From positions 1 to 56,972 of the forward strand of contig JACOUX010000041.1 in the NCBI GenBank assembly GCA_016177615.1: a stretch of DNA of 56,972 nucleotides, in the 5' to 3' direction. The notes beneath the pieces are model-generated. The model was given only the letters and a program-made list of their open reading frames with translations, had not been told where the DNA came from and did not search any database. Shown here one piece after another: positions 1 through 56,972 of this stretch. A program made the translations under genes and the position numbers. Origin of the DNA: Candidatus Woesearchaeota archaeon. Its GTDB lineage: Archaea; Nanobdellota; Nanobdellia; Woesearchaeales; GW2011-AR4. Within the stretch, counting starts at the first letter, position 1, and each line of letters starts with the position of its first letter.

Positions 1-1
1 A

Positions 2-2356
2 TGGTTCTGCAATAATGACGGAACAGTCAGCTCTTTGCAAATATCTTGCGATAGCGGAAAGTTGTGCTCGAATGGGGCGTGCGTTTCTTCACCACAGCCA
101 ACAGGCTCTTGCGGAAATGGCCAGCTTGAAACTAATCTAGGAGAAGAATGCGACGGAACAAATCTTGGCGGAAGGACTTGCAGCCAGGACGGATACACAG
201 GCGGATCATACAGGTGCACGGGATGCTCACTTGATGCGAGCGGATGCACAAAAGTACCCATCAAATATGACACCTGCAGCAACATTCTCTTTAGCGGAAT
301 AATAGGGCCTGCTATAAGTGCAGGAGGAACGTGCACTGTTTATTCAAGGCTTCAATGCACTGAAAATCAAGCTGACAAGCATTGTGATAGTAAAGGAAAC
401 TCATGTCCGAGTTTGGCGGACTGCCCCCGTTTGCATTGCAGCCAACCAAGCTCGCCAAGCTATTGGATAAACAGCGATCCAAGATGCGGAACAAACCCAA
501 GGGGAAATGAGGCATATACTGCCTACACATGCACGTACCCATGCGTCATCAATGATTTTGGCGGCGGAAGCGATTTTGCATTCGACAAAAGCCAAACCCC
601 TTATGTCATGAACCCAGACAGGCCTTTCAGGCCAACCCGGAAAGTGACAACAGGCCCGCCTTATATAATCAGCGATTCCTTGGCATTAACTGCAGGATAT
701 GCGAGGTACAGCGGAAGAATAGTCGACGAGTCGGGAACGCCGGTGGCCGGCGCAAAAGTCTATGACAACGACAAATCGCCAGCGCCTTTTGACCGTGAAA
801 GCCAGATATGGGAACTTACCGTCTTCCCGACAGATCCAAAATACGTGCAGTCAAGCTGCAGCCAGGTGAATGGGGCACTTTATTACTGCATGAGAAGCGT
901 GAACAAGCCCACTCTATGCTCAACAAATGCCCAGTGCAACCAGTATTCGGTCCAGTCAAGCGCAACAACTGCAAGCTGTAGCTGCCAGGCAGCCCCTGCT
1001 CCCTACAATACAATCTGGAATTCGAACGCATGCCAAGGAATATTCTCCTTAGGCAAGGAGCCTGCTGCATCCCATTTCTGCTGGACCCAGATTGTTTCGT
1101 TCACCGGAAATCCAAAAGGCAGGCTGCTCGTCGGGCAGACAGACGCGAACGGCGACATAGTCTTCGACGAGGCGTTCATTGCATACTTGTCAACGAAGCG
1201 CGCCGAGGAAGCCAAACTGGAAGTCGGTGAAGGAGGCAAAAGCGCATCCGTTGGCTTGAAGTGGGGAACAGACTCTAAATGGGACATCAGAATAGTGAAA
1301 GGGACGAAGAGTGTCGTGAAGACACTGGATTCCCAAGGAACAGGCAATTTCAATATCAATGCAAAATGTAATTTCGATGCGGGCACTTGCACAGGCGCTT
1401 CGCTTAGCGGCGGGGGAGGAGGTGGCGGAGGAGGATCAGGCGGCGGAAGCTGCGGCTCTGTAAACCAGCCTTGTTGCGCCGGAAACATTTGTAACAGCGG
1501 GCCATGCGCAGGAAATGTATGCCAAAACATTGGGACTTCATGCGCTTCACAGGCTGATGTCGGAAAAACAAGATGCAACAGCGCTAATACAGGAATTGAA
1601 AGATGCGGTCCAATAGGAAGAGGATTTGGATGGGATCTTCAAGGAACATACTGCACCAGCCCGCAAAAATGCATATACAACAGCAACGGGCCGGTATGCG
1701 GAACTATCAGCAATCCGGGTGCAGAGGGAATAGGTCCTGGAAGCATTAAGGGATGCTGCGGATTTGAGCCACAAGTTTGGGATATGACAGGTGTTTCAGA
1801 GCTTAAAGTCAAGATTAAAGGAGACAAAATTGGAACCGGAATGTCGATTTATTTAGGTCATGCAGGATCGTTTGAAATAACACCATTAAGCTCAACAGAA
1901 GGCGAATTTACAATTACCCGTGATAACTTAGGAGGATATGGCAGCTCATATTCAGGTGCAGGATATGTGGATGCTCCTGATGGAACTACCGATTTTATTT
2001 TCTTTTCAATCCAGCTTGGTGGCAGCAATGAGCCTGTGTGCACATGCCATGACATACCTGCCAATACATATCAAAACCAGCCAACTGCGTGTCGCCAATG
2101 CTCTTATCTTGATCCAAATATAGGAGCTTATGCCACCTGCGGAACTCGTGAGCAAAATACATGCCCAATTGATGCAAACTACAGGGGTGGTGGCGGAACT
2201 GAAAATAGTCTTGGCCCGTGTGTATGCAGGGCTGGATCAGGATGCCAGCAGCAAACAGGGCCCCCTATTGGCCAGGTGGGCCCAGCCACATTTGGACCAT
2301 GCGAATGCCCAACCCCTAATCCAGTTCCTGATGCAGATCACACCTGGGAATGTTAA
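2..2356 (+). CDS. Secreted cysteine-rich multidomain surface protein (5' end outside window)
   Basis: The frame is open from base 2, and the first in-window start-like codon (TTG at 35) falls inside an already cysteine-rich stretch, so the true start and any signal peptide lie upstream; 784 residues are visible. In order: a Cys-rich block with CGNGQLE and GEECDGTN (about residues 37-80), a carboxypeptidase-regulatory-like segment (YSGRIVDESGTPVAGAKVYD, about 235-257), the block GRLLVGQTDANGDIVFD, a poly-glycine linker (about 470-483), another Cys-rich stretch, and an IPT/TIG-like beta domain (about 580-680). The same blocks recur in the protein at 5595-9983, so the two are paralogues. Role inferred: disulfide-rich cell-surface or adhesion protein. 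No enzyme motif is visible. It leads three co-directional secreted-protein genes. Confidence 0.8.
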   Translation, partial: WFCNNDGTVSSLQISCDSGKLCSNGACVSSPQPTGSCGNGQLETNLGEECDGTNLGGRTCSQDGYTGGSYRCTGCSLDASGCTKVPIKYDTCSNILFSGIIGPAISAGGTCTVYSRLQCTENQADKHCDSKGNSCPSLADCPRLHCSQPSSPSYWINSDPRCGTNPRGNEAYTAYTCTYPCVINDFGGGSDFAFDKSQTPYVMNPDRPFRPTRKVTTGPPYIISDSLALTAGYARYSGRIVDESGTPVAGAKVYDNDKSPAPFDRESQIWELTVFPTDPKYVQSSCSQVNGALYYCMRSVNKPTLCSTNAQCNQYSVQSSATTASCSCQAAPAPYNTIWNSNACQGIFSLGKEPAASHFCWTQIVSFTGNPKGRLLVGQTDANGDIVFDEAFIAYLSTKRAEEAKLEVGEGGKSASVGLKWGTDSKWDIRIVKGTKSVVKTLDSQGTGNFNINAKCNFDAGTCTGASLSGGGGGGGGGSGGGSCGSVNQPCCAGNICNSGPCAGNVCQNIGTSCASQADVGKTRCNSANTGIERCGPIGRGFGWDLQGTYCTSPQKCIYNSNGPVCGTISNPGAEGIGPGSIKGCCGFEPQVWDMTGVSELKVKIKGDKIGTGMSIYLGHAGSFEITPLSSTEGEFTITRDNLGGYGSSYSGAGYVDAPDGTTDFIFFSIQLGGSNEPVCTCHDIPANTYQNQPTACRQCSYLDPNIGAYATCGTREQNTCPIDANYRGGGGTENSLGPCVCRAGSGCQQQTGPPIGQVGPATFGPCECPTPNPVPDADHTWEC
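1411..1449 (+). repeat. Poly-glycine coding tract
   Basis: A run of GGN codons inside the first surface-protein gene encodes an almost pure glycine linker with one or two serines, separating the regulatory-like domain from the distal Cys-rich part. Such low-complexity tracts can vary in length between strains. A similar but shorter Gly/Ser tract occurs at about 8325-8365 in the paralogous gene. Confidence 0.7.
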
Positions 2357-2403
2357 TTTTTTAATTTATTTATTTTAGAAATTCAAAAAGCCCAAAAATC
2401 AAA

Positions 2404-3582
2404 ATGCGAAACACAAAAAAACTTTTATCATTGCTTATAACTAGCTGGATTTACATCTTTTTATTTCCATTAAGCACACTCTCACAAGACTGCTCACGAC
2501 AGGGGCTTGAAATAAGTACAGGTGATCTGCCCACTGCATTTATCGGTAAATCCTATTCAGCAATTGTATCGGCGCAAGGCGGCAAGCCAAGCTACCAGTG
2601 GGAAGTTTCAGGATTGCCTCCGGGGTTAAGGCCGGTTTCGCGAGGATGCAGCAAAGGAACAAATGTGTACCATCCCCGGGTTTATATTGAAGGAACACCA
2701 ACAGCTGCCGGAACTTATCAAGTTACAATCACGGTCGATGACGGCTCTGACAGCGATTCAGGCACTTACACTCTTAACGTGCAGCAGGACACCACCCCTC
2801 TGCTGAGAGTCCTGTATCCGAACGGAAGGGAAACGCTTGAAACAGGGAAAACATACGAGCTAAGGTGGAATTTTAATTATCCAAACTCTGAAGAAACATC
2901 TGCAACCTCGATATCGCTTGAGCAGGCGCAGGGGACCCAGTATCAGGAAAAGGTGAGGATTTCCAATAATGCAGAGACTAAAGTTGGCAATAACAGGCTG
3001 TTGTGGACAGTTCCTACAGGGTATGAAGGAAATAATTATCGCGTCAAGGTTTGGCTGGATAAGCTGTTTCAGCTGCCTTCAGGCGCAAGCATAAGCCCAA
3101 GCGATGTTTCAGACCTTGATTTCAGCATAATACCTGATGACGGGTTCAATGAGCAGCCCACGATAACAGGATTGCCTGACATTCCTTCAAATGCCAAAAC
3201 AGGGCAATCAGTTTCATTTTCATGGAGCGCAGTTGACTCTGATAATGATGACTTATACTGGAAAATTGACTGGGGCGACGGCACTAAGTTCGAGGAAACC
3301 TGCCCTTCATCACAAAATTCAGCTAAAAGAGGCTGGTCAGTAACAAAAAGCCATTCATGGCAGGCAGCAGGCCCATATAACATAAGGGCAAGCATTACAG
3401 ACTGCAAAGGAGGAACTGATGCAGAAGAATTAAGGATAACCATTGGGTTATCAATACCGGGACTGCCGCCTGGCCCAGGAGATCCTGGAGATATCCCGCC
3501 GCCTGATGATGATAACAGTGGTGCATTGCCAGGAGCGCCAGGGTTGCCAGGTGCACCGCCGGAGAATGGGAACCTTGAATAA
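2404..3582 (+). CDS. Secreted Ig-like/PKD-domain protein
   Basis: 392 residues. The N-terminus is basic followed by a hydrophobic core (LLSLLITSWIYIFLFPLS) and a small-residue site near STLSQ, a typical Sec signal peptide. A He_PIG-type putative Ig domain follows (about 35-130; GGKPSYQWEVSGLPPGL), then a region resembling Kre9/Knh1-type beta domains (about 135-245; PNGRETLETGKTYELRW), then a PKD-like domain (about 250-350; WGDGTKFEE) and a Pro/Gly-rich tail. There is no C-terminal membrane anchor. It starts 47 bases after the preceding gene; the gap is T-rich and may hold a weak terminator or promoter. It probably joins its neighbours in one surface-protein locus. Ligand unknown. Confidence 0.75.
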   Translation: MRNTKKLLSLLITSWIYIFLFPLSTLSQDCSRQGLEISTGDLPTAFIGKSYSAIVSAQGGKPSYQWEVSGLPPGLRPVSRGCSKGTNVYHPRVYIEGTPTAAGTYQVTITVDDGSDSDSGTYTLNVQQDTTPLLRVLYPNGRETLETGKTYELRWNFNYPNSEETSATSISLEQAQGTQYQEKVRISNNAETKVGNNRLLWTVPTGYEGNNYRVKVWLDKLFQLPSGASISPSDVSDLDFSIIPDDGFNEQPTITGLPDIPSNAKTGQSVSFSWSAVDSDNDDLYWKIDWGDGTKFEETCPSSQNSAKRGWSVTKSHSWQAAGPYNIRASITDCKGGTDAEELRITIGLSIPGLPPGPGDPGDIPPPDDDNSGALPGAPGLPGAPPENGNLE

Positions 3583-3618
3583 TCAAACTAAAAAAAACTC
3601 AAAAACAATAATCGTCAA

Positions 3619-5586
3619 ATGAAAAAACACATGCGTCATCAAACAAGAGGCGGATTTTTTCTAGCCGTAGTTATAGCTACACTCATGCTTGCGGCTGTTA
3701 ATGCTGCAGGCTCCTCCGGTGATTTTGCGCCTCCGGATAACATTTTCAGGAACAATGAGTGGTCGGTAGCAGTCAGGGTTGGGACAGGCTCGCAATCAAG
3801 CACCTCAATGACTGCTCATGCCAGAAATGACATAATTTACAGGAATTTTTACATATGGCTCAACAACAGATGGCAGCAATTTTCATTTTCACAAACTACT
3901 TTAGATGGTGCCTGGATAGAGAACACTGCCTCAAAGGATATAACTGTGCAGACAGCCCAGCTAAAAGACGGGACAAATTATATGATTGCATACACATGCG
4001 CATTAGTTAATGATGTATGGAAATGCGGCTGCAAGTCTCAAAATGACTGCGGATATTGGCAATTGAGGCCTTTTACTGTAAACAAAGGAACAACTAGCGA
4101 CCTTAGAATAACTACAACATCTTTGCCAACTGCCACTGCAGGCCAGCAGTATTCTGCAAACCTACAGGCAGCTGGCGGAGCCTCTCCTTACAGATGGTAT
4201 GTCTCCAGCGGAAATCTGCCATCAGGGCTTAGCCTTGACGGAAATCTGGGGAGAATCTATGGAACTCCGATTGGCTCTTCAACACAGTTGAACATAATCA
4301 CAAATTCGCTGCCAAACGCAGTTGCAGGCCAGCAGTATTCTGCAGACATTCAGGCAAGCGGAGGACAGGCTCCACATACCTGGGAAATAATAAGCGGAAG
4401 CTTGCCTCCGGGTTTGGCTTTAAGCAGCCAGGGCATGCTGTCAGGGACAGCCGGAACAGGCGGGCCTGGCTGTGCTCAATTAAACAGCAACTCCCCAGGC
4501 AACTGCTGCTCAGGGCAAAGGTGCAGCAACGGCTATTGCAGGACAACCTGCCCAACTACACAAACAGGAACTTGCAGTTTTGGACCGGGAACAGGGCCGT
4601 TTGAATTCACGGGCATGGCTCCGGATATTTTTGACTTAAGAGGAGGAGTCACAAGCCAAAAATACCAGATAACCGGAACAGGCTTCGGTTGCGGAATGAC
4701 GGCACGCGTCGGACTGACATATGCCCCCATCACTGCTACAAGCCTTACTGAAGGATATTTCACCCTAACTGACGAGGACATGAGAGGAAATTTAAAACAC
4801 TATGCAACGCAACGCATTTACCCGGACAGCCAAGGAAGGTTTGTCCTTGAAGGCAACTTGATAAGAAGCGACGATGGTCAAAGCGACTTTTATTATGTTA
4901 CTCTATTGACTGAGCCAGGGCCGGGAAGCGGAACATGCCCAAACAGAGACAGCAACATATGCCCGCAGACGTGCAGCAGGGTTGAATGGTACAATATCGG
5001 AGGCACGTGGACAAGCACATATCCGCCGTGCGGTGCCTCTAATGTTTGCGCGACAAGAACGATATGCGGCGTGCCCAATACATGCTTCAGGGGCGGCGGG
5101 TATCAGGTGTTCCAGTGGTATGACTCGCGGTACGAGGTCAGGTGCACGCTGAAGGACGGCTGCGCGGGTTCCTTGTCATGCGACGGCGTGTGCACGAAGA
5201 AAGATCCCAGCTGCGGTGCAGGCCCTGATGAAAGCACGTGCAAAGACAAGGAAGGAGAGCCGTGCGCAGAGGGCGGAGATTTCCAGTGTGTGGGCTCGAA
5301 GAAATGTGACAACAACGGCAACCTGTTCTGTGACATAGGTACTTGCAACCCTAGCGATATTAACAGCTGCACTCCCGGACTGGAAAGAGGATGTGAAACA
5401 GAGCTGCAAGATGCAAACGACAATGATGTCCCGTCATTGCGATACAGATGCATAGGAAGAAAAATATGCCCCAGCAGCGGATCATGGGCTGGTGCCGAAT
5501 GCGAGATGTGGTCTTCCACCTGCGCAGAACCGCTCAAGAGATACTGCTCTGATGGCGGAGCTGACACCAGATTCGCGGCTTGTTGA
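3619..5586 (+). CDS. Secreted protein with two Ig-like repeats and cysteine-rich tail
   Basis: 655 residues. A signal peptide is visible (GGFFLAVVIATLMLAAVNAA). Two consecutive He_PIG-like repeats occupy about residues 170-285; both carry a version of SLP.A.AGQQYSA.(L/I)QA.GG, so they are internal duplicates. A compact Cys cluster follows (NCCSGQRCSNGYC), then an IPT/TIG-like domain (about 330-440; KYQITGTGFGCGM ... TEGYFTLTDEDMRG) matching related domains in the proteins at 2-2356 and 5595-9983, then a Cys-rich tail. It begins 36 bases after the previous stop and ends 8 bases before the next ATG, so co-transcription is likely. No catalytic motif is seen; a structural or adhesive surface role is inferred. 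Confidence 0.75.
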   Translation: MKKHMRHQTRGGFFLAVVIATLMLAAVNAAGSSGDFAPPDNIFRNNEWSVAVRVGTGSQSSTSMTAHARNDIIYRNFYIWLNNRWQQFSFSQTTLDGAWIENTASKDITVQTAQLKDGTNYMIAYTCALVNDVWKCGCKSQNDCGYWQLRPFTVNKGTTSDLRITTTSLPTATAGQQYSANLQAAGGASPYRWYVSSGNLPSGLSLDGNLGRIYGTPIGSSTQLNIITNSLPNAVAGQQYSADIQASGGQAPHTWEIISGSLPPGLALSSQGMLSGTAGTGGPGCAQLNSNSPGNCCSGQRCSNGYCRTTCPTTQTGTCSFGPGTGPFEFTGMAPDIFDLRGGVTSQKYQITGTGFGCGMTARVGLTYAPITATSLTEGYFTLTDEDMRGNLKHYATQRIYPDSQGRFVLEGNLIRSDDGQSDFYYVTLLTEPGPGSGTCPNRDSNICPQTCSRVEWYNIGGTWTSTYPPCGASNVCATRTICGVPNTCFRGGGYQVFQWYDSRYEVRCTLKDGCAGSLSCDGVCTKKDPSCGAGPDESTCKDKEGEPCAEGGDFQCVGSKKCDNNGNLFCDIGTCNPSDINSCTPGLERGCETELQDANDNDVPSLRYRCIGRKICPSSGSWAGAECEMWSSTCAEPLKRYCSDGGADTRFAAC

Positions 5587-5594
5587 GATTAAAA

Positions 5595-8500
5595 ATGGCT
5601 CAAATTAAGAAAAAAGGATTAATAGGAATTTGGATGGTAACATTGATTGTATTAATCTTAATGCCAGAAGTCTTATCCCAGTCTTCCCAAAGCTTTAGCA
5701 TAACAGTTGTTGATAGCAAAGGCAATGCTGCGACAAAAGAATTTGTGATGGCGTTAAGCCGGGGAAATGCTGACCAAGAGGGGCAACCAAGATACGTATC
5801 TTTAGGCCAGGAATTCGGACTGCTCAAAGGAAAGTCTGTAATAGTAAGAGACAACAATATGGGCATTGGCTTGGTGGACATAAGAAGATCATTCATTTTC
5901 TTTGGAAAGTTTAAGTACGATGTTGTTGTTGAATACGGTAATGAGGAAGCAGAAATAACATTCACAACATCTGATAACACATGGACTGGATTTGGCGTAA
6001 CTATTAAAATGATTGAAGGCAACACAGAAAGCGCCCAATTTGTTGTGAATCGGATAGGAGGAGCTGCTCAGTGCACTGATAGTGATGGTGGTATTGTGTA
6101 TAGTGCTCAGGGAACAACATGCGGTTCAACCTTATCTGGACAGCAATGCGGCACAGACCTATGCCAAAATCCAAACACAAATTCTATATGTGAAGGGAAA
6201 GTTAACTGTTTATTAAAAGAGCACTCTTGCAGCGGCAATAATTTGGTAACTCAAACCTATAACTGCCCAAATGGCTGCAGAAATGGGGCTTGCATTTCCG
6301 CCACTGCTTGCGCTGAAGATGCAAAGCAATGCCCTGATGGAAGATATGTCAGCAGGGTACCTCCAAATTGCGATTTTCCAGCTTGTTCTAATACACCATC
6401 AAGTTCTTGCGGCAATGGGCAGCTTGAGAGAAATTTAGGAGAAGAATGTGATGGAACAAACATTGGTGGCAGAACTTGTGCTCAGGATGGATATACTGGA
6501 GGAACATATTCCTGCACAGGCTGCAGCCTTGATGCGGGCACGTGCCTGCAAAATACTGCAATGGATAAATGTTACACACTAGTGCCTGACAACAACCGCG
6601 ATCAGGCAACAGCTGCATGGAGCAAGTGCGAAAACAATTGTTTTCTTATGTGCCTGGCTTATCCAAACATAGACCATGCTGTTACAGCGAACGGCAGAAA
6701 TTACAACTGCAGGGAAAAAATAAAAGCTTATGACCAGTGCGTGGCAGACTGTCCTAACAAACCAGCCAATCTTCATAACCGTGATCATCTCGGAAATGAC
6801 ATCGGATTAAATCAAGAACTGGAATTGCAGTGTAGATACCATTTCTTTGACTCAAGCAGCAGTGCAAGCACCGCAACAAATTTCCCATTCATCAAAGCAG
6901 AAACCCTGCATGCCCTGAACCCAGACAGGCCATTCAGGCCGGCAAGGGACATGGAAATCAAGCCTGTTTCCAGCCTTGTGAGAGAGAGCGGAAGCACGCT
7001 GGTATTCTACGGCAGAGTTTTGGATGGTGCCGGAAGGCCGATAGCAGGCGCTAAAGTGTATGATAATCAGAAATCCCCTGTGCCGGTAGATAGGGAATCC
7101 AGGCTTGCAGGAGGAGGGACAATAAAAATAAACTTCTGCACCAGCAACAGCCAGTGCCCTTCGGATTGCAAATGCGGATCAAAAGAGCTGCCTTACCCGT
7201 TTAATCGAGACGACACCAGGCTTAACATCTGCCTGAAAGCGGACTTTTCAAAGTGCGACAGCAAAGGAGTTGATCCGAATGCTGCCGACCTGTTTGCAGG
7301 AGACCCGACAGGCAAGCTTCTGGTCGGCCAGACAAACGCAAACGGAGAGATAGTGTTTGATCAGGCATTTGTCGCTTATCTCTCAAGGACCTACCGCTCC
7401 GGCAATTATGCCCCCGGGAAGATTACGATTTCAAACAGCGGCAGAAAAATATTCATCAACACCGACATTGTCCTAAATCCGGGCAGCAACTGGGTAATCA
7501 CCAACATCGCCATCAACCTAAATGCGGGCAACTGGGAAGTAAGAATCGTAAAAGGGACAAAGAGCGTAGTGAAGACATTAAACCCGCGAAGGGCGCAGAG
7601 TTATGGAAGTGGAGGCACTGCAGACATCAATTATATTATTGATGCTAAATGCAATTTTGATAGTGGGACATGCAATCTCGCGGGCGAAGGAAGCGATGGC
7701 ACAGGAGGTTCAGGAGATGCTTGTGATCCATCCAAATGGCCAAGGGGTGAGCTAGCAGGCCGCGCCGAGCCTGGTGTGATTTATGCAGGCGGTCATGACC
7801 AGACATATCATTTGACCGGCCAAAATTTCAGGCCAGGAATGAAGTGGTTTTTGATGGGCGCAGGAAACTCCTTTAATTTGGACATGATTGTCATTAGCCC
7901 GACAGAAGCTTATGCTGTAATAAGGGGGGAACAGATCGCATTTTTGCCAGCGGTTCTGGAAGAGCTTAAAGCGGCGAATAACGGAAATATCCCAGAAGAT
8001 TTCGGATTTAATGGACATTTTTCCATAGAAAATGGCGACGGCAGCGTAACCTATTCAGATTTTGTGGGTCTAAAAGTGGTGGAAGGAGAGGGACAGAGTT
8101 CATATTCTCCGCCTCCTGAACCGACGTGCCCTAACGGGCAGGCAGCTACATGCGCTTCACAGGCTGACGTTGACACGAAAAAAAAGAGATGCAACTTCCA
8201 GATTAACGCAATTGAGCAATGCACTAAAGCAGGCGCGGGATTTGCATGGGACCAGATACAGTTCTGTACTGGTGGCAGCAGCACTTCAAGCGGAGGAGGC
8301 GGCACTGGAAATTGGATTTGGATTAATGTAGGCGGCGGGGGAAGCAGCTCATCAAGCTCAAGCTCGGATGGCGGTCATTGTACAGAGACAGCAAATGGGC
8401 CAGCATGCGTTGCAGGAAGCGCTGACATGTGCGATGCACAAAGTGTCGGAAACAAAAGATGCGGCGACAATGCAGTTGATGAATGCGTTAAAGACGGAAA

Positions 8501-9983
8501 CAATTATCTGTGGAAGCCCGTTGAAACTTGCTCTAAAGATTGTTCTTTAACAGCAGATGGTGCAAAATGCGATACTTCAGGCGTTGGAGGATATAGTTTT
8601 TGCGCAGGTCAGCTGGACTGCCCGGCTGGCACCTGCGTAAACCATCTTTGCATAGAAGGAACAACGTTTGATTGCTCGCTGCTTCCAAATATTGGAAGAG
8701 GTGTAGTAATGCAGGATGGACTTCCCGTTCCAGGCGATTACATTGATTGCACTTGTACTGAAGCACAATATAGCACTTGTCATGAATTTAAATGCAATTC
8801 TAAAACAACTGGAGATCCTCTTGTTAATGCTGTATGCGATGCTGGCGGAAAACCAAGCGGCGGTTCTCCCGGACCAACAGGAAAGCCCATAGGCGCTGAT
8901 TGTACTGGAAACTTCCAATGCACTCACGGATATTGCGAAAAATCATATGACTCAACAACAGGCAAGGTAGAACTGTGTAGGCAAGGAGATTCTGGATGTA
9001 AGTGCGGCACAGGCCCTTGTGTTGGCGGAACATGTGTGACTGGTCAAAGCTGTGATTCATCACATAGATGCGGAGGGGTAGAAAGCGGCAAACCATGCGG
9101 TACACAAGGGGAATTAAGTTGCAAAAGTGGCATCTGCAGGGGGGGCATATGTGTTGAGCCTCCTGGCGCAACATGTAGCAATTCCAATCAGTGTGCTAGT
9201 AATACCTGCAATCAGGGTAAATGTGGAAACATGCCACAAGGGCAATCTGTAAATGACGAATGCAATCCCGGACAGCAGGCAGGATGTTCTAAAGGAAGAT
9301 GCCCGGGCTTAAAATCTTGCAGTGTAGTGAATGGAAGAGGTGTATGGAGCAGCGCATGTGGACAATACGATCTTTATTGCGATCCTGCTACCGGGAATAG
9401 TAGGTATGACCCAAAAACATGCAACAAACAGTGTTCAGGTTGCACCCCAACTCAAGTTTGTGATGAGTGCACAGGAGGGTGTGTTGATGCAAGCGCTCTG
9501 CTTGGCAATTCAAATCCAAATGTAAATAATTATAATCAATGCAGAGCCACGCATGACCCACTTTATTGTCTGGGACGTTCAGCCGGATGTTATCCAGGCG
9601 ATCCTTGCTGGGATACAGCTACTAACAAACCAAAAATAGGCGCTACTAGGCCTTGCTCTATAACAAATTCTAAGGGAAAGATATGTACAGGGACACAAGC
9701 TGTTGTTGATGACGCCGGTCATTTTGGAGCGTGCAATGCTGTTTGCCCTGGTGAGAGCGGCGGAATTGAAGGCGGCGCTATTTGCGGCGATGGGCAGTGC
9801 AACAACGGCGAGGACTGTAACTCCTGCTCGGGCGATTGCGGAACATGCGGAGCTTGCATACCGGACGGAAAAACATATGTCCAGGGATGCTTAGGATACG
9901 CTTCATGTCCCGGCAAACAGGAATGCGACTCCTGCGGAAACTGCAATGACTGCGCGGAATACGACCCGAACTGCGGGAAATGA
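5595..9983 (+). CDS. Giant secreted cysteine-rich surface protein
   Basis: 1462 residues counted from the ATG at 5595; the TTG at 5580 adds only five residues ahead of a good signal peptide (KKKGLIGIWMVTLIVLILM), so the ATG is preferred. It repeats the layout of the first protein in the window: CGNGQLERNLGEECDGTN block (about 275-320), NPDRPFRPARD, a regulatory-like segment with GRPIAGAKVYDN (about 480-500), GKLLVGQTNANGEIVFD, VRIVKGTKSVVKTL, AKCNFDSGTC, an IPT/TIG-like domain (about 720-830) and a very long Cys-rich tail (about 840-1460) with CxxC-rich modules and a Gly/Ser tract. Many disulfides imply an extracellular location. Likely a rigid stalk or adhesin; function otherwise unknown. 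It is the last gene of the surface-protein run. Confidence 0.8.
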   Translation: MAQIKKKGLIGIWMVTLIVLILMPEVLSQSSQSFSITVVDSKGNAATKEFVMALSRGNADQEGQPRYVSLGQEFGLLKGKSVIVRDNNMGIGLVDIRRSFIFFGKFKYDVVVEYGNEEAEITFTTSDNTWTGFGVTIKMIEGNTESAQFVVNRIGGAAQCTDSDGGIVYSAQGTTCGSTLSGQQCGTDLCQNPNTNSICEGKVNCLLKEHSCSGNNLVTQTYNCPNGCRNGACISATACAEDAKQCPDGRYVSRVPPNCDFPACSNTPSSSCGNGQLERNLGEECDGTNIGGRTCAQDGYTGGTYSCTGCSLDAGTCLQNTAMDKCYTLVPDNNRDQATAAWSKCENNCFLMCLAYPNIDHAVTANGRNYNCREKIKAYDQCVADCPNKPANLHNRDHLGNDIGLNQELELQCRYHFFDSSSSASTATNFPFIKAETLHALNPDRPFRPARDMEIKPVSSLVRESGSTLVFYGRVLDGAGRPIAGAKVYDNQKSPVPVDRESRLAGGGTIKINFCTSNSQCPSDCKCGSKELPYPFNRDDTRLNICLKADFSKCDSKGVDPNAADLFAGDPTGKLLVGQTNANGEIVFDQAFVAYLSRTYRSGNYAPGKITISNSGRKIFINTDIVLNPGSNWVITNIAINLNAGNWEVRIVKGTKSVVKTLNPRRAQSYGSGGTADINYIIDAKCNFDSGTCNLAGEGSDGTGGSGDACDPSKWPRGELAGRAEPGVIYAGGHDQTYHLTGQNFRPGMKWFLMGAGNSFNLDMIVISPTEAYAVIRGEQIAFLPAVLEELKAANNGNIPEDFGFNGHFSIENGDGSVTYSDFVGLKVVEGEGQSSYSPPPEPTCPNGQAATCASQADVDTKKKRCNFQINAIEQCTKAGAGFAWDQIQFCTGGSSTSSGGGGTGNWIWINVGGGGSSSSSSSSDGGHCTETANGPACVAGSADMCDAQSVGNKRCGDNAVDECVKDGNNYLWKPVETCSKDCSLTADGAKCDTSGVGGYSFCAGQLDCPAGTCVNHLCIEGTTFDCSLLPNIGRGVVMQDGLPVPGDYIDCTCTEAQYSTCHEFKCNSKTTGDPLVNAVCDAGGKPSGGSPGPTGKPIGADCTGNFQCTHGYCEKSYDSTTGKVELCRQGDSGCKCGTGPCVGGTCVTGQSCDSSHRCGGVESGKPCGTQGELSCKSGICRGGICVEPPGATCSNSNQCASNTCNQGKCGNMPQGQSVNDECNPGQQAGCSKGRCPGLKSCSVVNGRGVWSSACGQYDLYCDPATGNSRYDPKTCNKQCSGCTPTQVCDECTGGCVDASALLGNSNPNVNNYNQCRATHDPLYCLGRSAGCYPGDPCWDTATNKPKIGATRPCSITNSKGKICTGTQAVVDDAGHFGACNAVCPGESGGIEGGAICGDGQCNNGEDCNSCSGDCGTCGACIPDGKTYVQGCLGYASCPGKQECDSCGNCNDCAEYDPNCGK

Positions 9984-10073
9984 TGTTATACTATGTTTGC
10001 AATACATGCGATGGAACTTGCAATGCCATGGTAAGCAAAGAACTGATGTGAATGGACATTGGGGGTCTTGCAA

Positions 10074-10109
10074 TAAAAAACCCAATCGCAGCAAGCTGCG
10101 GGTTTTTTT
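10074..10109 (+). terminator. Hairpin with T-run, putative terminator of the surface-protein run
   Basis: AAAAAACCC (10075-10083) pairs with GGGTTTTTT (from 10100). The interior is a second hairpin with GCAGC and GCTGC arms around AA (10088-10099), and the right arm ends in seven Ts. The shape fits transcript termination about 90 bases after the stop of the large surface-protein gene. The inner core is shared with the nested palindromes at 10112-10166 and 55931-55981. Confidence 0.5.
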
Positions 10110-10111
10110 AA

Positions 10112-10166
10112 GCTCAAATTGAGTTGAATATCACAGCAAGCTGTGGAGTATGAACTCAATTTGAGC
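10112..10166. repeat. Nested palindrome, copy 1 of a dispersed element
   Basis: The outer arms GCTCAAATTGAGTT (10112-10125) and AACTCAATTTGAGC (10153-10166) are perfect 14-base complements. Inside is a second hairpin, CACAGC-AA-GCTGTG (10132-10145). A homologous element lies at 55931-55981. Base changes between the two copies keep pairing in both outer and inner stems, which supports a selected or inherited structure. Confidence 0.7.
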
Positions 10167-10274
10167 AATCAAAAGAATTTGAGGTTTCTAAAATCTCAGG
10201 AATTGAAGAACAAGTGCTATGCAGCAATAAAGTAGAGAATTTTAACCAAAATCATTTCAGAAATTTTTTAATCC

Positions 10275-10394
10275 TTAATAAGCAAGAAGCCATTTCCACA
10301 CAGGCACAACTTTTATTTTTTTCATTTTAACTCTTATTTCCTCATCCTGCTCATGCGTCAATATCAATCCCTGCTTCAGCCTGAATTTGTCCAT
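10275..10394 (-). pseudogene. C-terminal remnant of an AAA-type ATPase (DUF4143-like tail)
   Basis: A 39-codon minus-strand reading frame ends with the pattern LKQGLILTHEQDEE ... IKVVPVWKWLL. This resembles the last segment of archaeal and bacterial ATP-binding proteins of the DUF4143 group, whose C-termini finish with a viPvwkwLL-like strand. A stop codon lies just upstream in frame, and no P-loop or other part of such a gene is nearby, so it is most simply the 3' scrap of a deleted gene. It could also be an unrelated short ORF; the call rests on the tail motif alone. Confidence 0.45.
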
Positions 10395-10536
10395 TTGCTT
10401 TTATTTCCTTTGCTATCATGCTAATTAGTAGTTAGCACTTACACATAAATATGCTCATTAGCAATTAGCAAGGAATTATTGGAAAAAACCAAAATAAAAA
10501 GTTAAGTTTTTAAAGACGCTGCTATTTTTATTGCTT

Positions 10537-10875
10537 ATGGGGCGCAGTTCCACAGAAATTCAGCAGGAAGTTTACATCCCTAATGCACCAAGATACCCGG
10601 GCGTTAGGGTGCATGATTGGGAAAAGGTTATTATGGAAAAACCTTATCATAAGGCAACGGGCTATGATATATTATTTGATACTACACTTAAAGTTTTATG
10701 CATGTATATTTTGGATAAAAATGCTGATTTAAGAACAATGGAATTAGCTCTTAAAAAATTTAGAAGGGGATTTCAGGAATTGCAAAGTGAGGATAGAATA
10801 AACATTCAAACCCTTACAGAAATTGTAGCTAAATCCATTGAAGGAATTGCTGCTAAATCAAGGGCGCAAAGGTAA
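10537..10875 (+). CDS. Hypothetical protein
   Basis: 112 residues from the ATG at 10537; a TTG two codons earlier is less likely. A TATA-like TTTTTAAAG lies at about 10506-10514, near 28 bases before the ATG, as expected for a leaderless transcript. The protein is soluble and mostly helical in its second half (DADLRTMELALKKFRRGFQELQ), with no Cys and no recognisable catalytic motif. I do not recognise the family. It sits alone between the remnants at 10.3 kb and the DUF457-like gene 19 bases downstream, with which it may be co-transcribed. Confidence 0.6.
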   Translation: MGRSSTEIQQEVYIPNAPRYPGVRVHDWEKVIMEKPYHKATGYDILFDTTLKVLCMYILDKNADLRTMELALKKFRRGFQELQSEDRINIQTLTEIVAKSIEGIAAKSRAQR

Positions 10876-10894
10876 AAATCATTAAAATTCAAAA

Positions 10895-11368
10895 ATGGAT
10901 TTCTTCGCCCACGGATTGTGGACTTACGCAATCTTCCACAAGAAAGAATACAAGTGGTGGGCTGCCTTGTTTGGGCTTTTGCCTGACGCGCTTTCTTTCG
11001 GGCTATTTGTCACAATGAACATTCTGGCGGGAAACAAACTCAATGGTCCTCCGCCTTTAAGCACTATTCCGAAATTCGTGTTTGTATCTTATAACTATAC
11101 CCATAGCCTTGTTGTATTTGGAATTATATTTTTGTTGATTTGCCTGATTACAAAAAAATGGCTCTGGCCGCTAGCAGCCTGGGGCATACATATCATAACT
11201 GACATTCCAACCCATTCGACAAGCTTTTTTCCGACCCCTTTCCTGTGGCCAATCTCCAGCTATAATTTTAATGGCATAAGCTGGGCAAATGGGTGGTTCA
11301 TGATCCTGAATTATGCCGCCTTAATGTGCGTTTTTATCCTGATTGCAAGAAACAAGAGATTTTCATAA
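10895..11368 (+). CDS. DUF457/YbcI-like membrane-bound metal-dependent hydrolase family protein
   Basis: 157 residues, about four membrane segments. The N-terminal MDFFAHGLWTYAIF, the PDALSF turn, the mid-protein YTHSLVVFG and the HIITDIPTHS motif carry His/Asp residues placed as in the YbcI/YdjM (DUF457) family of membrane proteins annotated as putative metal-dependent hydrolases. The substrate of this family is not established. It lies 19 bases after the preceding hypothetical gene and 33 bases before the next gene, whose own TATA box is in that gap. Confidence 0.65.
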   Translation: MDFFAHGLWTYAIFHKKEYKWWAALFGLLPDALSFGLFVTMNILAGNKLNGPPPLSTIPKFVFVSYNYTHSLVVFGIIFLLICLITKKWLWPLAAWGIHIITDIPTHSTSFFPTPFLWPISSYNFNGISWANGWFMILNYAALMCVFILIARNKRFS

Positions 11369-11370
11369 TC

Positions 11371-11378
11371 TTTAAAAG
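11371..11378 (+). promoter_or_regulatory. TATA-like box for the Ogg2-type glycosylase gene
   Basis: TTTAAAAG is centred about 27 bases before the ATG at 11402, with no ribosome-binding site between. This is the spacing expected when transcription starts at or next to the start codon (leaderless mRNA). Confidence 0.5.
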
Positions 11379-11401
11379 ACACCATAAATTTCCATTATTC
11401 T

Positions 11402-12100
11402 ATGAGCCAAATAGCCAAATTAACAGAGGATTATGGGAATAAAAAAGAAAAAATAAGGGAAAGATTGAGCCAGTTTGAAAAATTCTTCAATGAGCCATGC
11501 TCGTGGCATTATATAAACGGAGAGCTTAAGCTTTTGCCTTCTGAAAAGGATGACAATCAGAGGCTCTTTGAGGAGCTTTCCTTTTGCATTTTTACAGCCA
11601 ATACAAGCGCAGAAATGGGATTAAAGGCGGTTGATGCTGTGAGAGGTGTTTTAATAAGCGGAAACGCCAATGATATGACAAGAAGGCTGGAGGGGATTTA
11701 TAGATTCAACAATCTGAGGCCTGAGTTTATTGTGCATACCAGGAATTATTTAAAGAATACATTGAATTTTGAATTGAAAGGGAAAATAAAGTCCTTCAAG
11801 GATAGGAATGAACTGCGGGATTTTTTTGCGCTTAATAAGGGTATAAAAGGGCTGGCATACAAGGAAGCCTCACACTTTCTCAGGAATATAGGATTCAAGG
11901 GCTATGCAATACTTGACAAGCACATAATAAATTCGCTGCATGAATTCGGAGTTTTAAATTCAAATACGAAGCCGAAGAATCCAAGGGAATATTTTGAGAT
12001 GGAGCAGAAGTTCATTGAATTCTCAAAAGATGTTGGAATTGACATGGATGAACTGGATTTGCTCTTATGGAGCAGGAAAAGCGGAAGGATTTTGAAATAA
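11402..12100 (+). CDS. Archaeal 8-oxoguanine DNA glycosylase/AP lyase (Ogg2 type)
   Basis: 232 residues, close to the usual Ogg2 length of about 210-230. Base-excision repair: removes 8-oxoguanine and cleaves the AP site. The helix-hairpin-helix region holds the putative catalytic lysine (K154 in GLAYKEASHF) and, 18 residues later, the aspartate (D172 in YAILDKHI); the same spacing is seen in the Methanocaldococcus jannaschii Ogg2 pair. The C-terminus ends LWSRKSGRILK, fitting the C-terminal lysine important for base recognition in this subfamily. A good leaderless promoter precedes it. The endonuclease III gene lies 480 bases downstream on the same strand. Confidence 0.85.
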   Translation: MSQIAKLTEDYGNKKEKIRERLSQFEKFFNEPCSWHYINGELKLLPSEKDDNQRLFEELSFCIFTANTSAEMGLKAVDAVRGVLISGNANDMTRRLEGIYRFNNLRPEFIVHTRNYLKNTLNFELKGKIKSFKDRNELRDFFALNKGIKGLAYKEASHFLRNIGFKGYAILDKHIINSLHEFGVLNSNTKPKNPREYFEMEQKFIEFSKDVGIDMDELDLLLWSRKSGRILK

Positions 12101-12103
12101 AAA

Positions 12104-12538
12104 ATGAAGCCAAACCCCAAAGTTCAAAGATTATACGAACTCCATACCAAACATCTTGACAGGGATGCGCGGCATTTGGGAGATGCGGAAAACCTGCAGG
12201 AATTGATAGAATATACTGAGCGAAATAAGCCGGCTGCGTATATGCTTGCAAAGTGCTGTACTGACGGAACCCCAACACTTCAATTAGCTTATAGGCCTGC
12301 AACTGCTGGTAGCAAAATTACCGTTAGGAGGGTTCGGCTAGGAATGCTCTCAGATCAGGAAAGGCTTAAATTAGTGCAAATCTTGGAAAGAGAAAGTGTC
12401 CCCTTCAGGCAAACCTCTTACCTATCATTAAATTCTGATTTTACTGAAACTGAAAGTTGTAGGAAGCAGGAAAGGCTAAGCTTATATTATCAAGTCGCAA
12501 TGAAGATCTTGGAATTATGGAATAGGGCGGCACATTAA
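12104..12538 (+). CDS. Hypothetical protein between two DNA-repair genes
   Basis: 144 residues, starting 3 bases after the Ogg2 stop, so probably co-transcribed. Soluble, basic, mixed alpha/beta; contains AKCCTDG and a C-terminal helix (YYQVAMKILELWNRAA). No known domain is recognised, and no zinc motif or catalytic signature is seen. Its place between Ogg2 and Nth is suggestive only. Confidence 0.6.
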   Translation: MKPNPKVQRLYELHTKHLDRDARHLGDAENLQELIEYTERNKPAAYMLAKCCTDGTPTLQLAYRPATAGSKITVRRVRLGMLSDQERLKLVQILERESVPFRQTSYLSLNSDFTETESCRKQERLSLYYQVAMKILELWNRAAH

Positions 12539-12580
12539 AAATACATACTGCATCAAAATTTCAAATATCAGAAAATTGGC

Positions 12581-13243
12581 ATGGCAGATATAAAAAACAT
12601 AGGCAAAATAATAAGCCTTCTTCGGAAAGAGGTAAAAGATTTTGAAAACCCGGTAGTTTCCAAAATTGGAGAGATACAACAAGATCCTTTTAAGGTTTTA
12701 ATTTCATGCATTCTAAGCTTGCGCACGCAGGATAGGACAACTGGCCCGGTTGCCTTGAGGCTTTTTGAAGCCGCTGGCACGCCGCAAAAACTGGCAAAAA
12801 TGTCTTTAGGCAAAATACAAAGAATAATTCGCCCAGTTAATTACTACATAACAAAATCCAAGCGAATAAAAGGCATTGCAAAAACAATAATAAGGGATTA
12901 CGATGGCAAAGTGCCTGATAATTTTGATGAGTTAATGAAGCTGAAAGGCGTCGGCAAAAAGACAGCCGCAATTACCATGGTCTATGGTCACGGTAAGGCA
13001 GATTATATACCAGTAGATATCCATGTTTTTGTAATATCAAATCGCTTGGGATGGGTCAAAACAAAAAACGCAGATCAAACAATGGACGAGCTGATGAAGA
13101 TTGTTCCAAAAAAATATTGGAGTGATTTAAATGATTTATTTGTTCTTCATGGCCAAAATGTCTGCCTGACTAATTCCCCTTTCTGCTCGAGATGCGCTGT
13201 AAATGGCTGCTGCCCGAAAATCGGAATCGTAAGAAGCCGCTAA
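12581..13243 (+). CDS. nth: Endonuclease III (DNA glycosylase/AP lyase)
   Basis: 220 residues, full length. Removes oxidised pyrimidines and nicks the AP site. The HhH motif LKGVGKKTAA carries the catalytic lysine (K127), with the paired aspartate 18 residues on (D145 in PVDIHVF), the same spacing as K120/D138 of E. coli Nth. A C-terminal Cys-X6-Cys-X2-Cys-X5-Cys pattern (CLTNSPFC through NGCC) gives the [4Fe-4S] cluster. All key residues are present, so the enzyme should be active. It is 42 bases after the hypothetical gene and 37 bases before pepA. Confidence 0.93.
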   Translation: MADIKNIGKIISLLRKEVKDFENPVVSKIGEIQQDPFKVLISCILSLRTQDRTTGPVALRLFEAAGTPQKLAKMSLGKIQRIIRPVNYYITKSKRIKGIAKTIIRDYDGKVPDNFDELMKLKGVGKKTAAITMVYGHGKADYIPVDIHVFVISNRLGWVKTKNADQTMDELMKIVPKKYWSDLNDLFVLHGQNVCLTNSPFCSRCAVNGCCPKIGIVRSR

Positions 13244-13280
13244 CAAAAGATTAATAAACAGCTTAAAGATTTCCCTTACA

Positions 13281-14780
13281 ATGGAAAATCAATCTGTTTC
13301 TGTCAGGTCAATGAAATGCAGCCTTGATAAGGTAAAAGACAATGCATTGCTAATCGGGTTCATTAAGGAAAAGACAGGATTAAGCGGAGAGCTCAAAAAA
13401 TTTGATGCTGAGCATGGCAATATCGTCAGCTCTTTCATAAGGGACAACAGTTTCAAGGCGGAGAAAGGCGACGTGAAAAGCATTTACATTAATAAAAGCC
13501 TGAAAAACATCGTACTTGTCGGCCTTGGGGAACAGGATAAGTTCAGCATCAGCGTAATGCAGAATGCAGTCGCTGATGCCTGCAAAAAGCTGAGAAATGG
13601 AGTGGAGTCGTTAAGCATTTTATTGGGCTCTTTTTCCGGAGGGGTGCTGGATGAGAAGGAGCTGGCTGAAAAAGCTTCCCTAGGATGCCTGATGGGGCTG
13701 TACAAATTCACTGAATTCAAGACCAAGGACAAGGACAAAATAAAAAGCATCAGGCAAATAACGCTAATAACTGATTCCGGCCATAATCTTGAAAAAGAGA
13801 CAGAATATGCCGCTATTGTCGCTGAAGCAGTTAACAAAACAAGGGATTTTGTCAATACACCCCCAAATGTTGCAACTCCAGAGCATATTGCGGATTATGC
13901 AAAAAATATAGGCAAAAATTTTGGTATCAAAGCCAAAATTTTTGATGAAAATGGGATTGCAAAAATGAAGATGGGCTGTTTTTTGGGAGTTGCCCGGGGC
14001 AGCGTGAATAAGCCAAGGCTTGTTGTTCTGGAATATAATGGCGCAGCAAAAAGCAAAAAGCCGATTGTGATTGTCGGCAAGGGAGTAACATTTGACAGCG
14101 GCGGGCTTAACGTCAAGCCATATCCTTACATCCTTAATATGAAGGATGACAAAGGAGGCGCCTTGGCAGCAATCCATACCATTGAGGCGTGCGCAAAGCT
14201 CAGGATGCCTGTAAATTTGGTTGTTATTGCTCCATTCTGCGAGAACATGATTGATGCTGCTTCTTACAGGCCGGATGATGTCCTGACTGCGTACAACGGA
14301 ATGACTGTTGAGATTAAAAATACGGATGCAGAAGGCAGGCTGATTTTGGCTGATGCATTGGCTTACGCTGCTGAGCTGAAGCCTGAAGTGATTATTGACA
14401 TTGCCACATTGACAGGCGCAAGCATGGTAACACTTGGGTATGTTGCAACACCTTTCCTTGCGACAGATGAAAAATTAAGCGAAAAAATAAAAAGCGCTTC
14501 CAAAAAAAGCCTTGAGAAAGTCTGGGAGCTGCCTCTTTGGCCGGAATTTGAGGAAAGCATAAAGAGCGATGTAGCCGATATTAAGAACATAAGCGAAGAA
14601 GGAGATGCAGGAGTGATAATAGGGGCGACGTTTCTGAAAAATTTTGTGGGTGAAGTTCCGTGGGCGCACATTGACATAGGGACAACAGTCTGGTCAAAAG
14701 TTGACAAGGGAATTCTTACAAAAGGAGGCACAGGGGCTACTGTAAGGCTGATGATGGAATTGCTGAGGGAGTGGAAGTGA
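13281..14780 (+). CDS. pepA: Cytosol (leucyl) aminopeptidase, M17 family
   Basis: 499 residues, typical for the family. Cytosolic di-zinc/manganese aminopeptidase acting in peptide turnover. The N-terminal macro-like regulatory domain (about 1-165) is followed by the catalytic domain with GKGVTFDSGGLNVKP (catalytic lysine and metal-binding Asp) and the family signature NTDAEGRLILADAL (about 346-359; metal-binding Asp/Glu and catalytic Arg). All signatures are intact. A start at ATG 13281 fits the domain boundary. Confidence 0.95.
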   Translation: MENQSVSVRSMKCSLDKVKDNALLIGFIKEKTGLSGELKKFDAEHGNIVSSFIRDNSFKAEKGDVKSIYINKSLKNIVLVGLGEQDKFSISVMQNAVADACKKLRNGVESLSILLGSFSGGVLDEKELAEKASLGCLMGLYKFTEFKTKDKDKIKSIRQITLITDSGHNLEKETEYAAIVAEAVNKTRDFVNTPPNVATPEHIADYAKNIGKNFGIKAKIFDENGIAKMKMGCFLGVARGSVNKPRLVVLEYNGAAKSKKPIVIVGKGVTFDSGGLNVKPYPYILNMKDDKGGALAAIHTIEACAKLRMPVNLVVIAPFCENMIDAASYRPDDVLTAYNGMTVEIKNTDAEGRLILADALAYAAELKPEVIIDIATLTGASMVTLGYVATPFLATDEKLSEKIKSASKKSLEKVWELPLWPEFEESIKSDVADIKNISEEGDAGVIIGATFLKNFVGEVPWAHIDIGTTVWSKVDKGILTKGGTGATVRLMMELLREWK

Positions 14781-14816
14781 AAGAACAATGGAGATTGTAT
14801 TTACTAATCAAGAATC

Positions 14817-15026
14817 CTGATTTTTAACGACAAAGAAGCGGATGCCATCTATATAGAATTTAGGAAAGGCGATTTTGCCAAAAATAAGAAAATAGATGAC
14901 TTTACACTTATTGACTTGGACAACGAAAATAATATATTAGGTATAGAGCTGCTTGATGTAAACACAAGAATTCCAGTTGAATCTCTTTCTGAAGTGCATG
15001 TGAAGAATTTTATTATGGCACATTAA
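14817..15026 (+). CDS. DUF2283 family small protein with no canonical start codon
   Basis: Reads IFNDKEADAIYIEFRKG and then LDNENNILGIELLDV, a clear DUF2283 pattern (usual start MKI.YDKEADALYI). The frame opens at 14808 after a stop and has no ATG, GTG or TTG before the conserved part; the best start is CTG at 14817 (69 residues), with ATT at 14820 as alternative. An ATG at 14788 in another frame could have been the original start if a base was gained or lost between it and 14817. So this is either a CTG-start gene or a lightly decayed one. Function of DUF2283 is unknown; such genes often lie near toxin-antitoxin loci, as here. Confidence 0.6.
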   Translation: MIFNDKEADAIYIEFRKGDFAKNKKIDDFTLIDLDNENNILGIELLDVNTRIPVESLSEVHVKNFIMAH

Positions 15027-15089
15027 AGGAATAAATATAGATATAAATTTGTTATAATTTTCCGATGGATAGAATTAAGAATAAAGTAA

Positions 15090-15464
15090 TCAGATTGGAA
15101 TTGCCACGTCAATCTTTTGATATTCAACTCTAGGAACAATATTTTCCCTGCCTCTTTCTTGTGGTTTTAAATCCACCATGCCCAGATTATTCAGGAGTTT
15201 CAAATCCGCATTAACGCTTTTGCTGTCTCTCTCTACTATTTTTGCCAGCTGATAGATGGATTTTGGCTTGTATCTTTTTATTGCTTTTATCAATTCAAGC
15301 CTTTTGTTTGTAAGGGCCTTCCTCATGATGTCTATATTGCTAAAGCTAATTGACTCTTTTTTACTAACTGATTTTCCCTCCTTTAGCTTTTCCATTACCC
15401 CTTTTGCTTCTTTCAGGGTGTCCTCCACTGATTTGATCTCAACAGCAATGTTTTTAATTTTCAT
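15090..15464 (-). CDS. TumA-like antitoxin (HVO_A0114-type winged-helix DNA-binding protein)
   Basis: 124 residues. An N-terminal helical region (about 1-45) is followed by a winged helix (about 50-110; KRYKPKSIYQLAKIVERDSKSVNADLK as two turns of an HTH, then LNNLGMVDL). This matches the HVO_A0114/COG4190 regulator family, reported as the antitoxin of TumE toxins. Its ATG overlaps the upstream toxin stop by 4 bases (ATGA), so the two are translated together. Presumed role: neutralise the toxin and repress the operon through the palindrome at 15746-15758. Confidence 0.75.
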   Translation of the reverse strand: MKIKNIAVEIKSVEDTLKEAKGVMEKLKEGKSVSKKESISFSNIDIMRKALTNKRLELIKAIKRYKPKSIYQLAKIVERDSKSVNADLKLLNNLGMVDLKPQERGRENIVPRVEYQKIDVAIPI

Positions 15465-15739
15465 TTTAGCATCATCCCTTGCATATCCTCATAAAAGTCA
15501 TTTAGCAGCTTGTCAACACTCTCAAAATTATATTTTAATTCCTTATCATGAAAATGTTTGTGGTGCCCTTTTCTTTCGTGGTTGTCATAGCCCAAAATCC
15601 TTTTGGTATTTTTTATTAAAACCAGCGAATAATGAAATCCTTCGGGGTTATATTTGTCCTTTTTTACCTGCCATATCCTTATTTCCATCAAATGCTCGTT
15701 GTCCAAAATCTTCTTATCGTGAAAAACAAGCTCAGACAT
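15461..15739 (-). CDS. TumE-family toxin (DUF6516)
   Basis: 92 residues. The motif KRILGYDNHERKGHHKHF, with clustered His and a GYDN turn, followed by a short helical tail, is characteristic of the TumE/DUF6516 toxin family. First gene of a two-gene minus-strand operon with the TumA-like antitoxin. A TATA-like box (plus-strand ATTTAAAG near 15762-15769) lies about 26 bases upstream, and a 13-base palindrome lies between box and start. Confidence 0.75.
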   Translation of the reverse strand: MSELVFHDKKILDNEHLMEIRIWQVKKDKYNPEGFHYSLVLIKNTKRILGYDNHERKGHHKHFHDKELKYNFESVDKLLNDFYEDMQGMMLK

Positions 15740-15745
15740 AATATA

Positions 15746-15758
15746 GGTATGATATACC
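15746..15758. promoter_or_regulatory. Palindromic operator of the TumE/TumA operon
   Basis: GGTAT-GAT-ATACC lies between the TATA-like box and the TumE start codon, where a bound repressor would block transcription start. Inferred target of the TumA-like regulator. Confidence 0.5.
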
Positions 15759-15784
15759 GCTATTTAAAGCTTTCTGTTTTTATT

Positions 15785-15915
15785 TTAAGGCTCTATCGCA
15801 TTCTTCCAGAGCAGGTTAAAATATTCGATATAGCTGTCTGCAACTTCCCTGTTCTGCACCAGGAAGCATATTTTTTGCTCCGGCGTGACAATTGAAATGG
15901 CAACCTTGTCGTTAC
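15785..15915 (-). pseudogene. 3' fragment of a TrmB-like transcriptional regulator
   Basis: The minus strand ends with [21 protein letters not shown] followed by REVADSYIEYFNLLWKNA, resembling the last strand-helix segment of TrmB/HTH-type sugar-sensing regulators (pattern dDKvaii...fiieNkeiaetf..yFn.lWk). Upstream of about 15915 the sequence no longer looks like a regulator; instead the plus strand codes for a PEP-utiliser domain. No N-terminal HTH is present, so this is a truncated remnant. Confidence 0.55.
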
Positions 15916-16174
15916 TGCAGACCTGCCAAAGGTTGGGGAAGGGGATGTTTTGGTGGCGGTTACGACTCATCCCGACTATGTTCCAACTATGCAGAAGGCT
16001 GCTGCAATTGTTACAGATGAAGGTGGCATCACAAGCCATGCGGCTATTGTATCAAGAGAGCTTGGAATTCCCTGTGTTGTAGGAACAAAGACAGCTACAA
16101 AGACCTTAAAAGACGGGGATTATGTTGAAGTAGATGGTGGCAGGGGAATTGCCAGGATAATCAAAAAATCTTAA
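15896..16174 (+). pseudogene. 5'-truncated phosphohistidine (swivelling) domain of a PEP-utilising enzyme
   Basis: The frame reads [19 protein letters not shown], then [19 protein letters not shown] and GIPCVVGT to the stop at 16174. This is the PEP-utilisers mobile domain, with the phosphorylatable His in GGITSHAA. The first beta strand and a proper start are missing: the frame opens after a TGA at 15893, and only TTG 15950 or GTG 15953 could start it, inside the domain. Its upstream side runs into the antiparallel TrmB-like fragment, so a recombination junction near 15905-15925 is likely. The separate ATP-binding domain lies 25 bases downstream. Confidence 0.65.
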
Positions 16175-16177
16175 ATA
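16170..16177 (+). promoter_or_regulatory. TATA-like box for the PEP/pyruvate-binding domain gene
   Basis: CTTAAATA overlaps the stop of the upstream fragment and lies about 26 bases before the ATG at 16200. This suggests the ATP-binding-domain gene has its own leaderless promoter and does not depend on the truncated upstream gene. Confidence 0.4.
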
Positions 16178-16199
16178 CCACCATAGTTGTATTTCTATT

Positions 16200-17138
16200 A
16201 TGCCGCAGAAAATGTTTATTAAGTGGTTTAATGGAATAAGAAGGGAAGACATTTCTTTAGTCGGAGGCAAAGCAGCTAATCTTGGAGAAATGTTTTCCAG
16301 TTTCCCCATTCCTGACGGATTTTGCATAACTGTGAATGCTTTTGAGAAATTCCTGAAGGCTGCACAAATCAAGGATAAAATAAGTATCCAGCTTAAAAAA
16401 ATTAATATTAATAATTTAAAGAATATTGAAAATGTTTCCAAAAACCTAAGCAGATTGATTTTAAAATCTAAAATGCCAAAAGAAGTTGAAGAAGCTATAA
16501 TAGCTGATTACAGTAAAATTAATGGCTTTGTCGCTGTCAGGAGCTCCGCTGTTGCCGAGGACATGGAGAATGCCTCATTTGCGGGGCAGCAGGCAACTTT
16601 TCTTAATGTAAAAGGGGGCAAAGACTTAATCAAATATGTAAAGGAATGCTGGGCTTCATTTTATACTTCAAGGGCTATCATCTATAGAGAAAGAAATAAG
16701 TTCGATCATAACCCAAAAATGGCTGTCGTTGTGCAGAAAATGGTAGGCTCAAAGAAATCTGGGGTTGTTTTCACGGTAAACCCTGTCACAAAAAACATGA
16801 ATGAAATGGTAATAGAATCAATTTTCGGGCTTGGAGAGGCGATTGTTTCTGGAATTGTCACGCCAGACAATTTTGTCATTAACAAAAAGACCAAAAGAAT
16901 CATTAGTGAAGCAGTCAATGAAAAAAAGATTGCAATCATAAGGAAAGATGGCAAAAATAAGGCTGTTAAATTGGACAGCAAAAAAGCAAATGAGAAGTCA
17001 TTGAGCAGTAAAGAGCTGAAAGAGCTGGTTAAAGAATGCCTTAATATTGAAAGATATTACAAAAAGCCCATGGACATAGAATGGGCGATTGACGGCAAGC
17101 TCTATATTCTGCAGGCGAGACCGATAACGACTCTCTAA
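16200..17138 (+). CDS. PEP synthase/pyruvate phosphate dikinase-type ATP-binding domain, stand-alone
   Basis: 312 residues, only the N-terminal nucleotide- and pyruvate-binding part; complete PEP synthases are about 750-800. Visible landmarks are SLVGGKAANLGEM (about 18-30), VAVRSSAVAEDM (about 105-117), NASFAGQQATF, VVVQKMVGSKKSGVVFTVNP, IESIFGLGEAIVSG and the C-terminal YILQARPITTL, all canonical for PPDK_N. The PEP/pyruvate-binding TIM-barrel domain is absent here; a truncated phosphohistidine domain lies upstream, the reverse of normal order. It may work in trans with other proteins, as split PEP-synthase parts occur in archaea, or be left from a broken gene. Its own promoter and intact frame argue that it is expressed. 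Confidence 0.85.
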   Translation: MPQKMFIKWFNGIRREDISLVGGKAANLGEMFSSFPIPDGFCITVNAFEKFLKAAQIKDKISIQLKKININNLKNIENVSKNLSRLILKSKMPKEVEEAIIADYSKINGFVAVRSSAVAEDMENASFAGQQATFLNVKGGKDLIKYVKECWASFYTSRAIIYRERNKFDHNPKMAVVVQKMVGSKKSGVVFTVNPVTKNMNEMVIESIFGLGEAIVSGIVTPDNFVINKKTKRIISEAVNEKKIAIIRKDGKNKAVKLDSKKANEKSLSSKELKELVKECLNIERYYKKPMDIEWAIDGKLYILQARPITTL

Positions 17139-17181
17139 AAACTCTAAATCCTTAAATAGTAGATAAAAAAATTAATTGAAA

Positions 17182-17511
17182 ATGAGCAAGCTACTCTCAA
17201 TCATTGCGCTGCCATTGAGCATTCTGATTGCGCTCGATTATTTCAAAATTTATGATCCAAGCCAGCTTATCCCATATGATATAACATTAACAGGGGCAGT
17301 TTACCTTGTTCTGATGCAAATTCTTTCATATTTTATGGTGCATATTTCAAACCAAGGCACGACATTCATGGGGAAAATAATCAAAATAATATTAGCTCTT
17401 CCGGGAATAGTTTATCTGCTTAGCATCATTTATCCGCTGGATTTGGGCTTTGATTTGGGCATTGTAATCGCTTTGTTCCTGTTCACGGAAGGCATTTATG
17501 GGCTGCACTGA
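17182..17511 (+). CDS. Small polytopic membrane protein, unknown
   Basis: 109 residues from the ATG at 17182 (TTG at 17176 is less likely). Four hydrophobic segments are visible: LLSIIALPLSILIAL, TLTGAVYLVLMQILSYF, KIIKIILALPGIVYLLSIIY and FDLGIVIALFLFTEGIY. No motif suggests transport or catalysis. It stands between the PEP-synthase fragment and trxB, with its own A/T-rich upstream region and a separate promoter for trxB behind it. Confidence 0.65.
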   Translation: MSKLLSIIALPLSILIALDYFKIYDPSQLIPYDITLTGAVYLVLMQILSYFMVHISNQGTTFMGKIIKIILALPGIVYLLSIIYPLDLGFDLGIVIALFLFTEGIYGLH

Positions 17512-17526
17512 AAGTTTAGCATAACA

Positions 17527-17535
17527 TTTATAAAA
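17527..17535 (+). promoter_or_regulatory. TATA box of trxB
   Basis: TTTATAAAA lies about 29 bases before the trxB ATG at 17560, with no ribosome-binding site; a strong leaderless-type archaeal promoter. Confidence 0.55.
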
Positions 17536-17559
17536 CTTAGATTTTTTCTAAAATCAAAA

Positions 17560-18492
17560 ATGTACGATGTCATAATTGTTGGGGCAGGAGCAACGGGACT
17601 AACAGCAGCAATATATGCCTGCAGAAAGAAGCTGAAAACCGCAATAATAAGCATTGATGTAGGCGGACAGACAAACCTTACGAGCCACATTGAAAACTAT
17701 CCAGGCACAGGGCCTATGCACGGCATTGAATTAATGCAGCGATTCCAGAATGAGGCAATTGGCTTTGGCGCTGAATTGATAATGGGGAAAGCCAATAAGG
17801 TAGATAAAACTGATAATGGCTTCAGGGTTGGCTTGGCAAATGGAGAATCCTATGAATGCAAGGCGCTAATTCTTGCTTATGGAAAGGTTCCAAGGAGCCT
17901 TGGAATTGAAAATGAGGAAAAATTTCTTGGCAGGGGGGTCAGCACTTGCGTGACTTGCGATTTGCCTCTCTTCAAGAACAGGGATGTTGCTGTAATAGGC
18001 GGAGGCAATTCCGCTGTTGAAGGGGCATTGGAGTCAGCCACAATTGCCAAAAAAGTCTATTTAATCCACAGAAGGGATTCATTTAGGGCCGATGAGATAA
18101 CAGTTGAGAAATTGAAGCAAAACAAGAATATTGGGCTGGTCCTAAACAGCATATCCACAAAGGTAGTGGGAGACAAAAATGTTGAGGGAATTGAAGTTGA
18201 AAACATAGTTACAAAAGAAAAGAAAACATTAAAAGTGGATGGAGTTTTCATCGAGATAGGGTATGTAGTTGACACTTCATTTGTGCAGCATCTTGTCAAG
18301 GTTAACGAAAAAAAGGAGATTATTGTTGATGAAAAGTGCAACACATCCCATGCCGGAATATTTGCAGCAGGGGACATAACTCCTGTTCCTTACAAGCAGA
18401 CAGTCATTGCAGCTGGAGAGGGCTCAAAGGCAGCGCTTGAATGCTACAGGTGGCTTACCGGAGGGAAAGGGGCTGTGCTGGATTGGAGTTGA
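17560..18492 (+). CDS. trxB: Thioredoxin reductase
   Basis: 310 residues, typical for the low-molecular-weight class. FAD- and NAD(P)H-dependent reduction of thioredoxin-like proteins. FAD motif VGAGATGLTAAIYA near the start; redox-active pair C130-V-T-C133; NADPH-binding Rossmann motif IGGGNSAVEGAL; C-terminal FAD motif GIFAAGDITPVPYKQ. All key residues are present. No thioredoxin gene is adjacent, but peroxiredoxin (49837) and other thiol/sulfur genes in the window are plausible partners. Confidence 0.95.
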   Translation: MYDVIIVGAGATGLTAAIYACRKKLKTAIISIDVGGQTNLTSHIENYPGTGPMHGIELMQRFQNEAIGFGAELIMGKANKVDKTDNGFRVGLANGESYECKALILAYGKVPRSLGIENEEKFLGRGVSTCVTCDLPLFKNRDVAVIGGGNSAVEGALESATIAKKVYLIHRRDSFRADEITVEKLKQNKNIGLVLNSISTKVVGDKNVEGIEVENIVTKEKKTLKVDGVFIEIGYVVDTSFVQHLVKVNEKKEIIVDEKCNTSHAGIFAAGDITPVPYKQTVIAAGEGSKAALECYRWLTGGKGAVLDWS

Positions 18493-18511
18493 TAATGAAA
18501 GAAGCAGAGAA

Positions 18512-18733
18512 TTATTTTGATTTTGCCTCTTCCAATTGCATAAGCTCTTCTGCTACTTCAGCTTCTATTAAGCCTTTTGCTCGCATTTTCATTACTAATG
18601 CGCCAAAATGCCCTAACATCTCCTCAATTTCAGAAAAAAGCCTTCCATCAGTATATTTTCTTGTTGCCAACTCATTTGCTAACTTGCCTAAGTCCTTTCC
18701 AATATCTGCCATCAATAATCCGATCTCTCCCAT
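18512..18733 (-). CDS. Small acidic helical protein, unknown
   Basis: 73 residues from the ATG at 18733; an upstream in-frame start at 18757 would overlap the TATA-like sequence (plus-strand ATTTAAA near 18759-18765), which sits about 29 bases before 18733 and so favours the shorter form. The sequence is almost all helix (LMADIGKDLGKLANELATRK, LIEAEVAEELMQLEEAK). Convergent with trxB, 19 bases from its stop. No family recognised. Confidence 0.55.
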   Translation of the reverse strand: MGEIGLLMADIGKDLGKLANELATRKYTDGRLFSEIEEMLGHFGALVMKMRAKGLIEAEVAEELMQLEEAKSK

Positions 18734-18848
18734 TGTGAATAATAGGGAGGATGGCAATTATTTAAAACTTTCGGAACAGGAATAAGGAATAGAAGAATAA
18801 AAAAGTATATAAATAACAAATAAATTATAAGGTTATTATGTTCTACAT

Positions 18849-19379
18849 ATGGAAGTGGCATTAATGTTACCAAACAAAAAAATAATGATTTTGGCTGAAA
18901 ATATCTATGAAGATTTAGAGCTTTGGTATCCAAAATTAAGATTGATGGAAGAAGGAGCCAAAGTGATAGTAGCAGGAACAGGAGAAAAAACATACAAGGG
19001 AAAAAACGGCTATCCTCTTGAAGCTGACGGCAGCATAAAAGATTACAATGCAAAGGATTTTGATGCTGTAATTGTTCCAGGAGGCTATGCTCCTGACAAA
19101 TTAAGGCGCTACAAGGAAGTCCTTGATTTTGTTTCTGAGATGAACAAAAGCGGAAAAGTTGTTGCTGCCATATGCCATGGCGCATGGGTGTTAGTCAGCG
19201 CAAAAGTTTTGAGAGGCAAGAAAGTGACATGTGTTGACGCAATCAAGGATGACGTGACAAATGCAGGGGCAGAATATTTTGACAAAGAGGTTGTTGTTGA
19301 CGGAAATGTCATAACCTCAAGGAAGCCAAATGACCTGCCGGCGTTCTGCAGGGAGATAATAAGGGCTTTGGGCAGATGA
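18849..19379 (+). CDS. PfpI/DJ-1 family protein (glyoxalase III/deglycase or protease-like)
   Basis: 176 residues, full length. The class I glutamine-amidotransferase-like fold is indicated by ENIYEDLELWYPKLRL near the N-terminus, IVPGGYAPDKLRR and the nucleophile elbow AICHGAWVL (C109-H110). The family is variously described as intracellular protease PfpI or as deglycase/glyoxalase III acting on methylglyoxal adducts. The conserved early glutamate and the Cys-His pair are present. The ATG at 18849 is kept because a TATA-like ATTATAAGG sits about 24 bases upstream; ATG 18864 is an alternative. Its stop overlaps the next gene's ATG by 4 bases. Confidence 0.88.
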   Translation: MEVALMLPNKKIMILAENIYEDLELWYPKLRLMEEGAKVIVAGTGEKTYKGKNGYPLEADGSIKDYNAKDFDAVIVPGGYAPDKLRRYKEVLDFVSEMNKSGKVVAAICHGAWVLVSAKVLRGKKVTCVDAIKDDVTNAGAEYFDKEVVVDGNVITSRKPNDLPAFCREIIRALGR

Positions 19380-20101
19380 ACCAGCAAAGAATTGGGGAAT
19401 ATGATCTTGAATTGATGGAGATAATAGATGAGACTCCGACTGTAAAGGCATTCAGGTTCAAGCTGCCAAAGGATGAGGGCATTGGCTTTTATCCCGGGCA
19501 GTTCTTCATGGTTTCTTTCCTGAACGACCCTGAAATAAGGACAGGAAGGGCCTATTCAATCGCGTCATCTCCAATGCAAAAAGGTTATCTTGAGATAGCG
19601 CTTAACAAGGTAGCGCAGTTTACAGCGAAATTATTTCAGGCCAGGAAAAGGGACATACTGAGGTTCAAGGGCCCTTTTGGAAAATTTTATTTCAATGAGG
19701 AAATGAAAAATGACCTGGTTTTGATTGCGGGAGGCACAGGGATAACCCCATTGATGGGGATAATGAGGTATTGCAGCGACAAGGGATTAGGAAACAAGAT
19801 AAAATTTATTTACAGCGTAAGAACTCCGGACGAGATTATCTACAAGGCAGAGCTCGAGAGGCTAAAAAAATCAAACAAAAATTTTGATTATGTCGTTACT
19901 ATAACAAGGCCAGAGCAAAGCCATAACTGGAATGGGAAAACAGGGAGGATAAGTTTAGAGCTTTTAAAAGAGAATATTGATGAATTTGGGGATAAAATTT
20001 ATTTCCTGTGCGGGCCAAAGGAGTTTGTTGACAATATAGTGTCTATGCTTCAATCATTTGGAGTTGTCAAAGAGCAGATTAAGACTGATGTGTGGGGGTA
20101 A
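19376..20101 (+). CDS. FAD/NAD(P)-binding oxidoreductase (ferredoxin-NADP reductase family)
   Basis: 241 residues. An N-terminal FAD-binding barrel ends in GRAYSIASSP (RxYS flavin motif), followed by KGPFGKFYF, then an NAD(P)-binding domain with IAGGTGITPLMGIMRY and the C-terminal FLCGPKEFVDNI and TDVWG end. No ferredoxin-type Cys cluster is fused. It probably shuttles electrons between NAD(P)H and a protein partner. It overlaps the PfpI gene by 4 bases (ATGA) and is followed after 6 bases by the rhodanese-MBL gene, giving a three-gene redox/sulfur operon. Confidence 0.88.
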   Translation: MNQQRIGEYDLELMEIIDETPTVKAFRFKLPKDEGIGFYPGQFFMVSFLNDPEIRTGRAYSIASSPMQKGYLEIALNKVAQFTAKLFQARKRDILRFKGPFGKFYFNEEMKNDLVLIAGGTGITPLMGIMRYCSDKGLGNKIKFIYSVRTPDEIIYKAELERLKKSNKNFDYVVTITRPEQSHNWNGKTGRISLELLKENIDEFGDKIYFLCGPKEFVDNIVSMLQSFGVVKEQIKTDVWG

Positions 20102-20107
20102 TTTAAA

Positions 20108-21208
20108 ATGGAGCTGATAAAGGCTAAAGAGCTTATAAATGCAAATAACAAATCAATTTTTATACTTGACATCCGAGATTCTGCTAAATTCAATGAGTGG
20201 CATATAAATAATAGTGAAAATATTGATGTTTATAATGACATATGGGCTGGAAACTTTGATATTGTTAAAAAGAAATTAGGCGTATTGCCTAAGGACAGGA
20301 AAATCGCTGTAGTGTGCAATGCAGGAGTAACGTCTCAAAATGCCTCAATGCTTCTTGAATCAATGGGCTATAAAGCCTTAGTGGTTGAAAAAGGCATGAT
20401 GGGGTGGAATTCTTTGCACCATGCAGTTGATGTTGTAAATGAAGGCGATTTATTGATAAAGCAGATAATAAGGGTTGGAAAAGGGTGCTTGTCTTATTTA
20501 ATTGGCTCAAACTCAGCAAGAGAATGCTTTATTGTTGATCCTTCACAATTTGCCGAGGAATACATAGAGGCTGCACAAGGCAGTGGATTTAAAATAAATG
20601 GAGTAATAGAGACCCATGTCCATGCGGATCACCTGTCAGGGGCTAAAGCCATAATAGAAGCAGCAAAATCAAGATATTATGTTTCCGGAAAAGACTTTAA
20701 GGCTCATGCCGACTTTATTGATTTGCAAAAAGTGAAAGAAATAAAAATTGGAAGCAGCATGATAAATGTAGTAGATGCCCCGGGGCACACCGATGGAAGC
20801 GTTTGTCTTCTGGTTAATAAGGCGCTTTTGACCGGTGATACCTTATTTTTGGATGGTGTTGGGAGGCCTGACTTGAGAAAAGACGAAGAGGAGATAAAGA
20901 AAGGCGCAAAAGAGCTTTATAATTCATTAAATAAGATAAAGAACCTCGATAAGGGATTGATTGTCCTGCCTGCCCATTTCACGGCTCATGAAAGCATCCC
21001 AGTATATAAAAAACTTGGAGATTTGTTGGATGCCAATAAGCTATTGCAAATAAGTTCAGAAAATGAATTTATCGGCAAAGTGCTGGAAAATCCACAATCT
21101 GCGCCGCCTAATTATGAGCAGATAAAAAGCATAAATGATAAGTTTATGATTTTGCCCAGGCAGACGGCAGAGCAATTAGAGTTTGGGCCAAACAGGTGCG
21201 CATCCTGA
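20108..21208 (+). CDS. Rhodanese-persulfide dioxygenase-like (MBL-fold) fusion protein
   Basis: 366 residues. N-terminal rhodanese domain (1 to about 100) with catalytic C70 in VVCNAGVTS. The C-terminal metallo-beta-lactamase-fold domain is of ETHE1/persulfide-dioxygenase type: HVHADH (H170, H172, D174, H175), APGHTDGSVCLLV, LTGDTLFLDGVGRPDL and VLPAHF. Known ETHE1 enzymes oxidise glutathione or low-molecular-weight persulfides to sulfite, and rhodanese moves sulfane sulfur. The order here is rhodanese first; many known fusions have the MBL domain first. Last gene of the PfpI-FNR-rhodanese/MBL operon. Suggested role: sulfide or persulfide detoxification fed by the reductase. Confidence 0.88.
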   Translation: MELIKAKELINANNKSIFILDIRDSAKFNEWHINNSENIDVYNDIWAGNFDIVKKKLGVLPKDRKIAVVCNAGVTSQNASMLLESMGYKALVVEKGMMGWNSLHHAVDVVNEGDLLIKQIIRVGKGCLSYLIGSNSARECFIVDPSQFAEEYIEAAQGSGFKINGVIETHVHADHLSGAKAIIEAAKSRYYVSGKDFKAHADFIDLQKVKEIKIGSSMINVVDAPGHTDGSVCLLVNKALLTGDTLFLDGVGRPDLRKDEEEIKKGAKELYNSLNKIKNLDKGLIVLPAHFTAHESIPVYKKLGDLLDANKLLQISSENEFIGKVLENPQSAPPNYEQIKSINDKFMILPRQTAEQLEFGPNRCAS

Positions 21209-21270
21209 TTAATCAGGAAGCAGTTTAAACTGTTGTGGAAAATATCAAAGAAAATAAATAAAAAATAATC

Positions 21271-22050
21271 ATGTACAAAAGAATAGTTTCATTAGCCCCA
21301 AGCAACACAGAAATACTTTACGCACTTGGCGCTGAAGACAGGCTGGCAGCCTGCACCCGCTACTGCGATTTTCCCGAAGAGGCAGGGGAAAAGCCAAGGA
21401 TAGGCGGGTGGATTGATATAAATGACGGGCTGGTGAAAAGCTACAATCCGGATTTGGTATTGACATCAACGTTTGTCCAAAATAAAATTACTTCTAGGTA
21501 TAAAAAATCAAAAATGAACATTGTTTCCTTAATGCCAACAACTTTAAAGGGGGTTTTTGGTTCAATATCAAAAATTGGAAAATTGGTTGGCAAAGAAAAG
21601 GAAGCAATCAATGCAGTAAATTCAATGAAAGAAAGTTTCAATAAAATAAAAATCAAGATAAAAAAATCAAGAAGAAGTCCCCGGATTTACATTGAAGAAT
21701 GGCACAAGCCGCCAACTGTATCCGGCAACTGGGTTCCTACTCTTGCGAAGATGGCTGGCGGAGATTACAGCTTAATCAAGGCAGGAGTCCATAGCAGAGA
21801 GGTTTCAAATGAGCAAATTCAAAAGTATGACCCTGAGGTTATAGTAATATCGATTTGCGGCATGGCTGACAAGGCTCCAAAAGAGTGGGTAACCAAAAGA
21901 AAAGGCTGGGAAAATTTAAGCGCTGTTAAAAATGGCAAAGTTTATGTATTTGATGATTCCTGGCTTAACAGGCCCGGGCCGAGATTGGTTGTTGGCCTGC
22001 AGAAGCTGGCTGAGGTGATCCATCCGGAATGCTTCCATAGAAAAAATTAA
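21271..22050 (+). CDS. BtuF-like cobalamin/substrate-binding protein without signal peptide
   Basis: 259 residues. RIVSLAPSNTEILYALGAEDRLAAC is the classic start of the BtuF/periplasmic-binding helical-backbone family, followed by RIGGWIDINDGLVKSYNPDLVL and the second lobe (EEWHKPPTVSGNWVPTLAKMAGG; GMADKAPKEW). Normal members have a signal or lipoprotein peptide; here the mature-like sequence begins at residue 1, so a cytoplasmic location is likely. No ABC permease or ATPase lies nearby. It may scavenge corrinoid inside the cell or have lost its transport role. The methionine-synthase-like operon at 40-43 kb could use corrinoid. Confidence 0.78.
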   Translation: MYKRIVSLAPSNTEILYALGAEDRLAACTRYCDFPEEAGEKPRIGGWIDINDGLVKSYNPDLVLTSTFVQNKITSRYKKSKMNIVSLMPTTLKGVFGSISKIGKLVGKEKEAINAVNSMKESFNKIKIKIKKSRRSPRIYIEEWHKPPTVSGNWVPTLAKMAGGDYSLIKAGVHSREVSNEQIQKYDPEVIVISICGMADKAPKEWVTKRKGWENLSAVKNGKVYVFDDSWLNRPGPRLVVGLQKLAEVIHPECFHRKN

Positions 22051-22063
22051 ATCTAGTCATTAT

Positions 22064-22879
22064 TTACTTGCCTGGTGCATAAGGCGCTGTTTTTTGCCCT
22101 CCGCTTAAACCGGATCCTATTGAGTACAAAGCATCATAAATTCCCCCTATTGTGTTTTTTCCAAGCTTGTAGGAGACTGTTGCCGTTGCTTTAGCATAAG
22201 ATAATGGGTTTATTGCATCAAGAAGGTTTCTCATGCTTGCCTTTTTTTCGGCCTCTCTGAAGGCATTTTTTGTATTATAAACAAAGCTTAACAGGCCGGC
22301 ATAAATCATTTGCGGCAAAAGCCCCATTGTATAAACAAACAAAACATTTATTGTCCCCAATATTCCAAGTGTCTTGAACGTATCTTTTACTCCAGTCCAC
22401 CAGTGTTTCCTGAATTCTTTGCCTATGCCATAGTTCATTGCAGTTCTCATTGTTGAAATTGCAGGCTGATGTATTCCCAAAAAGGCGCCTACTTTAGCTG
22501 TTTTAGCGACTGTGTTTCCGTAATCAGCGGCAACAATAGTCTCAAGATTATTCAATGCCCTGAAGCCAGTCGCTAATGGCAACGATAATGCGGTCCCTAC
22601 CATGCCTGCCTTGAATGCGCCTTTCTCAATAGGCTCGTTCTGTGCCAGATTTCCAGCAATTTTGCCCGCTGAAAATCCAGCTGCTGTTACAGCTGCCCTT
22701 GGAACGTGAGACGCATCAAATGGCATATAAACAAATGGCATTATTGCAAGAGAGCCGAATAACAATGCCTTTCTTGCAAAGCTTCCTAATTCATCAATCA
22801 GATTTTCCAAAGCGCCTTTTTCCTTTTTCTCTTCCTTCTGCTCCTGAGGCGGAACAGCGTTTGGAAGCCCCTCAGCCAT
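22064..22879 (-). CDS. Hydrophobic multi-helix protein, cassette copy 2
   Basis: 271 residues from the ATG at 22879; an upstream start at 22891 would lengthen the overlap. Charged N-terminus (QEQKEEKKEKG, then LENLIDELGSFARKAL), several hydrophobic helices (about 45-65, 100-120, 180-215), and the C-terminal motif SYKLGKNTIGGIYDALYSIG. Paralogue of the protein at 23014-23904, with the same N-terminal and C-terminal motifs. Its ATG overlaps the stop of a ribbon-helix-helix gene by 8 bases (ATGGCTGA). Function unknown. Pairing with an RHH protein recalls toxin-antitoxin layout, but the hydrophobic partner is not a toxin family I know. Convergent with the BtuF-like gene. Confidence 0.7.
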   Translation of the reverse strand: MAEGLPNAVPPQEQKEEKKEKGALENLIDELGSFARKALLFGSLAIMPFVYMPFDASHVPRAAVTAAGFSAGKIAGNLAQNEPIEKGAFKAGMVGTALSLPLATGFRALNNLETIVAADYGNTVAKTAKVGAFLGIHQPAISTMRTAMNYGIGKEFRKHWWTGVKDTFKTLGILGTINVLFVYTMGLLPQMIYAGLLSFVYNTKNAFREAEKKASMRNLLDAINPLSYAKATATVSYKLGKNTIGGIYDALYSIGSGLSGGQKTAPYAPGK

Positions 22880-23012
22880 TTTCCACCTCAAGCAGCTTTT
22901 TTACAGCGTACTCTACAACGTGGCTTTTATTCCTGAATTTTCCGCTGGAAATAGCCTCATGGATACCCAGAACTGTTCCTTCATCCAGTGTTATGCTGAT
23001 TTTTTCCTTCAT
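22872..23012 (-). CDS. Ribbon-helix-helix DNA-binding protein, cassette copy 2
   Basis: 46 residues. MKEKISITLDEGTVLGIHE gives the beta strand and first helix, and KFRNKSHVVEYAVKKLLE the second: a complete CopG/Arc-like RHH fold. It starts 1 base after the stop of hydrophobic copy 1 and overlaps hydrophobic copy 2 by 8 bases. Paralogue of the RHH at 23897-24037. Presumed dimeric repressor. Confidence 0.75.
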   Translation of the reverse strand: MKEKISITLDEGTVLGIHEAISSGKFRNKSHVVEYAVKKLLEVENG

Positions 23013-23013
23013 T

Positions 23014-23904
23014 TTAGTGTGCCGGCGCGTGTGCTGGAGCTGCAGCTGGGGCTGGTTTAGGTTTTGGAGATGCTGGCTTTGGAGCAGAAGGCGCAGCCGC
23101 AGCAGGCGCATACGACATAGCATTGTTCAGCCCACTTCCTATAGAGTAGAATGCATCGTATATGCCGCCAATTGAATTCTTGGCCAGCTTGTATGTTACA
23201 CTGGCAGCAGCTTTATAGTAGGGGGTTTTGTCCTTTTTCTCTTCTTCCTTTAGCTCTTCTTTTTGCGGAGCCCCAAATAAGTCAAAGACATAGCTTAGTG
23301 CCGCAGAGATTGGAATCTGAAGCCATGATGGAGCAAAAAATACATTCAACAGACTGAAAGGCAGCAATTTTTTCCATGCATCTTTTAGAGTTTTCCAGTA
23401 ATGTGTTTTTACATAAGTTCCAAGCCCCTTAAATGTGCGGTTTCTTATGAGGTAAGCCATTGGCTGGTATGCTGCAATAAATCCAGGATATGCTATTCCT
23501 CCCCAAACGCCTGCTTTTGCCAAATAATCAAGCGGAGTGTTAAGCGGCATCCTGTTGACTAAGCCGAACATTCCTTCGATGAAAGGGGTTATTCCAGTAC
23601 CCAATGCAGCAGACTCAAGCAGGCTTCCTGCCGTATATTTTTTCCCTTTTTTATAAGAAGTTGTAATATCAGAAGCAACTTGGGCTCCTGACAGGATGTA
23701 TGTATCTGTTGCAAACTGGGGCAAAGCTTTTGTGCTCGCATATGGAATCATCCCCGCAAGGCCGATCTTTAATGCATTGCCGAAGAAATAACCTGTTTCA
23801 TCAACAAGATTCTCCAAAGTTGTTAATGGCTTTTTTTCCTCTTTCTTCTCTTGGGAAGGGGCTGTCTTTGCAATGTCCTCCACGTTTTTAGGAGAATCAG
23901 CCAT
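23014..23904 (-). CDS. Hydrophobic multi-helix protein, cassette copy 1
   Basis: 296 residues. Lys/Glu-rich N-terminus (QEKKEEKKPLTTLENLVDE), hydrophobic helices in the middle, a HYWKTLKDAWKKL segment, and the C-terminal motif SVTYKLAKNSIGGIYDAFYS, followed by an Ala/Pro-rich tail (PAAAAPSAPKPASPKPKPAP) that the second copy lacks. Clear paralogue of 22064-22879. Its ATG overlaps the stop of its RHH partner by 8 bases (ATGGCTGA). Membrane or membrane-associated location is inferred from hydrophobicity. I do not recognise the family. Confidence 0.72.
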   Translation of the reverse strand: MADSPKNVEDIAKTAPSQEKKEEKKPLTTLENLVDETGYFFGNALKIGLAGMIPYASTKALPQFATDTYILSGAQVASDITTSYKKGKKYTAGSLLESAALGTGITPFIEGMFGLVNRMPLNTPLDYLAKAGVWGGIAYPGFIAAYQPMAYLIRNRTFKGLGTYVKTHYWKTLKDAWKKLLPFSLLNVFFAPSWLQIPISAALSYVFDLFGAPQKEELKEEEKKDKTPYYKAAASVTYKLAKNSIGGIYDAFYSIGSGLNNAMSYAPAAAAPSAPKPASPKPKPAPAAAPAHAPAH

Positions 23905-24037
23905 TCTGCTCCTCCATCAGCTTTTGGACGGCAAATTCCACTGCGTGGCTTTTGTTCCTGTACTTTCCAGTAGAAAGAATTCTATCAAGCTCTTCCAGTA
24001 TTTCCTTATCTAAGCTGACACTCAGTTTATGCTTCAT
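23897..24037 (-). CDS. Ribbon-helix-helix DNA-binding protein, cassette copy 1
   Basis: 46 residues, too short for usual gene calling. MKHKLSVSLDKEILEELDR then KYRNKSHAVEFAVQKLME, an RHH fold closely similar to the copy at 22872-23012. First gene of a four-gene, minus-strand, translationally coupled run. A TATA-like box overlapped by palindromic repeats (24057-24082) lies just upstream, fitting autoregulation. Confidence 0.75.
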   Translation of the reverse strand: MKHKLSVSLDKEILEELDRILSTGKYRNKSHAVEFAVQKLMEEQNG

Positions 24038-24056
24038 CTGACCCCAACGTTGTAAG

Positions 24057-24082
24057 TACTACTAAGTAGTATTTTATACTAC
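24057..24082. promoter_or_regulatory. Palindromic operator over the RHH-cassette promoter
   Basis: TACTACTAAGTAGTA (24057-24071) is a near-perfect palindrome, and a further TACTAC half-site follows (24077-24082). On the minus strand the TATA-like GTATAAAATA lies between and over these sites, upstream of the RHH start at 24037. Regularly spaced TACTAC/GTAGTA half-sites are what RHH dimers usually bind. Confidence 0.6.
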
Positions 24083-24140
24083 CAATATATAAATTTATCT
24101 ATTTTTTATTACTTTAAAATAGTTACAAATTATAAGAAAA

Positions 24141-24150
24141 ATTTAAATAT
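24141..24150 (+). promoter_or_regulatory. TATA-like box of vapBC
   Basis: ATTTAAATAT lies about 29 bases before the vapB ATG at 24175. The spacer holds the direct repeat ACATACATACAC, a possible regulator site. Confidence 0.45.
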
Positions 24151-24174
24151 TAAATACACATACATACACAGATT

Positions 24175-24408
24175 ATGGCAACTAAAACAATTTCAATTAC
24201 GGAAGAGGCTTATGAAAGATTGAAAGCAAAAAAGGAAAACAATGAGAGTTTCACGGATGTTATTAACAGGGTAATCGGAAAGCGCTCTTTGCTTGAATTA
24301 GCGGGTATTCTAAGCGAAGAGGAAGCGGACCAATTAGAAAAACATATCAAAGAAAGACGGGCGGCAAGCAGAAGAAGGTCGGATAGGATTCGAGAGATGT
24401 TAAGATGA
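24175..24408 (+). CDS. VapB-type antitoxin (DUF217 family)
   Basis: 77 residues. The N-terminal TKTISITEEAYERLKAKKE is an RHH/DNA-binding strand-helix, SFTDVINRVI the second helix, and the C-terminal SEEEADQLEKHIKE and arginine-rich tail would wrap the toxin. This is the archaeal DUF217 antitoxin pattern. It overlaps the PIN toxin by 4 bases (ATGA) and should repress the operon together with it. Confidence 0.85.
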   Translation: MATKTISITEEAYERLKAKKENNESFTDVINRVIGKRSLLELAGILSEEEADQLEKHIKERRAASRRRSDRIREMLR

Positions 24409-24800
24409 TATTGGATACTTCTTTTGTTATTGATTTAATTAAGGGTAGGCCAAATGCTGTATCCAAGCTAAAAGAATTAGAAAAGGAAAATGTGCCATAT
24501 TCAATAACATCTCCAACTGTATATGAGCTGTGGAGCGGTTTGGTCTCTCTTGAAAAATCTGAAAAAGAAAAGCAAAAAACTACATCTTTAATCAGTGAGC
24601 AAATAATCTATTTTCTAGATGATAAAAGCGCAGAAGAAGCGGGCAAAATCGATGGCAAATTAATCAAAATCGGCAAAATGATAGAGCCTGAAGACTGCAT
24701 GATTGCCGGCATTGCTGTAACAAATAATCAAAAGCTCTTAACAAAGGATCCTCATTTCAAGAGAATAGAAGGATTGAAAGTGGAATTGTATGTAAATTAA
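24405..24800 (+). CDS. VapC-type PIN-domain ribonuclease toxin
   Basis: 131 residues. Acidic active-site residues of a PIN domain are visible: D4 in MILDTSFVIDL, the Glu in TVYELWSG (about 42), and the Asp residues in PEDCMIAGIAV and LLTKDPHF near the C-terminus. VapC toxins cleave tRNA or rRNA. Preceded by its antitoxin with a 4-base overlap; its stop overlaps by 4 bases the stop of the convergent HEPN gene. Confidence 0.9.
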   Translation: MILDTSFVIDLIKGRPNAVSKLKELEKENVPYSITSPTVYELWSGLVSLEKSEKEKQKTTSLISEQIIYFLDDKSAEEAGKIDGKLIKIGKMIEPEDCMIAGIAVTNNQKLLTKDPHFKRIEGLKVELYVN

Positions 24801-25222
24801 ACATATTTTTCTACTTCATTCACAAAAACATTCGCATCTTCCAATGCTGTTGATGCATCCTGTCCCTCGGGCTTGTACTCAAGGCCATACATGGCTTCAT
24901 GCCTTTCTGTTCTGTGTATATTAAGCAGATTTAATATGTGAAGTGGAATCTTATCGCTGTATTTCTCCTTAAGATAGAAGTAAATTGCATAGTGGCTTTT
25001 TTCCTGAATTCCGTCTTTGAAAAGCAAAGCCCGGGCAGCATGAAACATTGCCATATAAGATTTGAGGACGGCAAAATCAAAAATCTTAAGCTCAATTGCC
25101 CTTTTGGCATCTTCTAAGCTTTTCTTCGATAGCTCGAGCGACTTTTTAGTCTTTTCCCTGTCTGGATTTATTCTTCTAAGCAGCCTGAACTTAAAGCAGT
25201 CTTCAATATTTCTTATTTCCAT
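24797..25222 (-). CDS. HEPN-domain protein (toxin of HEPN/MNT module 1)
   Basis: 141 residues from ATG 25222; GTG 25237 would add five. The helical HEPN fold is indicated by KSLELSKKSLEDAKRAIELK, SYMAMFHAARALLFKDG and the catalytic-type RTERHEAMYG (R followed by H, the RNase motif of HEPN toxins). It follows the nucleotidyltransferase gene by about 25 bases. In known pairs the MNT partner AMPylates and inactivates the HEPN RNase. Confidence 0.8.
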   Translation of the reverse strand: MEIRNIEDCFKFRLLRRINPDREKTKKSLELSKKSLEDAKRAIELKIFDFAVLKSYMAMFHAARALLFKDGIQEKSHYAIYFYLKEKYSDKIPLHILNLLNIHRTERHEAMYGLEYKPEGQDASTALEDANVFVNEVEKYV

Positions 25223-25248
25223 TTTGTCAAAAACCACCGATTAATATT

Positions 25249-25800
25249 TTATTTCTGATGTACCAAAGGAAGTTCCCCGTATAGTGGAATTCCATAGCTT
25301 ATAATTTCAAGATAAAATGCTGCATTATCTTTTGATTGACTGTTCCATTCGCTCCAGCTGAATATATGCAGCGTAATCTCTTTCCCTAATGCCTCTTGAA
25401 ACTTTCCCAGATCAAGATATTTTTCTTTTCCGATTATTAATATGTCTGCATCGCTTTTTGGATCATCTCCCCCTTTTGCAATGGAGCCAAAAAGAACTAT
25501 AGAAGAGACATTTGCTATATTTTGCTTTAAAAAATCAATTAACCCTGATTTAATAATAATCCTCATGCTAAGGGAAATCTTAAGATATCTAAAAAATAGA
25601 TTATTGGTATTTGCCTTAAAATATCTCAAATTAGCCTTTCTTTCCTCATTGATTAGCCCTTCCCTTATCAAAATGTCAGCATATTTCTTGACAGCAAAAG
25701 GGCTCAATTTCAGCTTTTTTGCCAGCTGCCTTAGATACACTTCTTCATAGGGATTCTGGAGAAAAAATTCAGCTGTTTTCAAAAATGTAAATTCTTGCAT
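25249..25800 (-). CDS. Winged-helix + MNT nucleotidyltransferase (antitoxin of HEPN/MNT module 1)
   Basis: 183 residues. An N-terminal winged helix (about 1-65; VYLRQLAKKLKLSPFAVKKY) is fused to a minimal nucleotidyltransferase domain with LFGSIAKGGDDPKSDADILI, the GSx(10)DxD pattern needed for catalysis. Likely antitoxin that both modifies the HEPN partner and represses the operon. A 14-base inverted repeat flanks the TATA-like box just upstream (25801-25858). Confidence 0.82.
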   Translation of the reverse strand: MQEFTFLKTAEFFLQNPYEEVYLRQLAKKLKLSPFAVKKYADILIREGLINEERKANLRYFKANTNNLFFRYLKISLSMRIIIKSGLIDFLKQNIANVSSIVLFGSIAKGGDDPKSDADILIIGKEKYLDLGKFQEALGKEITLHIFSWSEWNSQSKDNAAFYLEIISYGIPLYGELPLVHQK

Positions 25801-25858
25801 ACGATTGTTTTTATTTTTAGTATTTATATATCTTTTGTTTTTATATAAAAATAATCGT
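25801..25858. promoter_or_regulatory. Inverted repeat flanking the promoter of HEPN/MNT module 1
   Basis: ACGATTGTTTTTAT (25801-25814) and ATAAAAATAATCGT (25845-25858) match as an inverted repeat at 13 of 14 positions. The minus-strand TATA-like GATATATAAATA lies in the 30-base loop between them. A symmetrical repressor binding both arms would cover the promoter; the winged-helix MNT protein is the obvious candidate. Confidence 0.55.
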
Positions 25859-25942
25859 TTTTAATTTTGTATTATCAATTGGGTGCAACCATTATTAAAC
25901 CAAAAAGTATATAAATAATAAAAATATTATAAAAATTATAAT

Positions 25943-25956
25943 ATACTATTTAGTAT
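25943..25956. promoter_or_regulatory. Operator-like palindrome 1
   Basis: ATACTATTTAGTAT, a near-perfect 14-base palindrome and first of three related sites upstream of the operon starting at 26107. Confidence 0.45.
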
Positions 25957-26025
25957 AAATAACTGCTGAAACGAAATGTTTAAATATCAGTTCTATGCAA
26001 AATAGAATATAAATTAAAAAAATAT

Positions 26026-26039
26026 ATACCATTTAATAT
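26026..26039. promoter_or_regulatory. Operator-like palindrome 2
   Basis: ATACCATTTAATAT, related to sites 1 and 3; 83 bases after site 1. Confidence 0.4.
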
Positions 26040-26078
26040 AATATAAAGAATAGAAAGATTTTTATATTATAAGTATAT

Positions 26079-26092
26079 ATTCCAATTGGTAT
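26079..26092. promoter_or_regulatory. Operator-like palindrome 3, next to the operon start
   Basis: ATTCCAATTGGTAT, with a perfect CCAATTGG core. It lies between TATA-like sequence (about 26062-26078) and the TTG start at 26107, a position from which a bound protein would block transcription. Confidence 0.5.
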
Positions 26093-26106
26093 AAGAGTGT
26101 GAGCGC

Positions 26107-27252
26107 TTGGAGAGTAAAGAGTTAGCAATCAGGAGAAAGTATTACTTGGATTTGCTAGACAGCAATACAAATTCTATAAAAAAGGGAGCCGGAAAACATA
26201 TTGTCTTGCTTGGCTCGAGAAAATGCGGGAAAACATCTATTGTGAAAGAGCATTTGAAAAATGCCAAGGATGTAGTTCCGGTTTACATTGATTTTGGGAA
26301 AATAAGCCTGAATCCTGAAAATTTCTCAATTGAGTTAATCGGAAACGTTGTTTTTTACTATCTGAAAAAGCCGATTCATGATTACAAAAAATTCCTTCTT
26401 CTTGGGCATTTGATTAAAATCGAGAATGAGCTGAAAAGCAAAAATGCCTTCTCACTTATTAAAGCCATTGAAAATGAGCTGCTGAAGATCAAGCCGGACC
26501 AGAGATTGATGGCTGAGAGCGCGTTTAAGTTTGCCGAAGCGCTGGGCAGGGACAGCAATAAGAAACTTCTGATAGTGTTTGACAATTTTGAGAACATTCT
26601 GGACTTAAACAATTATTCCAAGATAAAAGACATCTTATCGCTGATAAATTTTGATGCTCTTAATGTCTGCTATGTTGCTACAAGCTCTGCAATAAAGGAA
26701 TCTCTGTCTTCACTGAAGAAATTTCAATGCTATGAGATAAAAAATCTTGAAAGAGATGATGCTATTGGGCTTATTGAGGGGATTGTAGGCAAGAACGATA
26801 AAGCTGGCAATGAGATTTTTGAATTAAGCAGCGGCCATCCATTTGTGGCTACTTTGATTTCCAAAAGATACAATGAGCTTAAGGATGCAAAAAAGGCATT
26901 TTTAATAGAATTGCTGCAGAAAAATAACTCGATTTACAATTACTGCAATGAGTCCCTGAATTATTACTACAACAGAGCCCGCGGGCAGACTCTGCTTAAA
27001 ACAATCCTGAAAGTGGTTGCAAATGAGGAATTGAGATTAAGCGAGATTGCAAGAAGAATCTACAGGAGCGCTCCTGTAACAAAAAGCATTCTTGAAAGGC
27101 TTGTTGACGTTGATGTAATCTGCAAGAAGGACAAGAGGTATTATTTCAATGACAATGTGCTCAGGCTTTGGCTGAAACTAACTTCGCATGGATACGAGTT
27201 TGACGAAGCTCCTGATGATAAAACGCTAAATGAAATTGAAAAAGAGCTATGA
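26107..27252 (+). CDS. Archaeal P-loop ATPase with C-terminal winged helix; first gene of the five-gene operon
   Basis: 381 residues from a TTG start; no better start is near. Walker A is LGSRKCGKTSIV (about 36-47), Walker B LLIVFDNFENI (about 155-165), a sensor-like YVATSSAIKE follows, and the C-terminal part (LRLSEIARRIYRSAPVTKSI) is a winged helix. This is the Archaeal_ATPase/STAND-like architecture (PF01637 group). It may power, regulate or sense for the linked membrane system. The next gene begins inside its stop (ATGA overlap). Three operator-like palindromes precede it. Confidence 0.8.
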   Translation: MESKELAIRRKYYLDLLDSNTNSIKKGAGKHIVLLGSRKCGKTSIVKEHLKNAKDVVPVYIDFGKISLNPENFSIELIGNVVFYYLKKPIHDYKKFLLLGHLIKIENELKSKNAFSLIKAIENELLKIKPDQRLMAESAFKFAEALGRDSNKKLLIVFDNFENILDLNNYSKIKDILSLINFDALNVCYVATSSAIKESLSSLKKFQCYEIKNLERDDAIGLIEGIVGKNDKAGNEIFELSSGHPFVATLISKRYNELKDAKKAFLIELLQKNNSIYNYCNESLNYYYNRARGQTLLKTILKVVANEELRLSEIARRIYRSAPVTKSILERLVDVDVICKKDKRYYFNDNVLRLWLKLTSHGYEFDEAPDDKTLNEIEKEL

Positions 27253-28430
27253 GAAATAATAATTTGATTTGGATTTTTGTATTCCTGCTGTTAGCTAGCT
27301 TGATTTATGCTGTTTTTGCCTCGGGCCAGCCTGCCCATTCCGCATCAGCAGCGCCAGCTTCAACAGCTTCTTCACTAAGGCTGCCTAACTGGCAGTTATT
27401 CCAGCAATGGTGGTTTATATTGTTTGTGAACAGCATGATTGTGTGGCTTGTGCTGTTTGTGTTGCAGTCATTGATAATAGGGCAGAAGGAAGGGAAGGAG
27501 AAGGGTGTGATATGGCTGATAACTTTGGTGTTGGCTGTGTTTATAGCCTTTGCATGGGGAGGGGGATACCAAAACTACATCTGGAAAACTGGCTATGTAG
27601 CTAAATTTTTTAGCGTCAAGTTCCTTATTAATTCGGCAATAATTTCATTAGCTGTGTGGTTTGGATTTGGCCTACTAACAGGAAAGCAGCCAAGCTCCAA
27701 GGCAGGCATGGTTGGAATGGTGATGCTAACTATCTTTATAACATACCTGCTGGCTTCCAGCATTGGAGACAAGTACCTTTGGGCTACTGACAACGGAAAG
27801 GCGATATACGAATATTTGCTTGGGCCGGAAAAAGATATAAAAGATCTAAAAACAGGAAAGATTACTGGACGTGAAGGGGGAATATTAAGGCCTGAAGGGA
27901 AAAACTATAGATTGTTTGTGTTTTTGGGCACTGCCCTGATGCTTGCGTGGTTCTTGCCGGCATACCTCAATCTGCAGCAACAAAGCAAGCTAACATATGC
28001 AATTGCCATCTTGCTTGCAGCTATTCTTGCCCATAAAGGATCGCCATCATCAACCGCAACAGGAATGGCAGAGATATTTTTCCTTTTAATCATAGCCAAA
28101 CAGATTACAATCGGCACCGGCACAATCGGAAGTGTGCTGAGCTGGTCAATCTCCATAATCATTACCCAATGGATTTTTGGGGCATTATTTGAGACAACTA
28201 TTGTTGGAAAAATGCTTTCGCCTGTGTTTAATTTTTTTGGGAATGTTCCAATAATAGGGAGCTGGGTAGCAGAAATAGGGAAGGCAATAATAAATGCACC
28301 AGGTTACTTGACGGGAACAATAACGCCGCCACCTGGAGGCGCATCTACGACTATTACACCACCACCTGGAGGCACTATTGATGGGGGAGCGTTGGGCTGG
28401 CTTTTGCGGAAGTTGGGGATTGGCACATAA
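27249..28430 (+). CDS. Polytopic membrane protein with Pro/Gly repeat tail
   Basis: 393 residues with about nine hydrophobic segments: a possible signal anchor (LIWIFVFLLLASLIYAVFA), then 55-75, 84-101, 118-145, 152-172, 220-238, 245-262, 272-290 and 300-318. The loop GREGGILRPEGKNYR lies between segments 5 and 6. The C-terminal tail holds two copies of TITPPPGG. No transporter or secretion family is recognised. It overlaps the ATPase gene by 4 bases and is followed 1 base after its stop by the next gene's ATG. Probably the membrane core of a complex built by this operon. Confidence 0.72.
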   Translation: MRNNNLIWIFVFLLLASLIYAVFASGQPAHSASAAPASTASSLRLPNWQLFQQWWFILFVNSMIVWLVLFVLQSLIIGQKEGKEKGVIWLITLVLAVFIAFAWGGGYQNYIWKTGYVAKFFSVKFLINSAIISLAVWFGFGLLTGKQPSSKAGMVGMVMLTIFITYLLASSIGDKYLWATDNGKAIYEYLLGPEKDIKDLKTGKITGREGGILRPEGKNYRLFVFLGTALMLAWFLPAYLNLQQQSKLTYAIAILLAAILAHKGSPSSTATGMAEIFFLLIIAKQITIGTGTIGSVLSWSISIIITQWIFGALFETTIVGKMLSPVFNFFGNVPIIGSWVAEIGKAIINAPGYLTGTITPPPGGASTTITPPPGGTIDGGALGWLLRKLGIGT

Positions 28431-28431
28431 A

Positions 28432-30375
28432 ATGGCAATATTTCAAAAAGGCAGGGATTTTATGGAAAATTATGGCTCTAGAATAACCAAGTTTATTTTT
28501 TATGGGTTGATAGCTGATGTTATCTTGTCTGGGTTAATATCAATATTTGACCGCCCAACAAGGCCAATACTATTAACCCTAATACGATTAATTTTCGGAG
28601 AAAAAGGCCAATCATGGACTGTATACCTAATCCTCTTTTTCGTTGTGTGGCTTCAGCGCAAATGGGTTGTAGATAAATGGCCAAAATTGCTTGGAGGCGG
28701 CATATTAAGATTTTTCAGAGACAAATGGCCAGCCATCTTAGGAGGAAGAATATTAAGGTACTTGCTTGGCGGCGAAACAATGGGGATAATAAACGAGACC
28801 AAGCGCAGGGTCTGGCTCAAGATGCTCAGAAGAATCCAAGCCAGCAGATCCTTATATTGGCTGGCTAAAGACTGGTATATCCGTGAGCCAACAATCCCGG
28901 GTGAGCTGCCGAACGCGTTCAAAGACCTAAGGATTCACTTATACACTTTAATGAACTTTATGCTAAGGCACCAGGTATGGAAAGCCAAAGGGAACACTGC
29001 GCATAGTATATACCTCCAAATGAAAGCTCCGGAAGATCTTCTTGCGAGAAATATTGATACTCCATACGGGATAAACAAGAACATGAAGAGGTACATTGAA
29101 GGGGGCAAAATATGGAGAGATAGCGAGGATGAAAAATGGGTATGTGAACGTGATCCCAGTGATCCAAAAGGAGAAGATATTGCAATGGGATTCGCAAGGC
29201 ATTACTTTATAGTATTAAGGATTATGGATTGGCTTAGGCATGAATTGTCGCAAGATCTTACGCGTGATCCAAGCCCGGATGAATTTGAGCATATTCCAGA
29301 TAAAGCACGGAATGTTTATGATAAAGATATTGAGCCTTTGTTGTACGGCCTTACAAATCCTAAGCTTGGTTATTTTGAAGAAAGGTACAAAACAGCTGTA
29401 AAAAGGTTTAAAGTCGTGAACTTGGCAAGAATCATGAGGCTGTTTTACCTTGACATGTACAATATGTGCGGGCAATATGAAAGGGGCCTTTGCTTTCCCA
29501 GATTGGATGCCAAACCGGATTACTATTTATGCGTATTGGAAAAAAATCCTGATGATACAACCTCATTGTCCATTGATTGGCAAAAGACAAGGGATAATAT
29601 CATTAAAAGCCCAAAAAAAGAATTTGTTGACAGATTCTTTTACCCTCATGGCCACTTTAATGTAAACCACCATAATCCCAACTTCCTGATTGAGCTTGAT
29701 TTGTATGGTTGGTGTTTGGATGATATAAATAAAATTCAAGTTGAGAAAGGAAGAGTATCTGGGGTGATACCGAGAATTATCAGAAGATTCAAGAATAAGG
29801 ATATGGTTATGTTTCACAGGCCTGATAAAGAGATAGCAAGTAAATATGGAATAAAAATCGAAAATCAGCCTAGGCTGTATGAAGTGCTCCATTTATCCTC
29901 TGATTTTGAATGGATTACTGGAGCTGAAGAAGACATGAGAAAGGGCTGGTTCCATCCTTTTAGCAGAATAGTCGGAGACTACACTGGGCCAGAATCGAGT
30001 TCAGACCAGGTCAATGTCGGCATCACTCAAGGATTCATCAATCTCAAGGAAGCTAGATTTAGGCGCCTTGTTCAAGAAAGAGTTGACACGGCATATGATA
30101 ACGAAGCCCTAAAAAATCCTGGCTTTTTCAGGTTCTGGGGAAGAAGGCACTATTTTGATGAGCTTGTCCCTGGTTGTTATGTTACAAATCCTGCTAATCC
30201 TTACCCTACTCTTTCATTAGAGGGTTTATGGGAGATTATAAAAGCAGTTTCTACTGCGAGAATCAAGGAAGAAGGGTTAGCACAGGCGTATTTGGATGAG
30301 TATTTCAGAATGCAGTACTATGCCCTATCCACTAGTGGCGAAGAAGAGGGCGGAGGAGATCAAAGTGGCCATTAA
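28432..30375 (+). CDS. Large membrane-anchored protein of unknown family
   Basis: 647 residues from the ATG at 28432, one base after the previous stop; an upstream in-frame ATG at 28378 would lie inside the preceding gene. Two N-terminal hydrophobic segments (FIFYGLIADVILSGLISIF; TVYLILFFVVWL) are followed by a long soluble part rich in Trp, Tyr and Arg. The C-terminal region (about 568-598) carries GRRHYFDELVPGC then NPYPTLSLEGLWEII, which matches a motif in the 895-residue protein of the same operon. No known domain recognised. The long soluble domain may lie on the cytoplasmic side. Confidence 0.7.
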   Translation: MAIFQKGRDFMENYGSRITKFIFYGLIADVILSGLISIFDRPTRPILLTLIRLIFGEKGQSWTVYLILFFVVWLQRKWVVDKWPKLLGGGILRFFRDKWPAILGGRILRYLLGGETMGIINETKRRVWLKMLRRIQASRSLYWLAKDWYIREPTIPGELPNAFKDLRIHLYTLMNFMLRHQVWKAKGNTAHSIYLQMKAPEDLLARNIDTPYGINKNMKRYIEGGKIWRDSEDEKWVCERDPSDPKGEDIAMGFARHYFIVLRIMDWLRHELSQDLTRDPSPDEFEHIPDKARNVYDKDIEPLLYGLTNPKLGYFEERYKTAVKRFKVVNLARIMRLFYLDMYNMCGQYERGLCFPRLDAKPDYYLCVLEKNPDDTTSLSIDWQKTRDNIIKSPKKEFVDRFFYPHGHFNVNHHNPNFLIELDLYGWCLDDINKIQVEKGRVSGVIPRIIRRFKNKDMVMFHRPDKEIASKYGIKIENQPRLYEVLHLSSDFEWITGAEEDMRKGWFHPFSRIVGDYTGPESSSDQVNVGITQGFINLKEARFRRLVQERVDTAYDNEALKNPGFFRFWGRRHYFDELVPGCYVTNPANPYPTLSLEGLWEIIKAVSTARIKEEGLAQAYLDEYFRMQYYALSTSGEEEGGGDQSGH

Positions 30376-32047
30376 TCCTTATTCAGGAATCAATGAAAAA
30401 GAACTTGAAAGAGCAGGCAGCATTTCATCTCCAACTGATAAGAATGCATCCCTTGCCATTTCTGCCCTGAAAATATTGGAAGAGTCTAACAAGGTTATGG
30501 AAGACGCAATGTCAATGGCAAATTCCAATTCAAAAGAAAACAATCCTGGAGTAAGAAGAATAAGATGGATAAAGAGAAATCTTGAGGAGATGTCTGTAAG
30601 CCTGAAAGGTGGAAAAATCACATTTAGCCAGGTATATTTTATGATTGCGCAAAATGCAAATTGGATAGGCCAATATGACAAAAGCCTGGCAGCTTATATC
30701 CTGAACTACAAAGAAGCTGGCGCCAAAGGGCCTATCGGAGAATTAGGGATTATTTTAAGCTCGCCAGATCGTCTATTGGCAAATCTTGAGCTGGCATGGG
30801 AAAAGTGCGATGCGATTGAAAATAAGGATATAAAATCAAAAGTAAGAAGCAGGATTTCACTTATTGAAAAACTGAAGCGCGAGCTGGAAATTTTGGAAAA
30901 TGACTTAAGGGATATAAGCAATTGGGGCAGCCATTTCAATGAAGGGGCAGCTTTTTACATAGAGCGGCTGCAGCTTTATTTTCAGGGCGGCACGGCAAAA
31001 GATAAAATTGAGTTTAAAGCTATTGATGAGTTCAAAGACGACAGTCTAAAAAATGCCGTATTGCAAAGCAGCGAGATAAAAGAGCTTTTTAGGTTCTTTA
31101 AAAATGTTAAGCTGCAGGCAAACTATATCTCCCAGCTAATTTACCTGCTAAAAAAAGACCTTGATCCGCAAGGTGAAAAATGGATAAGCAACAATTCGAC
31201 CAGCTTGTTCTTTAGGAATATAGAAGCTTATGCTCAAAAATTCAGGGATTACTATTCAAATGGCGCTTTCGCAGATAGCCTTATAAAAAGCAAAGATGCT
31301 ATTGGAGAAAATCCTTTTGGCTGGATTGGCCTGCTTGACAAAGAGAAATCTGAAATTTTATCTGCTACTCCGCATGAGCTGGCAATTATAGAAAATGCAA
31401 GGGCGCGTCTGGATTATGTCTTTAAACAAAGAATTGAAAGAATAAAATCCTCAATAAATGTTATCATATCAAGCATAAGGCCACTTCTTGGAGCAGAAGA
31501 TTACGATGAATTTATCAGAGTAGTAATTGCAGGGCTTGCCAGGATAGAGGCATTATTGTCAAGGTTGTGGAAAGAAAGGGTAAATCTATTGAAAAATCTC
31601 AATGGCAAGCTTGATGCCTTATCCGAGCAGGCCTCTAGTAAGCTTGAAGAAATTAATGGATTATGTGATTTCGGGCAGGAAGGCAGATATCTGGCTCAGG
31701 CTTCGAAGAGCCTGGTTGCTGGCAAGGGATGGATGAGGAAGTTTGGCGCAGGAGTCGACCCTAAAAATGAAAATGCACAAAATTACTTAGGCCCCTTGGC
31801 TTTTATGGTATCGGAAATGGAAATGGCTGCCGAAGCCAAAGAAATGGCTTTTAATGCAATCAGCCTAAAAGAAAATGCATTGGAAAGCTATGATATTGAA
31901 GGCTTTAAAATTTTGATGGAAAGATTATTGGATGCCTATCTCAAAGCGCTGCAAGTTATATTGGCGCTTGGGTTATACAAAGAGAAAGAGAAAATAAAGT
32001 CTGCGATAAAAAATGCTGTATCATTAAGAGGTGAGTACAATGGCTGA
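30365..32047 (+). CDS. Helical coiled-coil protein of unknown family
   Basis: 560 residues if started at GTG 30365, chosen because a GGAGGAG ribosome-binding site (30350-30356) lies about 8 bases before it and the overlap with the upstream gene is then only 11 bases; an ATG at 30296 would give a 583-residue form overlapping by 80 bases. The protein is almost wholly alpha-helical with heptad-like stretches (LKRELEILENDLRDI; RIEALLSRLWKERVNLL). No membrane segment, Cys cluster or catalytic motif is visible. Its stop overlaps the next gene's ATG by 8 bases (ATGGCTGA). Probably a structural or scaffold part. Confidence 0.68.
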   Translation: MAINPYSGINEKELERAGSISSPTDKNASLAISALKILEESNKVMEDAMSMANSNSKENNPGVRRIRWIKRNLEEMSVSLKGGKITFSQVYFMIAQNANWIGQYDKSLAAYILNYKEAGAKGPIGELGIILSSPDRLLANLELAWEKCDAIENKDIKSKVRSRISLIEKLKRELEILENDLRDISNWGSHFNEGAAFYIERLQLYFQGGTAKDKIEFKAIDEFKDDSLKNAVLQSSEIKELFRFFKNVKLQANYISQLIYLLKKDLDPQGEKWISNNSTSLFFRNIEAYAQKFRDYYSNGAFADSLIKSKDAIGENPFGWIGLLDKEKSEILSATPHELAIIENARARLDYVFKQRIERIKSSINVIISSIRPLLGAEDYDEFIRVVIAGLARIEALLSRLWKERVNLLKNLNGKLDALSEQASSKLEEINGLCDFGQEGRYLAQASKSLVAGKGWMRKFGAGVDPKNENAQNYLGPLAFMVSEMEMAAEAKEMAFNAISLKENALESYDIEGFKILMERLLDAYLKALQVILALGLYKEKEKIKSAIKNAVSLRGEYNG

Positions 32048-34727
32048 TCCGCCAAAGCAGGAAACTGCCAAAAATCCAATAAGCGGTATTTTCACTCCAC
32101 TTAGGAATAAGGTTGCGCTTTTCCTAAGAGATTACGTGGGGTTGCCAACCCACGAGAAAGTAACAGAAAGAATTGATGTTAGTTCTTCCAAAATTAAGGA
32201 GCGCATAAACAAGGAAATAAACCTGGATACAGTTAAAAGGTTAAACAAGCTTATGTTCGAGCAGGCTGAGAAAGGGTGGGAGGGTTACGATGAGAGCATC
32301 GAACACTATTGGTCAGAAGTAATTCAATTATACTCATTCAAAAAGAATCCTGACAAGGAAGCAAAGCCTGAGAATAAGTGGCTAATAAAAGATACAGAAT
32401 TCAGAGATTCTATTGGGCCATTTACATACAAGCCCTCTTTGGATGTTGAATCACTTGCTGCGCCAAAAGGGACAGGCTTCAGAGATGAAACAATAATAAT
32501 CAAAAAAGGCGATGAAGCAATAAGAGGAACATTTTCTATTCCCAGATTGATTCCAATTCACTACTATGATGGCAGGGCAAATCCGGAAAGTGTGGGGGAG
32601 CCAAGAACTATTGAAGGGGATTTAGGAATAGCCTACAAGATTGCATTTATAGGCGCTGATTCGTCCGATAAATACTGGGGAAACCTGGATAGGGAGATAC
32701 AACAAATAATTGATGAAGTAAAAAACTGGCACTTGGAAAGAGAAACTGATCCGAAAAAGAGAAATAATGTTGTAACCAGGATTAATACTATAAAAACGTA
32801 TATCAACGGAATTATTAACAAGGAGCTAAAGAATACAATAAGAACAATTGAAGATTCTCATCGCTCGAACCTATTTGGATCGACTGGAATTCAAGGGCTT
32901 CATCCTAAGGCCGAAGCGGCGTCCACGAAATTAATCGAGAAAAAATTAAAAGATGACAAGGTCTATTTTGTGCATACATATAAGATAATAAAGCAGTATT
33001 GCATAAAAAATATTGAAGCGCAAAAGGAAGAATTGATCCTTTTTCATGATGCGATAAAAGAGTTTGAAAAAAGAAGTGAGCATATAGCCGACCCTGGAGA
33101 AGTATGCCGAATTGAATTTGAATGTTTAACCATGGGGGTATCCCAAAAGGAGAATATGGAAGTAATCGTTCACCTCGACACAAGAAAAAATCCATATGAA
33201 GAGTTTAAATTGCAGCTTGAAAACGAGGTTCAGGCATTGGGCATTAATAATGAAAGAAGAAACAGGCTAAACAAGCAGAGGGAGCTTCAGGAAGTTGAAA
33301 GTAAGTTAAATCTTAAGTTTGAAGCTTTGCCGCCTAACTTGCAGAATAAAGTGATGCTCAGGATTTTCACTAAATTAACACAACTGCAGTCCAAAGAAGA
33401 ACACGGTAAAATCAAAAATGCGGATTTTGAAGCCCTTAAGGAGGTTATTCAAAGAAATATTAGCAGCCTGTTTCCAAAATTGCTAAACAGGCAGTATTTG
33501 CATTATTTGGAATATTTACAGGAAATAAAAGACAGGTTGCGCAAATATTTGTCAGATGAGGGAAAACGGGAGGAATTTATTGAATATATTGTTGATTTAT
33601 TGCATGAAACTAAAAAAGAGCAAATTGGAGGCTTAGACTTAAAAGAGTTAGTTAAGCAAAAATGGAGAATTCTTTATGAGATAAGCAGCATCAGGAAAAA
33701 AATCAGGGAGTTTGGGTTAGCCAGCATAAAATTGGATAACCTGTCAGAATGCATAAGAATAGTAAATGAAGTGAGGAACAAGCCAGATTATAGAAGATTT
33801 CTGCGAGACAGCCTAAATTTCCCGTGGGAGCAGGGTATAGGCCTTGACGAGAATGGCTACCCCTTGGAAGTCGGCGATGGCGAAATGGATTTTACAGAGA
33901 GAATTGACTTAGGAGATGGAAAGTTCAAAACCAAGACCTATAAATTAAATAAGGGGGAAGTGCTGTTAGACCGCTACTTGGCTCTGGTTCCAAAAGACAG
34001 CAGAAGGTATAGGGCGATTCCAGAAGACCATCGCCGAATGGCTCCGGAAGATTTCATTGCAGATTGTGACTTGATGGACTGGGCTACCTGGGCCCATGTG
34101 CACTATGATTCATGGAGAGACGACCTAAGAGACGCCAGGTATCACAATAAGTCAATTACTGTGATGGACAGGATAATGAGGGAATTAAAAAATCCTTACT
34201 TTAGTATAAATGAAAAAAGAAGGAAAGGCTTGAAGTATGGAGAAAATTTCTGGACTTCACGAAATGTCAGCCAGTCTGATGCCGTGATTAAGCTTAATAA
34301 ACTGCCCCCAGGCTCGACAGAAGAAGAAAAAAGGCCCAGCGGCGACCCTGATTTTGTAAAGATGAAAATGAAGGCATCACATCTTAATCCTGCTTTTGAC
34401 ACGCGGGCAAAAGGAAATGATATTCATCTTGGAAGGGTGTTTTATTATGATGTTCAGGACCATTGCGAACAATCGCCATACCCAACTATAACTACAAGGG
34501 GAGCTGCCCTATATATATTGCATAGAGTCATAGAAGAATCGAAATACTGGGGAGGAAAAAACCAGGATATCAGCCAAGGATATAGGGGTGTTATAGAAAC
34601 ATTATTGGCGATTAGTAAAGTTACAGAGGGATATGATATAGGAGCTAACATGGGCAGGCCTGAAGCACACTATCCTGGCTGGGGAAAGCCACTGCCAAGA
34701 AATCCATTCAAGCCCCAAAGAGGATGA
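32040..34727 (+). CDS. 895-residue soluble protein of unknown family; last gene of the operon
   Basis: Started at ATG 32040, which has GAGGTGA about six bases upstream; a GTG at 32031 would add three residues. The N-terminal third includes GLPTHEKVTERIDVSSSKIK; the central part is helical (about 400-570); the C-terminal third is Trp/Tyr/His-rich. Near the C-terminus (about 796-821) it has LGRVFYYDVQDHC then SPYPTITTRG, matching the membrane-anchored protein at 28432-30375. No nuclease, protease or NTPase motif could be named. Conserved His/Asp/Tyr residues leave an enzymatic role possible, but this is not shown. Confidence 0.68.
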   Translation: MADPPKQETAKNPISGIFTPLRNKVALFLRDYVGLPTHEKVTERIDVSSSKIKERINKEINLDTVKRLNKLMFEQAEKGWEGYDESIEHYWSEVIQLYSFKKNPDKEAKPENKWLIKDTEFRDSIGPFTYKPSLDVESLAAPKGTGFRDETIIIKKGDEAIRGTFSIPRLIPIHYYDGRANPESVGEPRTIEGDLGIAYKIAFIGADSSDKYWGNLDREIQQIIDEVKNWHLERETDPKKRNNVVTRINTIKTYINGIINKELKNTIRTIEDSHRSNLFGSTGIQGLHPKAEAASTKLIEKKLKDDKVYFVHTYKIIKQYCIKNIEAQKEELILFHDAIKEFEKRSEHIADPGEVCRIEFECLTMGVSQKENMEVIVHLDTRKNPYEEFKLQLENEVQALGINNERRNRLNKQRELQEVESKLNLKFEALPPNLQNKVMLRIFTKLTQLQSKEEHGKIKNADFEALKEVIQRNISSLFPKLLNRQYLHYLEYLQEIKDRLRKYLSDEGKREEFIEYIVDLLHETKKEQIGGLDLKELVKQKWRILYEISSIRKKIREFGLASIKLDNLSECIRIVNEVRNKPDYRRFLRDSLNFPWEQGIGLDENGYPLEVGDGEMDFTERIDLGDGKFKTKTYKLNKGEVLLDRYLALVPKDSRRYRAIPEDHRRMAPEDFIADCDLMDWATWAHVHYDSWRDDLRDARYHNKSITVMDRIMRELKNPYFSINEKRRKGLKYGENFWTSRNVSQSDAVIKLNKLPPGSTEEEKRPSGDPDFVKMKMKASHLNPAFDTRAKGNDIHLGRVFYYDVQDHCEQSPYPTITTRGAALYILHRVIEESKYWGGKNQDISQGYRGVIETLLAISKVTEGYDIGANMGRPEAHYPGWGKPLPRNPFKPQRG

Positions 34728-34798
34728 ACAATTGGCGTGTACTGAACCAGTCCCCTTCCTCAGAGCAGTAAAGACGGCAGGCTTTTATTCACTCCAGT

Positions 34799-35335
34799 CT
34801 ATATCTTATTCCTAAGGACTCTTAACTCTCTAATCAGTTTTTTCACAAAATTGTCAATTTCAGGCTCCTTTAGTGACTTGAACCTTAAATCCACGTTGCG
34901 GAATGCCTTCTTGTAAAGCAAAACAATATCCTCATTTTCAATTGTTTTAATTGCATCTTCAATCAGCTTTGCAACACTGGAATTGCCCTTAAAGACCCTC
35001 AAATCAAGCTTTGGAATGATATGGGATATATCATACAAATCCTTAAACTCTTTTCTGTCAATTAAAGTGATAAGCTTGGTGATGAACAGCCTTTCAATCC
35101 GGTAGTAAAAAAATTCTCCCTTCTTGTTCAGATTTTTTGTAGGCTCGATAAAATCAACATCTATTTTTGTATGAAATTCTTTGTAAGTTTCAAGCAAAAT
35201 GTTCATGTGGTACCTGTTGGTTGCAGCAAGGCCGCTCTTGCCTTTGGAGTAATTTTCAATAAGCCCTCTGCCTTTAAGCTTCTCAAGAATGGAAATTAAG
35301 TAAGCCTCTGTATGTCTAATATTTTTGCCATTCAG
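34799..35335 (-). CDS. AbiEii-like protein (type IV TA toxin-like), start unclear
   Basis: An ATG at 35206 would give only 135 residues, yet coding-like sequence continues upstream in frame (EAYLISILEKLKGRGLIENY, then KGKSGLAATNRYH). Two explanations fit: a CTG start at 35335 that overlaps the previous stop as CTGA (178 residues), or an ATG at 35331 followed by a one-base deletion in an A5 run (35322-35326). The C-terminal half (ERLFITKLITLIDRKEFKDLYDISHI) resembles the nucleotidyltransferase AbiEii/AbiGii family, but the N-terminal GG...SxDxD signature is not visible. It follows a partner gene directly, as in AbiE-like pairs. Confidence 0.5.
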   Translation of the reverse strand: MNGKNIRHTEAYLISILEKLKGRGLIENYSKGKSGLAATNRYHMNILLETYKEFHTKIDVDFIEPTKNLNKKGEFFYYRIERLFITKLITLIDRKEFKDLYDISHIIPKLDLRVFKGNSSVAKLIEDAIKTIENEDIVLLYKKAFRNVDLRFKSLKEPEIDNFVKKLIRELRVLRNKI

Positions 35336-35937
35336 ACCCCGAATTTTGCATAATCTATTGTTTTTTGTCTTGGGATTGCCTCCTTGAATTTTTCATGATT
35401 TCCTGCGAACATTTTTCCGTATCTTGAAATCATCTGAAGCCACACATTTTTAACATATTCGTTTTTTGCAATCTTTGCGTCGTTAAAAATCTGCTCATTT
35501 GCCGCATACTTCAATCCTGTTTTTTTGTCAACAAAATATTTGCTTTTTTCTATGGATTTCACTCTGATAAATTTAAGCGTATGGACAGCAATCCTCATTA
35601 TTCCTTCAACTCTGGTGTTTATCACTTCTATAACTTTCGGCTCAAAATACCAGCCATATCCATTGTGCTTTAACGCTTCAAGACCTGTGATGTAATAAGA
35701 GCCGATGCTGTCTAAAATAATTCTAATGTTCTCAGCTGGTTCTTGCTTGCTTTCAAGCTCTTCGAGCGCTGTTAGCTTTTTTCTCATATTTCCTCTTAAA
35801 TATCTTTTTTCGTTTTCTGTAAGATTGTTGCCTGCATTCATCTTTTTTATGATATTAAACTGCATTGGCTTGAATAGGGTTGGAACTACCAATTCCTCAG
35901 AATCTGCAAGCTTCCTTATTAATTGCTGGCTTGCCAT
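35332..35937 (-). CDS. Hypothetical protein, probable partner/regulator of the AbiEii-like gene
   Basis: 201 residues. The N-terminal half is helical (FNIIKKMNAGNNLTENEKRY, LRGNMRKKLTALEELE), reminiscent of a compact DNA-binding or dimerisation region; the rest (YYITGLEALKHNGYGWYFEP ... VEGIMRIAVHTLKFIRV) has no match I can name. First gene of a minus-strand pair, with its stop touching the downstream gene. A GGATAT-AAAA-ATATCC palindrome lies directly upstream, between start and TATA-like sequence. The antitoxin/regulator role is inferred from position only. Confidence 0.5.
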   Translation of the reverse strand: MASQQLIRKLADSEELVVPTLFKPMQFNIIKKMNAGNNLTENEKRYLRGNMRKKLTALEELESKQEPAENIRIILDSIGSYYITGLEALKHNGYGWYFEPKVIEVINTRVEGIMRIAVHTLKFIRVKSIEKSKYFVDKKTGLKYAANEQIFNDAKIAKNEYVKNVWLQMISRYGKMFAGNHEKFKEAIPRQKTIDYAKFGV

Positions 35938-35940
35938 TTA

Positions 35941-35956
35941 GGATATAAAAATATCC
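35941..35956. promoter_or_regulatory. Palindromic operator of the AbiE-like pair
   Basis: GGATAT-AAAA-ATATCC lies 3 bases before the start at 35937 and just inside a TATA-like stretch (about 35960-35968). The position fits repression by the first gene product. Confidence 0.5.
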
Positions 35957-36043
35957 TCTAATATATAAATGTATGGTTGGCCACTCTTTATCTAAAATTG
36001 TTCAGTACAATAGAAAGGCCTCTTCCTCAAGGAGCTACTTGAT

Positions 36044-36164
36044 TTTTCATTATTTTGAAAATTTGATTAATTTATTTATAAATAAATTAGTATATTTCCA
36101 TTATTCTGAAAATAGAAAAATTTATATATATGAAGTTATTACTTATTTTCACTATTTCGGAAAT
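36044..36164. repeat. Three 19-base repeats at exact 51-base spacing (operator array)
   Basis: TTTTCATTATTTTGAAAAT at 36044, TTTCCATTATTCTGAAAAT at 36095 and TTTTCACTATTTCGGAAAT at 36146. Copies 2 and 3 match copy 1 at 17 and 16 of 19 positions. Each is a loose inverted repeat (TTTTCA...TGAAAA type). The 51-base period is close to five helical turns, placing all copies on one DNA face. The last copy ends 3 bases before the ATG at 36168. Likely cooperative binding sites for the winged-helix MNT protein encoded next. Confidence 0.65.
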
Positions 36165-36167
36165 AAA

Positions 36168-36818
36168 ATGTTTATAGAAAACTTAATAAGCTCAAAGGCA
36201 AAAGTAAAGATATTAAGGGTTCTGTCAGAGTCAAGATCTGCTTTCAGCCTGAAAAATATCAAGAATGAGACAGAATTAAGCTTAGGAATAATTCATGAAT
36301 CTGTTCAGGATTTAGTGGGGGAAAAGATATTGCTCAAAATCAGGGGCACTGGAAAAGAAAGGCTGTTCAAGTTTAATACGGAAAATCCTTTTGCCCACAA
36401 CATATTTGAATTATTCAGGATAGAGAAAACTTGGCAGAGAAAGGAAATCGTGTTTTTGCATACATGGAATGTTCTGGAAAATGCAGTGTCAAAGATTAAG
36501 GAAAAATCAAATTTGATCTTATTGTTTGGAAGCCAATCTAGAGGGGATTCCACTTTAAGAAGCGACATAGATTTGCTCGTCATACCAAAAAATTCCCACG
36601 AAGAAATTTTGAATTCTTTGCATAAAGTAAAGTCAAAAAACAAACTAAATCCAACTGTTGTAAGCTTGGAGTCATTTAAAAGCGACATAAGAAATAATAC
36701 TTTATTTTACAAAAACATAAAAAGCGACTCCATAATTTTGCACATTGAGCCTGAAATCAAAAAAGATGTAATTAGATTTCTGGAAGATACACAATACGAA
36801 AAGAAGGAGGCAGTTTAA
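36168..36818 (+). CDS. Winged-helix + MNT nucleotidyltransferase (antitoxin of HEPN/MNT module 2)
   Basis: 216 residues from ATG 36168. An upstream in-frame start at 35973 would translate the 51-base operator repeats (giving FHYFEN-like repeats), so it is rejected. N-terminal winged helix (SSKAKVKILRVLSESRSAFS; LKNIKNETELSLGIIHES), then the MNT domain with LFGSQSRGDSTLRSDIDLLV (GS and DxD motif). One base separates it from the HEPN gene, which it probably AMPylates and silences. Confidence 0.82.
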   Translation: MFIENLISSKAKVKILRVLSESRSAFSLKNIKNETELSLGIIHESVQDLVGEKILLKIRGTGKERLFKFNTENPFAHNIFELFRIEKTWQRKEIVFLHTWNVLENAVSKIKEKSNLILLFGSQSRGDSTLRSDIDLLVIPKNSHEEILNSLHKVKSKNKLNPTVVSLESFKSDIRNNTLFYKNIKSDSIILHIEPEIKKDVIRFLEDTQYEKKEAV

Positions 36819-36819
36819 G

Positions 36820-37290
36820 ATGGACAAGGAATTTGAGGAAAAATGCTTGCTTACGAGAAATGTAACATTGGAGCCCACTGTCACTGAAGTAAAAGATGAA
36901 AGATCAAAGCAATTTTTGGCTGAGCAGCACAAAGGCAATTCAGAATATTTTCTTGAATGCGCAAAGAATTTATTACGCAGCACAACACCTTTAGCGGCAG
37001 TTTTGATAGGTCATTTTGCTATGGAGCACAAAGGCAATCAGCTGCTTGCTCTGCACGGCTATAAAGTTGAGAGCCACATCTGCACGCAAATTGGCTTAAG
37101 CAGAATAGTTGGAAGAAAGGATTTGGCTAAAAAACTAAGTGACATTTTTACTTTAAGGCAAAGTGTTGGTTATAGGCTGACTCTCGAGCGAAGCGATGAA
37201 AGCAGAATTGAAGCTGAGAAAATAATGAATGAAACTGTGATTCCATTTTTCGAAGAAGTTGAAAAATTAGTAGATAAAGTAAATCAATGA
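36820..37290 (+). CDS. HEPN-domain protein (toxin of HEPN/MNT module 2)
   Basis: 156 residues, all helical. After an N-terminal extension, KGNSEYFLECAKNLLRSTTP, LAAVLIGHFAMEHKGNQLLA and LAKKLSDIFTLRQSVGYRL give a HEPN-like bundle. The usual catalytic RxxxxH is not obvious (RQSVGYR occupies the region), so the RNase activity is doubtful. It starts 1 base after the MNT gene. ATGA at its stop could restart translation into a short downstream frame (37287). Confidence 0.65.
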   Translation: MDKEFEEKCLLTRNVTLEPTVTEVKDERSKQFLAEQHKGNSEYFLECAKNLLRSTTPLAAVLIGHFAMEHKGNQLLALHGYKVESHICTQIGLSRIVGRKDLAKKLSDIFTLRQSVGYRLTLERSDESRIEAEKIMNETVIPFFEEVEKLVDKVNQ

Positions 37291-37400
37291 CCAAAACAAT
37301 CCCATTCATCGGAGCAGGAAAGACGGCAACGGCATTGATTAGAATTTCAAAAATCCAACAAGCGATAACTATATATAAATATAAACTAAACATAGAATAA
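37287..37400 (+). pseudogene. Possible 5' remnant of pyrroline-5-carboxylate reductase
   Basis: A 37-codon frame overlapping the HEPN stop reads MTKTIPFIGAGKTATALIR and then loses similarity. The pattern resembles the first 20 residues of ProC (M.kIgFIGAGkMA.ALI.g). The GAGKTA looks like a P-loop at first sight, but the preceding strand fits a Rossmann NADP-binding start better. Too short to function. May be chance. Confidence 0.3.
37368..37382 (+). promoter_or_regulatory. TATA box of the HEPN-MNT hybrid gene
   Basis: CTATATATAAATATA lies about 27 bases before the ATG at 37402 with no ribosome-binding site between; leaderless-type promoter. Confidence 0.45.
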
Positions 37401-37401
37401 A

Positions 37402-37803
37402 ATGGAAGAAGAAGTCGAAAGATGGTCTAAACAGGCAAAAGCTGATTTAAAAAGTGCAAAGAACAGCCTGAAAAGAGGTTCTAAAATGCGTAAAAAAAAT
37501 GCTATTATAAGGGAGCTAGGCAAATTTAAGGGAAAACTCTCATCAGATATACCCTTAAGGAAGATGATATTATTTGGAAGCATGGCAACAGGGAGGGCGC
37601 ATAAAGATAGCGATATAGATTTGATATTAGTTAGCGATAAATTTAGAGGCAAGAAATCCTTCAGGCGCTCTATTGGATTTTATAAATATTGGGATTTAGA
37701 CTATCCTGTTGATTTTCTATGCTATACGCCGGAAGAATTCAATAAGCTTAAAAATCAAATTAGTATCGTTAGAGAAGCTATAAGGAAAGGAATTGAAATC
37801 TAA
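37402..37803 (+). CDS. Nucleotidyltransferase with a HEPN-like N-terminal helix (HEPN/MNT hybrid)
   Basis: 133 residues. The first 25 (EEEVERWSKQAKADLKSAKN) match the opening helix of archaeal HEPN proteins (W..QA..DL..A...L). The rest is an MNT domain with LFGSMATGRAHKDSDIDLIL (GS and DxD motif) and a normal C-terminus (PEEFNKLKNQISIVREAIRK). The most direct explanation is an internal deletion that joined a HEPN start to an MNT body, or a compact two-domain regulator. Active-site residues are intact. It stands alone with its own promoter. Confidence 0.75.
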   Translation: MEEEVERWSKQAKADLKSAKNSLKRGSKMRKKNAIIRELGKFKGKLSSDIPLRKMILFGSMATGRAHKDSDIDLILVSDKFRGKKSFRRSIGFYKYWDLDYPVDFLCYTPEEFNKLKNQISIVREAIRKGIEI

Positions 37804-37895
37804 ACAAGATATTGCCCAAAACAACCTTCTTACGCGTTGTTCATTGATTTTTTTATTTTTTCTTTATTCTGAACTCAAGTACAAGGGATTGCGCC

Positions 37896-39116
37896 TTACG
37901 ATTTTATAGGTATCAAATCACCAACATCCATAACCTTAAACTCAGATTTTATATCCTTTTTGTCCGGGACAAAAATAACTTTTTCTCTTGCTTCTATCTT
38001 TCTAAGGTTTTCTTCGGTCTTTTCCATATCTTTTTTTGTTAAATTCCCCCATTTGACTTCCAGCAAAATTTCTGGCCTTTTGAATTTCAATAGGCATCCG
38101 TCAATTTCAAAATCTCTTTCTTCAACAATGCTTTCCCTTAAGCCATGGCCATCTGCAAGAAATTCTCTTATACTGTCCTCAACTAACTTCGGCATTATTT
38201 CATTAATTATGGAAACAATTTCATTTTCAGATACTTTTCTCTCAGATAAGTTATATTTCTCATCAGCATAATAATAAATTCTTGAAAGAGGAGATGTTAG
38301 TTTATATACAAACCTCTTTTTGTTGAAAATTATTATTCTTTTCATAATGCCAAAAGAGATAAGATTATTCAAATACTGCTGTATTATGCTTGGGTCATCC
38401 TTTTTAATCAGCTTTTTTGAGAACAAGTAACTTGATATTTTGCCTGAATTAACCTTCCCAGTTGCTACGGCCCTTAATATTCCCTCGTAAACTGCCGATA
38501 TCCCTCGTCCTTCCTCTGTAAAGATCTCTCCGACCAAAGCAGGAATTGTTTTTATTGAGCTTAGGATTACTTCTGCGATTACAGTTCTTGCCCTCTTTTT
38601 TTCACTAAAATAGTCTATAGCAATGGGCTCCATAAGCAAAATCGCAATTTCAAGCATTTCTTTCTTTGGGAAACTAAAATTTTTTAACACTTTCAATGTA
38701 TCTTTTAGACTTATAATGCCTATAGGGACTTCGGCAAATAATCCCATCAAAGCTGATTTCTCTGATAGAATTTTCTTTGACAAGAACAAAGTCGAGGAAA
38801 TCAGTATAACCTTGCCCTTTTTCTTAGAATAATGAAGAAAATCAAAGAAGTCCTTTCCAAGCCTGTGGAACTCGTCTATTACAATTGTTTTATCTTCTTC
38901 TATTCCCCTTTTTAGAATTTCTATAAAAGTGTCATAACTTATCTGTTTGCTGTCTTTTGTCAGAATCCCCTTATCACTCTTTACAAAGAAATAGTCATCA
39001 AACTTTGTGAAATTATTAATAAGAAAAGTCTTGCCAGTCTTTCTTCTGCCATAAACGAGCAGCCATTTAGTTGTCTCTTCTATTTTCTTGGCTTCCAAAG
39101 GACGATGTATAATCAT
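37896..39116 (-). CDS. Archaeal ATPase with C-terminal DUF234-like/nuclease-like domain
   Basis: 406 residues from ATG 39116; an ORF-extending start at 39167 would include the TATA box (plus-strand ATTTATAAA, 39138-39146), about 26 bases upstream of 39116. Walker A is VYGRRKTGKTFLI (about 20-32), Walker B KTIVIDEFHRLG (about 77-88), followed by a winged-helix region (IIQQYLNNLISFGIMKRI). The C-terminal domain has EIDGCLLKFKRPEILLEVKWG, a PD-(D/E)xK-like ELDxx...xxExK pattern typical of the DUF234 part of these ATPases. Such genes are widespread in archaea, often near mobile DNA; substrate unknown. Confidence 0.82.
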   Translation of the reverse strand: MIIHRPLEAKKIEETTKWLLVYGRRKTGKTFLINNFTKFDDYFFVKSDKGILTKDSKQISYDTFIEILKRGIEEDKTIVIDEFHRLGKDFFDFLHYSKKKGKVILISSTLFLSKKILSEKSALMGLFAEVPIGIISLKDTLKVLKNFSFPKKEMLEIAILLMEPIAIDYFSEKKRARTVIAEVILSSIKTIPALVGEIFTEEGRGISAVYEGILRAVATGKVNSGKISSYLFSKKLIKKDDPSIIQQYLNNLISFGIMKRIIIFNKKRFVYKLTSPLSRIYYYADEKYNLSERKVSENEIVSIINEIMPKLVEDSIREFLADGHGLRESIVEERDFEIDGCLLKFKRPEILLEVKWGNLTKKDMEKTEENLRKIEAREKVIFVPDKKDIKSEFKVMDVGDLIPIKS

Positions 39117-39212
39117 TATAAGTATAACACTGGTGATATTTATAAACCTTTCGTTTTTCCCGTACATTATTATAATAATGATTATTATGATAATATCAGA
39201 AATTAAGAACTC

Positions 39213-40037
39213 CTATGCCCAATGCCTGAACAGGATGTATTTCTTGTCAACATTCAGGTAGCCTGCAGTAATTTTGGCATCCAGCTTGTCCAGCAATGTG
39301 TTCAGCGTTACAAACGAGCCTGTTATGCCTGAGGCAAACAGCAGCCTTTCATAAATTACAACAGGAATCAAGGCAATCCATGCTGAAGGCGTCATAGGAA
39401 CTATGTAATTCCACATTGCGCCTCCGACTGCATGCGCTGTGAATGTGGCTCCAAGGCTTTTTGATGATACATCTGAAGCTCCATACGCCAATGCCAAAAC
39501 CGCAACAAAACCAAGCACAAATAAGATTGTTCTGGTTGCCGGATTCAATGAAAACATCAGCAAACCCATTACAGCTATCACTGCGGTAACAGAATGCTTT
39601 GCATATTTTTCAGGAGCCGCTTTTAAAATAATCGGTATTGTCCAGAACAATGAAAAGTACCAGACCTGCCTTCCAACAGGATGCGCCACGAACAATGCAA
39701 TGGCCGCAATTGGGACAAAAAAGCTTAATCTGTCTTTTTTCGTTCCAAAATACCATGCAGCGAAAAGCATCGGCAGAAGCCTCAGCACATTCACCAATGT
39801 AAATGCCTTGCCCAGCACAAGATAGCTTGACACCTCAGCTATCAAAACAGACAAAACGCCGACAACAGGACCTAAAAACGCCCCTGCGACAGGCCCAAAG
39901 AACTGAAATAATGTAAAGAACTGGTTTTCAGCGCCAATCAATTTCGAGAAGTTTATCCTGTCGCCGACAAAAACCAATATGCTGAATACCAGCAAAAATA
40001 TTATGCCTTTCCCTGTAATCAGCTTATTTAGCTTCAT
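39213..40037 (-). CDS. Polytopic membrane protein, possibly ECF-type S component
   Basis: 274 residues from ATG 40037, chosen because a GGAGGTG ribosome-binding site (minus strand at 40042-40048) and a TATA-like ATATTTAAATA (40065-40075) precede it; an ORF start at 40241 would translate hairpins. About seven membrane segments, for example GIIFLLVFSILVFVGDRI, FFGPVAGAFLGPVVGVLSVL and WIALIPVVIYERLLFA. The GPVAGAFLGPVVG stretch and later TAHAVGGAMWNY recall substrate-binding S components of ECF transporters, but no ECF ATPase is near. The methionine-synthase-like operon lies upstream, so a vitamin or methionine role is possible. Confidence 0.55.
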   Translation of the reverse strand: MKLNKLITGKGIIFLLVFSILVFVGDRINFSKLIGAENQFFTLFQFFGPVAGAFLGPVVGVLSVLIAEVSSYLVLGKAFTLVNVLRLLPMLFAAWYFGTKKDRLSFFVPIAAIALFVAHPVGRQVWYFSLFWTIPIILKAAPEKYAKHSVTAVIAVMGLLMFSLNPATRTILFVLGFVAVLALAYGASDVSSKSLGATFTAHAVGGAMWNYIVPMTPSAWIALIPVVIYERLLFASGITGSFVTLNTLLDKLDAKITAGYLNVDKKYILFRHWA

Positions 40038-40041
40038 AATG

Positions 40042-40048
40042 CACCTCC
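40042..40048 (-). promoter_or_regulatory. Strong ribosome-binding site deciding the membrane-protein start
   Basis: GGAGGTG on the minus strand, 4 bases before the ATG at 40037. Distal genes in the window use this kind of site, while many first genes appear leaderless. Confidence 0.6.
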
Positions 40049-40099
40049 ATGCGCTTATTATGCCATATTTAAATAAGTTTCTGTTGTGTATAATTCTTG

Positions 40100-40227
40100 C
40101 CTCGCCGAACGCCACGAGGAAGTTTTCACAAAAATTCAAGCAACAAGGGCGAAAATTGACTGGAGAGGAAATTTCCGTTACGTAGTTCGGAAATTTCCTT
40201 TCGGAATAGGATTTCCCAAAGAAATCC
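40100..40227. other. Intergenic block with three hairpins
   Basis: In the gap 40038-40275: CCTCG...CGAGG (40100-40119); a 12-base perfect inverted repeat AGGAAATTTCCG / CGGAAATTTCCT with a 10-base loop (40166-40199); and GGATTTC-CCAAA-GAAATCC (40209-40227). They lie between the 3' end of the methionine-synthase-like operon and the promoter of the membrane-protein gene, both on the minus strand. Termination signal, small RNA or DNA-binding sites are all possible. Confidence 0.5.
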
Positions 40228-40275
40228 GTGTTTAAGCCCAAGGTTGTTGTTGGAATTTTTTAATATAATTGCCTT

Positions 40276-41154
40276 TTATTTCACAATCGGCAGCTTGATG
40301 TCAGTTACCATCTGCACAAGGTCTCTTGCCAGCTCAAGATTGTGCAGCGTCACATACCCTATGTTCAGGCCTATAGGCACATTGGTTTGCTCTTCAGCAA
40401 AGTCCAGTATCCTGTGCAGGCCGGAGAGTATAATCATGATTGAGCCTTCTGCAATATTCTGGCAGGATTTCAATTTTGCCTCTGTGCTCCTGCTTAAATG
40501 CGCCCCAAGCCATTTCAAAAACAAAATGTCTTCAGAGCTTGACACAGGCGCATAGCTAAGGTAGATTTTCGCAGGATTTATGCCTGACTCAAGGCATTTG
40601 CTTGAATACTCCCCAAGAATTTTCATTGCCGTGCCAGGCTCAAAAAGCAATTGGCTTGTAAAGAAGCTGCACCCTGACCTTGTTTTTGCCAGAAGCCTTT
40701 CTGCCTCATTTTCCCTCTCCGGAATAAAGATGTTTCCGAAATTGATGCTTTTGCCTTTTGCAGTCTTATCGGCATCCAAAACGCTTGGGCCGGGGTATTT
40801 TAGGGCCCCTATCTTTTGGCCGACAAATATATAGTTTTCCAGCCCATATTCGCTTATGCTTTCATCGAGCCATTCCCCAAACCTTTCCTTCGGATTGTGG
40901 TAAGAAACCGCTGAATTTACAATTATCTCTTTATCGCACCTTTCTTTCAGCATCAATCCAAATTTCCTGTTGTCCCAATTCCTGTAGAATGGCTCTCCAT
41001 TATGGTTTTCCTCCACAATCTCAGGGATGTTAAGCATTTTAACTCTTTTCATTTCCGCTACAGCATCCGCTATCCTATCCACAACTTTCTTTCTTGAGTT
41101 CTCTGAAGCGCTGCTTGCGTAAGGCAGCACCTCGAATATCACATCATGCTCCAT
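40276..41154 (-). CDS. Methylenetetrahydrofolate reductase-like protein (MetF superfamily)
   Basis: 292 residues. Features that fit the MTHFR TIM barrel: VIFEVLPYASSASENSRKKV (family: E.fPP....), NFGNIFIPERENEAERLLA, RSGCSFFTSQLLFEPG (family: aGa.FiiTQ..f) and the C-terminal VPIGLNIGYVTLHNLELAR. It overlaps the stop of the core methionine synthase gene by 11 bases, so it should supply or pass methyl groups for methionine synthesis. The carrier could be a folate or pterin analogue or a corrinoid protein; the sequence does not decide this. Third gene of the operon. Confidence 0.7.
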   Translation of the reverse strand: MEHDVIFEVLPYASSASENSRKKVVDRIADAVAEMKRVKMLNIPEIVEENHNGEPFYRNWDNRKFGLMLKERCDKEIIVNSAVSYHNPKERFGEWLDESISEYGLENYIFVGQKIGALKYPGPSVLDADKTAKGKSINFGNIFIPERENEAERLLAKTRSGCSFFTSQLLFEPGTAMKILGEYSSKCLESGINPAKIYLSYAPVSSSEDILFLKWLGAHLSRSTEAKLKSCQNIAEGSIMIILSGLHRILDFAEEQTNVPIGLNIGYVTLHNLELARDLVQMVTDIKLPIVK

Positions 41155-42313
41155 TTTTTCTCGCTAATTTGGCGCCTTCAGCCATGCTCCTGAGCTTGTC
41201 GAATGCAATGTCAAGCGTCCTTGTCCTTAATCCGCAGTCAGGATTTACATAGACCTTCTCAGGGCCAAGAATTTTGGAAGCATAAAGAATCCTGTCCCTC
41301 ACAAGTTCAGGAGATTCAACAAAGTTTGTATGGACGTTTAGGACTCCAAGCCCTATTGTGCCTGGAACTTTATGCTCTTTAAACAGGTCAAGAATCCTAT
41401 AGCCGATTCTTTCCTCCTTGCTTATGCCCAATGACAAAGTGTCGGCATTTGCAAATTCCCATGCATACTGGAAGCAGTTCTTCATCTCCAGAATGGCAGG
41501 AAAAAATGTCCTGTAGTCGCTGAAGCACATGTGGATGCTTGCCTTGACATCAAGGCCTTTGACTGACTCATTGAAAGCCTCGACAACCAGCTCAACCTCA
41601 TCTGGGTAAGTTGTGGCAGCAGGCTCATCAATCTGGACCCATTTTGCCCCTGCGTCAGCAAGAGATTTTATATTCGGCCTTATGACATTCCTCGCTATCT
41701 CAATCGCCATTTCCTTCCTGTCAATTTTCTCAGAGCCGAACAGCCCAAAAATATCAGGATTCCCATGATTCCCGTAGAATTCATTATAAGACCATTCAGC
41801 CAAGGTATAGGCTCCTGTAATCGGCACTTTCAGCTCTTTTTGTGTCTTGCCCTTTAAAAAAAGAAATTCATCAAGATGGTAGGGAATTTTAAAAGAAGGC
41901 CTTGCAATGCATGCAGCCTTTCTGTATTTCATGACGTCAAATGACCTCACCAATCCAAGGAACTTGAACCCATTGATGTCAGAAATTGGATCTTCGTACA
42001 TCTCTATCCTTGTCTGCTCGCCGTCATAAATTATGTCAAGCCCGGCTTCCTCCAAAAACCTTAATGCGAATATCTGCGATTCCTCCTTCAGCTGCCGGCT
42101 TAAATCCAGGCTCTTTTCTTTTTCCTTTTCATCCCTTATTTTCCTTATTAAGCTGATAACGCATGGTGCTCTTTCATTCATCTTGAGCCTTGAATACCAT
42201 GTCTTGAGCTGGTTCAGGTCATCATCATTTGCAGTGCCATTTGTCCCTTTTACTCTCCACGATGGCTTCTGCAGGCTTCCTATCTCCTGTGTTGGAAAAA
42301 GCGGCAGGCTCAT
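41144..42313 (-). CDS. Core methionine synthase (MetE C-terminal domain type)
   Basis: 389 residues. A single MetE-like TIM barrel with zinc-ligand motifs: IHMCFSDY (His and Cys) and, near the C-terminus, NPDCGLRTR (Cys); WVQIDEPAATTYP is the substrate-binding signature. Full MetE is about 750 residues with two barrels; archaeal core enzymes have only the catalytic one and often take methyl from a corrinoid protein instead of polyglutamyl folate. It overlaps the upstream barrel gene by 4 bases and the MTHFR-like gene by 11. Makes methionine from homocysteine. Confidence 0.85.
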   Translation of the reverse strand: MSLPLFPTQEIGSLQKPSWRVKGTNGTANDDDLNQLKTWYSRLKMNERAPCVISLIRKIRDEKEKEKSLDLSRQLKEESQIFALRFLEEAGLDIIYDGEQTRIEMYEDPISDINGFKFLGLVRSFDVMKYRKAACIARPSFKIPYHLDEFLFLKGKTQKELKVPITGAYTLAEWSYNEFYGNHGNPDIFGLFGSEKIDRKEMAIEIARNVIRPNIKSLADAGAKWVQIDEPAATTYPDEVELVVEAFNESVKGLDVKASIHMCFSDYRTFFPAILEMKNCFQYAWEFANADTLSLGISKEERIGYRILDLFKEHKVPGTIGLGVLNVHTNFVESPELVRDRILYASKILGPEKVYVNPDCGLRTRTLDIAFDKLRSMAEGAKLARKNGA

Positions 42314-43311
42314 TTTTCACCTCTCAATAATTTCGCAGCTTCAGCCAGGCTCTCAACCTTCTTTACAGCAACCTGCCTTGGGACCAGCTCCAATGGCCTG
42401 TTTGGCACCAATGCCAGCCCATCCGGATTGATTTGCTTGGCAGCCTGCTCTGCATATTTAGCCAAAGCTTCAGGCTCTTCAATTAAAGAGTTCTTTGAGT
42501 TTATGACTCCAAACTCCAGAAACTTCCTGAATTCCGCTCCTTTAAATTTTCTCAAGTTTGTTGAATACGCGTCTATCCCGATCCTGTCAACAGGAAGCTC
42601 TTCTAAGTCAGGAAGAAACCTGGACGCATCTCCGTTGTATAAATGGAGGCTTGTAACGGCATTTAGATTCCTAGTTGCTGTTTTTAACGACTCAACAATA
42701 TCATTCCAGAATGAGACTGATTCTTCTGCATAAGCAAGGCATGGTTCATTGAACTGCACAAATGAAATGCTGTGATTCTCCAGTCGCCTTGCTCCATTGT
42801 TGAGTGCCTTAGAGGCATCATGCAAAATATCGGCAAAGGCATCATCCTTTATTGAGCCGTTTTCATTTCTATGAATCCCGTCTGACAAATAAGCCAGCGC
42901 AAAAGGGCTCGGCAGGATAATTTTTCTCTTGCCTTTCCCTATAAGATCAATAAACCTGGTATCTATTAAATCCTCATCAGCATCTCCAAATCTTCCTGAG
43001 ATTATGGGCTTTCTGTAGAATGTGTTGGTGTAGATCTGCCTTGTTACAGGGTTTTCATCAGCGTTGCTGTTTTTTGCATGCAGCCTTAATGCTGCCGCGA
43101 CAGGCCTCAGAAAATCATTCCAAAATAACTGTCCGTCGGTTACGTAATCCAGTCCAAGGCTCTGCTGAAGCTCAATCAGTTCTATTGTCTCTTTTTCAAG
43201 CAGCTTATCAAAATTTTCCTTTGAATCCCTTCCCTTGAGCAGCCTGCTCCCGGCATTCAGCGCTTCGTCCGACCTTGGAAAGATCCCGTTCAGGTACGCT
43301 TCTATCTTCAT
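42310..43311 (-). CDS. MetE-like barrel protein lacking zinc ligands
   Basis: 333 residues. Homologous to the MetE barrel (LGLDYVTDGQLFWNDFLRP, FVQFNEPCLAY, LVPNRPLELVPR), but the HxC ligand motif is replaced (SLHLYNGD has His but no Cys) and the distal Cys is missing in the NRPLE position. It therefore resembles the non-catalytic N-terminal barrel of MetE, encoded as its own gene ahead of the core enzyme. Probably an accessory subunit that presents the methyl donor. First gene of the operon, with a TATA-like ATATTTATAAATA (43332-43344) about 27 bases before its ATG. Confidence 0.75.
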   Translation of the reverse strand: MKIEAYLNGIFPRSDEALNAGSRLLKGRDSKENFDKLLEKETIELIELQQSLGLDYVTDGQLFWNDFLRPVAAALRLHAKNSNADENPVTRQIYTNTFYRKPIISGRFGDADEDLIDTRFIDLIGKGKRKIILPSPFALAYLSDGIHRNENGSIKDDAFADILHDASKALNNGARRLENHSISFVQFNEPCLAYAEESVSFWNDIVESLKTATRNLNAVTSLHLYNGDASRFLPDLEELPVDRIGIDAYSTNLRKFKGAEFRKFLEFGVINSKNSLIEEPEALAKYAEQAAKQINPDGLALVPNRPLELVPRQVAVKKVESLAEAAKLLRGEK

Positions 43312-43387
43312 GCCAGAGGATATTTATTCCTATATTTATAAATAGTACTGCCAATGTTATTCCAATAAGAATATTAGAAGCAGACTA

Positions 43388-43891
43388 TTAGAAGCTTTCA
43401 GCAAGGTAAACAGCGTATGTCTTCCCTTTAGATTCCCTCTTGATAAGATGCTTTCTCTCAAAATCAGAAAGGACCTGGCTTATCTTTGCTTTTGAGAGGT
43501 CTGTCCTGAACCTCAAAGTAGATTGTGTTATTCCGTCCTGCTCTTTTATTGCGGTAATGACTTTTATTTCGTTGTCGTCCATTGCCTTCAGGATTAATGA
43601 AAACTTGTCTTCTTCAATTTTCATGTTCTTCTCGTCTTCCAGCCTTTTCAGAATGGCTTCCTCGCTGGTGCTGAAAAACAGAAGATAGACTCCAAGTGCG
43701 CCGATAAAGGCAATTAACCCGACTGCTATGTGCGATAGCCCAAGCAGAGATTCCACTCGCTGGCATTCGCTTGTTGGATAGCATTGCAATGCCGTTGTCT
43801 GCTTCCCAATTACGCCCATGAATCCAAATGCAAGTATGCTGGCTACTACGCTAAATGACAATATCAGGTAGCCAAGCTTCTTGTTTTCCAT
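43388..43891 (-). CDS. Membrane-anchored winged-helix transcription regulator
   Basis: 167 residues. Two membrane segments (LGYLILSFSVVASILAFGF at about 6-24 and SHIAVGLIAFIGALGVYLLFF at about 53-73) flank an outside loop with two Cys. The cytoplasmic C-terminus (about 100-160; KVITAIKEQDGITQSTLRFR, LSKAKISQVLSDFERKHLI) is a MarR-like winged helix. Such membrane-tethered HTH proteins are common in archaea and are thought to sense envelope state. An ACTATATATAGT palindrome lies just upstream. Confidence 0.78.
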   Translation of the reverse strand: MENKKLGYLILSFSVVASILAFGFMGVIGKQTTALQCYPTSECQRVESLLGLSHIAVGLIAFIGALGVYLLFFSTSEEAILKRLEDEKNMKIEEDKFSLILKAMDDNEIKVITAIKEQDGITQSTLRFRTDLSKAKISQVLSDFERKHLIKRESKGKTYAVYLAESF

Positions 43892-43910
43892 AAAACCCCA
43901 CTATGAAATC

Positions 43911-43922
43911 ACTATATATAGT
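43911..43922. promoter_or_regulatory. Palindrome upstream of the membrane-tethered regulator
   Basis: ACTATATATAGT, a perfect palindrome about 20 bases before the start at 43891 and inside a TATA-like CTATTTAAATC (43924-43934). CACTAT is repeated nearby. Probable autoregulatory site. Confidence 0.45.
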
Positions 43923-43988
43923 ACTATTTAAATCTTTTTATCGCAAAAAAACAATATTTTTAAATAAGCCGCCCATAACAGCCACTAG

Positions 43989-46112
43989 GTGGCAAAATTC
44001 AGAAAAGCAGCAAAGTCAAAAATACTTGTAACGTCAGCCTTACCATACAGTAACGGGCCAATCCATTTGGGGCATCTAGTAGAATATACACAAACAGACA
44101 TTTTTGTCAGGTTTCTAAGATTGATTGGAGAGGATGTTATTTATGTCTGTGCTGATGATACCCATGGCGCGCCAATCGAGATAAAAGCAGATGAGCTTGG
44201 AATTAAGCCGGAGCAGCTTATCGCACAGGTTTATGATGAGCACGTCCGGGATTTTAAGGATTTCTTAATAAGCTTTGACAATTACTATACAACCCACAGC
44301 CCTGAAAACCAGCACTACAGCGACTTGATATTTCTAAAATTGAAGAATAATGGGTTTGTATATACAAAAGATATTGAAGTCACTTACTGTGAGCACTGCA
44401 AAAGAACCTTGCCTGACAGGTATGTGAAAGGCAAATGCCCGAAATGCAATGCCCCTGATCAATATGGAGATGTGTGCGAAAACTGCAATGCTGCATACAA
44501 GACGATTGACTTGATTGATCCTTATTGTGTAATATGCAAAAACAGGCCTGTCAGAAAAAGCTCAACACATTACTTCTTCAGGCTGAGCAAATTCTCAAAG
44601 AAGCTTGAATCGTGGCTCAGCAAGAATAAAAATTTGCAGCCCGAGATTGTAAATTTTGTTTCCAACTGGATAAAAAACGGATTGGAAGACTGGAACATCT
44701 CAAGAGACGGGCCTTATTTTGGATTCAAGATTCCGGGAGAAGAAGATAAATATTATTATGTCTGGCTTGATGCGCCAATCGGGTATATTGCAAGCACTGA
44801 GAATTACTGCAAAAAGAATAATTTGAAAACAGAATATTATTGGAATTCAAAAGACGCCAAAATTTATCATTTTATCGGCAAGGACATAATCTATTTCCAT
44901 TTCCTTTTCTGGCCCGCTATGCTGATTGGCTCGGGCTTCAGTTTGCCGCATGACATTGTAGTGCACGGCTTTCTGACAGTCAACGGGGAAAAGATGTCAA
45001 AGTCAAGGGGCACTTTCTTTACTGCAAGGGAATTTTTGCAGAAATATAATCCTGAATACCTTAGGTTTTACTATGCAGGCATGCTGAGCAAGAAAATGTC
45101 CGATATAGACTTGAGCTTTTCGGATTTCGGGAAGAAGGTCAACAATGAATTAGCTGCAAATGTAGGGAATTTCTGCTACAGGGTACTTAATTTCCTAAAC
45201 AGGAATTTTGAAGGAAAGGTTAAAGACTTTGATAAAAATAAATTGCTGATTAATGAAATAAATAAAAAAATAAAAAACATTGAGAAAAATTATTATGCCA
45301 TTAATTTCAATGAAGCCGTAAAGGATATTCTGCATATTTCCTCTCTTGGAAACAAATACTTCCAGGACAATGAACCTTGGAAGCTTATTAATTCTGATAA
45401 GGAAAAAGCCCACAAAGTCTTGGGATTGTGCGTGAATATTGTGAAGAATCTTAGCATCCTACTTGAGCCAATTCTGCCCAATTTTTCATCCAATCTTCAG
45501 CATCAATTAAATTTAAAAAATCTCAAATGGGGCGATTTGAATTTTAGCCTTAAAAGCCACAAGATTGGAAAGGACGAGATTTACATAAGGAAAATGGAGG
45601 AAAAAGAGGAGAAGCCACAGCCACATTCACCAAAGGAAGAAACGAAAAAAGAATTCCCACTGAATTTGAAGGTCGCAAAAATTACAGAAGTCATGGACCA
45701 TCCGAATGCCGACAAGCTCTATATTTTGCAGATTGACCTTGGAAATGAAAAAAGGCAGCTTGTTGCCGGGCTGAAGGGCCATTATTCTCCTGAAGAGCTA
45801 TTGAATAAAAAGATAGTAGTCATAACAAACTTGAAATACGCAAAGCTGAGGGGCGTTGAATCGCAGGGAATGCTGCTGGCAGGCGATGACGGGCAGAATG
45901 TTGGAGTTCTCACTGTTGATAAATCAGAAGCAGGGAAAAATGTTTACTTTGAAGGCTTTGAAAATTCAACTAAAGAATTAAGCTTTGATGAGTTTTTGAA
46001 ATTGAAAATTACTATCCAGAATAGCCATGCGGTTTTTGAAGGAAAAGAATTAAAGACGGACAAGGAGACTGTAAGGGCGGAGAAGGTCAATGATGGTGGA
46101 AAGGTTAGGTAG
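43989..46112 (+). CDS. metG: Methionyl-tRNA synthetase with C-terminal tRNA-binding domain
   Basis: 707 residues from GTG 43989. Charges tRNA-Met. HIGH-type motif HLGH at 26-29 (YSNGPIHLGHL); connective peptide with four Cys pairs (CEHCKRTL, CPKC, CENC, CVICKNRP) for two zinc knuckles; KMSKS at about 335-339 (GEKMSKSRGTFF); anticodon-binding helical domain; a short charged linker; then an EMAP-II/Trbp111-like OB-fold (about 555-660; KITEVMDHPNADKLYILQ). Fully intact. In some archaea the OB-fold is a separate protein; here it is fused. Confidence 0.95.
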   Translation: MAKFRKAAKSKILVTSALPYSNGPIHLGHLVEYTQTDIFVRFLRLIGEDVIYVCADDTHGAPIEIKADELGIKPEQLIAQVYDEHVRDFKDFLISFDNYYTTHSPENQHYSDLIFLKLKNNGFVYTKDIEVTYCEHCKRTLPDRYVKGKCPKCNAPDQYGDVCENCNAAYKTIDLIDPYCVICKNRPVRKSSTHYFFRLSKFSKKLESWLSKNKNLQPEIVNFVSNWIKNGLEDWNISRDGPYFGFKIPGEEDKYYYVWLDAPIGYIASTENYCKKNNLKTEYYWNSKDAKIYHFIGKDIIYFHFLFWPAMLIGSGFSLPHDIVVHGFLTVNGEKMSKSRGTFFTAREFLQKYNPEYLRFYYAGMLSKKMSDIDLSFSDFGKKVNNELAANVGNFCYRVLNFLNRNFEGKVKDFDKNKLLINEINKKIKNIEKNYYAINFNEAVKDILHISSLGNKYFQDNEPWKLINSDKEKAHKVLGLCVNIVKNLSILLEPILPNFSSNLQHQLNLKNLKWGDLNFSLKSHKIGKDEIYIRKMEEKEEKPQPHSPKEETKKEFPLNLKVAKITEVMDHPNADKLYILQIDLGNEKRQLVAGLKGHYSPEELLNKKIVVITNLKYAKLRGVESQGMLLAGDDGQNVGVLTVDKSEAGKNVYFEGFENSTKELSFDEFLKLKITIQNSHAVFEGKELKTDKETVRAEKVNDGGKVR

Positions 46113-46115
46113 AGA

Positions 46116-46565
46116 TCATATCCCATAAAAATAAACTTTCTTTTCATTCTGCTTGAAAATTACGTCAAAATTGTCAAAAATTATTTTTCTGCCCAGTATC
46201 ATCTCGTAATCTTCGTTAATCTTAAATGGCCTAGCTATCCAAAATATTGGCACATTAAGCCGATGGTCGCCAATCCATAAATCAATGTGCTTTGGAAAAG
46301 CCTTTTCGGTTCCGCTTAAACCTCTGAGCTCATCTGGTTCTCCTTCAATTTCATCCCCAACTCCAAGCTGGTAGCCAAACGGCTCCAAGAATGACACTGT
46401 TCTGTCAGATCCGGAATCAATTAAAGCATTCATCTTAAAGTTTTGCCTTTTTACTCCGACTAATGCCATAGGCCTTAATACCCTCTCAAGTTTTCCGCTG
46501 ATGACAATGTCATGGTATTTGTAAGGAAAAACTATCGGTTTTTTGTCAGAATAATCCAGAACCAT
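46116..46565 (-). CDS. Retropepsin-like aspartic protease
   Basis: 149 residues, single domain. The active-site motif is NALIDSGSDRTV (D-S-G in place of D-T-G), preceded by a hydrophobic strand and followed by a flap-like region; the second retropepsin signature, EMILGRKIIFDNFDV (hydrophobic-ILG), is near the C-terminus. As a single-lobe enzyme it should dimerise. Function in archaea is unclear. Convergent with metG, 3 bases apart. Confidence 0.78.
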   Translation of the reverse strand: MVLDYSDKKPIVFPYKYHDIVISGKLERVLRPMALVGVKRQNFKMNALIDSGSDRTVSFLEPFGYQLGVGDEIEGEPDELRGLSGTEKAFPKHIDLWIGDHRLNVPIFWIARPFKINEDYEMILGRKIIFDNFDVIFKQNEKKVYFYGI

Positions 46566-46740
46566 CTGTCAAAAACCACCAGTAATAGACTGGTGGCATG
46601 AATATTAGGTTTCAGCATTGCGTGGTTTTTTGACACTCAAAATTTCACTTATTTGACTGGTGATTTTTGAGCACACAAAATTCCATGCAATATCCTGTTG
46701 CACTTGAACCACTTATGCTACATAAGTGGAATTTTGTTGT
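46566..46740. other. Gap with three consecutive nested hairpins
   Basis: No gene. (1) TGTCAAAAACCAC (46567-46579) pairs with GTGGTTTTTTGACA (46622-46635) with one bulge, enclosing a CCACCAGT/ACTGGTGG hairpin (46576-46596). (2) CTCAAAATTTCAC and GTGATTTTTGAG (46636-46671), imperfect. (3) ACAAAATTCCA/TGGAATTTTGT (46675-46737), overlapping an inner hairpin CCACTTATG-CTA-CATAAGTGG (46709-46729). Together they cover nearly all the gap. Candidate structured RNA, terminator pair for flanking genes, or mobile remnant. Confidence 0.5.
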
Positions 46741-46944
46741 TTAAAGAGACATAGCCATTTTAACTTTTGGAACACAAATAAGCGCAACCTCCTTTTCTTT
46801 GCCTTGGGCAAGCAACCGCTTCATAACCATATTTGGGTCTTTATTCTTAAATGCAATCTTGCCGTTAACTATGCCTATCGCTAATCCTGCGTATTGCCTC
46901 AAATCCATTTGATTGAAAGTGTCTAATGCAGTTCTAGTTGGCAT
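46741..46944 (-). CDS. DUF5678 family small protein
   Basis: 67 residues from ATG 46944; ATG 46956 is too near the TATA-like sequence at about 46963-46972, which fits the shorter form. LRQYAGLAIGIVNGKIAFKNKD and VALICVPKVKMA match the DUF5678 pattern (l.kYaGkwvAivngkvva..kd ... plI..Vp). These small proteins are frequent in archaea and often lie near toxin-like or protease genes. Function unknown. Confidence 0.65.
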   Translation of the reverse strand: MPTRTALDTFNQMDLRQYAGLAIGIVNGKIAFKNKDPNMVMKRLLAQGKEKEVALICVPKVKMAMSL

Positions 46945-47058
46945 AGGGTTGATCATAGTTCAAGTATATTTAAAACTTTCTAGAGTTATAGGGGGAATAG
47001 GGAAAAAATAAGATAATATAAAAAATTATAAATAGAGTTAACTCAGGCTATACTAAAA

Positions 47059-47214
47059 ATGGATAAAGACGAATATGTATTTGCATTAAAGCATATCAAC
47101 AAAGAACACAAGAAAAAAGCCAAGAAAATCAACAAAAACATTTATAAACTTCCGAAATTAACAATAGTTAAGATTATTTTTAACGAGGTAAAATGGAACA
47201 AGAAACTCAAGTAA
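47059..47214 (+). CDS. Possible small basic protein
   Basis: 51 residues from ATG 47059, lysine-rich (KEHKKKAKKINKNIYKLPK). A TATA-like AAATTATAAAT lies about 33 bases upstream. However, it overlaps the start of the DUF1858-IscA gene by 22 bases and spans that gene's apparent promoter (ATTTATAAA near 47140), so it may be non-coding. Confidence 0.25.
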   Translation: MDKDEYVFALKHINKEHKKKAKKINKNIYKLPKLTIVKIIFNEVKWNKKLK

Positions 47215-47765
47215 ATCAGCTGGTTACAAAAGAAATGACAATCGGAGACGTCGTTGCCAAATATCCGGCTTCTATTGAAGTTCTGCAGAGCGCAGGAGTC
47301 CATTGCGTCGGCTGCCACGTTTCCTATCACGAGACTTTGGAGCAGGGATTCAAAGGCCATGGAATGTCAGATGAGGAAGTTGATGAAGTCATAAATAAGA
47401 TTAACAAGGCAGTCGAGGAATACAAAGGAGAGGAAGGGAAAAATTTCATAATCACCAGCAAGGCAGCAGAAAAGCTGGCTGAAGTTCTGAAAGAGAACAA
47501 AAAGGAAGGCTCTGGGTTAAGGGTAGAGATTGTTCCAGGCGGCTGCTCGGGATTCCAGTATGGGTTGGAATTGGATGACAGCACGACAGACCTTGATTTG
47601 GTTCTTGAAGAGAAAGGAGTTAAAATAATTATCAGCAAGGAAAACATGCAGTTTCTAAAAGGCGCAAAACTGGATTACGTTGATTCTTTACAAGGTGGGG
47701 GGTTCAAGATCAGCAATCCCAATGTGCACAGCTCATGCGGCTGCGGGCAGAGCTTTGAGCAATAA
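47193..47765 (+). CDS. Fusion of DUF1858 redox-disulfide domain with IscA/HesB Fe-S assembly domain
   Basis: 190 residues. The N-terminal DUF1858 domain (about 6-70; TIGDVVAKYPASIEVLQSAG, VHCVGCHVS with CxxC) is followed by an A-type carrier domain (about 85-187; FIITSKAAEKLAEVL, VEIVPGGCSGFQYG, then SSCGCGQSFEQ) holding the three conserved Cys for cluster binding. Carries [Fe-S] clusters or iron to apoproteins; the DUF1858 CxxC may couple assembly to thiol redox state. GAGGT ribosome-binding site 4 bases before the ATG. The aquaporin gene follows after 17 bases. Confidence 0.9.
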   Translation: MEQETQVNQLVTKEMTIGDVVAKYPASIEVLQSAGVHCVGCHVSYHETLEQGFKGHGMSDEEVDEVINKINKAVEEYKGEEGKNFIITSKAAEKLAEVLKENKKEGSGLRVEIVPGGCSGFQYGLELDDSTTDLDLVLEEKGVKIIISKENMQFLKGAKLDYVDSLQGGGFKISNPNVHSSCGCGQSFEQ

Positions 47766-47782
47766 TAATTTCGAGGTGCTTT

Positions 47783-48427
47783 ATGCAGTTTAGGAAGTAT
47801 TTAGCTGAGTTAATTGCTACTTTTGGCTTTGTTTTTTTGGCTGCAGGATCTGTTTTGACAAACCAGTTTGTCGAAAGCCTGCTCGGGAATGTAGGAATAG
47901 CGCTTGCCCATGGCCTTGCCCTGATGGCAATGGTCTTTGTGTTTGCAGGAATATCAGGAGCCCATATCAATCCCGCTGTCACAATTGCTATGTGGAGCAG
48001 AAGCAAAATTAAGACAAATGATGCACTTGGATATATAATATCTCAGCTGATCGGCTCGGCTATTGCAGCATTTTGCTTATGGTTGATTTTTCCCCTTGAA
48101 AAAATCCTTCATCTTGGAGGGCCTGCCCTTGGAATAAACATAACATTTATTGGTGCAATTCTAATCGAAGCCGTGCTTACATTCTTCCTGGCGCTCATAG
48201 TTTTTGAAGTTTCAGATAAAAACAGTATTGGGATTGCCATTGGAGCTTTCCTTGCTGCTGCGGTCCTGGTAGCAGGCCCATTGACAGGGGCGGCATTGAA
48301 CCCGGCAAGGGCGTTCGGCCCTGCATTGATATCAGGATTCTGGAAGAACCATTTGGTCTATTGGATAGGCCCTGTTGCAGGCGCATTATTGGCCGGCTGG
48401 ATTCACAGTTTCATAAAGAAAAAATAA
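47783..48427 (+). CDS. Aquaporin/MIP family channel
   Basis: 214 residues, six membrane segments plus two half-helices with intact NPA motifs: HINPAVTIA (about 60-68) and ALNPARAFGP (about 171-180). The second motif ends in an Arg of the selectivity filter. Passive water or small-solute channel. A GAGGTG ribosome-binding site is 5 bases before the ATG; 17 bases after the Fe-S carrier gene, so probably co-transcribed. Confidence 0.92.
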   Translation: MQFRKYLAELIATFGFVFLAAGSVLTNQFVESLLGNVGIALAHGLALMAMVFVFAGISGAHINPAVTIAMWSRSKIKTNDALGYIISQLIGSAIAAFCLWLIFPLEKILHLGGPALGINITFIGAILIEAVLTFFLALIVFEVSDKNSIGIAIGAFLAAAVLVAGPLTGAALNPARAFGPALISGFWKNHLVYWIGPVAGALLAGWIHSFIKKK

Positions 48428-48433
48428 AAATGC

Positions 48434-48640
48434 CTAGTTTATTTTTGCGCTCTTGAGCATTTTAATTACCTGCTCTTTGGTCATCCTCTCAGTCATGCTT
48501 TCTATTTCATTAACGCTGTCTCCTCTTTCAATGACCATGCTCTGAAAGAATTTTATAGCTCTGCCAGGGCCAAGCTTCTTAAAGACAGCCTCTACGCCTT
48601 CCTCAATCATAGATGATTCCATTGATGTTGCCATTCTCAA
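48434..48640 (-). CDS. Probable antitoxin of the PIN toxin pair
   Basis: 68 residues. VEAVFKKLGPGRAIKFFQSM and the downstream VNEIESMTERMTKEQVIKML resemble small antitoxins found next to PIN genes (pattern ..l.k.lG...Ai.FlQ....g.gD...). It overlaps the PIN gene by 4 bases (ATGA) and is second in the operon, so the toxin gene comes first here, the reverse of vapBC at 24.2 kb. Confidence 0.65.
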   Translation of the reverse strand: MRMATSMESSMIEEGVEAVFKKLGPGRAIKFFQSMVIERGDSVNEIESMTERMTKEQVIKMLKSAKIN

Positions 48641-49101
48641 TCTTGGTATGAACTTATAAATTCCTTTGGAGTCACAATAGACAATTTATGCCCCTTAGAC
48701 AATAAAAATGTTTCTATTTTGCTCCTGAGCCTTATCAATTGCTTGTCACATGTTACCAGAAATTCGCAGCCGGATACTGCAGCGGAAGCAATGTGCAAAT
48801 CATCACTATAATCGCTCATTATATTGTTTAACTCCCTGGCTAATTCATGAATTTTGCTGTCAGCAATTACTATTTCGTCTGTTAGGCTTTTGATTTCATT
48901 AAAAACTATATCCCTTTTCCTCATATCATTAATCAGGCTTAGCTCAGCATAAAGAATATCAGAGGCTATTATTTTAAATTTCTTTAGTTCAGCAAGGTTA
49001 ATTATTTCTTCAGCATGGTCGGATTCGGATTTAATCTCAGCATCAGATTTATCGTCAAATGGCCTGCAATAGACATTAGTGTTAAGCATTATTTTCTTCA
49101 T
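48637..49101 (-). CDS. PIN-domain ribonuclease toxin
   Basis: 154 residues. MKKIMLNTNVYCRPFDD is the first PIN strand with Asn at the usual first-acid position (LNTN instead of LDTN); later acids are present: Glu in SDILYAELSLI, Asp pair in YSDDLHIASAAV and TCDKQLI. The loss of the first Asp may weaken catalysis, though active PIN proteins with LNTN are known. Usual role: RNA cleavage controlled by the partner protein. TATA-like sequence lies about 30 bases upstream. Confidence 0.75.
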   Translation of the reverse strand: MKKIMLNTNVYCRPFDDKSDAEIKSESDHAEEIINLAELKKFKIIASDILYAELSLINDMRKRDIVFNEIKSLTDEIVIADSKIHELARELNNIMSDYSDDLHIASAAVSGCEFLVTCDKQLIRLRSKIETFLLSKGHKLSIVTPKEFISSYQD

Positions 49102-49143
49102 CCTGCATCGACACAGCTTTATATTTTTATATTTATCTGATAA

Positions 49144-49764
49144 TCAAATCACTTTCAAAAGTTTCAACCCATTCCTTAAAATTGCCAGTGCAAATATAAG
49201 AAGAATTACTCCAAGAATTCTGACTGTGTAAATGTAATATTTTCCTGTTAATAACTTTTTTGATTTTGATGCGGTTACTGCAAGAATTATTTTTGAAACG
49301 ACCAAAGTTACCATGAATCCTGCAATGAACAGCCCGGCATTCATAATATCTGTTTTTAAAATCAACGGGATAGTGATTGTCAAATGAAAAGTGTAAATGC
49401 TGGGATTTAGAAAATTCGTTATTATTCCTTTCTTGAATGAGCCGGAGCCGGATTTTTTGGATTTTATTTCTATTTTTTTAATTGTCACACCTTTATATGC
49501 GTAATAAGAGAGAAAGATAAATCCTAAAATTGAGATTATTCCGATGATGTTATCAAAGCTGGAAAATCTTGACACAACAAGCAGTCCAATCAAAATCACA
49601 GGGCCGTCAGTGAATAAAGGGGCGGTTGCAGCTTTGATCCCCTCTTTCAGGTTGTGCTGCAAAGTCTCTGAAATTACTAAAGTAAACAAAGGCCCCGGAG
49701 ATATTCCTGCATTTAATCCAAGCAGGATTCCGGTAATTAAATAATAAAATAAGTTCGTTGGCAT
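49144..49764 (-). CDS. LysE/RhtB family amino-acid exporter
   Basis: 206 residues, six hydrophobic segments. The family signature is at the N-terminus ([20 protein letters not shown], GxxxGxSPGP type), and [12 protein letters not shown] matches the conserved NP in the fourth segment. Exports amino acids or small metabolites. Transcribed away from the peroxiredoxin gene across a 72-base gap. Confidence 0.88.
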
Positions 49765-49836
49765 AGCCGAGTTCAGGTTAGATGTATAGAGAATGCGAGT
49801 GCTACATTTAAATATAAATCTTATTATCTATTAAAA

Positions 49837-50295
49837 ATGCCGGAAATAAATGAGTATGCCCCTGACTTCACCTTGCCTGACCAGGATGGCAAAGATGTAA
49901 GATTAAGCGACTTCAGGGGAAAAAATGTTCTTCTTGCATTTTATCCGTTTGACTTTTCCCCTGTCTGCACAATTGAGTTTGGCTGCTTCAAGCAGGACTT
50001 GAGCAAACTAAACGATTTAGATATTCAAGTTCTTGGCATCAGCGTTGACAGCAAGCATTGCCACAAGGAGTTTGCAAACAAATTAAAGCTGAATTTCCCA
50101 TTGCTGAGCGATTTTGGAAAAGAAGTCTGCAAGCTTTATGGAACATTAAGAAAAGAAGGCTTCAGCGAAAGGGCGTATTTCATAATCGACAGGAATGGAA
50201 TCATAAGGTTCAGGCATGTAATGCCGGCTCCAAAAGACAGGCTGGAAAACAGCGAATTGATTAAGGAGTTGAACGTTATAAACAAGAATTATTAA
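49837..50295 (+). CDS. Peroxiredoxin (Bcp/AhpC-TSA family)
   Basis: 152 residues, thioredoxin fold. The peroxidatic cysteine is C44 in [13 protein letters not shown], with a possible resolving Cys six residues later (C50). [20 protein letters not shown] opens the domain, and VLGISVDS is the third strand. Reduces H2O2 and organic peroxides. Thioredoxin reductase at 17560 could be part of its recycling chain. ATTTAAATATAAA about 28 bases before the ATG fits a leaderless promoter. Confidence 0.9.
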
Positions 50296-50340
50296 AAAAC
50301 TTTAAACATCATCTTTCTTTTTATCGTTTTAATTATTTAT

Positions 50341-50400
50341 ATATCTTTCTAGAAAAATCGAAAGCTTTATAAATAATAAGTAATTAATATCGAAAGATAT
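50341..50400. promoter_or_regulatory. Repeats around the promoter of the second AbiE-like pair
   Basis: ATATCTTTC (50341-50349) and GAAAGATAT (50392-50400) form an inverted repeat flanking the TATA-like CTTTATAAATA (about 50365-50375). The second arm is inside ATATCGAAAGATAT, itself palindromic, and ATCGAAAG recurs at 50357. The start codon ATG begins at 50399. Very likely the operator of the wHTH antitoxin encoded next; AbiEi-type antitoxins repress their operons through inverted repeats. Confidence 0.55.
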
Positions 50401-50983
50401 GAAGAAAATAGAGTTCGTGTACAGGGAGCTGCTTTTCAACGCAATAGAAAAGGAAAACAGGCATTTAACGCAGGCTTATCTAGCTCAGGCTCTAGAGATA
50501 TCATTAAGCACCGTCAATCTGGCATTAAAGCCATTGGCAAGGATGAATTCCGTAAGAATAAAAAAGACGGGCTTTGATATAATTGATGCCAAAAAAATCC
50601 TTTACTATTGGGCTTCAATAAGAAATGTGGAGAAGGGCATAATTTACCAGACCAGAGTTGATGCGCCGGTAAAGGAGATAGAAAAAGAAATGCCAGATGA
50701 TGTAGTTTTTACGGCATTTTCAGCATACAAATTTAAGTTCAAGGATGTGCCTGCAGATTATTCAGAGGTTTATGTTTATGGAGATGAGAATGTCAAAAAA
50801 AGATTTAAGGAAAGCAAAGAAATCCCAAATCTTTTTGTTTTAAAAAAGGATGAAATTATTGAGAGATACGGCAAAACGGCGACAGCAGCAAACTTATTTG
50901 TCGACTTGTGGAACCTAAGGCAGTGGTATGCCAATGATTTTCTGAAGGCACTGGAGGCGAAAATTGGCAGAATTCTGGAATAG
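50399..50983 (+). CDS. AbiEi-like winged-helix antitoxin/regulator
   Basis: 194 residues. N-terminal winged helix (about 1-70; HLTQAYLAQALEISLSTVNLALK) followed by a domain with FSAYKFKFKDVPADYSEVYVY. The layout (HTH protein first, nucleotidyltransferase second) is that of type IV AbiE toxin-antitoxin systems. Leaderless-type promoter with flanking repeats. It overlaps the next gene by 20 bases. Confidence 0.72.
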   Translation: MKKIEFVYRELLFNAIEKENRHLTQAYLAQALEISLSTVNLALKPLARMNSVRIKKTGFDIIDAKKILYYWASIRNVEKGIIYQTRVDAPVKEIEKEMPDDVVFTAFSAYKFKFKDVPADYSEVYVYGDENVKKRFKESKEIPNLFVLKKDEIIERYGKTATAANLFVDLWNLRQWYANDFLKALEAKIGRILE

Positions 50984-51596
50984 CTTACTGACAGAGAAAA
51001 GCTTGGATCTGCTCACTAAAATATCGAAAGAGCCGTTCAAATTTATTGTGATAGGGGGCTGGGCAGCTTACCTCTGGACAAAGCTTCATAAGAGCAAGGA
51101 CATAGATATAGCCATAACAAACCTAAAAGAGCTCCAATACTTGAAGCAAAAATACGCATTAAAAAAGAATGATAATCTTAAAAAATATGAGATAAGCTTT
51201 AAAGAAATTGACTTGGATATTTATGCTGCATATTTCTCAAAGCTTCCTATACCAATAGAGGACTTGCCGCAATACACGGCCAAAATTGAGGGCTTTGTTG
51301 TCCTGAAGCCAGAGGCCTTGCTGATTTTAAAGCAGGGAGCTGAATTGGAAAGAAAAGAGTCTCCCAAAGGCGCAAAAGACCAGATTGATATTATGGCCCT
51401 TCTATTTTATACTGACATTGATGCAAGTCTTTATTTTGATTTGTTAAAAAAATATAATCTCGAGAATTATTTTATTCGATTGAAAAGCATAATAAACAAC
51501 TTTAAGGATTACAATTACCTTAATTTAAATCCAAGGCAATTTAAGCTCAAGAAAAAAGAGGCACTTGTAAAATTAAAATTAAAACAAGCTTTATAA
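50964..51596 (+). CDS. AbiEii-like nucleotidyltransferase (type IV toxin-like)
   Basis: 210 residues from TTG 50964. FIVIGGWAAYLWTKLHKSKD followed by IDIAI gives the GG...S.DID signature of the AbiEii/DUF1814-like nucleotidyltransferases, and KPEALLILKQGAELERKES with KDQIDIMALL matches the distal conserved helix (..EaLL..K..a...R...KD..DI..L). AbiEii toxins block growth by adding nucleotides to RNA. Overlaps its partner by 20 bases. Confidence 0.8.
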   Translation: MAEFWNSLLTEKSLDLLTKISKEPFKFIVIGGWAAYLWTKLHKSKDIDIAITNLKELQYLKQKYALKKNDNLKKYEISFKEIDLDIYAAYFSKLPIPIEDLPQYTAKIEGFVVLKPEALLILKQGAELERKESPKGAKDQIDIMALLFYTDIDASLYFDLLKKYNLENYFIRLKSIINNFKDYNYLNLNPRQFKLKKKEALVKLKLKQAL

Positions 51597-51621
51597 ATGA
51601 ATTTCTCTTTCTACTCTCTTT

Positions 51622-52986
51622 ATGAACTTCAAAACCATCAATCCTTCAACAGAGGAAACTATTGGTGAATACGAGCTAATGCCAAAAGAGGAAGTCCTTT
51701 CTATTGCAGAGCAATGCGAGTCCGCCTTTGGCCAATGGAAAGCCATGGATATTTCTACAAGAGCTTCCTATTTCAGGAGGCTGGCGCAGATTTTGAGGCA
51801 TAACAAAGATAAGTATTCAAAAATAATGACGCTGGAAATGGGAAAGCCTATAAAGCAGTCTTTAACAGAGGTCGAAAAATGCGCATGGACAGCAGAAGTC
51901 TATGCTGACAATGGCCCAAAGTGGCTGGAAGATGAGCTTGTCGAGGCAGACGGAAAAAAGCATATAGTAGCATGCGAGCCTATTGGAGTGGTTCTTTCAA
52001 TCATGCCGTGGAATTTTCCCTTCTGGCAGGCATTCAGGTTTGGAATTCCGACTTTGCTGGCAGGCAATGCCTCTGTGCTGAAGCATTCGAATGTTGTTCC
52101 TCAGTGCTCGTTGGCGATTGAAGAGTCGTTTAGGGAAGCGGGCTTTCCGGAAAATCTTTTCAGGAGCGTGATAACCGATCACGACACAATTGCCAGCCTT
52201 ATAAAATCCGGTATTGTACAGGGAGTTTCATTGACAGGGAGCACTTACGCCGGGGCAAAAATTGCAGAGCTTGCGGGAAAGAGCCTGAAGAAGGTTGTTC
52301 TTGAATTGGGAGGTTCTGATCCGTTCATAGTTTTGGAGGATGCCGATATTGAGGCAGCGGCAAAAAATGCTGTTACAGGAAGGACAATCAATTCCGGGCA
52401 GAGCTGCATTGCTGCCAAGAGGTTCATTGTTGACAGGAAAATAGCAAAAGAATTTTCAGAGCTTTTCACAAAATACATGGCAAACTTAAAGGTTGATGAC
52501 CCAATGCAGATGGAAACCGATGTAGGGCCTTTGGTGAACGAGGACCAGGTTGAGCAGGTAGAAGAGCAGGTAAATGACGCAGTAAAGAAAGGCGCAGAAG
52601 TCCTTGTCGGAGGAAAAAGGCTAGAGAGAAAAGGATTTTTTTATATGCCGACAGTTTTGACCAATGTAAAGAGCAGCATGAAAGTTGTAAAGGAAGAGGT
52701 TTTTGGTCCAGTCGCGCCAATTATACTTGCTAACGATGAAAAGGAAGCTGTTGAGGTAGCAAACAGCAGCGAATACGGATTGGGAGCAAGTGTCTGGACA
52801 AGAGATGAAAGCAAAGGATTAAAGATTGCAAGGCAGATTGAGGCAGGATGTGTTTTTGTGAATTCGGTAGTCAAGTCCGACCCAAGAATGCCTTTCGGCG
52901 GAGTCAAGAAAAGCGGGATTGGAAGGGAGTTGTCGAAGTACGGACTGAAGGAGTTTGTGAATGTGAAGGGGATTAGTGTTTATTAG
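51622..52986 (+). CDS. NAD(P)-dependent aldehyde dehydrogenase (succinate-semialdehyde dehydrogenase-like)
   Basis: 454 residues. Oxidises an aldehyde to its acid. Conserved MPWNFPFWQ (Asn of the oxyanion hole), LTGSTYAGAKIA (cofactor loop), LELGGSDPFIV with general base E228, and NSGQSCIAAKRF with nucleophile C262; the C-terminal PFGGVKKSGIGRELS is also present. Closest in style to short SSADH/GabD-like enzymes. The stop is almost directly followed by the DHDPS-family gene, so the two are co-transcribed. Confidence 0.93.
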   Translation: MNFKTINPSTEETIGEYELMPKEEVLSIAEQCESAFGQWKAMDISTRASYFRRLAQILRHNKDKYSKIMTLEMGKPIKQSLTEVEKCAWTAEVYADNGPKWLEDELVEADGKKHIVACEPIGVVLSIMPWNFPFWQAFRFGIPTLLAGNASVLKHSNVVPQCSLAIEESFREAGFPENLFRSVITDHDTIASLIKSGIVQGVSLTGSTYAGAKIAELAGKSLKKVVLELGGSDPFIVLEDADIEAAAKNAVTGRTINSGQSCIAAKRFIVDRKIAKEFSELFTKYMANLKVDDPMQMETDVGPLVNEDQVEQVEEQVNDAVKKGAEVLVGGKRLERKGFFYMPTVLTNVKSSMKVVKEEVFGPVAPIILANDEKEAVEVANSSEYGLGASVWTRDESKGLKIARQIEAGCVFVNSVVKSDPRMPFGGVKKSGIGRELSKYGLKEFVNVKGISVY

Positions 52987-52998
52987 GTGAAAATTCTG

Positions 52999-53813
52999 AT
53001 GGGCGATCTTAAAGGTGTCATAATTCCAATAATAACTCCTTTGATTGAAGGCAGTTTTGATGTTGAAAGTTTTTATAACCTCTCTTCAGGCTTAATAGAA
53101 TCAGGTGTTGATGGGATATTTATTTTAGGAACTACGGGAGAATTCCACCGCTTTAATTATGAGTCTAGGGCTGAAATAATAGAGTGCACTGTTCCACTAT
53201 TGTCAAGGAAAACCATAGTTGTCGCTGGCACTACAGGAAATAATCTTGAAGAAACTGTGGATCTCACAGAAGTTGCCTGCAAGGCCGGGGCACACGCTGC
53301 AGTCATAGCTCCAATGTTCGGAAAAACTGGGTTAAATCCATTGGAATACATGGCAGAACTATCAGAAGAAACTGAAATTCCATTGATTCTTTACAACAAT
53401 CCCGGGATTACAGAGGGAAGGAACATGCCGATTGGGGATGTTTGCAGGCTAAGCAAAAATAATAAAATAGTTGCCATTAAGGACAGTTCAGGGGTCTTGC
53501 CATATTTTCGAATGCTTACTTTAGCTGCCGGGAAACTTAGCTTGTTTCAGGGAGATGAGGCTTCTCTTGCAAAAAATATCTATCTTGCAAACGGCATAGT
53601 CCCGGGCACAGGAAATGTGAATCCAAGATTGGTGGTTGACATTTTCAATCATTCTAGCCGGAAGATTTTGAGTCCTTGAAACTTTATCATCGACAATATG
53701 ATAGGCAGGATTATATTGCGGTCATGAAAAGATTCTTGAAAGCACAGGGAATGATAAAATCAGATGAATTGGCAAGGACAGATTATGTTTCAAAAGTTAA
53801 AGCTCTGCCATAA
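52999..53813 (+). pseudogene. DHDPS/N-acetylneuraminate lyase family aldolase, frameshifted near the 3' end
   Basis: The frame from ATG 52999 (GTG 52987 is an alternative) stops at 53679 after 226 residues, but the next 130 bases in a shifted frame encode the missing C-terminus (ESLKLYHRQYD, AVMKRFLKAQGMI, ending at the stop at 53813), so one base is missing near 53665-53670. Class I aldolase features are intact: GTTGEFHRF, the catalytic Tyr in LILYNNP and Schiff-base Lys in VAIKDSSG. The full protein would be about 270 residues, normal for DapA/NanA/KDG aldolase. The frameshift may be real decay or a sequence error. Substrate is not decided by sequence. Confidence 0.75.
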
Positions 53814-53876
53814 TTCCCCAAGTCTAATAGAAAACAATAAAAAAGGCATATCCTTTCCGGCTTTATAATCCAAAAA

Positions 53877-55517
53877 ATGAAAGCAAGCGACTTATTCATC
53901 AAATGCCTCGAGAACGAGGAGGTGGAATACATCTTCGGAGTCCCCGGAGAGGAAAACGAGGACATAATGATTTCCCTCATAAATTCAAAAATAAAATTCA
54001 TGGCGACAAGGCACGAGCAGGGAGCTGCATTCATGGCAGCAACCTACGGAAGGCTGACTGGAAAAGCAGGAGTCTGCCTTGCTACTTTAGGGCCAGGGGC
54101 AATGAACCTTACAACAGGATTGGCAGATGCAAATCTTGGAAGAATGCCGGTCGTAGCAATCACTGGGCAGGGCGGATTGCACCGCTTTCACAAGCAGAAT
54201 TTCCAGTTCATTGATGTTGTATCTGCATTTAAGCCATTGACAAAATGGAATGCCTCAATCACAACAGCTGCTATAATCCCAGAAGCTGTGAGAAAAGCAT
54301 TCAAAGTTGCTGAGATGGAATATCCGGGAGTTACTCATCTGGAACTGCCGGAGGATGTCGCAAAAAAAGAAATTGAATTATCACCTTTGAGGAGAATAAA
54401 AGTAAGAAGGCCGAGCGCTGACAGCAAAGCCGTTGAGCAGGCAGTTGAAATGCTCAAGAATGCAAAAAATCCCATTATTCTTGCCGGAAACGGCTGCGTA
54501 AGGACAAGAGTCAGCAAGCAGCTAAAAGCATTCGTGGAAGAAAGGGGAATTCCAATCGTGCATACCCAGATGGGAAAAGGCTGCATAAGCGACAGGAGCG
54601 AATATTCACTGTTTACAACAGGAATCAATGCAAAGGACTATTACGTTTGCGGATTTGACAGGGCAGATTTGATTATTACATTAGGGTATAATGTTGTTGA
54701 ATTCGCCCCGCAGCACTGGAACAAGGGAAAAGACAACAAGATCCTGCATATCGACTTCAGGGCAAGCGAAGTTGATGAGCATTACAACCCAGACCTTGAA
54801 GTTGTCGGTGATGTCTCAAACACTTTGTGGGTTTTGAGAGAGAGGCTAAAGAATGAGCCAAAAAAGAACCCGGAATATTTTTTCAAGCTGAGAAAGGCAA
54901 TCATCGCAGATCATGAGGAAAAGGCAAACGACAATTCATTTCCGCTAAAGCCGCAGAGGATAGTTTATGACATAAGAAAAGCGCTGGGGGACCATGATAT
55001 TGTCATCTCAGATGTTGGAATGCACAAGATATGGACAGCAAGGATGTACAAGACATATGAGCCAAATACCTGCCTTATCGACAATGGGCTGTGCTCAATG
55101 GGAGTTTCTTTGCCTGGCGCAGTTGCCGCAAAATTAGTGCATCCTGACAGAAAAATAGTTGTTGTAACAGGCGATGGAGGCTTCATGATGAACTCGCAAG
55201 AGATAGAAACTGCGATGCGCCTCAATCTTGCATTTGTTGTTGTTATTTTTAATGATTCCAAGTACGGAATGATAGAATGGAAGCAGCAAATTCATCATGA
55301 AAAATCCCTTGGAAATGACTTCACTAACCCGGATTTTGTGAAGTATGCTGAAAGCTTTGGCGCAAAAGGATATAGGGTCATAAAGGCAGAAGACTTATCG
55401 AAAATGCTGAAAGAAGCATTAACGCAGAAAACAGTCTGCATTATCGATGTCCCTGTTGACTATTCTGAAAATTATGAATTGATTAGGAAGCTCGGGCAGG
55501 AGATTTGCCCGGTTTGA
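53877..55517 (+). CDS. ThDP-dependent enzyme of the acetolactate synthase/pyruvate oxidase family
   Basis: 546 residues, full length. The three domains are visible: Pyr domain with catalytic E47 (TRHEQGAAFMAATYGRL), central Rossmann-like domain (NPIILAGNGCVRTRVSKQ), and PP domain with VTGDGGFMMNSQEIETA (GDG...N ThDP/Mg site). Such enzymes decarboxylate pyruvate or related 2-oxo acids. No regulatory IlvN subunit is near, so a catabolic AlsS-like or other carboligase role is possible. It follows the aldolase after a 63-base gap with its own promoter-like AT stretch. Confidence 0.88.
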   Translation: MKASDLFIKCLENEEVEYIFGVPGEENEDIMISLINSKIKFMATRHEQGAAFMAATYGRLTGKAGVCLATLGPGAMNLTTGLADANLGRMPVVAITGQGGLHRFHKQNFQFIDVVSAFKPLTKWNASITTAAIIPEAVRKAFKVAEMEYPGVTHLELPEDVAKKEIELSPLRRIKVRRPSADSKAVEQAVEMLKNAKNPIILAGNGCVRTRVSKQLKAFVEERGIPIVHTQMGKGCISDRSEYSLFTTGINAKDYYVCGFDRADLIITLGYNVVEFAPQHWNKGKDNKILHIDFRASEVDEHYNPDLEVVGDVSNTLWVLRERLKNEPKKNPEYFFKLRKAIIADHEEKANDNSFPLKPQRIVYDIRKALGDHDIVISDVGMHKIWTARMYKTYEPNTCLIDNGLCSMGVSLPGAVAAKLVHPDRKIVVVTGDGGFMMNSQEIETAMRLNLAFVVVIFNDSKYGMIEWKQQIHHEKSLGNDFTNPDFVKYAESFGAKGYRVIKAEDLSKMLKEALTQKTVCIIDVPVDYSENYELIRKLGQEICPV

Positions 55518-55569
55518 ATAAAGAAAAGTATATAAACAACAGATAGGGTAACAAGCAGGGTGTTTAAAA

Positions 55570-55915
55570 ATGCCAGGAAAAATCTTAATTATAGACGACC
55601 TGCCTGATGATTTGGCATGTATGGAGCAAATTCTTAAGAAGGAAGGCTATAAAGTTGAGACTGCCCCAGATGGGGGGGGCACGACGGAAAATAGATAAAA
55701 ATGTTTTCGATTTAATCCTGATAGATATATTGATGCCTGAATCCGGCTATGATTTGTTAAGACTTCTGAAGGAAAAATTAGGGCAGATAACTAAATATGT
55801 TTATGTTAGTATTATTCCCAAGCATGATGCGAATATGAAAGATATTGATGGATTTATCCAAAAACCGTTCAGCAATGAAGATTTTATAGCCGAAGTTGAA
55901 AGGGTGCTTGGATAA
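55570..55915 (+). pseudogene. Response-regulator receiver (CheY-like), disrupted at a poly-G tract
   Basis: ATG 55570 reads GKILIIDDLPDDLACMEQIL and on to TAPDGGG, then a stop. After an eight-G run (55672-55679) the same domain continues one frame over: KIDKNVFDLILIDILMPES (phosphoacceptor Asp), YVYVSIIPK (Ser at the switch position) and IQKPFSNEDF (conserved Lys), to the stop at 55915. With seven Gs instead of eight the reading would be one complete 114-residue receiver. Slippage at the tract could switch the gene on and off, or the extra G could be a sequence error. Confidence 0.75.
55672..55679 (+). repeat. Eight-G homopolymer in the response-regulator gene
   Basis: The longest G run noticed in this AT-rich window. 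Removing one G restores the receiver frame exactly at the usual DG-(E/G)-A loop. Candidate phase-variation tract or indel error. Confidence 0.7.
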
Positions 55916-55930
55916 TTAAAATTTTAAGAT

Positions 55931-55981
55931 TCAAAATGAGTTCTTTATTGCAGCAAGCTGCGAAGTATTGGCTCATTTTGA
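55931..55981. repeat. Nested palindrome, copy 2 of the dispersed element
   Basis: Outer arms TCAAAATGAG (55931-55940) and CTCATTTTGA (55972-55981) pair perfectly; the inner GCAGC-AA-GCTGC hairpin is at 55950-55961. Homologous to 10112-10166 over nearly its whole length, including the right flank GAGCAAT. Changes between copies are compensated in the stems. It sits between the disrupted response regulator and the AGGAGGT site of the next fragment. Confidence 0.7.
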
Positions 55982-55987
55982 GCAATA

Positions 55988-55994
55988 AAGGAGG
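55988..55994 (+). promoter_or_regulatory. Strong ribosome-binding site
   Basis: AGGAGGT, 5 bases before the ATG at 56000; shows that the following receiver fragment was once an efficiently translated, non-leading gene. Confidence 0.55.
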
Positions 55995-55999
55995 TAAAA

Positions 56000-56112
56000 A
56001 TGGCAAAGACAATAATGGTTGTTGATGACGAGCCGGACAAGTCTGGGAGAGTATAGTGGGAACCGGGATTGAGCTTTCAATTTGCACAGGAATTGTTGAA
56101 GCGATGCATTAG
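56000..56112 (+). pseudogene. Scar joining a response-regulator start to a histidine-kinase end
   Basis: ATG 56000 reads MAKTIMVVDDEPD, the first strand and acidic pair of a CheY receiver, and stops at 56056. From 56056 in another frame the sequence reads GTGIELSICTGIVEAMH to a stop at 56112, the G2 box and following helix of a histidine-kinase ATPase domain (GTGLGLSI...IVEaHg). Everything between was evidently deleted. Together with the disrupted receiver upstream it marks a lost two-component locus. Confidence 0.65.
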
Positions 56113-56120
56113 TATTTCCT

Positions 56121-56972
56121 TTATGGATTTTGAAACAGCTTTTCATCAATAATCTTAAGGTTATATAAAATTATTAGTTGAAGTGTCCCGTTTAAATTAT
56201 CATCGCTTCTTTTTTTGTATCCTTTCGTATTGCTCAAGTACTGCTCAAGCAGGCCAAGAGGAATGTCCAATACAGGAAATTTAAAGTATCTGAGAATATG
56301 GAAAGCAAGCAGCCTTGTTACCCTGCTGTTTCCATCAGCAAATGGGTGGATATACTGAAACTGGTTATGGAAGTATGCGGTAAATCTGATAATCTCCTTG
56401 ATATTATGCTTTTTTGATATAAACTCATTGTACCCTTCCAGCAGCTCTTCCAGGCGCTTTTCTATGGATTTCCAATGGGCGGTTTTAAAATTAGGATTCC
56501 CTCTTATATGCACCTGTTTTTTTCTGAATTTCCCGGCAATTTTTTCATTATGCTGCATAGCAAGAAAATGGTAGTTCAGAATCTTATCCTTATTCAGGGC
56601 GTTTCCTTCCAATGAGTCCTTTAGCATGTTATTTGTTGCAGTCTGGTAATTTTGGATTTCCCTGACATCTTCATCCCTCTCATTTTTTGGCATAATCCTG
56701 TTTTTTAGTATTTTAATTGTATCAGGCAGGGTTATGGGATTCCCTTCCAGGGACAAACTGGAATGGATAAACTTTATTTCAAAATCTTCAATGAGTGATT
56801 GGTAGCCCTTTTCGTTTTTCTGGACATTTTTGTTGAATATTCTTAATTCATTTTCAATATTCCTCAGGATGCTAATTTTCTTTTCCTTTTTCACCAGCAC
56901 CCGGACATTAAAATATTGCAGTATATTGGCAAGCAAAGTATTCCAAATTATTCTTGCATTGAAGGGCTTTTC
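56121..56972 (-). CDS. Fic-domain protein (AMPylator), 5' end outside window
   Basis: Open to the window edge on the minus strand (283 residues visible); the TTG at 56936 is inside the frame, and in-frame coding-like sequence continues upstream (FNARIIWNTLLAN), so the true start lies beyond 56972. An N-terminal inhibitory helix with SSLSLEGN (class II (S/T)xxxE(G/N) type) is followed by the Fic core (about residues 140-220) with HPFADGNSRVTR, containing the catalytic His and the GN(S)R loop. Fic enzymes transfer AMP to target proteins; the helix blocks ATP binding when bound. Convergent with the two-component scar. Confidence 0.88.
   Translation of the reverse strand, partial: EKPFNARIIWNTLLANILQYFNVRVLVKKEKKISILRNIENELRIFNKNVQKNEKGYQSLIEDFEIKFIHSSLSLEGNPITLPDTIKILKNRIMPKNERDEDVREIQNYQTATNNMLKDSLEGNALNKDKILNYHFLAMQHNEKIAGKFRKKQVHIRGNPNFKTAHWKSIEKRLEELLEGYNEFISKKHNIKEIIRFTAYFHNQFQYIHPFADGNSRVTRLLAFHILRYFKFPVLDIPLGLLEQYLSNTKGYKKRSDDNLNGTLQLIILYNLKIIDEKLFQNP

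Follow-up and report, generated by a model that had tools for sequence, protein, structure and literature searches.

A block-built woesearchaeote operon whose exported proteins lack N-glycosylation sequons

Four exported proteins encoded side by side in a 'Candidatus Woesearchaeota' genome contain not a single N-glycosylation sequon (N-x-S/T, x not Pro) in 4,403 residues, where whole-protein shuffling leads one to expect 50.6. When residues are shuffled within 50 residues the expectation is 48.6, and the lowest count among 5,000 shuffles is 24. The genes form a real, block-built and mostly disulfide-rich surface operon, and its richness in cysteine is ordinary for the phylum; what surprises is that its sequons are completely lost in a cell that has other surface proteins enriched in them. 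The explanation we favour, and to which we give about an even chance, is that the four Sec-exported proteins would make up one disulfide-locked, glycan-free extracellular assembly, derived from duplicated and reshuffled blocks together with Ig-like and TIG-like domains.

The stretch of DNA analysed, hereafter the window, is contig C31 (56,972 nucleotides) of a 1.54-Mb genome that is in 67 contigs and 99.08% complete. The four open reading frames, all on the plus strand, lie at 2–2356, 2404–3582, 3619–5586 and 5595–9983, and the first runs off the contig edge with an open 5′ end. Window positions 1–141 match the end of contig C46 exactly (G000:C46:17006–17146) with the frame kept, and because assembly graphs that break at the k-mer size typically leave an exact overlap of this kind (141 bases) between contig ends, C46 very likely adjoins C31; the join is based on this contig overlap and not on a read. 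Joined across it, gene 1 encodes 1,894 aa, of which the window holds the C-terminal 784, and hence gene 1, not gene 4 (1,462 aa from its ATG, with an alternative TTG start possible 5 codons upstream), is the longest of the four. The likely end of the operon is a stem followed by a T run (10086–10101, plus strand; consensus scan), a weak terminator-like signal of a kind that shuffles give equally often. Farther downstream are two HhH-type DNA glycosylases (Ogg-HhH and HhH-GPD; 11402–12100 and 12581–13243). The methionyl-tRNA synthetase is closest to those of 'Candidatus Woesearchaeota' genomes (up to 81% identity), many of them from groundwater, which bears out the small archaeon presumed in a sequence-only reading of this DNA. 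The four operon genes have a higher overall GC, but their third-position GC (0.41–0.50) is inside the range of the other genes examined (0.30–0.52), and composition therefore lends no support to an origin as recently transferred foreign DNA. On C46 the operon is flanked by a gene pair (12072–12743, plus; 12733–13566, minus) with orthologues that are 65–69% identical and, in the sister species G003 and G011, separated by a single gene; the operon is not present in the stretches examined of these two species (80 kb each).

Genes 1 and 4 are joined by one long collinear alignment of 490 columns (E 7e-64 without SEG, 1.6e-57 with SEG) and by a separate match of the CASQADV block (E 1.6e-5). At least six collinear blocks had been claimed for this pair, and at least seven exact ones are found in the same order, starting at the following window positions in gene 1 and gene 4, respectively: CGNGQLE..GEECDGTN (110 and 6408), NPDRPFRP (611 and 6918), AGAKVYDN (746 and 7044), LLVGQT (1124 and 7317), RIVKGTKSVVKTL (1289 and 7542), AKCNFD (1361 and 7644) and CASQADV (1541 and 8151). 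Each pair of proteins was then compared by Smith-Waterman score with 100 shuffles in which every Cys was kept fixed and the other residues were shuffled locally. The observed score is reached by none of the 100 shuffles for gene pairs 1–4, 1–3 and 2–3, the last two of which have further domains in common, and by 24 (genes 3–4), 3 (genes 1–2) and 42 (genes 2–4) for the others, a relation between which appears weaker or not supported. The objection set beforehand, that the blocks are generic low-complexity matches, thus fails for the first three pairs, and low complexity is likewise ruled out by shuffled controls of the block models.

The block models resolve the mosaic further. The CDG-type Cys repeat (47 residues) has two copies in gene 1, one of them at 110–247 (68.3 bits in the genome search), and one in gene 4 (6408–6545). 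A long module found only in these two genes, at 551–1453 in gene 1 and 6855–7724 in gene 4 with 45% identity, includes a CarboxypepD_reg-like (transthyretin-like) segment; this name depends on Pfam matches below threshold (14.1 bits against a cut-off of 32.3; E 0.061 and 0.043), given that the structure model of the module failed (pLDDT 33.3). Weak matches to the long-module model were ignored, since one shuffle reached 15.6 bits. Four clear copies of the CASQ block occur in the operon, two in gene 1 (one on C46, one at 1541–1654 with 64.0 bits against 6.5 for the best shuffle) and two in gene 4 (8151–8267 and 8430–8531), and a CCSG knot is common to genes 1 and 3. Exported gene 2 (392 aa, 2404–3582) combines a He_PIG Ig-like domain (E 1.2e-7) with PKD (E 2.8e-8), and exported gene 3 (655 aa) has two He_PIG domains (E 3.7e-15) besides its CCSG block; in these two genes the Pfam cut-offs are passed by He_PIG with 32.5 and 56.6 bits (cut-off 24) and by PKD with 34.1 bits (cut-off 23.5). 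For gene 4, nothing rises above cut-off in Pfam, NCBIfam or a PDB sequence search, and of 24 pattern matches obtained in a search of genome contigs for named relatives, none proved to be a relative.

An IPT/TIG-like domain had been claimed for three of the proteins. It is supported for genes 1 (1760–2044) and 3 (4612–4929), which have it in common with E 5e-6, and only weakly for gene 4, in which the stretch from 7767 scores only 3.6 bits by a model of the other two (best shuffle 3.9). Pfam gave no TIG match in the operon proteins, and the structure model of the gene 1 domain (pLDDT 64.3) has no Foldseek match at E ≤0.001. VIA-align places two phage neck proteins first (Z 8.0 and 7.8), followed by plexin, EBF, TonEBP, NFATc4 and Met domains, several labelled IPT/TIG (Z 5.7–7.7); ties of such size are common, and the IPT/TIG name suggested by the model is therefore plausible, not proven. 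If the gene 4 domain is real, the order of blocks has changed by shuffling, because in gene 1 the second CASQ block comes before the TIG-like domain, and in gene 4 both CASQ blocks come after the putative domain. Together with the module private to genes 1 and 4 and the multiple copies of CASQ and CDG, this supports the proposed origin by duplication and shuffling. Among 371 genomes of the phylum, the long module occurs in the source genome alone and the CDG repeat in 131, also elsewhere in the source genome as part of a 2,676-aa frame on C21 and a 3,664-aa frame on C27. Hence proteins in this Cys-rich style are common across the phylum, and the operon is a private assembly of the style; the earlier view that very high Cys content is unusual for a small archaeon is not supported as such.

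Cys makes up 7.1, 1.0, 5.8 and 7.7% of genes 1–4, so that the description as disulfide-rich proteins applies to genes 1, 3 and 4 but not to gene 2. Past residue 30 the Cys counts are even in the three rich proteins (134, 38 and 112) and 3 in gene 2. A surface disulfide-forming system, predicted from the Cys content, is supported by VKOR, which is found in 18 of the 20 genomes of the genus, among them the source genome, where it has its CxxC. No clear DsbA-type partner was found in the source genome, where the Thioredoxin_4 match is without CxxC; a ResA-like lipoprotein has one. All four proteins have one N-terminal signal-type segment, in line with the proposed surface location, and no other strongly hydrophobic segment, and no anchor segment was found in any of them.

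The absence of sequons is specific. The window part alone has 0 against 32.4 expected (lowest shuffle 17), and gene 2 alone, too short for significance, has 0 against 3.7. Among 230 residue pairs at sequon spacing with an expectation of at least 8, the most depleted are N.T (0 against 24.9) and N.S (2 against 28.0), and both remaining N.S cases are N-P-S. The reversed motif is at chance (51), as is N-x-C (21 against 19.9), and neither D-x-S/T nor Q-x-S/T is depleted. In archaeal oligosaccharyltransferases, Pro is strictly barred from the middle place of the sequon, as set out in an excerpt of PMC8342417. The depletion follows the oligosaccharyltransferase rule. With sequons below chance and Pro-containing and reversed motifs at chance, the operon proteins appear to be under selection against N-glycosylation. 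The enzyme itself is encoded on contig C24 (L271:14759–17860, minus strand) as an AglB/STT3 protein of 1,034 aa with 12 TM segments, WWDFG and a PF02516 match of 122.3 bits; it has a long N-terminal cytosolic extension, and its region is rich in glycosyltransferases.

Elsewhere in the exported proteome of this cell, sequons go either way. In 684 kb of the source genome, 340 soluble ORFs hold 546 sequons against 580.7 expected. Among the 18 exported-like ORFs with an expectation of at least 3.5, the four operon entries included, sequon counts have a dispersion index of 21.2, and those of the reversed motif one of 0.35; 'exported' follows a simple hydrophobicity rule here, and each ORF was taken to begin at the first ATG that follows a stop codon, with incomplete ones included where marked. 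Source-genome stretches were taken by contig number and not by sequon content, except for C46, C27 and C21 (earlier search matches) and three stretches chosen to look for AglB. Enriched are L228 (133 against 55.5), L224 (103 against 39.4) and L258 (44 against 14.9), whereas an exported giant of 3,661–3,664 aa on C27 (L043:3722–14704, minus strand; 2.7% Cys) has 1 against 35.3, at residue 3658 of 3664 and thus near the C-terminus. This purged surface protein outside the window also holds beta-helix, DUF4215 and CDG repeats. The Cys-rich giant on C21 is partly depleted (17 against 32.2), a beta-propeller lipoprotein has 0 against 3.7, which is not significant alone, and the remaining exported-like ORFs are intermediate. 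Zero sequons in the operon, an encoded AglB/STT3 and sequon-enriched surface proteins in the same cell together mark the operon as a set purged of N-glycosylation sites. Both classes recur in the sister species, from which some stretches were chosen for earlier matches and the rest arbitrarily: a 1,964-aa protein of G011 has 5 against 23.5 and an 848-aa protein of G003 has 38 against 13.8. The L258 family, a CARDB-type exported protein kept in three species (L258, G011 L283 and G003 L290), is enriched 2–3 fold in each (44 against 14.9, 25 against 11.8 and 39 against 12.5), and is a candidate N-glycosylated core surface protein.

N-glycans might disturb oxidative folding, in which case any Cys-rich exported protein would lose its sequons and the purge would be a by-product of disulfide-rich folding without any special assembly. 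Genes 1, 3 and 4, with 5.8–7.7% Cys and zero sequons, fit this idea, as does a Cys-rich protein of 612 aa in G003 (1 against 7.3), but in other exported proteins rich in Cys, sequons are retained or even gained. The 22 CDG-repeat loci of relatives hold 312 against 222.8 in sum, one such locus with 9.4% Cys has 44 against 13.0, and the C21 giant of the same cell retains its 17. Conversely, there are purged proteins that are poor in Cys, including the C27 giant and one in G289 (0.9% Cys; 1 against 10.5), and among the exported proteins examined the sequon ratio tends to be without relation to Cys content. We therefore regard a by-product of Cys-richness as disfavoured and very unlikely. Equally improbable to us is that the proteins are secreted parts of a cellulosome-like or other enzyme scaffold, with the gene 1 dockerins docking a set for polymer breakdown. 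The C46 part of gene 1 has a signal peptide, a TIG-like stretch and a dockerin type I match (PF00404, E 9.9e-24, 83.7 bits against a cut-off of 22.9) with four D-x-N-x-D-G-x-V-N-x-x-D Ca2+-type loops, hence two tandem dockerins, and every dockerin match of the source genome falls in this gene. Across the 371 phylum genomes, dockerin is found in 85 and cohesin in 21, of which 13 have both (Fisher p 9e-5). However, no enzyme domain was found in the four proteins, and PF00963 (cohesin) has no match in the source genome at E 0.001, although the dockerins may have a diverged cohesin there or a partner in another organism. In G011, two adjacent exported Big_7 proteins at L286 (G011:C8:10001–24340), with 2 against 12.5 and 0 against 8.2 sequons, lie close to the only cohesin match of that genome and are a possible second purged set linked to cohesin. 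Taken together, the relatives' 38 loci with dockerin or cohesin are neutral (197 against 202.0), and neither Cys-rich nor dockerin proteins are purged in general. The relatives' sample, in which 6 of 48 are depleted and 8 of 48 enriched, is biased, as G093, G289, G178, G235 and G052 were chosen partly for extreme counts.

An adhesin family under diversifying selection, in which shuffling of blocks would vary the binding to hosts and sequons would be missing as a side effect or as an aid to binding, is a better competitor, though we still think it rather unlikely. It would account for the changed order of the shared blocks, for an operon private to the source species and for its position beside a gene pair conserved in two sister species without the operon there; in addition, Ig-like/PKD proteins have been proposed as host-contact proteins in nanohaloarchaea (excerpt of PMC10266531). 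Against it, no close orthologue or strain of the operon was found by which selection could be gauged, and the 45% identity of the gene 1 and gene 4 modules is equally expected from an old duplication. Under the reading of a glycan-free assembly, the operon would have arisen as disulfide-locked blocks and Ig-like/TIG-like domains were duplicated and put into new orders, AglB would be active on exported chains, and a glycan anywhere on the four proteins would be harmful, presumably because their surfaces are used along the whole length for packing or binding. The four proteins would act together outside the cell, with the gene 1 dockerin linking parts or a partner via Ca2+, and they would likely form a fibre, a sheath or a contact patch free of glycans, which would probably serve for attachment to a partner cell or surface. 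Linkage through Ca2+ and the dockerin and attachment to partner cells seem the likeliest uses, and putative host adhesion by the operon proteins is plausible.

The sequon signal would also show that an archaeon can select against N-glycans along entire proteins; in the literature we met such selection only for eukaryotes. A wider and more tentative idea, which we would put on the unlikely side, is that the exported proteins of Woesearchaeota fall into two evolutionary classes recognisable from sequence, one glycan-coated with sequons enriched 2–3 fold and one glycan-free with nearly none, and that the glycan-free class touches partner cells directly or builds contact organelles. We infer a link between purge and contact function rather than observe it, given that the C21 giant is only partly depleted and dockerin and cohesin loci are neutral. 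Uncultivated DPANN archaea have very large surface proteins, most of them without a name, which makes those for host contact hard to single out, and a composition-controlled sequon signal splits exported proteins from sequence alone; if the idea is true, exported operons free of sequons would mark, in the genomes of uncultivated symbiotic archaea, the machinery by which these make contact. The prediction is no N-glycan on the operon proteins and many on the sequon-rich ones. In the literature on dockerins of DPANN archaea, on surface proteins rich in Cys and on the avoidance of sequons we found no account of the pattern, although it may have appeared in print earlier.

Several known systems resemble parts of the operon. 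The giant Ig-like/PKD/LamG proteins of nanohaloarchaea (DPANN) are likewise large, exported, multidomain, with Ig-like and PKD domains, and grouped in operons, and a role in host contact has been proposed for giant surface proteins of cultivated nanohaloarchaea, those with PKD and LamG among them (excerpt of PMC10266531); the operon differs by its disulfide-rich blocks, dockerins and zero sequons, and no anchor segment was found in it. The CGDG..EECD Cys pattern is that of DUF4215-type repeats (PF13948), and the C27 giant carries both kinds, but the gene 1 and gene 4 repeat is a form of 44–47 residues that Pfam does not report in these genes. Gene 1 passes the Pfam dockerin cut-off as do archaeal dockerin/cohesin pairs, both families of which are present in the phylum, but it was found with neither cohesin nor enzyme. 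Selection against sequons has reportedly been described for eukaryotic secretory proteins by Bushkin et al. (2010). An excerpt of PMC5562741 describes for eukaryotes how sequons disappear from buried sites and interfaces, with exceptions where Pro stands at +1 or the site is near the C-terminus. The likeness is that N-x-S/T is lost where a glycan would hurt and the exceptions are the same, and by this analogy proteins purged along their whole length would be dominated by interfaces; here, however, the purge covers whole exported proteins of an archaeon whose other exported proteins include sequon-enriched ones.

Follow-up and report, generated by a model that had tools for sequence, protein, structure and literature searches.

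A conserved five-gene operon of Woesearchaeales for a putative membrane machine of a hitherto undescribed kind

STAND regulators such as MalT carry an ATPase and a helix-turn-helix on one chain and are served by repeated binding sites at their promoters. In the comQXP, O-antigen and type VI effector modules, variable blocks lie between conserved flanks and are exchanged by recombination. The locus described here bears a likeness to both. It occupies positions 26107-34727 of the window, by which we mean the whole stretch of DNA analysed (56,972 nucleotides, contig JACOUX010000041.1 of assembly GCA_016177615.1), from a Candidatus Woesearchaeota archaeon, a tiny, symbiont-like organism. The first gene product, P1, resembles the archaeal AAA_14/ATPase_2 (STAND-like) ATPases in its Walker A and B motifs, GHP motif and C-terminal winged helix (wHTH), but it falls below the Pfam cut-offs, heads a fixed operon and is accompanied by a co-inherited palindrome array; we know of no description of such an array for that ATPase class. 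Like MalT, P1 joins ATPase and helix-turn-helix on one chain and has repeated (here predicted) promoter sites, but it differs in the type of helix-turn-helix, in lineage and in its predicted autoregulation of a membrane operon. The last three genes, P3-P4-P5, likewise form an allelic block exchanged by recombination between conserved flanks, but one of three large subunits of a putative archaeal membrane complex. The open-access literature yielded nothing relevant on such a system in DPANN or Woesearchaeota.

The first-pass annotation had described a coupled five-gene operon, and an ORF check reproduced its ORFs, its overlaps and its gap, confirming all four junctions:

26107..27252, + strand: P1, P-loop ATPase (STAND/AAA_14-like) with a winged helix at its C-terminus, predicted to autoregulate the operon; overlaps P2 by ATGA
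27249..28430, + strand: P2, polytopic membrane protein with a signal-peptide-like N-terminus, putative membrane core; 1-base gap to P3
28432..30375, + strand: P3 (647 aa), membrane-anchored, with a large soluble (probably cytoplasmic) part; 11-base overlap with P4
29644..30372, + strand: C-terminal domain of P3, homologous to that of P5
30365..32047, + strand: P4 (GTG start, 560 aa), soluble, helical, coiled-coil-like; ATGGCTGA overlap with P5
32040..34727, + strand: P5 (895 aa), large and soluble, with a helical N-terminal part and a conserved C-terminal domain
33807..34724, + strand: C-terminal domain of P5, paralogous to that of P3

Since about 20 related loci, and also other families of the order, keep this arrangement of genes, P1-P5 are not chance ORFs. 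The kept order, the gene coupling and the fusions of P2 with P3 also lend weight to the earlier proposal that the products, which would then assemble into a complex, make up one machine. Our survey of Woesearchaeales was conducted on MAGs and other drafts, some with short contigs, and P5 is present in 30 of its 353 genomes, distributed patchily over eight families and confined to 13 of 220 genera. The order ATPase-P2-P3-P4-P5 recurs across several of these families, and the system was not found outside Woesearchaeales; the idea of a gene order kept in unrelated lineages thus holds for several families of a single order and no further. Within the genus the operon is near-universal, at a fixed chromosomal site with syntenic neighbours, and in close relatives, which share those neighbours, it was found neither on mobile elements nor at differing sites. 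The surrounding toxin-antitoxin genes (PIN, HEPN, nucleotidyltransferase and AbiEii) are real, as first reported; however, they are insertions around this genus-wide syntenic locus, and the operon itself does not share the accessory character that had been ascribed to the region.

P2-P5 were originally left without a family name, and so they remain: they have no significant match in Pfam, PHROG or NCBIfam, and their profiles find no family match in the PDB, where P4 aligns only with coiled or amphipathic helices. Comparison of every P2 and P4 family member with Pfam added nothing convincing. In the PDB P4 resembles apolipoproteins, which we discounted as a likeness common to amphipathic helices in general. 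Nothing in the family, PDB and fold searches points to an enzymatic or transport activity. P2 consists of a signal-peptide-like first helix and 7-8 hydrophobic segments, directly follows P1 in every P1 locus examined far enough downstream, and is fused to P3 in about half of the loci (L068, L069, L071, L074, L077, L080, L081, L087, L111, L112 and L118). A Lys/Arg-rich stretch follows the last P2 helix, at the start of P3, and the topology that we predict for these proteins, sidedness included, is based on hydropathy together with the positive-inside rule. P3 and P5 turn out to be related to each other through homologous C-terminal domains (hhalign probability 99.5, E 1.6e-22; joint alignment A8); in P5 this domain carries the motifs GLDENGYPLEV ... 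RDDLRDARYH ... LNPAFD ... GR..YY ... PYPTITTRG. An AlphaFold2 model of the domain from a P5 orthologue (pLDDT 77.8, pTM 0.67) has no PDB or viral (BFVD) match; the model of the full orthologue was poor (pLDDT 55) and was left out of the fold search. A P4-like gene is also present in families without recognisable P3 or P5.

The three distal genes differ between loci in a manner characteristic of a cassette. Three pairs of backbone sisters have neighbouring genes that are 75-94% identical, but P3-P5 that are just 25-44% identical. Between L072 and L075, for example, P1 is 90% and the downstream genes are 84-94% identical, against 29/26/29% for P3/P4/P5, and DNA homology restarts 6 bases past the P5 stop; the pairs L070/L081 and L073/L076 repeat the pattern. 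In AU tests the backbone pairing fails for P3 (p 5e-6, 1e-3 and 4e-6) and for P5 (p 5e-62 and 2e-74), while it has the support of P1. By these comparisons, P3-P4-P5 is swapped as one cassette while its place in the chromosome stays fixed, and what had been proposed as a transferable system is transferable in this block, which moves between lineages; the locus as a whole is chromosomally fixed and has no relative in IMG/VR. Within one cassette type dN/dS is 0.13-0.22 (one close pair), which argues that the P3-P5 genes are functional; positive selection as the source of their diversity is unsupported by that single pair. As the deep allelic types are swapped as a block, the subunits probably engage a diversifying partner, which may be cargo, a competitor, a virus or a host.

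Alternatively, the operon could serve anti-virus or anti-plasmid defence, as a sensor complex bound to the membrane, equipped with a STAND-like ATPase and with subunits diversified by viral counter-attack. It would act in the manner of Zorya, Kiwa and similar systems at the membrane but be unrelated to them. The cassette exchange and deep allelic types would also fit such a role, as would the class of the ATPase, the toxin-antitoxin genes nearby and the weak PADLOC matches of P1 (the one protein scanned) to mad8 (best 9.6e-6) and the PDC-S01 ATPase. These matches, however, appear to reflect the common P-loop only, and neither a nuclease nor an NADase nor any other effector domain was found. 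Furthermore, the near-universal presence of the operon at a fixed site in the genus is unlike the patchiness of most defence loci, and P1 tracks an operator-like array. We therefore regard defence as doubtful.

The array in question lies immediately upstream of P1, and its members are listed without strand:

25896..25911: operator-like palindrome 1, TAAACCAAAAAGTATA
25942..25957: operator-like palindrome 2, TATACTATTTAGTATA
26025..26040: operator-like palindrome 3, TATACCATTTAATATA
26078..26093: operator-like palindrome 4, TATTCCAATTGGTATA, ending 13 bases 5' of the P1 start codon

P1 itself displays a Walker A motif (GSRKCGKTS), a hydrophobic-DNFEN Walker B, a GHP motif and the C-terminal wHTH. 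AAA_14 matches 13 of 15 P1 members (best 2e-6; the P1 of the window, at E 2.3e-4, is under the Pfam gathering score), and HTH_45 and HTH_Cmi2_C match 6 of the 15. Upstream of 36 P1 homologue loci the palindrome TATACCAAWWGGTATA occurs in 164 copies, where 5.1 are expected, and at least two copies precede 35 of these loci; outside the genus the figures are 92 against approximately 2, at 22 P1 loci. In the genomes of the genus, strong sites are nearly private to the P1 promoter. The palindrome is absent upstream of all four P1-less operons, whose genomes contain no P1, although an HTH regulator, c6, adjoins three of these operons and an RHH gene adjoins two. Specific, repeated operator-like sites are thus found at the promoter of P1 itself and are co-inherited with it, as befits an autoregulator.

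P1 had been suggested to be a motor or sensor, and a P-loop ATPase with P2 always immediately downstream could indeed drive a membrane complex, in which case the palindromes would be bound by some other regulator. However, P1 is 71-74% identical within the genus and its supposed partners mostly 15-44%, the most conserved portion of P1 is its winged-helix half, and the four operons without P1 likewise have no palindromes. The comparative evidence favours a DNA-binding autoregulator over a motor, the latter being in our estimation unlikely. P1 most likely regulates the operon and is predicted to bind the palindromes, although these could be bound by another factor specific to P1-type promoters.

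A third alternative, somewhat less probable again, is that the operon encodes a structural or housekeeping membrane scaffold for the envelope, division or vesicle formation of these small cells. The coiled-coil P4 with its amphipathic-helix similarity to apolipoproteins, the fixed locus and the purifying selection are all consistent with this, but most genera of the order do without the system, and repeated swaps for alleles 25-30% identical would be unusual for a scaffold. That the operon is left over from a virus or plasmid once integrated here, as the large unrecognised proteins and surrounding toxin-antitoxin genes might suggest, is most improbable, and we rejected an origin from viruses or mobile elements given no PHROG match, no IMG/VR relative of the operon, a fixed syntenic position, purifying selection and no tRNA within the window.

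The operon is accompanied by a second, divergent module, in which RHH genes are paired with genes for membrane proteins of the c2 family:

24058..24070, no strand: palindrome ACTACTAAGTAGT, 5' of the first RHH gene and kept in the genus
23897..24037, - strand: first RHH protein, 46 aa, coupled to c2a by ATGGCTGA
23014..23904, - strand: c2a, hydrophobic, 296 aa, with weak Mpv17/PMP22 similarity
22872..23012, - strand: second RHH protein, 46 aa
22064..22891, - strand: c2b, second copy of the c2 family

Such pairs accompany P5 in 27 of 30 genomes, in part unlinked or on other contigs, and the RHH gene is kept before the c2 copies and is also found in L112, L114 and L115; the palindrome ACTACTAAGTAGT is the probable RHH operator. 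The c2a protein has a Lys/Glu-rich N-terminal part and a Pro/Ala-rich tail ending in APAH. Members of the c2 family resemble Mpv17/PMP22 (PF04117) over part of the Pfam domain, but only some 40-55 residues align, and c2 has N- and C-terminal tails of its own and an RHH partner. By hmmscan one member, at 31.0 bits, exceeds the Pfam cut-off of 27 bits and most are below it or unmatched, 6 of 15 matching at E up to 0.1; the genome search placed two c2 loci above the cut-off. In families f53, f68 and f79, the c4 gene of a further, separate module, HTH-c4, stands in one run of genes that also holds P1-P2; c4 may be homologous to P2, the hhalign value being 50%.

Taken as a whole, the five coupled genes look like a previously undescribed membrane machine. 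P2 would form the membrane core, with P3 tethered to it, often by fusion, and bearing a large cytoplasmic part on which the soluble P4 and P5 may assemble, P5 by means of a C-terminal domain akin to that of P3. P1, as a STAND-type ATPase whose winged helix would bind the palindromes TATACCAATTGGTATA before its own gene, would turn the operon on and off upon a signal. The RHH-c2 pairs are postulated to encode co-regulated membrane partners or cargo, the HTH-c4 module may be part of the same apparatus, and the several deep allelic types of P3-P4-P5 would be swapped together through recombination in their flanks. That this is a lineage-specific machine of Woesearchaeales, with P1 as regulator and swappable subunits, we judge to be about evenly poised, and a cytoplasm-facing apparatus for export or interaction is our best guess at its most likely function.

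Few machines by which DPANN archaea deal with other cells are known, and a good many of the genes in this group lack a name; here a defined, conserved multi-gene set is provided, together with a clear prediction of a regulatory role for archaeal ATPases of a class that has none assigned. The cassette swaps between sister lineages furnish a handle in natural variation. Woesearchaeota are thought to depend on partner cells, and it is conceivable, if rather unlikely, that they contact other cells or deliver c2 proteins to them through what would be a new class of archaeal envelope apparatus, in which the swappable cytoplasmic subunits would set compatibility types and P1 would act as a new kind of STAND-regulator switch.

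The first-pass annotation had described a coupled five-gene membrane complex, with P1 as motor or sensor, in a region rich in toxin-antitoxin genes, and on the window sequence its account of the ORFs, five in number, and of each of the four junctions holds. P1, which starts at a TTG codon (26107), combines a P-loop ATPase with a winged helix at its C-terminus; for 13 of the 15 members of its family the top Pfam match is AAA_14, and HTH_45 and HTH_Cmi2_C are matched in six of them. P2 opens with a stretch resembling a signal peptide, followed by 7-8 more hydrophobic segments, and P3 has one clear anchor helix and probably two; no hydrophobic anchor helices are found in P1, P4 (start codon GTG, at 30365) or P5. 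No family was significantly matched by P2-P5 in Pfam, PHROG or NCBIfam, and Pfam scans of all P2 and P4 family members yielded no further convincing match. The elements that accompany the operon are:

Window 24058: palindrome ACTACTAAGTAGT, belonging to the RHH-c2 pair
Window 24140-25890: insertion of VapBC-type and HEPN/nucleotidyltransferase genes that separates the c2 promoter from the P1 promoter; in most relatives the two promoters are near neighbours
Window 25896, 25942, 26025 and 26078: palindromes TATACCAAWWGGTATA, 5' of P1
G000:C13:46522-48921: c4 module, unlinked to the operon in the window's genome; HTH gene adjoining

The operon's relatives belong to the Woesearchaeota. P5-profile matches occur in 30 of the 353 genomes of the order (13 of 220 genera, 8 families) and, in a phylum-wide sample, are restricted to this order; a search of IMG/VR returned no relative. 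The order ATPase-P2-P3-P4-P5 is kept in about 20 loci of the window's own family, some ending at contig ends, and is found again in families f43, f46 and f77, while f48 and f60 carry the operon without P1. Throughout the genus the locus occupies the same chromosomal place, downstream of genes for leucyl aminopeptidase, thioredoxin reductase and a binding protein. About half of the loci have P2 and P3 fused into a single ORF, direct evidence of a joint function of the two.

Judged by profile-profile comparison (probability 99.5, E 1.6e-22, 181 columns), the C-terminal domains of P3 and P5 are paralogous, and their joint alignment reveals the common motifs EVD..G..L.D, DLR.G..HP.S....DY, AFD..AL, WGR..Y and NPYP.LS..G. 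A model of the shared domain built from this alignment (27 rows) is of moderate confidence (pLDDT 77.8, pTM 0.67) and has no fold match in the PDB or among viral models; the model of a full-length P5 orthologue is poor.

The roughly 200 bases 5' of P1 are strongly conserved across the genus and carry the repeated palindromes, whose count was never matched in shuffles of the window. In 20 genomes of the genus, TATACCAAWWGGTATA-type sites are nearly restricted to the P1 promoter. Within 300 bases upstream of P1 homologues, other families included, 36 loci (two of them entered twice) hold 164 sites against 5.1 expected, with at least two sites in 35 of the 36; outside the genus, with each locus counted once, 22 loci hold 92 against about 2. 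No site lies upstream of the four operons of the genomes without P1 (G213, G214, G215, G231), and since the HTH gene c6 stands next to three of these P1-less operons, and the RHH gene next to two, each is a poor candidate for the site binder. Furthermore, P1 is far more conserved within the genus (71-74% identity) than P2 (29-44%) or P3-P5 (mostly 15-35%). Taken together, these observations make ATP-dependent autoregulation the most likely role of P1, the predicted binder of the array. In family f77 (L118, L162, L167) a variant operator, TATACTAGCTAGTATA, lies upstream of P1 and offers a natural test of co-evolution between the winged helix and its site.

The P3-P4-P5 block is exchanged as a cassette. 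In three genome pairs that are sisters by P1, P3-P5 are only 25-44% identical, whereas the flanking genes are mostly 75-94% identical. Between loci L072 and L075, whose flanking DNA is 85-93% identical, homology is lost within P2 and returns six bases past the stop codon of P5. In maximum-likelihood trees, P3 and P5 of sister pairs fall into different deep types; AU tests reject the backbone pairing for P3 (4.9e-6, 1.2e-3, 4.4e-6) and P5 (5e-62 and 2e-74), whereas P1 trees support it (bootstrap 97-100). The compared genomes are draft assemblies, mostly MAGs, but misassembly would not be expected to yield homologous genes, in frame and ordered, with the same borders in three pairs. Conversely, L070 and L082 have near-identical P3-P5, with a synonymous divergence of 0.25-0.55 against about 1.0 for P2 or the HTH gene, as expected of a recent transfer. 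With dN/dS at 0.13-0.22 in this comparison, the P3-P5 genes are functional; the variation lies in the allele that a locus carries.

On the other side, transcribed away from P1, a gene for a ribbon-helix-helix protein of 46 aa is coupled to that for c2, which is hydrophobic, measures about 290 aa and has a tail rich in Pro and Ala. Between one and four tandem copies of this pair are present (two, translationally coupled, at window 22064-24037), and it could be toxin-antitoxin-like or serve as cargo and regulator. Resemblance to the mainly eukaryotic Mpv17/PMP22 family is seen in some c2 members, one of which scores above the Pfam cut-off. We found c2 in 33 of the 353 genomes, including 27 of the 30 with P5 (14 of 220 genera; 10 of the 13 with P5), and in far families often on contigs other than that of P5, so that the association goes beyond linkage. 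In relatives whose contigs show both of its ends, the c2-P1 intergenic region spans about 0.4-1.7 kb, mostly below 1 kb; in the window it is about 2.2 kb and is split by about 1.75 kb bearing genes of the VapBC and HEPN/nucleotidyltransferase types (24175-25800). The toxin-antitoxin genes are thus insertions outside the system. Elsewhere in the window we observe an AbiEii-like fragment and several nucleotidyltransferase genes (34799-37803, downstream of the operon), an AAA_14 ATPase of the typical stand-alone archaeal kind (37896-39167; 423 aa, above the Pfam cut-off) and, at the start (1-9983), one block with two paralogous large-gene pairs (784/1467 and 392/655 aa).

A second module comprises a MarR-like HTH gene and c4, a polytopic coiled-coil protein. 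As families f53, f68 and f79 have it in one gene run together with P1 and P2, it is very likely part of the same apparatus; c4 is also present in many genomes that lack P5. Its length among relatives ranges from about 170 to 1800 aa, the latter in G001 (L143:8517-13916), and in f79 (L138:536-2473, L138:5452-10455) the genes next after the P1-P2-c4 run encode a protein of 1668 aa and one with a papain-like QNPFGACTSFAA motif.

The operon and its gene order, the P2-P3 fusion, the paralogy of P3 and P5, the array of operators, the exchange of cassettes and the co-occurrence are shown by sequence; how the parts may work is postulated from there. P2 (and c4) would make up the membrane part; the soluble part of P3, given the Lys/Arg-rich stretches after its last helix, would lie on the cytoplasmic side, where P4 and P5 may dock on it; P1 would act as a sensor controlling expression, and the c2 proteins may be partners or cargo. 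The exchange of alleles as a block suggests that P3, P4 and P5 co-adapt and meet a changing partner. An export or interaction apparatus is our first choice of function, defence being the main rival and a scaffold ranking third. Remote kinship with a known apparatus might emerge for P2, for c4 or for the domain shared by P3 and P5; as the searches, by sequence and by fold, identified no known system that would include P1-P5 as a member or evident variant, we judge the system to be new in kind.
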